Both the position numbers and the translations under genes were made by a program. Under the pieces are notes generated by a model, which was not told where the DNA came from, searched no databases, and saw only the letters and a program-made list of their open reading frames with translations. This document shows, piece after piece, positions 1-27,887 of a DNA stretch of 27,887 nucleotides; within the stretch, counting starts at the first letter, position 1, and each line of letters opens with the position of its first letter. Source of the DNA: a bacterium (lineage in GTDB: Bacteria; CSSED10-310; JAJRTK01). The DNA lies in assembly GCA_024278345.1 (NCBI GenBank), contig JAJRTK010000172.1, positions 1 through 27,887 on the forward strand. Reading direction: 5' to 3'.

Positions 1-978
1 GGGGAAGCGGCCTGGGAGCTCCTTGCCAAGGAAGATTCCCGCGGAGAAGCTCTGCTTCGCCGGCAATTCGTAGGGGAAAATCTGCCCGTAGGGGTGTTGG
101 ATTCGGCTGTTGCCGCGGCCCAAGAGCAGCTTGAGCTGTTGACGGGGAAGCGCCATGATGGCTCAGGCGCGGAGTGGATTCGCAAGGGCCAGTCGGCCAT
201 TGCCCGGGGCGATTGGCAAGAAGCACGCCGGTGTCTCCTGTTGGCGCTCCACCAGAAGCCATCCAGTGTCGTGGCACGGCTCGGCTTGGCGCGGCTGTAT
301 GACGATAGAGGGCTCCCGCGGCTCGGGTTGCGCTTCCTGGATCCGGCTTTCTTTGGCGTGGGCGACCGCCGGGAGGTTTATCGTGTGAGGGCGGGGCTAC
401 TTCGCGCCGTGAATCGGGGAGAGGAGGCCGCGGCTAGCGAACGCTTGGCGGAGCTGACGCCCCCGGGAGCGCCCGTTGTGGGCGAGCTCTTGGGCCTATA
501 TGAGAACTTGCGGGCCACGGGCCGATGCCGGTTGGCCCTCATACTTCTTAGTGATGGCCATTTGCCCCTTTCCCGGCTCATGGGGCGTTGGAAACGCGAG
601 GTAGCTTTTGCGGCCAGATCTCGGGCCCACGGGAAGCTGGAGTTTGGACGCAATACGGACACCACGAAGGCGTTGTCTCTTTTCTTGGAGGCGCTCGAAG
701 CCGATCCCTTCGATGCCCAGTCCCTGAACTATGCCTCAGCCTGTTTCAGGGTTCAGAAAAAACCTCATGCGAGCCGAGTTTTGGCATCGTCGGCCTTACA
801 GCTCATCCCCGATTTTGCCACAGCCCGGGTGAACCTTGCCTTGGCGTGGGAAACCATCGGCCTCTGGGAAATTGCGCGGGCTGAACTGTTGCGTGCCCGG
901 GAGTCGGTGGGCTTGGACGAATGGACTCGCCGCAACATTGCTGACGGGCTTTTCCGCCTTGACAGGCGGCGCCAATAG
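1..978 (+). CDS. TPR-repeat protein, 5' end cut off by the window edge
   Basis: The reading frame is open from base 1 with no stop or convincing start, so the gene begins upstream; a GTG at 94 is in frame but nothing supports it as the start. It ends with TAG at 976-978. The visible 325 residues are mostly amphipathic helices of TPR type, with Ala/Leu/Tyr at helix-packing positions, for example around 'GDWQEARRCLLLALHQKPSS' and the later 'LSLFLEALEADPFDAQSLNYA' region. TPR arrays usually scaffold protein-protein contacts. No catalytic motif is visible, and whether a signal peptide or membrane anchor exists cannot be seen here. The next gene starts 10 nt after the stop, so this belongs to the same operon as the three exported proteins that follow. 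A role in assembling or sorting those proteins is inference only. Confidence 0.75.
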   Translation, partial: GEAAWELLAKEDSRGEALLRRQFVGENLPVGVLDSAVAAAQEQLELLTGKRHDGSGAEWIRKGQSAIARGDWQEARRCLLLALHQKPSSVVARLGLARLYDDRGLPRLGLRFLDPAFFGVGDRREVYRVRAGLLRAVNRGEEAAASERLAELTPPGAPVVGELLGLYENLRATGRCRLALILLSDGHLPLSRLMGRWKREVAFAARSRAHGKLEFGRNTDTTKALSLFLEALEADPFDAQSLNYASACFRVQKKPHASRVLASSALQLIPDFATARVNLALAWETIGLWEIARAELLRARESVGLDEWTRRNIADGLFRLDRRRQ

Positions 979-981
979 GAG
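977..981 (+). promoter_or_regulatory. Ribosome binding site fixing the start at 989
   Basis: AGGAG overlaps the TAG stop of the TPR gene and lies 7 nt before the ATG at 989. It favours this start over the longer in-frame extension back to 836, which would run inside the upstream gene and bury the signal peptide. Confidence 0.7.
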
Positions 982-988
982 AACGACC

Positions 989-2575
989 ATGATTCGTCGT
1001 GGAAAGAACTTGTCGCTCTGCCTCTCGTTTGGGCTGCTGGTGCCTGCCCTCTCCCTGGCTTTTCAGGATTTCCACAAGGGCGCCTTTTCTATCGAGGAAA
1101 GGGAGCTTTCACTGATCCAAAAGCTTTCCGGGGAAGCTCGGATCATGGACCTGAAAGGACTGGGCGAGTGTCTGGTGGCCGTGGGACATGCGGAGATCAA
1201 GGGAAGGGACCGCGCTGCGCTCATTGAGGCCCAGCGAGCCGCGGAAGCGGCTGCCAAGGGCCATATGACCGAGTTCATCCACGGCCTGAAGACCGAAACG
1301 TCAGCGGAGATCAAGACGACTGAAAAGGTGGTGAGCATTCTCTCTGGCGGTGAAACGAAGGAGAAACTGGAGGTCACGGAGGAGTACAGCTCCTATGTTC
1401 GGACCCGCGGCAGAGGTGCTTTGCGGGCTACGCGCCTTCTTGGCGGCTGGACTTCGGATGACGGCTCGGTAAGGACTGTAGCTGTGGTGTTCAGCAAGAG
1501 TTTTGTTCATTCCAAGAGCCCCGTGGCCGGGATTCTTCGCGAGGGGGAGAATAGCCTTGAGAGTCATGTCTTGGATGGCCAGCGCGCGATTCGGGCGGCA
1601 GGGTTTGTTCCCCTGGCGGGAGGGGATGCTGGTTCGGCTCGGGAGCAGGCACTGGCCTTTGCCAGGGAGAATGCTGTTCGGGAGGGGCTTGGGACGTTGG
1701 TAGAATCAGAGACCATCGCCGACGAAGTCTCAACGAAGATTCGGCTCCGGGAGAAGGCCCGTGGATATGTCATTGAAGAGCACGTGGTGGACGAGGGTCC
1801 GGAAGGAGACTTCTACCGAGTCATTCTTGACACCATCGTTTCCTTGGAGCTTTTGGATAACGACACCCGTGCTTTCCGTATGCTCCAAGAGCAGATAGGG
1901 ATGCCCCGCTTGGCCATTCGGTTGGAAGAAAAATGGGCCGACGGTCGAGCCGGCTCAGGTTCCGCCGCGAGCCAGCTCCGGGAGATGTTCCAAAAGAAGG
2001 GCTACCGTCTGGTTGCTCCCGGTGTCGGCGGCGCTGAAGTTGTGGTGGAGGGGACTTGCACCACCAGACACTCCGGATCGGACAAGTTCGGGCGTCATCG
2101 GGTCAGTGCTTCCACGGACTACCGGGCCGTGGTGGTCTCCACTGGAAAGCTTCTGGCGAGTGGGCAAGACACGCAGCGAGTCGCCATGAAGACCCTTGCA
2201 GGCGCGGCGGCAAGGGCGGGTCAGCGTGCCAGCAGGCTGACTTTCCAGAAGCTCCATGAGCAGATCGTGGAGCAGTGGGGAGAAATCGCACGAAGTGGCG
2301 ATACCTTTGCCGTCGTTCTTACACAGGTCACGAGTTATCGGAAGCAGGGCCGGGGATTCGAAAGACTGCTCCGGGGGATCGAGGGTGTGAAGGAAGTGCA
2401 AAAGCGCTCCTTTGAGGCCGGGGTTCTGACCTTGGGCGTCCAGTTTCGTGGGAAGAGCGCCGATCTGGAGGATGCAATTTTTTCTGCTCTGGATTCCGCC
2501 TCGGTGCCGAGCCTTGCCAAGATTGATTTTCGGAAGTCGGCGGGCAACCGTTTGGAGTTCTTTTGCCAAAACTAG
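989..2575 (+). CDS. Exported protein with LPP20-like and FlgT N-domain-like regions
   Basis: This is a 528-aa protein. Residues 1-24 form a signal peptide (MIRRGKN, then a Leu-rich core, then a small-residue cleavage region). Residues about 50-175 resemble the LPP20/DUF6844 type of envelope domain ('LVAVGHAEIKGRDRAALIEA', then an Ala-rich helix). Residues about 203-285 resemble the FlgT N-terminal domain: an AREQALAFARENAVREGLG helix, then strands ending in 'FYRVILDTIVSLELL'. Residues 306-420 read like an adhesin- or CsgG-like accessory fold ('ADVVVEG'-type strand at 349-355), and residues 438-500 resemble a small ring-building alpha/beta domain ('RLLRGIEGVKEVQKRSF'). These family links are from recall, not a search. 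Its start depends on the AGGAG at 977-981. It sits in an operon with two further exported proteins, pointing to an envelope or outer-membrane-associated assembly. No flagellar genes are visible. Confidence 0.8.
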   Translation: MIRRGKNLSLCLSFGLLVPALSLAFQDFHKGAFSIEERELSLIQKLSGEARIMDLKGLGECLVAVGHAEIKGRDRAALIEAQRAAEAAAKGHMTEFIHGLKTETSAEIKTTEKVVSILSGGETKEKLEVTEEYSSYVRTRGRGALRATRLLGGWTSDDGSVRTVAVVFSKSFVHSKSPVAGILREGENSLESHVLDGQRAIRAAGFVPLAGGDAGSAREQALAFARENAVREGLGTLVESETIADEVSTKIRLREKARGYVIEEHVVDEGPEGDFYRVILDTIVSLELLDNDTRAFRMLQEQIGMPRLAIRLEEKWADGRAGSGSAASQLREMFQKKGYRLVAPGVGGAEVVVEGTCTTRHSGSDKFGRHRVSASTDYRAVVVSTGKLLASGQDTQRVAMKTLAGAAARAGQRASRLTFQKLHEQIVEQWGEIARSGDTFAVVLTQVTSYRKQGRGFERLLRGIEGVKEVQKRSFEAGVLTLGVQFRGKSADLEDAIFSALDSASVPSLAKIDFRKSAGNRLEFFCQN

Positions 2576-2626
2576 TCGCTCTTTTTCCCGATAGAACCGG
2601 TATGGGTCCGGGGAGAAGAGCCTGTC

Positions 2627-3400
2627 ATGGAGAGATTGATGAGGAAGATGTTACAGAAGACCTTTTTCTTGGCCATCGCCCTGTCGATGGTGATTTGGAG
2701 CCAGCCTTCGAAGACTGCCTGGGCAGGCGAGGGAGTTGATGCCGCCATGGAGTTTTCCTCCGCGGCGCTTCCCGCCAAGTACGGCAAGATGCAGCTTGGG
2801 TGGTTTTTCTACAACATGTACATGACCGAATGGTACGCCTATCGCGCCGACCGGCTGACGGGATCGGCGGCTGCCAAGCTGCTTAAGTTGGCGGGCGATA
2901 AAGAGGCCGGAGCCCGTTTGGATCAATTCGACAAGGAGATCGCCAAAGAAAAGAAAAAGAAGAAGCGGAGGAAAAAAGAAAAAGCCCGGGATGAGGTCAT
3001 CGATTCGGGCTTGAGTAGCGTGGATTCGTCCAAATCTCTCAACAGCGCGGAGAAAAAGATGCTGGCTATCGCTTTGTTGGAGACGGCAACAGCGACGTTG
3101 ATGGAGCAGAGGGCAATGCGCAATGCCAAGCGGATGATCGATGGCATTCCCGCTGCCAGGAGCGAAGCAACCACCATCGGCAACCCTCTGGGAAAAGCTA
3201 GGACGATTAAGCATCTTGCCAGGGCTGGAAAGAGCTTGCCATCGACGGTAGCCAGTACTAAGAGAGGCCTGGCGAGGCTGGCGAAAATATCCAAGCACCT
3301 TCATGCGCTTGCCAAGGTCAACAAAGTCAAGGCGCCTTCGGAGAAAGAAGTGGCGGGTGCGGAGACCAACTACTCCAGCGAGATCACTTTCGAGGACTAA
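2627..3400 (+). CDS. Exported Lys-rich helical protein of unknown function
   Basis: This is a 257-aa protein starting at ATG 2627, preceded by the purine-rich GGGAGAAGAG at 2611-2620; an in-frame ATG at 2639 is an alternative. Residues 1-33 look like a signal peptide ending at 'TAWA-GEG'. A hydrophobic aromatic patch with several Tyr, Trp and Met ('WFFYNMYMTEWYAYR') lies around residues 63-77. It is followed by a strongly basic run (KEKKKKKRRKKEKAR, about 106-121) and then amphipathic helices to the C-terminus. The family is not recognised. The basic run suggests contact with an anionic partner or surface, which is inference. It lies 51 nt after the preceding gene and 4 nt before the next, so all are probably co-transcribed. 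Confidence 0.72.
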   Translation: MERLMRKMLQKTFFLAIALSMVIWSQPSKTAWAGEGVDAAMEFSSAALPAKYGKMQLGWFFYNMYMTEWYAYRADRLTGSAAAKLLKLAGDKEAGARLDQFDKEIAKEKKKKKRRKKEKARDEVIDSGLSSVDSSKSLNSAEKKMLAIALLETATATLMEQRAMRNAKRMIDGIPAARSEATTIGNPLGKARTIKHLARAGKSLPSTVASTKRGLARLAKISKHLHALAKVNKVKAPSEKEVAGAETNYSSEITFED

Positions 3401-3404
3401 GCCG

Positions 3405-5684
3405 ATGTTGAGTGGATGGGAAGGGGCTTTGAAAACAAGACCCGCGCTGGCCCTGCATGCGGTTGCGGCGCTTGGGGGTATGCTCTTTTTGGTGGGACCA
3501 GCCATCGCTGGCTCCAATGAGGGTCCACAAGTCGCTTTCAAAGTCACTTCCGTCCACTTCCCCAAAGAGGTGGAACGAGATTTACAGGGAGGCGTGACGC
3601 CTTTGGAGGCCACTGAGCGATGGCAGGAAGCTCTGGCTAGCCACTCCGGGTTTCGCGTCTTTGGGTTTGACGAACAGGTCGTCGCCTCGGACTTCGGCGG
3701 GGCGCTTTTGTCGGCATCGGCGACGGTCAATCGAGTCGATCTTTTCTGGACTGCGGTCCCGCGCCGAAAAGGCGGCCACGTGGCGGCGATTGCCTCTTTG
3801 ACGGCGACCTTTATGGATCCCGCCACGGGAGAGGTTTTCCACCAGAGTTTCCAGGAGGTAAGCTCTCCTTCGTCCTTCCTTGAGATGTACGACGAGAAGA
3901 CCCGGATTCGCCTCAAGGATATCGGCAAATACTACCACACCGTGTTGGACAGAGACCGCGCCACCTTCGCCAAGAGGGAGTACCGAAAGCTGGTTCTTGG
4001 TGGTCTAGAGGCCCTGGCCAGGAAGGTCGCCCGGCGATACGAGCCAGCGGTGGAAGAGGGCAAGGTCCTGAGCCAGGGACGGAGCTTGAATGGCGAGGAG
4101 TTCGTCGAGGTGGGACTCGGTTTCAAAAACGGTGTGGTGCGGGGAGGGGTGCTTCGCCTCTACCATCCCAGGGAACCGGAGCGTCCAGTAGCTTTGGTCG
4201 TCGTGCGGGATCTGTCCGCTGGCCGGGCAAGATGTCGGTTCATAGAGAAACGCTTTGCTCGGAATGTACGAAAGGGATTCATCGTTCGGGCCGTCGGCGT
4301 TAACCGCCGCATCCGTCCACGGGAAGGGACGTTGATCCTGCAAGTAACCGGATTTGGCAGGACCGAGCCTCGGCTTCATGACTCCCGGTTTCGTGTGGAT
4401 GAAGACGCATTTTCCATGTGGCTGACGGATGACCTGGGCACCGGAGGCAACTTTTTCATGTTGGCCCCTTTGCCTTCGCTGAGTGCCGTGGAAGATACAT
4501 TTGAGTTTGCCGAGGGCGTCGAGGTTGCCGAACAAGATATTTTCGGCAAACGCCGAATTGCCGACGTCGGGGTGAAAGGAAATTTTTTCAAGGCTTCCAT
4601 TTTGAGAAGTGTCGGGGGAGAGCAAGGTACTCATTTGGCCCAGGAGCTTGAGCTTCGGGTGGGCCTGGAATTCTACGATCTTTTTACCGGCACGGTTTTG
4701 TTTTCCTCGGAGACGAAACGAACTCTGGAGTTGGAGGACGAGGTCTATGATCGGCAGGGAAAGGTCATTGTCGATGTATCGGAGGCGGCGGGCTTCAGGA
4801 AGCTGGCCCGATCAATCTTGCGCCAAGCGGCTCGGGATGCCAAAGCCAGGTTTCGCTCCGAGAGCATGACGGGCGAAGTGACCAAAGTTCGCGGCGACAT
4901 GCTGACATTGCGATTTCCCGAGCCGCTCCCTGGCTTGGCTGGCGTCTTGACGGTGTGGCGGCCGGTGAAAGTCGGATTCCCTGAACGGATTGGGATTGCC
5001 GTGGCCGAAACTGGCGCCGGGAAAAAGGTCCGCGCTCGTTTTATGTCGGCCAAAGGGGTTCGGGGAGGAGGGCAGCGCGGGGATGAAGTACGTTTGCGCC
5101 TTCCCTCGGGAGTTGGCCGAGGTCAAGGCCCGGTGGTCCAGGCGGATGGAGTTGATTTTGCCCCCGGCCTGGATAAGCGCTTTCAGGTGACGGAGCTTCG
5201 CCTGTTAGAAATGATGCACGTTGCATTGGGGGCTGCTCATGGAGTACAATCTTTGCCGCCGGCCTATCGGTCCAGTGCGGTGGAGCAAGATGCGGAACTG
5301 TTTCGCGAAGGTGATTTCGATCTCCAGCAGGCGGAAGAGATGCTCAAGGCGAAAGTGCGGGCCGTAGACTACCGTTTACGCGTTGGGATCGAGTTGGCCT
5401 CCCTCCAATTACGCCGAAACAAGAGCCTGGAAAAGCCGCTTTTTCAGCTCAAAGTCCGGGTTTCGCTGGTGGATGCGAAGACAGGTCAGGTGATCTTCGA
5501 GAAGGCGGCTTCCGGCAAGCGCGAGCCCAAGAATAGGAAGTCGGCCACGAAAATTGTGGATGGCAAAGTGGTTCGCGGGCTTCGCGCCCAGGATCTTCCC
5601 CAGCAGTTTGAGTTCCTCTGCAAGGATCTCCTGGACGCTCTTGTTCCCTACGTGATCAAGAAGGGACTGATCGCGTCCGGTTGA
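3405..5684 (+). CDS. Large exported protein with FlgT/CsgG-like features
   Basis: This is a 759-aa protein. The open frame extends back to 3303, but ATG 3405, 4 nt after the upstream stop, gives a proper signal peptide (residues 1-36, ending 'GPAIAGS'). The start lacks a strong Shine-Dalgarno, which fits translational coupling. The mature part is rich in alternating strands. There appear to be three repeated regions in which a 'MDPATGEVFHQSF', 'YDLFTGTVLFSSE' or 'VDAKTGQVIFEKA' strand pair is followed by a long helix. This 'tGxVhF' pattern is typical of CsgG/FlgT-type periplasmic domains. Residues about 485-560 resemble the small beta-barrel of FlgT C-domains ('GEVTKVRGDMLTLRF'). The family assignment is inference from pattern. 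The 3' end lies only 3 nt from the convergent gene's stop, with no terminator hairpin seen between them. Confidence 0.78.
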   Translation: MLSGWEGALKTRPALALHAVAALGGMLFLVGPAIAGSNEGPQVAFKVTSVHFPKEVERDLQGGVTPLEATERWQEALASHSGFRVFGFDEQVVASDFGGALLSASATVNRVDLFWTAVPRRKGGHVAAIASLTATFMDPATGEVFHQSFQEVSSPSSFLEMYDEKTRIRLKDIGKYYHTVLDRDRATFAKREYRKLVLGGLEALARKVARRYEPAVEEGKVLSQGRSLNGEEFVEVGLGFKNGVVRGGVLRLYHPREPERPVALVVVRDLSAGRARCRFIEKRFARNVRKGFIVRAVGVNRRIRPREGTLILQVTGFGRTEPRLHDSRFRVDEDAFSMWLTDDLGTGGNFFMLAPLPSLSAVEDTFEFAEGVEVAEQDIFGKRRIADVGVKGNFFKASILRSVGGEQGTHLAQELELRVGLEFYDLFTGTVLFSSETKRTLELEDEVYDRQGKVIVDVSEAAGFRKLARSILRQAARDAKARFRSESMTGEVTKVRGDMLTLRFPEPLPGLAGVLTVWRPVKVGFPERIGIAVAETGAGKKVRARFMSAKGVRGGGQRGDEVRLRLPSGVGRGQGPVVQADGVDFAPGLDKRFQVTELRLLEMMHVALGAAHGVQSLPPAYRSSAVEQDAELFREGDFDLQQAEEMLKAKVRAVDYRLRVGIELASLQLRRNKSLEKPLFQLKVRVSLVDAKTGQVIFEKAASGKREPKNRKSATKIVDGKVVRGLRAQDLPQQFEFLCKDLLDALVPYVIKKGLIASG

Positions 5685-5687
5685 AAT

Positions 5688-6647
5688 TCAGTCCAGATCT
5701 TCGATGACCCATTTTCCCCGCTCCTTGATCAGAGTGAAGACGCATTCCGATCCATCGCCGGTGATACAGGGGTAGCTCAGGAATGCCTTGTTTCCTTCCA
5801 GGCGAAATGCATCCTTCGCCAAGCGTCCTTCGATCCGTGCGGCGATCCGGGTAATTTGGGATTTCCCGCGCTCAAAAATAAGCTGGAGCACGGGCGTTCC
5901 CTTCGGATCTTTGGCGTTCCGAAAACTGGCAGCCCAGATTCTCATGAAGCCATCGAGGTCGTTTCCGCGGGTGGTGATGACGAAGCGCCGGGCCGTTTCG
6001 TAAGGGGTTTCCTCTCCATGTGGATTTGCTTCAACCGCAGCTTTTTCCGCTGTTGGTGAGGGCGCGGCCGTGGGCGGAGTGGTGGGAGTCGCTTGGACGA
6101 TTTCCGTGGGAGTGTCCGGCGGAGTGGTGGGAGTCGCTTGGACGATTTCCGTGGGAGTGTCCGGCGGAGTGGTGGGAGTCGCTTGGACGATTTCCGTGGG
6201 AGTGTCCGGCGGAGTGGTGGGAGTTGTTTGGCTGGGTTCGGCATCAGCGATCTTGAACCAGGACCACTGGCTCGTGAGGGTTCCATCATTGGCCGTGCCG
6301 GAGAGCATTGGCCCGGTCAGGCGTCCCTTAAAATGGACGACGGCCTTGGGATCGAGGTCGGCACATTTTTCGCCGCCGCGCCAATCTGATCCTACGTCAA
6401 ACGCGAGGTTTTGGCCGTCGAAGGTTGTATTGCAGAGGGGCATTTCCTTCGCACCAAAGACCGAAATACCACCGAGCCAGGTTGTCTTCTCTTGGTGGAA
6501 CTGAATGGTCGCAAGAAGTTGTTCGCCGGTTTCAAGTGTAATAGGCCCCTGCCACTTTCCCGCCAAGGGGCTGGCCGCGGATGCCTGAGATAGGGACAGG
6601 AAGAGGGCCAAGAGTGGGATGGATCGCTTCCAGAATTGCTTCCGCAT
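5688..6647 (-). CDS. Exported two-domain protein with a Thr/Pro repeat linker
   Basis: This is a 319-aa protein. The start is fixed by AAGGAG (6655-6660 on the minus strand) 7 nt before ATG 6647. Residues 1-25 are a signal peptide (ending 'SQASA-ASP'). Residues about 27-132 form a compact beta-rich domain ('LAGKWQGPITLETGEQLLAT') that looks lipocalin-like, with Cys at 72 and 95. Residues 141-200 are a Thr/Pro linker made of three identical 15-residue units plus a partial fourth. Residues about 215-319 resemble an NTF2-like or DUF4878-type domain ('YETARRFVITTRGNDLDGFM', ending 'ERGKWVIEDLD'). No catalytic residues stand out. It is convergent with the upstream operon and divergent from the response-regulator gene, 270 nt away. 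Function is unknown; a ligand-binding periplasmic protein is one possibility. Confidence 0.82.
   Translation of the reverse strand: MRKQFWKRSIPLLALFLSLSQASAASPLAGKWQGPITLETGEQLLATIQFHQEKTTWLGGISVFGAKEMPLCNTTFDGQNLAFDVGSDWRGGEKCADLDPKAVVHFKGRLTGPMLSGTANDGTLTSQWSWFKIADAEPSQTTPTTPPDTPTEIVQATPTTPPDTPTEIVQATPTTPPDTPTEIVQATPTTPPTAAPSPTAEKAAVEANPHGEETPYETARRFVITTRGNDLDGFMRIWAASFRNAKDPKGTPVLQLIFERGKSQITRIAARIEGRLAKDAFRLEGNKAFLSYPCITGDGSECVFTLIKERGKWVIEDLD
6076..6224 (-). repeat. Perfect 45-bp tandem repeat inside the exported protein gene
   Basis: Three exact 45-bp copies (6076-6120, 6121-6165, 6166-6210) are followed by the first 14 bp of a fourth (6211-6224). Each encodes one 15-residue Thr/Pro/Asp unit of the inter-domain linker, so copy-number change keeps the frame. 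Identity at all codon positions points to recent or ongoing expansion. Confidence 0.95.
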
Positions 6648-6735
6648 GCTGGTTCTCCTTGCGATTTGGTTGAATCATTGGGATGTTTCCGCTATCAGCG
6701 AGTGGAGCGCCTTTGAAGATCGCTAGTGTGACCGA

Positions 6736-6767
6736 AGCGATTGGCGGGGTCAAGCCGTTGCTTTTTT
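6736..6767 (+). terminator. Terminator-like hairpin in the leader of the response-regulator gene
   Basis: AGCGATTGGC (6736-6745) can pair with GCCGTTGCT (6754-6762) through nine pairs, including two G-T wobbles and one bulge, around an 8-nt loop. A run of six T follows (6762-6767). It lies about 150 nt before the ATG at 6918. It could be an attenuator, the end of a short transcript, or chance; the stem is imperfect. Confidence 0.35.
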
Positions 6768-6917
6768 GGAATGCGCTTGCAGGATTTGGCGATCTGCGCT
6801 GTCGTGGAGACTGGTTGTGATGCGTTCTGGCGAAAGGTCGCGGTCTGGTGTAGGCCCATCCGCGGCAGGGGCTGCTTTGAAGCTTGATGAAAGACTCAAT
6901 GGGGTAGGCTGGCACAG

Positions 6918-8042
6918 ATGAGCGAAAAAAAAAGGACCATCCTCTTGGTCGATAACGACAAGGCAAGCTTGGTCGAGATGGCGTCCACTCTTACGGAGGC
7001 CGGCTTCCGGATATTCTCGGCCTCCAGCTTATCCGAGGCCATGGAGCTTGCCGCTAAGAAAGAGCCTTCGATTATTATTGCGGAGATCGCGGTTCCCGAT
7101 CTCGACGGATTGGAGCTTCAAAAGGTCTACTTCGAGAGGTTTGTCTTTCGGCTGACACCGTTCATTTTTCTTAGCAGTGTCAACGATCCGGCCATCATCG
7201 TTCGGGGCTTGGAAAACGGGGCTTTCGATGTCCTGGTGAAGCCGGTTCACCCCGCTGTGCTCAAGGCCAAGGTACGGCGGTGGCTGGAGATCCGGGAGCA
7301 GATCCAGTTGGCCTCCTATGGAGGATCATTTGAAGGAAACCAGTTTGCCCGCGTGCTGAACTTCTGTCGCCGCCGCAAGCTGAATGGACTCCTAGTGGTC
7401 ACGAGTTCGACCGAAACCGTGCATCTCAAGCTCATCAAGGGTGAGGCGGAAGAGCTTGCGTCTGATCCGGCATTGATGGACAGGATTTACGGGATGTCCC
7501 GCGGTCGTTTTTGGATCATGCTTCAGGTTTCTCGTGAGCTCGCGGGGAAGGTCATCCGGTCGGTCTCGGCTCTTGGTTCCGCCCAGCAACGTGGGTTTCT
7601 CTCGTCGTTGAAGGTCGGCGGGAAGTTGTATGAGATCCAGACGGAGCTTCTGGTGAAGCCAGAGCCCAGAATCCAGTCGTCGGTTTTCATCAAGGGCCAG
7701 CTTCTGGACAACCAAGATGACCCAATCGACCTGCCCATCACCATCAACGATTTGGAGTCGAAGATCCTCCGGCTCCATCGCAAAGTGGAAGCGAAGGTGC
7801 GCAAGGAGGGGGAGGCCCGGGGCAAGAAGGCCGTTCGGGAGATTATTGATGGAAGCTTGTTCGAGACGGGTTTCGACGCTTTTGAAGCGGGGGACTATCC
7901 AAAGGCCATCGCTGTCTGGAGCGAAGCGCTAAGAAAGAAACCCACCAGCCAGTTCTTGACGATTCACATTCAGCTTGCTCGGCAAAGGCTGGGAGACACA
8001 GCAAACCAAAGGGCTGAGAAACAGGGAAAGATAGGACTTTAG
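6918..8042 (+). CDS. Response-regulator-like protein with Glu at the phospho-acceptor site and a DUF4388-like domain
   Basis: This is a 374-aa protein; ATG 6918 follows GGGGTAGG at 6901-6908. Residues 5-122 form a CheY-like receiver: 'ILLVDND' (Asp12, with Asn13 in place of the second acidic residue), switch Ser86 in 'FIFLSS', and the conserved Lys109 in 'VLVKPV'. At the phosphorylation position the motif reads 'IIAEIAVPDLDG', giving Glu56 instead of Asp. Residues about 133-190 match the N-terminal part of DUF4388/PATAN-type domains ('GSFEGNQFARVLNFCRRRK', then 'LKLIKGEAEELAS'). The C-terminus (about 310-365) has a TPR-like helix pair ('FDAFEAGDYPKAIAVWSEAL'). There is no DNA-binding domain, so output is probably by protein contact. 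The Glu may mimic phosphorylation, making a receiver insensitive to a histidine kinase; no kinase gene is nearby. A terminator follows directly, so it is the last gene of its transcript. Confidence 0.88.
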   Translation: MSEKKRTILLVDNDKASLVEMASTLTEAGFRIFSASSLSEAMELAAKKEPSIIIAEIAVPDLDGLELQKVYFERFVFRLTPFIFLSSVNDPAIIVRGLENGAFDVLVKPVHPAVLKAKVRRWLEIREQIQLASYGGSFEGNQFARVLNFCRRRKLNGLLVVTSSTETVHLKLIKGEAEELASDPALMDRIYGMSRGRFWIMLQVSRELAGKVIRSVSALGSAQQRGFLSSLKVGGKLYEIQTELLVKPEPRIQSSVFIKGQLLDNQDDPIDLPITINDLESKILRLHRKVEAKVRKEGEARGKKAVREIIDGSLFETGFDAFEAGDYPKAIAVWSEALRKKPTSQFLTIHIQLARQRLGDTANQRAEKQGKIGL

Positions 8043-8355
8043 GACGGCGCTTGGCGCCGTTTTTCTATTGGTTCACCCGGGTGGTGGCGAAGGAGAGTCG
8101 GAACATTCGGGTTGGCAGGTTGTCTATTCCGAGTCGAATGGGCACGGGGCGTTTCCGTCGCGGAATTCTACGGTTGCATCTTTTTGGGGATTTGCTCCAT
8201 GGAGGGGGGGGCCAGGAGGCGACCAGCGCGAGTGGCCGCGAGTGATGGGAGCGGAAACCAACCCAAATGTAGATGATGCGGCTTTCCTGTTCCTTGTGTT
8301 GAAGGGTACTATAGGCAAAGTTTCTTGGGGCGACATTGAGCGCGGAGAACATGTC
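8043..8355. other. Intergenic region between the response regulator and the three-unit locus
   Basis: The region holds the terminator at 8044-8064 and no supported gene. An open frame on the plus strand runs through it into the next gene from 8068, but that stretch lacks a Shine-Dalgarno and would bury the signal peptide. A run of eight or nine G lies near 8202-8211. The 10-mer GGGAGCGGAA at 8247-8256 is the reverse complement of the left flank of the hairpin repeats at 19461 and 21931, possibly a degenerate inverted copy. TACTAT near 8310 could be a -10 element, but no good -35 is seen. Confidence 0.5.
8044..8064 (+). terminator. Rho-independent terminator of the response-regulator gene
   Basis: A perfect 7-bp stem (ACGGCGC 8044-8050, GCGCCGT 8054-8060) with a TTG loop is followed by a T run to 8064. 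It begins one base after the stop codon ending at 8042. Confidence 0.9.
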
Positions 8356-10368
8356 ATGACCAGGGAGAGAACGATGAGGCGTTGGGCAGGGATTTGCTTT
8401 CTTTTGGCGTTGGGACTCGGGATTCCGGCCGCCGCGAATTCTGGCAATCAAGCTGGGAAAACCCTTGTTTCCCAAGGAGATCATGGGAGTGGAGGACGAT
8501 CTGGCGTAGATGTTGAGGCTCGCGAAGTTGTTCGGGAGGAGCGGACAGTCTACGTGCCCTTCCACCGCCTTGACGAACTGCTTGGCCCCGAATCGAGGGC
8601 GGTTGTCTTGCCGTATGAACGATTCCTGGAGCTTTGGGGCGCTTTGAGCCCAAGGGGAGTCGATGAAGAGGTGGAGGAGGCGCCGCCGGTAGACGTTCTG
8701 GTGGCTTCGGCGAAATACAGAGGAAGAGTCACCGGAGGGATCGCACAGTTTACTGGGACTTACCGGATCGAGGTGCTGAAATCGAGTGGCTACGCCAAAT
8801 TCCCTCTCCTTTTGCAGCGGGTGGCTGTGACTCGGGTGGAGCTGGATGGCCAGGTGGCCCTTGTGAATTCCATCAAGGGAGGGATGGAGCTTTTTGTGCG
8901 AGGCGCCGGTGCCCATGAATTGGTTGTGAGCTTTAGTTCTCCCGTACGGAGAGAGGGCAAGAAAAGCCGGGTATCCGTTGATCTGCCCCCAGTCGCCATG
9001 GCGTCACTGGAACTGGAGATTGAAGGTGCGGCCTTGGAGATCTTCTCGCATCCGATGGCCGTGGCATCCTTGGAAGCTGCTGGCGCGACGACCATCGCCC
9101 GGTTTTCCGTGGGCGGGCTTTCGGATGTCGAGATTTCGTGGCAGCCTCAGGCGGCGAAAGTCGTTGCGGCGGAGACCGCTCTTTTCGTCACATCGACACA
9201 AATGTTGTCTGCTGGGAAGGGCGCCATCAGGAATGACTCGGCTTTTGACCTGCAGATTGCCCAGGGGTCGGTGGAACGTCTCCTTGTGGAGTTGCCCCGG
9301 GATTTCACGCCGCTTTCGGTTGAGGTGCCTGGCCTGAAAGGCCGCCGAGCGGAGGGCCGGAATCTAGTTTTGGAGTTTGAGGCTCCTCAGACGGGGAAGA
9401 TTTCCTTGAGGATCATGGGCGAACAGATCTTGCCGAACCTGGGAGAGGCTCCTGTTCAGGCGCCGATTCTTCGTCTACGGCAAGCTGTCCAGAGGGAGCG
9501 GATTTTCACGGCGATTCTTGAAGCGCCTGGAGTCAAGCTCTCGGCCAAGGCGGAGGCTGGAGCGGTAGAGGTCGATTCCAGTGAGCTGCCCCATGGGCCT
9601 CGGAAGCGAGGAAGGATTCTTAGGAGTTTCTTGTTCACGGCCTATCCCGGCCGTGCGGATCTTGGCGCCAAGGCACCTAGTGTGTGGCTGCAGGTCGAGA
9701 AGCTCGAGCCCGAGATCCAAACTGAGGCAGAAACTTTCCTAGAGGTCTATGACGATCATTTGGAAGCGGTTTTCTTTATGAACCACCGGATTCGGAGGTC
9801 AGGTCTGTTTTCCGTTGCCTATAGGTTGCCGGCGGACCTTCGGGTGACAGAGGTCGGTCCCGAGGATCTGGTCCGTGGCTTCCGGGTAGAGGCAAAAGGC
9901 GCCGTGCAAACCGTGACAGTCGAGCTCAACAGGAAGGCCGAGGACCATTTGTCGCTTCGGCTGGAAGCGGAGGCCGAGCGGTCTGCAGCGGATGAGGCGC
10001 TGGTGGTCCCAGCCATCGAGACGTTGGGGGCCAAGAAACAAAGAGGAGTGGTGGGTCTGGCCGTGGGCACGAGCTACGACGCGCGGATGGGTAAAAGCGC
10101 CGGGCTCTTTTCCATGAGTGTCAAAGAGCTGCCGGTGTCGAGGTTTCCTCAGTCTGGACCTCGCCCCACGGTCCTGGGATACCGGTACAACGCGCTTCCC
10201 TATTCTGGGGGAGTGGTCATCCAACGAAAACAGCCGAAAGTGACCGCCGAGGTGGTGGAGCAGGTTTCGGTGAGTGAGGATCGCCTGAGAATTACGGCGA
10301 CGATTCACTACAAGATTCTCTATGCTGGGGTTGACCGGCTGGCCATCGAGATCCCCGCGGATGTGTAG
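8356..10368 (+). CDS. Unit 0, N-terminal part: exported beta-module protein ending at an in-frame TAG
   Basis: This part has 670 residues. ATG 8356 or ATG 8374 can start it; the latter has AGGGAG 6 nt upstream. Residues 1-28 are a signal peptide ('AGICFLLALGLGIPAAANS'). Residues 64-200 are a conserved N-terminal region ('VYVPFHRLDELLG', 'VLPYERFLELW', then 'AKYRGRVTGGIAQFTGTY'). After it come repeats of a roughly 85-residue all-beta module at about 272-356, 456-540 and 630 onward. Each has a strand pair, an 'LPxD/G' turn and a 'VxG'-type strand. The third module is cut after 'LAIEIPADV' by TAG at 10366. The same frame continues at once with the missing half of the module, so this is probably a nonsense-interrupted gene, a readthrough gene or a sequence error. 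As it stands, the product would be a soluble periplasmic fragment without the membrane anchor. The family is not recognised by name. Confidence 0.8.
   Translation: MTRERTMRRWAGICFLLALGLGIPAAANSGNQAGKTLVSQGDHGSGGRSGVDVEAREVVREERTVYVPFHRLDELLGPESRAVVLPYERFLELWGALSPRGVDEEVEEAPPVDVLVASAKYRGRVTGGIAQFTGTYRIEVLKSSGYAKFPLLLQRVAVTRVELDGQVALVNSIKGGMELFVRGAGAHELVVSFSSPVRREGKKSRVSVDLPPVAMASLELEIEGAALEIFSHPMAVASLEAAGATTIARFSVGGLSDVEISWQPQAAKVVAAETALFVTSTQMLSAGKGAIRNDSAFDLQIAQGSVERLLVELPRDFTPLSVEVPGLKGRRAEGRNLVLEFEAPQTGKISLRIMGEQILPNLGEAPVQAPILRLRQAVQRERIFTAILEAPGVKLSAKAEAGAVEVDSSELPHGPRKRGRILRSFLFTAYPGRADLGAKAPSVWLQVEKLEPEIQTEAETFLEVYDDHLEAVFFMNHRIRRSGLFSVAYRLPADLRVTEVGPEDLVRGFRVEAKGAVQTVTVELNRKAEDHLSLRLEAEAERSAADEALVVPAIETLGAKKQRGVVGLAVGTSYDARMGKSAGLFSMSVKELPVSRFPQSGPRPTVLGYRYNALPYSGGVVIQRKQPKVTAEVVEQVSVSEDRLRITATIHYKILYAGVDRLAIEIPADV
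10366..10368 (+). other. In-frame amber codon splitting unit 0
   Basis: TAG is the only stop in frame between 8356 and 12036. A gap-free alignment to unit A residues 601-624 pairs 'LAIEIPADV', the stop, then 'EFVDIEGDSIQEKV' with 'VQVVLPSGT', Gly610, then 'RKIRIEAPGIQERV'. The stop therefore sits inside a conserved module, not at a domain boundary. A single C-to-T change from CAG (Gln) would create it. Confidence 0.9.
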
Positions 10369-10374
10369 GAGTTT

Positions 10375-12036
10375 GTGGATATCGAGGGAGACTCAATCCA
10401 AGAGAAAGTGCTCCGCGCTGGAAAGAACAAGAAGAAGAACCAGTGGCATATTCGGCTCCAAAAAAGAATCCTTGGCGATTATCAGCTCCGTGTCCGGTTT
10501 GAAAAGGCGATGGGGGAGATCCCCGTAGGCAAGGGGTCACTGGTTCCCGTGCCGGGAATACGGATCGTGGGGACCGAGCAGGAACAGGGTTGGATTGCCA
10601 TCAGCAAGCGGCCAAACCTTGAGATCGAGCCTGTGGTCCGAGCCCTGGAGCCCGTCGATCCCAAAGAGCTTCCCAGCGTGGCCCATGGGAGCCAGGTCTT
10701 CCTGGCCTACCGCTATTTGAAGCACCCGTGGACCCTCAATCTCAAGGTGACTCGTCACGAATACGAGGCGGTCTTGACGACCATCATCCAGCGCGCCCAC
10801 TTCGAGACCGTCGTTTCCGCCGAAGGCGCTTCCACGACGGAGTTGATCTTGATGGTCCAAAACAACCAGCGGCAGTACTTGGAACTGAGGTTGCCGGGCT
10901 TCGGTTCGGAGGCAGAGGCCAAGATCCTGAGCCTTACCGTAGCCGGAAAACCCGTTCGACCCGCTCGCCGGGGCGACGGGACTACGATGATCCGCATGAT
11001 CAAGTCGGCATCCGCCAAAGAAGCCTTCCCCATCCGCATGGTCTACGAGTCGAAGGAGCGCGCCTTTTCCTTTCGATCTTCCTCCCATGAGTTTGTATCG
11101 CCGGCCTTCTTGGACATACCGGTTTCCAGAACGACCTGGACGGTTTATCTTCCGTTTGGCTTCAAGCACTATTCCTTCGGGGGAAACTTGCGCCCGGTTC
11201 GGCAGGGTGCCCACGGCTGGGCTCGGACGATGGCTGCGATGCCCCGTGAAATCCGAACGCCCGGCTTTGGCGAAAGCCGCGCTGGGCTGAGGCCTTCCAA
11301 GGTTAGGCTCGGTGTGAAGAAACCGGCCTTGAAGGAACAAGATCAGGCAGGTGCGGGAGTCTTGCCTATCGATGTCAGCCTAGTGGCCGAGGGGCAGTCC
11401 CTTAGTTTTTCGAAGCTCGGCGGGCAAGGCCAGCTTCGCATCGATTCCATGTCTGAGCGTTTGTACTACGCAATCCATTTTGTCTTGTTCGTGCTTGCCA
11501 TCGTGATTTGCGTGGGCATCGGGAAAGGCAGGCTACTTCCGGGGCGGCCGGGTATTGGGATAACCGCCTTGGTGGTGGCCGTACTCCCCGTGTTCGCCAG
11601 CCCACTGCTTCCCATGGAATGCCAGCCGGGTCTCGACATGGTGTTCGCCGGTTCTTTGCTGACAGGGCTTGTCTGCTTGATCCTGGAGAGTTTCCGGCGT
11701 TTGCGGTCCTTCGCCGCGGAACTGCTGGACGTCACCAAGGGTCGCTTCGGTGGCGGCTCCGGTGATGGCGGCACGATTCGTGTTGTGGCGGGCGCCGATC
11801 CTCGCGCTTCCTCGGTGGCCGAGGCGGAGACGGAACCTTCCGTCAAGGGGCAGGAGGCAAATGGCCAGGAGGCTCCGCCTTCTTCTTCCCCGGAGGTCAC
11901 ACGCGAGGAGGAGTCAAATGAACTGACGACCCCTGATGGGAGCGGAGAGGCAGAGCCACAAGAACAGGCTCGTTCCAAGAGGAGCCGCAGCCGTTCACGC
12001 CAACGCGGAAATAAGGGGAAGGGGGGGCAATCGTGA
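10375..12036 (+). CDS. Unit 0, C-terminal part: beta modules and membrane anchor, continuing past the TAG
   Basis: The first start codon after the TAG is GTG 10375; AGGAG at 10367-10371 is only 3 nt away, too close for efficient initiation, and no signal peptide is present. From here the part has 553 residues. It completes the interrupted module (1-45), then carries another module (about 135-227) with 'AGKPVRP' at 190-196, and 'FVSPAFLDIPVSRTTWTVYL' at 240-259. The pre-membrane strand 'LPIDVSLVAEGQSLSFSKL' (330-348) precedes three likely membrane helices (363-384, 394-412, 420-440). The tail is acidic, then basic (RSKRSRSRSRQRG). All these motifs recur in the same order in both halves of the next protein. 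The stop overlaps the next gene's GTG by 4 nt, so the two are probably translationally coupled. Without readthrough this fragment would lack an export signal. Confidence 0.78.
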   Translation: MDIEGDSIQEKVLRAGKNKKKNQWHIRLQKRILGDYQLRVRFEKAMGEIPVGKGSLVPVPGIRIVGTEQEQGWIAISKRPNLEIEPVVRALEPVDPKELPSVAHGSQVFLAYRYLKHPWTLNLKVTRHEYEAVLTTIIQRAHFETVVSAEGASTTELILMVQNNQRQYLELRLPGFGSEAEAKILSLTVAGKPVRPARRGDGTTMIRMIKSASAKEAFPIRMVYESKERAFSFRSSSHEFVSPAFLDIPVSRTTWTVYLPFGFKHYSFGGNLRPVRQGAHGWARTMAAMPREIRTPGFGESRAGLRPSKVRLGVKKPALKEQDQAGAGVLPIDVSLVAEGQSLSFSKLGGQGQLRIDSMSERLYYAIHFVLFVLAIVICVGIGKGRLLPGRPGIGITALVVAVLPVFASPLLPMECQPGLDMVFAGSLLTGLVCLILESFRRLRSFAAELLDVTKGRFGGGSGDGGTIRVVAGADPRASSVAEAETEPSVKGQEANGQEAPPSSSPEVTREEESNELTTPDGSGEAEPQEQARSKRSRSRSRQRGNKGKGGQS

Positions 12037-15000
12037 AAGCCTACCATCGCGGGTGGAGCTGTTTGGTCAGCCTGGTGATGGTGGTGTCTTGCTCGGTCCA
12101 GGCTGCCCCCCTGGAGCGTTTGCGCCACATTCTGTTGCCAGAAGAGCAATTTTATCGCCTGGGAGAAAAGTATCCCAGCGGCCTGTTTTTGGATGAGCGA
12201 GACCTCAACACTTTGGAACGGCGAGTCGAAGAGGCGAGATCCGCGGAGGAGGTGCCGGAGGCCGCCAATCGCTTTCCCCTTTTCATGGCTGCCGCCTCGT
12301 ACGAAGGCGTCCTGCTTCCCGGGGTCTTAAGATTGCGGGCTCTGTTGGATCTCCAGAGTGACAGCGAGGGCTGGCAGAGCCTGGATCTACCGCTCATGGG
12401 ATCGATTCTCGCCGCGGATGTCATCGTGGGCGACGCAGCCCTGGCGCGGGTGGGAAACCATGTTCGTGTTTTTGCCCAGGGACCCGGTCCAAGGCGTCTT
12501 GAGTTGTGGCTCGATCTTCCTCTTCAGGAAGTGAACCGCGGACAGGAAGCCACGTTATTGCTGGCTTCGCCCGGGCGGTTGATCTTGAAATTGCCCGGTT
12601 CCATACGCCCGCTGGTATCCGGAGTTCCGCTGGAACCCATCCAGCGCGATCCCGATGGTTATGTCATTCCTCTTGCACCGCGACCGTTTCGCGTAAGGCT
12701 GGAACCGCGGAGCATCCTCGTTCGGCAGCCGCAGGTGGAGCAGCGAGGCCGGCACCTCATGCGTATCGAGGCCAGCAAGATCGTTGGGAGCCATCAAATC
12801 GAGCTCCGTTCGTGGTCGGAGCCGGTGCGCTCGTGGACCTTGCCGCTGCCGGAAGGGTGTACCGTTCAGGATGTTCGCGGCCCCGATTTGCAGGATTGGA
12901 GCGTGCGAGATGGTGCGCTCTTCGTCACTTTGGCTCGGGGCAAGGAGCTTGTCGAGCTGGAGATCCAAACCTTTTCGCCGATTGATCGACTGTACGAGGG
13001 TTCTCTTTCGATTCCACTGGTCCGGGATGTTCGTTGGCGGACAGACATCGTCAACGTGAGCTGGGCGCCAGAGCTTTCGGTCCGCTTTCGTCGTAGCGGA
13101 GGCAGTCTCCGCCTTCCCGTGCTAGGAGAGGCCGGTGGCAGTGGGCGCTTCTTGCTGCCCTCCCCGGACTCGTTTGTCGGCGCGGAAATCCGGAAACGGG
13201 AGAGCCGGCAGTCCGCGGTTCTTCGGAGTCTATACCGCGTCACCGAAGAGAAGGTCGTCATGACCTCCACGTTGCTCCTGGAAACCGATGGTCGCCTGCC
13301 TCGGGTGGCCGAGATCCAGCTGGACAAGAGGGATGCCTTATTGGAGCTTTCCGTCGCTGAGCTCCCAGGAGCTGTTTGGGACAGCTCTAGTGTTGCCGAA
13401 GATAGGCTACAACGAGTTTCTATCGATCTACCACGGGGACGCACCGCACGTTTGGAGTTCCGAACAGAGAGGCTACTGAGTGAGTCGATCTTGGCCCATG
13501 GAAGTCTAGATTTGGAAGTGTCGCCGCCGGTGCTTTTGGGCGGCGCCGATCTCAAGAGCGAGGTGGGGCTTGCCGCGGACAAAGGTCTGCAGATTTCGTT
13601 GCTTAGGCGGCAAGGGCATTTTCCCATCGATGTTGGTTCTTTCGGACAGGCGGCCGGAAGTCCCGTGGTTTACGCTTTTCGTTCAGCCGGTGATGCCGAT
13701 GCCATTCAATTCTCCGTATCGAAAGTTGTTCCCCGGCTAGAGGCGGAGACAACTACGTTTGTTCATCTGACGGACGTAAGGCTGGAAATTGTATCTCAAG
13801 TTCGCTTCCATATCCGCGAGGCTGCCACCGACCGGGTACAGGTTGTTTTGCCATCGGGCACTGGCCGTAAAATCCGCATTGAGGCACCTGGTATCCAGGA
13901 ACGAGTCTTGGAGAGTGGCGTGGATGGCGACATCTGGACGTTGCGTTTAAGGGAAAAAGTCATGGGCGAGATTTCGGTGATTGTCGCCTTCGACCGTGCC
14001 ATGCCTGATCTTCGGCGACAAGTTGTGAAAGTCCCGGAAGTCGGTGCTGCCGGTGTCGCTTCGGAAAAGGGAACGCTGTTGTTTGAAGTGGCCGACCACA
14101 TGGCGCTTCGCATCATCGGGATCGAGGGGCGCAAGCTGGAGCTGGAAGAGCTTCGAACCGAGAAATTCTATCAGCCCACGGACCGAGTGCTTGCAGCGTA
14201 CCGAACTCTGGCCAGGGCCTACGAGTGCCAGTTGGAGATCGTTCGGTACGAGCCTGAAGCTGTCATCAGCGCTCTTGCCAGGCGAGCAACGATAAAAGTC
14301 AGCATCTTGCCAGATGGCTTGGTCCGTTCGGAGGCGGCCTATCAATTGAATAACGCCGGCCAACAGTTCCTTTCCTTGCGCCGCGGCTCGGAGATGCGCC
14401 TCTTCAGCACGCTCATCGACGACGAACCGGTCAAGCCATTCAAAATGAAAGATCGTGTGCTCATTGCCCTGAGGACGGGAAAACAAGAAGTTCGACTCAG
14501 TTTCGAAGAGCGCTTGGGCGAGGCTCGCTGGTTTGATGGCGTGCGTCTGGTCGCCCCGGATATCGGGGTTCCAGTTCTGGAGACCGTGTGGGAGGTTCAT
14601 CCTCCCGCCGGCTTCGAGGCGTATTCCCCCGAAGGCGCGAAAGTCGGTATTTTTGCCGAGCCGAGGTTTGTCGGAGTGGCAGTGAGGCAGATCATCAAGC
14701 TAGGCATGGGTTTGCTGATGCCTCCTTTCTACGAGCAGCCCGACCGGTGGGAGGTCGAGCAGTTTGTCGAAAAGAATGGCCTTCGGGAGAAGGAGGATCT
14801 GTTGGACGAAGATGATTTGCGAGCGCCGCAAGCAAAGTCCGTAAGAGATGACGACAAGCGGCCGAGGCCGAAAAGAAAGCTCGTGAAAGGCAAAAAGAAA
14901 GACTCTTTTCTGGGAAGAGTAGGTGGGAAAGGCGGCGGGCCGGCGCTGGATTCGGTTCGCCCGCCGGACACAGGTAGGCGCTCAGGCGTGGGAATGCTCT

Positions 15001-18000
15001 CTTTGGACATCGGCTTCGTGAGCGATACGCCAGCCATTCATGCGACTCTGCAGGATGGGCGGCGACCTCTCCATTTACGGATGATCCGCACCGACGTGCT
15101 GGACAGAATTCGCCTCTATCTCGTGTTGACCATCGCCCTGGCCAGTGGCCTGCTGGTTGGTCTTGCTCGTCTTCGCCACTGGTTTGCCCAGTTCTCCTGC
15201 TTACTCTTTCTCTATTTCCTGCCGGACTTGCTGGGGGCCTGGATCGTCCCCTTGGCCAACGCCGCCAGCGGGGGAGTCCTGTTGGGGATGGTCTTGGGTC
15301 TGGCTTCCGTCCTTTGGAGGAACCTGGCCTCGGGCCCTGGAACAGCGGCTTTGTTGGCCCTTTTCCTGGTTGCCGCGGGTGCCCACGCGAAGGAGAGTGG
15401 GGAAGTGACGACGGTCTACCATCCCTACGAACTCCGCCAGGGCAAAATCCTGGAGGGCGACAGGGCGTTTCTTTCCAGGGCGGACTTTGATCGCTGGTTC
15501 GATGACGGGGAGATCTCGCCAGTGGTCTTTCCAAAGCCACCCCTTAATTTCACAGTCGTTGCAGTGGATTGTTCGGGGGAGATCGATGGGAACCGCGCAC
15601 ACCTGGAATGGCGTCTTGAATTGGATTTTCTTACCGATGGCTGGGTCGAAGTCCCCATCGGGATCAGCGGTCTGATCCTGGAGACTTTGTTGGACGGAGA
15701 GCCAGTAGCCCTACGCTCCGAACCCGAGATGGTCCTTGTGGCAAAGGGCCGCGGTAGACACGAGTTGATCGTGAAGACAGAGGTTGCCGACGAGGAATCA
15801 GGGCCGCGAGGGACTTTTAGGCTCCATGTTCCACGCGCAGTTGCCGGCCGCCTGAGGCTGAAGATACCCGATGACATCGAAGTGAAGACAATCCCCGCAA
15901 CCCTAGCCCAAGTCGTGCCCATCGATGGCGGCAGAGAGCTTCGGATTGTGGCGCAGGGTACTGATTTGCTGGTGAAGACAGCGCCCAGGCTTACGGAGCT
16001 AGGGGGCGGAATCCGCGTCGAAAACTGGTTGTTGGTGACACCGCTGCCAAGCTACTTTCAGATCGAGGGGCGGGTTTCGTTGGAGGATTCCTCGGGCTTG
16101 CCGGGATCTCTGGAGATCGAAGTGCCAGCGGTGCTTTCGGTACGTTCCATACGTGCTCGGGGGCTGTTGGGTTGGTTCCAGGAGGGAGGCTCGCTTCGGC
16201 TTAGGCTGGAGCCGGGGACCAAGCGGTTGGAGCTCAACCTCGATGGCGCCATGGATGTCGCTGACAGGCTAGATTTAACGCCGCTGAGCCTGCCCGGCGG
16301 TGTGCCGGTCCACGGAGGTCTCCTGGTCCTTGGAGGGGCCGCCATGGAGATCGGCCTTGTGGGCAACCGCGGCCTGGAGAGGGTTGAGCCTGAATCGCTG
16401 CTTCGTCGCTGGCCAGCGGAAGTCTCTTCCGCTGCCCTGAGAAAGCACCTTTCCAACGGCCAGATCAAATGGGCCTTTCGGGCTGATGGAGCGGAGTGGG
16501 ACCTGTCCCTGGTTTCCAGGGGCGGGCGTGAACGGGCGAACTGCCGCCCTACGATTAGCCTTCGTGTCGAAGAAATGGGCGTCCACGCAAGGATCGTCCA
16601 AGAGTGCCAAGTGACGGATTGGCCGGTGTATGACCTTGCCTTGTCGATGCCTGACGGCTGGAGGCTGCGGAAAGTAGAAGCAGATCGGCCCCACCTCTGG
16701 ACAAGCCATTCCACGGGATCGGGAACGCTTCTGGAAACAGAGTTTCCCCAGGGACTGCTGGGGAAAGTTACCGTGAGCTCCCTCTGGTCGTTTTCGGCCG
16801 GGTTTGAACTTACGAGGGGTGTGGTGGAGACCCCGGCCTTTGAGTTGCCAGACGCGGAAATTCTCCCCGGATTTCTGGGGCTCTCTTCACCTCCAAGCCT
16901 GGAGATTGTCCCCAGCCAGTCCATGGCGTTGACCGCGCTCGATTCCGGATTTCCCAATGGCGCAGCCTCTCCTTGGCCAATCCAGCAGGCCTTTGCCTTT
17001 AGGACTTTGCCCCGCGGTGAGGTCCGGGTAAAGCTCCGGGAGTCCCGAGCCAGCAGCTCGGTGGCCGAGTTCATCAAAATAGGCGAAGCCCAGTTGGAGG
17101 GAAGTGCGCTCCTGCTGTTGGATGCCGGGCCTCCGGGAATCGAGCGCGTCCTTTTCCTGGCACCAAGGAGGATTGCCGGCAGCATCGAGATCACGGGCGA
17201 GGGCGTGCGCCACATCGGGCGGAAGGTCGTCGAGAATGGCGTCGAGTTTGAAATCGAGTTCCAGCGCCCCGTTGCTACACTGTTGCCTCTGGAAGTCCAC
17301 TGGCAGACAAAACTCGACCTCCAAGAACCGGTTCTCATCCCAAGGCTACAGGTCTTGAGCCCGGCGGCGACAAGCTCTTATCTATTCGTCGATACAGTTC
17401 CAGTCGTACTGGCAACCATCATCGAAAGCTCCGATCTCGAAATGGGGCCAGACCTTGATAAATTGCCAGCTCTTCCCGCCGGCGTATCACTGGATCAGGT
17501 CCGCTGGATCGTCCGGTATCGCGGGCCCAAAGGTTCGTTGACACTCCGCGTGGAGCGCCCGGAGACCGAGGAGATCCTCGAGGCCATCATCGATAGCGTG
17601 GAGCTCACATCGGTGGTGGCTCCGTCGGGGCTTTGCCGAACCCGAGCCGTTTTTGAGCTCCAAAACCAAACCGAACAGTTCTTGGAGGTCACACTACCGC
17701 AAGGCGCGGAGCTCTGGAGTGCCTTGGTGGCGGGACAGCCTGTAAAACCCGCCAAGCCTCTGGAAAAAAGTTCACCAAAACATCTGATCCCTCTCATCCA
17801 GCAGAGCGCCGGGGACTTGTCCATGAGTGTCGAAATCGTCTACGTCCTCAATCTGCCTCTCGAGGAACTCTTGGGGAACTTCGATCTCGTGGCACCCAAG
17901 GTGGAGAATATCCCCGTAGAGAAAACCTTGTGGACTCTTCATCTGCCCAGGGGCCTAAGAGCTGAGTTCGAGGGTGGTTTCCAAAGGGCTTCCCAGGGAG

Positions 18001-19355
18001 TCCTGACGACAGAGAAGCTCCTGGACGTTGTCGATCAGCAGCAGAAGCTCTTGCGAATGCTTCAATCAGGAGAAGCAGTGGCCCAAGGCAAGCTATCCCA
18101 GAACCTCCAGGATCTTGAAAAGCGCTACAATCGACTGAACAGCCTAGCCATCTCCCAACTGGGAAGCTACCGGCGCCAAGATACTATGCCTGCGGCGGTG
18201 AAACGGGAATCCGATGCTTCTCAACGCCTGCAAATGGGACAATCGGCTTTCGCCACCAACGAGGCGCAACTTCGCATGCTGGTGGCCCAGTCAGCTCCAG
18301 CCCCCCCGGCCCTGAGCTCAGGTCGGACCGGAAAGGCCGGAAAATCCAGGGCTCCAGCAAGAAAATGGGTGCTGAAAACAAAAAAACGGAAAGATCGACC
18401 GACCATAGTTTACTATGATACGGGCGCCATAGATGAAGTGACGGTGCAGACGACCTCCAATCTCGTGGCCAACGCCCCAGCGGATAAGAATCTTGGGGAT
18501 GCTCGTGAACAGCAACAGGTGCAGCAGGCTTATTCCAACCTGAATCGCTTCTTCGGCGATAAGGAAGTCGCTCAGACAGTCGGTTCTGACGAAGTGATCA
18601 TGCAGTACAAGCCCGGCGTGTTAGAGCCCATGGATAGGCTCGACGCTCGTGTAGACGGGAACGCCATGGGCTATGCCCAGAGCGAAGAAGAAGGTCTTGC
18701 CGAAAACGTTGTGGGAACAGAGTCTCCCCTGTTGCGACTCGAGGGGAGCATGAACCGCCAAGTTCTCGCTTCATCACTCGGGGAAAGCAAGGAACAGAAG
18801 GGCCGCAGGGCCTCACTGAAGGCAACTGCGCCGGGGCCGATGAGTCCCGATGCCATGCCGAGGGAGGTTTCTGATCCAAAGCAGGAGCTGGCGGCCAGTG
18901 CCGGAGAACGCAGGCCTGGCGGGGCAGAAGGAGCCCGCTCCGGGACGAAGGAGTGGGAAGACAAGCCCATGGTCTCCGTGGCACGGCTTTCCAGGAGTCG
19001 GCAACAGGGTTTTGTTTCCCTGGAAATCCCTTTCCCGGTCCAGGGTCGGGCCTACTTCTTCAAGAAGCTCAAAGGAGGCGGTTTACTGCAGGTTCGCTAC
19101 ACATCGGAAATCGTGTGGCAACGGGTTCGTGCCGCCGGTTTCCTGGCCGTGGGGCTCTTGTTGTTGTGGGGTTTTTGGTGGTTGTCGGAACGGCTTTTGA
19201 GGTCGATGGGCTGGGTCGCCAACTGGTTCGTCACGGCTGCTGCTCCCCTTTCCGTCGCCTTTCTGATTCTCTTTGCCCTGACCTGGGTCCCCCTCTTTTT
19301 CTTGGCGGCCATCCTGGAGCTCTTCGTCTTGGTTGTTCGATCTCGAAGGAGGTGA
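12033..19355 (+). CDS. Giant 2440-aa envelope protein made of two fused paralogous units (A and B)
   Basis: GTG 12033 overlaps the upstream TGA (GTGA) and follows a purine-rich AAGGGGAAGGGGGGG stretch. Residues 1-25 are a signal peptide; 'MVVSC' at 16-20 also fits a lipobox, so it may be a lipoprotein. Unit A (about 26-1118) has an N-terminal region ('LLPEEQFYRLGE', 'AAASYEGVLLPG'), beta modules near 240-315, 399-480, 570-656 and 740-827 with 'DEPVKPFK', then 'LVAPDIGVPVLETVWEV' (839-855), 'LSLDIGFVSD' (989-998) and four hydrophobic segments (1026-1118). The last resembles a signal peptide ending 'AGAHA-KES'. Unit B (1120-2440) repeats the order: 'FLSRADFDRWF', modules, 'GQPVKPAK' (1901-1908), 'LVAPKVENIPVEKTLWTL' (1952-1969), a coiled coil (about 1990-2045), a low-complexity region, 'VSLEIPFPVQ' (2328-2337) and three membrane helices (2367-2437). 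It has no enzyme motif. It is probably a periplasmic, inner-membrane-anchored structural or binding protein; the role is unknown. Confidence 0.88.
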   Translation: MKAYHRGWSCLVSLVMVVSCSVQAAPLERLRHILLPEEQFYRLGEKYPSGLFLDERDLNTLERRVEEARSAEEVPEAANRFPLFMAAASYEGVLLPGVLRLRALLDLQSDSEGWQSLDLPLMGSILAADVIVGDAALARVGNHVRVFAQGPGPRRLELWLDLPLQEVNRGQEATLLLASPGRLILKLPGSIRPLVSGVPLEPIQRDPDGYVIPLAPRPFRVRLEPRSILVRQPQVEQRGRHLMRIEASKIVGSHQIELRSWSEPVRSWTLPLPEGCTVQDVRGPDLQDWSVRDGALFVTLARGKELVELEIQTFSPIDRLYEGSLSIPLVRDVRWRTDIVNVSWAPELSVRFRRSGGSLRLPVLGEAGGSGRFLLPSPDSFVGAEIRKRESRQSAVLRSLYRVTEEKVVMTSTLLLETDGRLPRVAEIQLDKRDALLELSVAELPGAVWDSSSVAEDRLQRVSIDLPRGRTARLEFRTERLLSESILAHGSLDLEVSPPVLLGGADLKSEVGLAADKGLQISLLRRQGHFPIDVGSFGQAAGSPVVYAFRSAGDADAIQFSVSKVVPRLEAETTTFVHLTDVRLEIVSQVRFHIREAATDRVQVVLPSGTGRKIRIEAPGIQERVLESGVDGDIWTLRLREKVMGEISVIVAFDRAMPDLRRQVVKVPEVGAAGVASEKGTLLFEVADHMALRIIGIEGRKLELEELRTEKFYQPTDRVLAAYRTLARAYECQLEIVRYEPEAVISALARRATIKVSILPDGLVRSEAAYQLNNAGQQFLSLRRGSEMRLFSTLIDDEPVKPFKMKDRVLIALRTGKQEVRLSFEERLGEARWFDGVRLVAPDIGVPVLETVWEVHPPAGFEAYSPEGAKVGIFAEPRFVGVAVRQIIKLGMGLLMPPFYEQPDRWEVEQFVEKNGLREKEDLLDEDDLRAPQAKSVRDDDKRPRPKRKLVKGKKKDSFLGRVGGKGGGPALDSVRPPDTGRRSGVGMLSLDIGFVSDTPAIHATLQDGRRPLHLRMIRTDVLDRIRLYLVLTIALASGLLVGLARLRHWFAQFSCLLFLYFLPDLLGAWIVPLANAASGGVLLGMVLGLASVLWRNLASGPGTAALLALFLVAAGAHAKESGEVTTVYHPYELRQGKILEGDRAFLSRADFDRWFDDGEISPVVFPKPPLNFTVVAVDCSGEIDGNRAHLEWRLELDFLTDGWVEVPIGISGLILETLLDGEPVALRSEPEMVLVAKGRGRHELIVKTEVADEESGPRGTFRLHVPRAVAGRLRLKIPDDIEVKTIPATLAQVVPIDGGRELRIVAQGTDLLVKTAPRLTELGGGIRVENWLLVTPLPSYFQIEGRVSLEDSSGLPGSLEIEVPAVLSVRSIRARGLLGWFQEGGSLRLRLEPGTKRLELNLDGAMDVADRLDLTPLSLPGGVPVHGGLLVLGGAAMEIGLVGNRGLERVEPESLLRRWPAEVSSAALRKHLSNGQIKWAFRADGAEWDLSLVSRGGRERANCRPTISLRVEEMGVHARIVQECQVTDWPVYDLALSMPDGWRLRKVEADRPHLWTSHSTGSGTLLETEFPQGLLGKVTVSSLWSFSAGFELTRGVVETPAFELPDAEILPGFLGLSSPPSLEIVPSQSMALTALDSGFPNGAASPWPIQQAFAFRTLPRGEVRVKLRESRASSSVAEFIKIGEAQLEGSALLLLDAGPPGIERVLFLAPRRIAGSIEITGEGVRHIGRKVVENGVEFEIEFQRPVATLLPLEVHWQTKLDLQEPVLIPRLQVLSPAATSSYLFVDTVPVVLATIIESSDLEMGPDLDKLPALPAGVSLDQVRWIVRYRGPKGSLTLRVERPETEEILEAIIDSVELTSVVAPSGLCRTRAVFELQNQTEQFLEVTLPQGAELWSALVAGQPVKPAKPLEKSSPKHLIPLIQQSAGDLSMSVEIVYVLNLPLEELLGNFDLVAPKVENIPVEKTLWTLHLPRGLRAEFEGGFQRASQGVLTTEKLLDVVDQQQKLLRMLQSGEAVAQGKLSQNLQDLEKRYNRLNSLAISQLGSYRRQDTMPAAVKRESDASQRLQMGQSAFATNEAQLRMLVAQSAPAPPALSSGRTGKAGKSRAPARKWVLKTKKRKDRPTIVYYDTGAIDEVTVQTTSNLVANAPADKNLGDAREQQQVQQAYSNLNRFFGDKEVAQTVGSDEVIMQYKPGVLEPMDRLDARVDGNAMGYAQSEEEGLAENVVGTESPLLRLEGSMNRQVLASSLGESKEQKGRRASLKATAPGPMSPDAMPREVSDPKQELAASAGERRPGGAEGARSGTKEWEDKPMVSVARLSRSRQQGFVSLEIPFPVQGRAYFFKKLKGGGLLQVRYTSEIVWQRVRAAGFLAVGLLLLWGFWWLSERLLRSMGWVANWFVTAAAPLSVAFLILFALTWVPLFFLAAILELFVLVVRSRRR
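15342..15392 (+). other. Signal-peptide-like segment inside the giant ORF, marking a gene-fusion joint
   Basis: Residues 1104-1120 read 'TAALLALFLVAAGAHAK', a hydrophobic core followed by Ala-His-Ala, as at a signal peptidase I site. It follows the membrane helices ending unit A and directly precedes the N-terminal region of unit B. GGAGG at 15316-15320 is the nearest Shine-Dalgarno-like sequence, but no well-spaced start codon follows it. Confidence 0.7.
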
Positions 19356-19460
19356 CAAGCGGATTCCACCGGTTTCCAGGAACCGACCGCAACAATTGCT
19401 TCTAGTGCTCGCGATTTCGGCCGCGGTCTCATCTGACTCCATTTTCTTTTTTTTGTTGCC

Positions 19461-19525
19461 TTCCGCTCCCATCGTGCGCCGTCCGGCGCCCGCTACTCGA
19501 TCTTCTACCGCTGTCGCTATCGATC
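19461..19525. repeat. Intergenic hairpin repeat, copy 1
   Basis: TTCCGCTCCC (19461-19470) and CGCTACTCG (19491-19499) flank a 20-nt core containing GCGCC-GTCC-GGCGC (19476-19489). GCTATCG follows at 19516-19522. A T-rich tract lies just upstream (19442-19454). Copy 2 at 21931 shares the flanks, the 20-nt spacing and the centre of symmetry. The copy lies between the convergent 3' ends of the giant gene and the TAXI gene, so a role in transcript ends is possible, but the T run is on the wrong side for a standard terminator in either direction. Confidence 0.65.
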
Positions 19526-19541
19526 CCCAGGCCGGGAATCT

Positions 19542-20900
19542 TCAGCACTCCATTTGGCGAAGTCGCTTGTTGTTTTCATCAGAGACCAAGGATAGATGCA
19601 GTCTCCAATGGTACAGATCGGGCTGGTATTGAGCGGGAAGCTTGCTTGAAAGAGGAGCCAGCTTTTCCCGGAGAGAATCAACTTCTTTGAGAACCTGTCT
19701 CAGCTCATCCGGAGTTTTAGCCTGCTGGCACCGTTCCTCGAATTGCTCGAGTTCTTTGTAGTGCTTCTTGAGGATGATCTTGGCTCCAGTAGCCACGAGC
19801 TTCGGCATGATCTTAAGAGCTGGCAGGAGCACTGTAAGTATAGGAATAAGAAGCAATTTGAGCTGAGAGATGAGCCGTGTTGCCCAGAAGGGAAAGTTCC
19901 GGTTGAGCCAGCCTTCCCCTGATCGGGCGAACTCTTCGGCTGCCGGATGAACCAAGAGTTCGGAGCTGGTGATAGAGGGATACCGGCCTGGAGGATCGAT
20001 GACGTTACCGCCTGAAAAAATCTCGGTGGCTGTCTTGAAAAAAAGCTCGACAACGCGGGGATGCGTGGAAGATCGGCATGCCAGGAAGGCCTTGGGGGAG
20101 AGAAGGGACACGTCTTCGCGAGGAAGATTCTCCAGGAGGTCCAGGACTCCCTCGGCCAAACGAACTTCCGATAGGTAGGGGAGTTGACGGGAGTACGCGA
20201 TGTGACGCCTGAAATCGAAAAGTTCAATATCGGCGTCTCGCAAGAGCATCTGGATATTGGGCGACATGGGAGAGGTGATGAGGAAGAGTGCATCGATCTC
20301 TCCAGCCTGGAGCTTGGCGATAGCATCCTGGTTAGAGTATTCCATCATGCTTTCTTTCCCAATCCCGTTGAGGTCTAGAAGCAGCTTGGCAACGGGTTGG
20401 GTTCCACTTCCTGGCGGGCCAATGTTGATCTCTTTTCCCACAAACTCGGTCAGGCGATCAATGGCCCTGTCCGCAAAGGTGTCGCTGCGAAAGAAAAGCC
20501 AGAGGGGTTCGGAATAAAGATCGGCGATAGAACTCAATGGAATCGCTTCGAGATCGGCGGTTTGCCCCGGTGCCGAAGGAAAGGACGCCTCTCGTATTCC
20601 GCCTTGAACGAAAGCGATATCAACGGCTTGTTCGGGGTCCTCCGTCGTCAAAAGGCGGTAGTTCTCCAGCGAGCCCTTGGTGTTGACAAGAATGGCTTCC
20701 AGGCCAAGCTCGGCAAGGCGAGCCTTGAATCTTTGGCCGAAAGCGGCGTATGCTCCGCCCTCGCTTCCTGTGGCCAAACGTATTATGGCGGGGGGCGGTG
20801 GATCACTCATGGAGAGGCCCACGGCGAAGACTCCCGCGAAAAGGAACCCTATGAGTGCGTAAAGAATCCATCGCCTTTTCTTTTTTCCGCGCTTTTCCAT
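19542..20900 (-). CDS. Membrane-anchored TAXI-family solute-binding protein
   Basis: This is a 452-aa protein. ATG 20900 is chosen over an in-frame TTG at 20930 because TGAGGA lies just before it. Residues 1-10 are basic (MEKRGKKKRR) and 11-30 form one uncleaved-looking membrane helix. Residues 38-325 match the TAXI (TRAP-associated extracytoplasmic immunogenic) receptor fold: 'IIRLATGSEGGAYAAFGQRF' at 39-58, 'NTKGSLENYRLL' at 73-84, 'DIAFVQGG' at 94-101, 'INIGPPGSGTQPVAKLLL' at 158-175 and 'LQAGEIDALF' at 197-206. Residues about 338-370 form a second hydrophobic segment, and the C-terminus has a charged helical hairpin (about 375-425). Classical TAXI proteins are soluble, about 320 residues long, and work with a fused TRAP permease; no permease gene is in view. 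The protein may sense a ligand or serve a distant transporter. A sigma-like gene is transcribed divergently. Confidence 0.85.
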   Translation of the reverse strand: MEKRGKKKRRWILYALIGFLFAGVFAVGLSMSDPPPPAIIRLATGSEGGAYAAFGQRFKARLAELGLEAILVNTKGSLENYRLLTTEDPEQAVDIAFVQGGIREASFPSAPGQTADLEAIPLSSIADLYSEPLWLFFRSDTFADRAIDRLTEFVGKEINIGPPGSGTQPVAKLLLDLNGIGKESMMEYSNQDAIAKLQAGEIDALFLITSPMSPNIQMLLRDADIELFDFRRHIAYSRQLPYLSEVRLAEGVLDLLENLPREDVSLLSPKAFLACRSSTHPRVVELFFKTATEIFSGGNVIDPPGRYPSITSSELLVHPAAEEFARSGEGWLNRNFPFWATRLISQLKLLLIPILTVLLPALKIMPKLVATGAKIILKKHYKELEQFEERCQQAKTPDELRQVLKEVDSLREKLAPLSSKLPAQYQPDLYHWRLHLSLVSDENNKRLRQMEC

Positions 20901-20904
20901 GCTA

Positions 20905-20910
20905 TCCTCA
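20905..20910 (-). promoter_or_regulatory. Ribosome binding site fixing the TAXI start
   Basis: On the minus strand TGAGGA lies 4 nt before ATG 20900. The upstream in-frame TTG at 20930 has no comparable site. Confidence 0.6.
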
Positions 20911-21114
20911 GGGTTTTTGGAACATTCCAATTCTAGCTAGGCTCGATGTCTGGTTCCAATCTAGATCTGAATCGATACTCGGACTCAGCCAGATTAAACC
21001 CGTCATTGGCCGGACGCAAACTCCGCGTAGGAGCGCGGCTATTTGCCCATGTGTGAGAGTGCGGCTGCATGAGGACTTGCGCTCAAGCGGAGCTGATTGT
21101 GTAGTGGAGCCATG

Positions 21115-21771
21115 ATGAAAGACCTATCGGAGCGAAAATGGTATGAGGAGTGCCTTGACGGGAAAAATGCCGCTTGGAAGCGTCTTCGCGACTTTGTTTT
21201 TCGCCTCCTGCGCTACAAGCTTCGGAGCGAACAACGAGCTGAGGAGTTTTGCCAGCAGATTCTGCTTCAGCTCTTGGAGCGAGACCGGAGTGGCGTCCTG
21301 AACCTAACCAAATGCCGTGATCCAAACCGCTTCTCCTCGTTTTTGCGAGCCTTCACCTTTAGTCACATGATCGATCTAATTCGGGCGGATGATCGACGGA
21401 CTCGGGGCCAACGTGATTTTGACGCCAAGACGATTCGACTTCCCAGGAATCCGGGTCCTGAAGCCCGAGCAGAGCTTGTGGAAGAGCTCAACTTGCGTTT
21501 TGCCGCTATCTCCAGGGTTTCCGAGCCTTGTAGAACGATTCTCCGGCAGGATCTCCAATTTCGAAGCGGCTTGACGGATTTCCAGTCCTATGGAGAGCTT
21601 TTCGAGAGCATACGGACTCTCGAGGCCGTCAAGACGCACAGGAAGGAAAGCTACAACCTCGATAAGTTCTACGTCGATTTGCACAGATGCCGGAAATATC
21701 TCATGCGCCAGTTGCAAAAAGCGGTCAAGCCCCAGACAGGTGGCGTTGCAAACGATTGTGGGGTTGGCTGA
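21115..21771 (+). CDS. Divergent sigma-70/ECF-like protein
   Basis: This is a 218-aa protein. GGAG at 21106-21109 is 5 nt from ATG 21115, so this start is preferred over ATG 21112 or TTG 21097. Residues about 8-98 follow the plan of sigma region 2: 'CLDGKNAAWKRLRDFVFRLL', then 'RAEEFCQQILLQLLER' (the usual 'aeDlvQevfl' helix), then 'NRFSSFLRAFTFSHMIDLIR' (the usual 'F.aWL..ia.N..iD..R'). The C-terminal third has helices ending 'VDLHRCRKYLMRQL', which resembles the end of region 4, but the helix-turn-helix before it is not recognisable. It could be a true but divergent ECF sigma factor or a degenerate relative with another role. No anti-sigma gene is adjacent. Its promoter probably lies in the 214-nt region shared with the TAXI gene; no clear elements were seen there. 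Confidence 0.6.
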   Translation: MKDLSERKWYEECLDGKNAAWKRLRDFVFRLLRYKLRSEQRAEEFCQQILLQLLERDRSGVLNLTKCRDPNRFSSFLRAFTFSHMIDLIRADDRRTRGQRDFDAKTIRLPRNPGPEARAELVEELNLRFAAISRVSEPCRTILRQDLQFRSGLTDFQSYGELFESIRTLEAVKTHRKESYNLDKFYVDLHRCRKYLMRQLQKAVKPQTGGVANDCGVG

Positions 21772-21930
21772 GAACCGATAGCATAAACTGTCTGCTCTGT
21801 CGCTCTTCCCTTATGGCTATCCGTCTTCATGGCTCCAAGCATCGAAGGCTAGACAGTCGGTCTGGATGCCGACCCTGCTCTTCCTTTAGGTCGCGGTTTT
21901 TGGTAAACCCTTTATTTTTCATGTGTTACG

Positions 21931-21992
21931 TTCCGCTCCCAGCGGCGGCAGTCCGTCCGCCGCTACTCGCCATTGTCGCCGCTATCGCTGTC
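21931..21992. repeat. Intergenic hairpin repeat, copy 2
   Basis: TTCCGCTCCC (21931-21940) and CGCTACTCG (21961-21969) flank a core whose arms AGCGGCGG (21941-21948) and CCGCCGCT (21957-21964) pair perfectly around CAGTCCGT. Aligned without gaps to 19461-19499, 31 of 39 positions match, and the centre of symmetry coincides. GCTATCG recurs downstream at 21981-21987. The orientation is the same as copy 1. Confidence 0.7.
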
Positions 21993-22015
21993 CACTGCCC
22001 GAAAGCCAAAGCACC

Positions 22016-22106
22016 AAGTGAATGCCCATGGGTCTCTATCACCATGAAAGTACATGGTTAAATCCATCTTCGACGGCGTGGTTATGGCGCTCGGCGCCAT
22101 TCACTT
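22016..22106. repeat. Cluster of inverted repeats upstream of the nuclease gene
   Basis: The outer arms AAGTGAATG (22016-22024) and CATTCACTT (22098-22106) are exact reverse complements. Inside are ACCATG (22041-22046)/CATGGT (22053-22058) and ATGGCGC (22084-22090)/GCGCCAT (22094-22100). The last hairpin overlaps the outer right arm by 3 nt, so the full outer stem and this hairpin compete. The region could be a structured leader or operator; no known riboswitch is recognised. Confidence 0.45.
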
Positions 22107-22198
22107 TCATCTTCCGGGGTGTGGTCGCCGGGATCATGCTCGTTAGGGCGCCATGGTATCCGTCAGTTTCCCGGTCATGAGAATTCCCTTTTGCCAAC

Positions 22199-22203
22199 GA
22201 GGT
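22199..22203 (+). promoter_or_regulatory. Ribosome binding site supporting a TTG start
   Basis: GAGGT lies 8 nt before TTG 22212. The in-frame stop TAG at 22203-22205 leaves this TTG as the first usable start, and it gives a complete signal peptide. Confidence 0.55.
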
Positions 22204-22211
22204 AGATTCCC

Positions 22212-25200
22212 TTGTCCCCTGCATCGACTGCCCGATTATCGAGCTTTTCAGCTCCGAAGAGTTGGTCGTTTTGGATTCTCTTTGCTCTGCCCCTCCTGTT
22301 GCCCCACTCCGCGATGCCGCAAGAGGGAGAAAGGGACGCAGTGGAAATTGCCGCCGTCTCCGCCCAAGGGTCCAGAAACGTTGAGCTTCCAGGTATCGAG
22401 CTGCCGTTGGCCGGCGCCGGTCTTGCTCTCCCGGCAGCGGTCATTCTCCCGATCATCAGCGAGTTCGTGACGGTCGATGCCGCAGGCGAATCCACGGAGT
22501 TCGTGGAGATCTTCGGCGTTTCCAAAGCCGACTATTCGGCGGTATCGATTGTGATCCTGGAGGGTGATGCAGCCGAAAATCCCGGTGTTGTCGATGCCGT
22601 TTACACCGCTGGACTCGCTGATATTGCGGGGTTTTGGTCCACCGGCTACCGCTCCGCGGAGATAGAGAACGGCAGCCTCACGATCCTGTTGGTCTCCTCG
22701 TTCACCGGTGCCGTTGGCAACGACCTTGATACCAATGATGACGGAACTCTTGACTCTACCCCGTGGACCACACTCCACGATTCCGTTGCCGTGAGTGATG
22801 GGGGACCAGGAGATCAGAGTTACTCCACGGTCGTCTTAATCCCCGGATATGATGGGGTGGGCGACCGGCCCGATGGTGCATCGCGCTTCCCTTACTATCT
22901 GGATACGGATTCCGCCTCCGACTGGGTTCGAAACGACTTCGACGGCCAGATCTTCTTCGATCCCCTTGGTGGCACCGTTACCGTCGGTGAGATGTACAAC
23001 ACGCCAGGTTTTGTCAACCGAGCTCTTCCTGAAAACTACTTTGGTTCCGTGGACGCCTCTTCTGCCTCGACGCTCCGGACGACCCTCCATGCGGCCATCG
23101 CCAACCATATTCGCTTTCCCTATTCGTCGTCCGACCCCGATACGTGGAACATTCTGGAGGAAGCCGACGAGAATCCGCTCAATTCGGGTCAGATCCTGGA
23201 TGTCTACCGGAATGCGGCTTACACGAAGGTGGGAGGTGGAAACGCCAATTACAACCGGGAGCACAGTTGGCCTCGTTCCTATGGGTTCAAGGTCGATGGC
23301 ACCAGCAACTATCCCCACAACGATTGTCACCATCTCTTCCTGTCTGACAGTGGCTACAATTCGGCTCGGGGAAGCCGCCCCTTCGCGACCTGTGGCGCAT
23401 CTTGCACGGAATATTCGACTTTGGCCAACGGGGGAGCCGGCGGAGGAAGCGGAACCTACCCGGGCAACTCCAACTGGCAGGGGACCTCAGACGGTCCCAG
23501 CGGCAGTTGGGAGACCTGGAACGATCGCCGAGGAGATATCGCTCGCGCCCAGTTTTACATGGACCTGAGATACGAGGGCGGAACCCATGCTGTCACGGGG
23601 GTTACCGAGCACCAGTTGATTCTCACCGACAACCGGTCTCTCATCGTGACATCGAGCTCAAACTACAGTCCGGCCTACATGGGGCTCTTGAGTGTTCTTC
23701 TTCAGTGGCATCTGGACGATCCCGTGGACGACAAGGAACGTGCCCGCGATGAGGCGGTCTACCGTTGGCAAGGCAACCGAAATCCCTTCATCGAGCACCC
23801 GGAATGGGTCGATTGTATTTACCAAGGGATCTGCACGGCGACGACTCCGACGCCGACTTCCACCCTTGGACCACCGACTCTAACACCCACGATCACACAG
23901 ACACCCACCATCACATCGACTCCGACGATCACGCCGACTCCCACCATTACGCCAACACTTGGGCCTCCCACGTTAACTCCAACTCCCACGCCGACGCTGC
24001 CGGGCGGTGCTTGCGGTAATGAGCTATTCTTCTCCGAATACATCGAAGGTTCGAGTCTGGACAAGGCCGTGGAGATCTACAATGGAACCGGCGGCTCCAT
24101 CGACCTCACAGCCGGAAACTACGTGGTGGAGATCTATGCCAACGGTTCCGCCAGCGTGGGCAATAGCATTTCCTTAACGGGCTCCGTCTTCGATGGAGAT
24201 GTCTTCGTGCTGGCCAATTCCGGTGCCAATGCTTCGATTCTTGCCCAAGCGGATCAGACATCCGGTTCCGTGAGCTTCAACGGGAATGACGCAGTCGTTC
24301 TGAAACGTGGCGGGGCCGCCGGCACGATCCTCGATGTAATCGGGCAGGTTGGCTTCGATCCCGGTTCGGAATGGGGAATCGGGGATGCCAGCACCAAAGA
24401 CAACACCATTGTCCGAATGCCGAGCATCTTTGCCGGCGACACCAATCCCGGCGATCCATTCGACCCCGCCGTGGAATGGATCGGATTCCCCCTGGGAACG
24501 ACCTCCAACCTGGGGTCCCACGCGATTGACTCCTGTCTCTCCTCGACGCCCACAAGTACTCCAAGTCCATCTCCAACATTCACTCCGCCACCAACGGCAA
24601 CTTTGACAGCCACTCCCTCTCCGACCTTCACCGCCACCGCAGTCGTGACCTCAACTCCCACCCCAACTCCTACAGCCACCGCCACGCCGCCAATCGACAG
24701 GGGAGACTGCAATGACGATTTCTCCGTGGATGCCGGCGATCTTTCCGCGTTGCCTTTGGAGATCTTCGATGGAGACGGGACTGATCCCGCTGCGGCACCA
24801 GGTGGCTCTTTTGCCGGGCACACCATTGGCTGCAATGCCAATGCCGATGCCCTGATCGATGCCGGGGATCTCTCATGCGCGGTCTTGCTCATTGCCAATG
24901 GCCCGGGATCCTGCGCCGTACAAGCCCAGGGAAGCTCGGTGGCGATCCAACTGTCGAAGCTCCCCAGTGGGCGTGCCTCCATCAGCTTTGCCAAGGCCAA
25001 CCAACAAGAGGCAGCCAATCGAGTCACATTCGAGCTTCGCCTCAGTTCCGATGGACAACCCACCAACTCCATGACTTTTGCTCTGGGTTATCGCACACGC
25101 TGTCTGAGCTTTGACGAAGCCGACTCGAACCTCGACGGTCTTCCCGATGGGCTCTTTTTCACGCTTCCCGCCGGGTGGTTCGGTTCCGCCAATCTCCTTA

Positions 25201-25532
25201 GCAGGGGGCAAATAAACGAGATTCAGGTGACAATCCTTCAGCCGTCGGCTCCGCTGGGGCAGATTCCTGACGGGACCATCGCTCTTTTCTCCTTTGAAGA
25301 TTCCTGTCAACTCAGTGATGCCAATTGGTCTTCCGATCTCGGTTTTATCGATCCCTTGGCTTCCTTTGGAGGCAGTTCAGGGGAAAGCTTGCCTGGAGTC
25401 GCCAGTCCAGCACTCCAGCAGTCCGTTCCCGCGAGGGCTGGGTGGTATGAGACCGGACTTTTGTTCCTGCTCCTTCTTCTGGGCGGTGCTGTTCTGGGGC
25501 GCGGAAGGCGGCGATACATGGCGAACCGCTGA
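22212..25532 (+). CDS. Secreted multi-domain endonuclease I with lamin-tail, dockerin-like and anchor regions
   Basis: This is a 1106-aa protein with a TTG start. Residues 17-36 are a signal-peptide core. Residues about 78-220 resemble a lamin-tail-like domain ('ISEFVTVDAAGESTEFVEIF'). Residues about 285-535 are an endonuclease I (EndA/NucM family) domain: 'YNREHSWPRS' (347-356, catalytic His351), 'DCHHLFLSD' (371-379), 'NSARG' (383-387), 'RRGDIARAQFYMDLRYEG' (439-456) and 'NPFIEHPEWV' (524-533). Family members cut DNA without sequence specificity. A Thr/Pro linker (542-598) leads to a second lamin-tail-like domain (603-770), another linker (777-827), and two dockerin-like Ca2+ loops (Asp832/Asn834/Asp836/Asp843 and Asn875/Asn877/Asp879/Asp886). 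Residues 905-1045 are a beta domain, perhaps cohesin-like. A membrane helix (about 1079-1096) and an Arg-rich tail (GRGRRRYMANR) end the protein, a sorting-type anchor. It probably degrades extracellular DNA at the cell surface. Confidence 0.92.
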   Translation: MSPASTARLSSFSAPKSWSFWILFALPLLLPHSAMPQEGERDAVEIAAVSAQGSRNVELPGIELPLAGAGLALPAAVILPIISEFVTVDAAGESTEFVEIFGVSKADYSAVSIVILEGDAAENPGVVDAVYTAGLADIAGFWSTGYRSAEIENGSLTILLVSSFTGAVGNDLDTNDDGTLDSTPWTTLHDSVAVSDGGPGDQSYSTVVLIPGYDGVGDRPDGASRFPYYLDTDSASDWVRNDFDGQIFFDPLGGTVTVGEMYNTPGFVNRALPENYFGSVDASSASTLRTTLHAAIANHIRFPYSSSDPDTWNILEEADENPLNSGQILDVYRNAAYTKVGGGNANYNREHSWPRSYGFKVDGTSNYPHNDCHHLFLSDSGYNSARGSRPFATCGASCTEYSTLANGGAGGGSGTYPGNSNWQGTSDGPSGSWETWNDRRGDIARAQFYMDLRYEGGTHAVTGVTEHQLILTDNRSLIVTSSSNYSPAYMGLLSVLLQWHLDDPVDDKERARDEAVYRWQGNRNPFIEHPEWVDCIYQGICTATTPTPTSTLGPPTLTPTITQTPTITSTPTITPTPTITPTLGPPTLTPTPTPTLPGGACGNELFFSEYIEGSSLDKAVEIYNGTGGSIDLTAGNYVVEIYANGSASVGNSISLTGSVFDGDVFVLANSGANASILAQADQTSGSVSFNGNDAVVLKRGGAAGTILDVIGQVGFDPGSEWGIGDASTKDNTIVRMPSIFAGDTNPGDPFDPAVEWIGFPLGTTSNLGSHAIDSCLSSTPTSTPSPSPTFTPPPTATLTATPSPTFTATAVVTSTPTPTPTATATPPIDRGDCNDDFSVDAGDLSALPLEIFDGDGTDPAAAPGGSFAGHTIGCNANADALIDAGDLSCAVLLIANGPGSCAVQAQGSSVAIQLSKLPSGRASISFAKANQQEAANRVTFELRLSSDGQPTNSMTFALGYRTRCLSFDEADSNLDGLPDGLFFTLPAGWFGSANLLSRGQINEIQVTILQPSAPLGQIPDGTIALFSFEDSCQLSDANWSSDLGFIDPLASFGGSSGESLPGVASPALQQSVPARAGWYETGLLFLLLLLGGAVLGRGRRRYMANR

Positions 25533-25564
25533 GTCTCCTTCTTTTCGGTATAGGTGAAGAGTCC

Positions 25565-27887
25565 ATGAGGCAGAGGGACCAGTGCGAACACGAGCCCACC
25601 AAAGAGAATCGGGCTGCCCCTTGGCCGCGGATGAGCAGCAGAGTGCCCCGGTGGGCGTGGCTTGCTTCTGCCCTTGCCGGTGGGCTAGTGGCTGCGGCTT
25701 TGCAGCTTCCCTTTGTCGGCAAGCCGTTCCACGTGGACGACTATCTCTTTGTCCGTGTTGCGCGGAATTTCGCGGCCCATCCCCTGGCGCCCTTTGTGGG
25801 ACCCGATTCGTTCACTGGAGAGATCCGGGATCTTTTCATCCATAACAACCCGCCGGGGCTCCCGGGACTCTTGGCCTTGGGGATGACGGTCTTTGGTGGC
25901 GAGCCCTGGAAGTTGCACCTCCTTCTTTTCCCATGGACCCTTCTGGCGATTCTGGCTTTTGCTTGGCTTGCGGCGGGCTTCTGTCAGCGGCCGCTGGGAG
26001 CCGTGGTCCTTTGGGCCGGCGGGGTGGCATTGACCCTGTCGGGACAACACTTCATGGCGGATGTTCCCGCGTTGGCCCTTGCTATGACCGCCGTGGCCGC
26101 AGCCATGGCAGCAGGCGAAAGGCCCGGGCTTTGGATTTTGGCGGGTGTCAGCTTGGGATTGGCGCTTCTGGCCAAGTATTCCATGGTCTTTTTCTTGGGT
26201 TATGTCCCTCTGGTGGCGCTTTGGGCGGGCCTGGATCGTGGCCGAGTGGCCGCGCTCCTCGGCCTTGCTCTCCTTCCCTCGGCCTTTTGGTGCGCACACA
26301 ATCTGCTTGTACATGGGCAGTTCCATATCTTTTGGGGCGGCAGGCAAGGCAGTGGCTCCCCGTTGGGGCTCCAGTGGATGACCTGGTGGTGGATCGGGAA
26401 GAAGGCGGCCGCGGTACCAGCGGAAGTGGCTTTGACTGGCATGAGCCCGTTTCTTGTGGGATTCGTGTTATGGGGTTGCCGGCGGAAATGGCTCTTCTTG
26501 GTTCCGGCGGCAGGAGCGAGTTGGCTGGCTTGGAAACTGCCTGGTTACACCGCTTGGCAAGAGTTTCAATACTGGCTTTGGTCGTTCTTGGGCTTAGCCG
26601 TCTTGGGGTTGCCACTGGTCAAGGCTTCATGGGTGGGATTTCCTGCGGCGGAAGAGTTCCCGCCCGGTGGCCAGAACCCCTGCGAAAGGCAGGGAGTGCG
26701 CACACAAGATGCAGAGCCCGCGCCCCGTGGCCAGAACCCTTCCTGGAAAGGGCCGTTGAACCCTGATTTGAGCTTGCTGCTTTGGGCATATCCTCTTTTG
26801 TTCTTGAGCGTATTAGTTCTGCCCTTTTTCAGTGTCCGGATGCTTCTTCCGGCCCTTCCTCCCCTGGTACTCTTGATTTGGAGGTGGGTGGAGCGGGTTC
26901 ACCTTCCGAAGATACAGGTCGCGACGGGGGTTATAGCTGGCTTGAGCCTAACCTTCGCCGTGTCGTGGGCGGATGATTCCTATGCCCGCCTCTACCCCGA
27001 GCTTTCCCGAAAAATTGCCGCCGTCGCCCGACAGAAGGGCGTGGATGTGTGGTTCCCGGCAGAGGGCGCCCTCCGCCCTGCCCTGGAGGCGGAAGGGGGC
27101 CGCTATCTCCGCTCCAGGGTGCATAATCTGCCCAAAGGTAGCCTTGTGGCGATCCCCAGTAGCTGTCATCACTTCCGAGTGTCGCCCCGCCTGGCCATGC
27201 GCCTCGAACTTCTCCAGGTCTTGGAAGCGACCATCGGCTCGCCCTTGCGGCTGGAGTCCCCTCGGGCACGAGCGGGGTTTGATGCCCACCCCAGCGGTTT
27301 CCTTCCCGTAGCCCTGTCCAGAACACCGGCCGAAAGAATCTTCTTGTTCCAAGTCACGGAGCCGACGCCATTCGGTCGCCGTCTCTTGGATGATCGGGCT
27401 GCTGTTGCCCTTGAAGGAGAGCTTCACGAGAATATCCATCAGTTCCACGACCAGTTCTATTCCGGCTTGTTCACCCACCCCCCGTCAGTTCAGCGGTTCG
27501 ATGTGCAGGTTCCGCCTGGTTCCGATCTGGAGATCGGGTTTGGCGTGCGAGAGGAGATCAGCGGCCCAAGTTACGGGGATGGCGCGACCTTTCGCGTCCG
27601 TGTCGGCACCGCCCTCGGGGCGGCGCCACCTCCCATGGTGTTCCAGAGAACTCTCGATCCGAAGCACCTGCCGGATCAGAGGCGAATCCACCGGACCCGA
27701 CTCGGCCTTCCCGGCCTGGGCGGAAAGGAGGCCCGGATCGAGCTGGAAACCACCTGCGGGCCGGCTGGTAACTGCGCGTTCGACTGGATCTTTTGGACAT
27801 TGCCTCGTTTCGTGGCGGCAGGTCCGGAAGCGGTTCAGCCGCCAGTCTCCTTGCTCATTGCCCCGGAAGTGATTTCCGGAAATGAAC
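25565..27887 (+). CDS. GT-C type glycosyltransferase-like membrane protein, 3' end beyond the window
   Basis: ATG 25565 follows AGGTGAAGAG (25552-25561), 32 nt after the nuclease stop, so co-transcription is possible. The frame stays open for 774 codons to the last base. Residues about 29-50 form the first membrane helix, followed by 'FHVDDYLFVRVARNF' (Asp58-Asp59), the acidic pair typical of the first periplasmic loop of PMT/ArnT-like GT-C enzymes. 'NNPPGLPGLLAL' (94-105) is also typical of that group. About ten hydrophobic helices follow, up to roughly residue 465. A Gln/Pro/Arg-rich hydrophilic loop encoded around 26650-26765 interrupts them. From about residue 470 a soluble, probably periplasmic, alpha/beta and beta domain runs to the edge. 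Such enzymes move sugars from polyprenyl-phosphate donors to lipids or proteins; the substrate is unknown. The end of the gene is not visible. Confidence 0.72.
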   Translation, partial: MRQRDQCEHEPTKENRAAPWPRMSSRVPRWAWLASALAGGLVAAALQLPFVGKPFHVDDYLFVRVARNFAAHPLAPFVGPDSFTGEIRDLFIHNNPPGLPGLLALGMTVFGGEPWKLHLLLFPWTLLAILAFAWLAAGFCQRPLGAVVLWAGGVALTLSGQHFMADVPALALAMTAVAAAMAAGERPGLWILAGVSLGLALLAKYSMVFFLGYVPLVALWAGLDRGRVAALLGLALLPSAFWCAHNLLVHGQFHIFWGGRQGSGSPLGLQWMTWWWIGKKAAAVPAEVALTGMSPFLVGFVLWGCRRKWLFLVPAAGASWLAWKLPGYTAWQEFQYWLWSFLGLAVLGLPLVKASWVGFPAAEEFPPGGQNPCERQGVRTQDAEPAPRGQNPSWKGPLNPDLSLLLWAYPLLFLSVLVLPFFSVRMLLPALPPLVLLIWRWVERVHLPKIQVATGVIAGLSLTFAVSWADDSYARLYPELSRKIAAVARQKGVDVWFPAEGALRPALEAEGGRYLRSRVHNLPKGSLVAIPSSCHHFRVSPRLAMRLELLQVLEATIGSPLRLESPRARAGFDAHPSGFLPVALSRTPAERIFLFQVTEPTPFGRRLLDDRAAVALEGELHENIHQFHDQFYSGLFTHPPSVQRFDVQVPPGSDLEIGFGVREEISGPSYGDGATFRVRVGTALGAAPPPMVFQRTLDPKHLPDQRRIHRTRLGLPGLGGKEARIELETTCGPAGNCAFDWIFWTLPRFVAAGPEAVQPPVSLLIAPEVISGNE
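26661..26739 (+). repeat. Short 60-bp-spaced direct repeat within the glycosyltransferase-like gene
   Basis: Two 19-bp segments (26661-26679 and 26721-26739) differ at one base and start exactly 60 bp apart, so the frame is kept. They encode 'GGQNP' and 'RGQNP' in a hydrophilic loop between membrane helices. This may be the trace of a small tandem duplication or inserted element. Confidence 0.6.

Follow-up and report, generated by a model that had tools for sequence, protein, structure and literature searches.

The window, by which we mean the whole analysed stretch of 27,887 nucleotides, carries on its forward strand at 8356-19355 three related units, here called 0, A and B, with identical domain order. 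A first-pass annotation of this DNA had described three homologous tandem units with shared ordered motifs, and both points are borne out. BLASTP among the units gives E-values of 1e-28 (0 and A), 1e-21 (0 and B) and 7e-12 (A and B), a profile built to take in relatives from further genomes scores 756 bits on unit A and 802 bits on unit B and matches unit 0 piecewise, and the VAP...W and pre-membrane strings are present as quoted there. The description of three separate units requires some amendment, as A and B share one open frame of 2440 residues. Similarly, the proposed GTGA coupling holds for 12033-12036, which joins unit 0 to the A+B frame, but not for A and B, which are a single frame. 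The PV(K/R)P motifs of A and B lie where they had been placed, but that of unit 0 begins at 10951, six bases later than the 10945 first given. The features are as follows, with N, M and C denoting the modules described below.

8356-12036, forward: unit 0, with a signal peptide; 1226 residues with TAG read as a residue (profile hits, BLASTP to A and B)
about 8374-9663, forward: unit 0 N and M1 (profile hits)
about 9688-10227, forward: unit 0 M2 (profile hits)
about 10219-10750, forward: unit 0 M3 (profile hits)
10366-10368, forward: in-frame TAG within M3 of unit 0 (sequence)
10951-10962, forward: PVRP motif in the unit 0 C module (sequence)
after M3, forward: unit 0 C module, linker, hairpin (about 11359-11450) and membrane helices (profile hits)
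C-terminal end of unit 0, forward: disordered, low-complexity, partly basic tail (sequence)
12033-19355, forward: A+B open frame, 2440 residues, sharing GTGA with the end of unit 0 (sequence)
12033-15392, forward: unit A (AlphaFold model, DSSP, profile hits)
about 12282-12707, 12735-13196 and 13203-13622, forward: unit A N, M1 and M2 (AlphaFold model, DSSP, profile hits)
13665-14246 and 14271-14624, forward: unit A M3 and C (AlphaFold model, DSSP, profile hits)
14427-14438, forward: PVKP motif in the unit A C module (sequence)
14634-15010, 15036-15089 and 15090-15390, forward: unit A disordered linker, hairpin and membrane helices (AlphaFold model, DSSP)
15342-19355, forward: unit B, starting with a membrane helix that also serves as signal anchor (profile hits, motifs)
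about 15348-16511 and about 16533-17033, forward: unit B N with M1, and M2 (profile hits)
about 17013-18000, forward: unit B M3 and C, followed by a long linker (profile hits)
17739-17750, forward: PVKP motif in the unit B C module (sequence)
about 19017-19110 and from about 19137, forward: unit B hairpin and membrane helices (profile hits)

Unit 0 is one frame broken by the single TAG at 10366-10368. Recoding of TAG was considered and rejected: as far as can be told the codon is a genuine stop in this organism, as neighbouring genes of the window (1-978, 836-2575 and 6918-8042) terminate with it. Since the counterpart of unit 0 is also intact in three other genomes (G142, G279 and G167, with frames of 1134-1207 residues), the TAG is a nonsense mutation or an assembly error, the gene being either broken or mis-assembled here. 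The codon was treated as Q for alignment only. The genome is assembled in 550 contigs and is about 88% complete.

Domain architecture and distribution of the family

Each window unit has a signal peptide, and iterated profiles give the order of the rest as N, M, M, M and C modules, then a linker, which is disordered, a short hairpin and two to four membrane helices. Compact relatives of about 750 residues consist of N, M, C, linker, hairpin and membrane helices, and the number of M modules per member varies from 1 to 3. The three module types are mutually homologous (hhalign E-values of 4.5e-7 for N/C, 1.5e-5 for M/C and 5e-4 for N/M). The beta modules of some 85 residues noted earlier are each about half of one of these larger modules, which span 120-180 residues and number five per unit. 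Within the C module, Asn428 and Pro511 are invariant and Gln432 nearly so among 53 members.

Linker length varies widely, the shortest having fewer than 100 residues and the longest more than 1000, and the hairpin that follows it is conserved. The structure 1z1w aligns to residues 401-654 of a compact-member model, a span that comprises both the C module and the hairpin, which suggests that the hairpin belongs to the C module and that this module is split by the linker. Such an arrangement would explain a conserved hairpin beside a variable linker. The first genes of three loci (L101, L111 and L058) have linkers resembling secretin STN/N-domains and the secretin beta domain, below cut-off, and also TPR-like stretches. 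The second-unit linker at L066:10192-14364, in G167, contains a segment resembling a pseudopilin (T2SSG at E 0.0032, under the cut-off).

The membrane anchor that had been proposed is supported for the window's units, but it is not family-wide, as myxococcal and planctomycetal pairs stop at the hairpin without a membrane helix. In some archaeal relatives (L130-L133), read by eye, additional membrane helices separate the hairpin from the C module. The layout of a long unit alone followed by two fused units is found in the window and in G142 (1175 + 2724 residues), G279 (1175 + 2696) and G167 (1130 + 2552). Fusion has taken another form in G003, where units 1 and 2 are joined and unit 3 is separate.

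A search with a single protein found few relatives, and an initial scan of genome contigs with one member (P0003) gave no match. With an eight-unit profile the family was detected in 27 of 386 sampled bacterial genomes, the window's own included; among eight genomes of the window's phylum it occurs in the window's genome, in G003 and, weakly, in G001. Of 297 genomes centred on an Altiarchaeota genome, 16 also gave a match, which was strong in six. A scan of named genomes by two peptide patterns, which yields a list of carriers and not a census, found 39 loci, with carriers among Schekmanbacteria, Thermoanaerobaculia and other Acidobacteriota, Myxococcota, Planctomycetota, Verrucomicrobiota and Altiarchaeota. 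The myxococcal carriers include the isolates Plesiocystis pacifica SIR-1 and Enhygromyxa salina. One record labelled Klebsiella pneumoniae (L092) carries a myxococcal-type pair and is probably a mislabelled metagenome-assembled genome. Loci usually hold two or three tandem paralogues; about a third have a single unit, some of these lying at contig ends.

The earlier statement that no named family has this plan stands. The window units match nothing in Pfam or NCBIfam, a search of the same databases with 53 members returned nothing family-wide (TPR and other matches fall in the linkers of a few members), and a 90-sequence profile matches no PDB chain. The family is unnamed, and it spans many bacterial phyla and one archaeal group.

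Predicted structure and comparison with ribophorin I

AlphaFold models were obtained for a compact member (P0017, from G042; 90-row alignment, mean pLDDT 85.4) and for window unit A (13 rows, pLDDT 67.7 overall and about 80 in the beta part). With Foldseek, ribophorin I/Ost1 occupied the first eight rows for the compact member (E 8.5e-11 to 1.8e-8) and the first four for unit A (best E 1.5e-8), followed for both models by integrins and M1 aminopeptidases; viral structures gave no useful match. The expectation that the units share a fold is supported in part, by unit A and the compact relative, the two proteins modelled, which have the same best match. VIA-align gave a Z-score of 14.8 to Ost1 or RPN1 for both models, with residues 221-655 of the compact member aligned to Ost1 27-441. 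These alignments are flexible (rmsd 20-25 over two domains, TM-scores 0.12-0.33), indicating that in the models the domain angles differ and that the agreement with Ost1 is limited to the domain folds and their order. Single modules align with the N-terminal domains of M1 aminopeptidases and leukotriene A4 hydrolase over about 145 residues, at Z-scores of 12-13 and with an rmsd of 3-3.5 (about 3.4). The family shares this fold with the M1 enzymes but uses it as a tandem repeat, without the catalytic domain; the HExxH zinc motif is absent from all 83 units searched, and no Pfam peptidase matches any of 53 members.

Ost1 is reported to have two similar lumenal beta domains (PMC7226087), and ribophorin I has a cytosolic C-terminal helical bundle that binds ribosomes in human and Asgard proteins (PMC11417166). 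The family is like ribophorin I/Ost1 (PF04597) in combining a signal peptide, tandem beta modules and a C-terminal membrane helix with the lack of a catalytic site, and two tandem beta domains of the same fold do precede the membrane helix in the models, with the large two-domain rmsd given above. It differs in its additional N and M modules, in the C module split by a long linker, in its tandem paralogues, and in lacking significant sequence similarity or any link to STT3. The helical bundle is absent, the compact member ending with its membrane helices and unit 0 having in its place only the low-complexity, partly basic tail.

PF04597 matched none of 53 members and was not found in 16 family-bearing genomes. 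Comparison by hhalign with archaeal ribophorin I, using whole profiles and single domains, was not significant (best E 0.03-0.1), and HMM searches in both directions between the family and archaeal ribophorin-I-like proteins gave nothing convincing. The archaeal PF04597 proteins (L115-L120) likewise combine a membrane helix with two extracellular domains that are related to each other (hhalign E 1.5e-5), but they carry a cytosolic helical domain that the family lacks, and no sequence link connects the two groups. STT3 (PF02516), counted by presence only, is encoded by 3 of the 27 genomes that carry the family and by 34 of the 359 that do not; a search of the window's genome detected none. A link to N-glycosylation was rejected, STT3 being no commoner with the family than without.

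By build, then, the family resembles ribophorin I, and by these tests it does not belong to it. A shared origin of the two is no more than a possibility, the sequence comparisons having given no significant link. The further proposal that ribophorin I has in this family its bacterial and altiarchaeal sister, that the ectodomain predated the STT3 complex as a membrane-anchored partner of exported proteins, and that tandem paralogues are the ancestral hetero-oligomeric form is speculative and, in our estimate, rather improbable. A 2016 survey reported no promising prokaryotic Ost1 homologue (PMC4973528), and a 2024 paper placed OST1 in eukaryotes and in TACK and Asgard archaea only (PMC11417166). 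A large family whose ectodomain has a ribophorin-type build occurs in many bacterial phyla and in Altiarchaeota, which provides concrete proteins, some in the cultured P. pacifica and E. salina, for testing the origin of the ribophorin fold.

Paralogue lineages and possible roles

A tree was built from 83 sequences comprising the last M module and the C module. First and second genes of the pairs in Myxococcota, Planctomycetota, Verrucomicrobia and L058/L059 fall into separate clades (support 0.95 and 0.99), the units of G042 and L051 pair by position, and the second G167 unit clusters with window unit A (0.92); nodes joining the window's units to their counterparts have modest support (0.38-0.92). 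With units labelled by position, 24 two-unit loci require five label changes on the tree, whereas 2000 shuffles of the labels within loci averaged 16.7 and never gave fewer than 8; four long-type loci require three against 6.0 (p 0.011). Because related loci are non-independent, these p-values say only that positions were inherited and not reinvented at each locus. Two loci with local duplications (L060 and L070) are exceptions.

On this tree the first, second and third units are separate old lineages, and so probably represent distinct subunits of a single assembly. The hetero-oligomer originally proposed gains indirect support from these lineages and rests on gene order and the tree. In our model each unit is a type-I-like membrane protein: its signal peptide directs five beta modules in series, folded like the N-terminal domain of M1 aminopeptidases, through the inner membrane, and its C-terminal helices anchor it there, as sequence and models show. 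The variable linker before the last hairpin of the C module may let the rod carry other parts while the fold is kept, as the structure alignments suggest. The paralogues, being non-interchangeable and encoded together or fused (more than once, and differently), probably assemble side by side in the periplasm as a fixed hetero-oligomer. From the build resembling ribophorin I/Ost1, the most likely role would be that of a non-catalytic holder or docking scaffold for exported or membrane proteins, a suggestion we put forward tentatively. Taken whole, the reading of the three units as diverged subunits of one extracytoplasmic assembly, acting as a non-catalytic scaffold and belonging to an unnamed family, has in our judgement about an even chance of being right. 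Weighing against it are the loci with a single unit, the pairs that end without a membrane helix, gene neighbourhoods in which no conserved partner appears, the differing domain angles in the Ost1 alignments and the modest support of the nodes that place the window's units. The same proteins offer a means of testing what tandem, non-interchangeable envelope paralogues do.

Other roles were weighed against this scaffold. The repeat build, the presence of one to three M modules, the disordered linkers and the integrins among the next Foldseek matches would all suit a structural or adhesive surface protein whose modules are mere spacer rods; the conservation of Asn428, Pro511 and Gln432 in the C module and the strict identity of the paralogues exceed what a spacer needs, however, and we consider this unlikely. 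Slightly less likely still is membership in a machine of the type II secretion or type IV pilus-like kind, with components of that machine carried in the C-module linker. Linker fragments of some relatives do resemble secretin N-domains (STN 0.0041, Secretin_N 0.0013), beside the T2SSG match noted above, and a pilin-like domain is encoded next to one family gene (see below). However, the fragments were picked by eye and all their matches lie below curated cut-offs, no secretin domain scoring above them (Secretin 0.16); the sub-threshold matches are confined to relatives, the window's own linkers having none; no genes of this kind lie among the neighbours; and searching the PDB with profiles of the tails turned up no secretin. 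Secretin co-occurrence is uninformative (25 of 25 tested genomes with the family, 50 of 55 controls), as is that of the diderm marker Omp85 (25 of 25 and 51 of 55).

An envelope sensor or regulator acting with an ECF sigma/anti-sigma pair was also considered. In L055, L108 and L113 the family gene comes directly after an ECF sigma gene followed by an anti-sigma-like one, and L110, where the terminal part of this anti-sigma/vWA-like gene lies next to the family gene, is consistent with a fourth case. The anti-sigma protein has a vWA-like region in L108 and L113, and in L055 it is fused to a DUF1559 pilin-like domain (E 7.5e-6). These are four of some 66 loci only, three of them in one clade, and the window's own sigma factor gene (21097-21771) is cut off from the units by a gene on the opposite strand, so we hold this role to be the least likely of these three. 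Apart from the ECF sigma cases, no neighbour gene is conserved at other family loci, and the earlier suggestion that the upstream exported proteins are partners of the units is accordingly unsupported. Most improbable of all is that these proteins are ribophorin I/Ost1 proper in prokaryotes, serving a protein N-glycosylation complex as an accessory subunit: the top structural match, which two independent models gave for the two modules preceding the membrane, and the Ost1-like signal peptide and C-terminal helix would favour it, but the STT3 counts, the absence of PF04597 and the non-significant profile comparisons weigh against it.

Some further genes near family members may be recorded. At L129:2310-3485 an archaeal family gene overlaps the gene after it, which has an alpha-2-macroglobulin-type MG2 domain (E 1.8e-16). 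In the window, 836-2575 encodes an exported protein with a weak LipL46 match (E 9.9e-6, far below cut-off), and 5688-6647 on the reverse strand an exported protein in which a 45-base tandem repeat (6073-6231) specifies Pro/Thr-rich repeats. The gene at 22212-25532 encodes a secreted protein with endonuclease I and lamin tail domains, Pro/Thr-rich linkers and a C-terminal membrane anchor.
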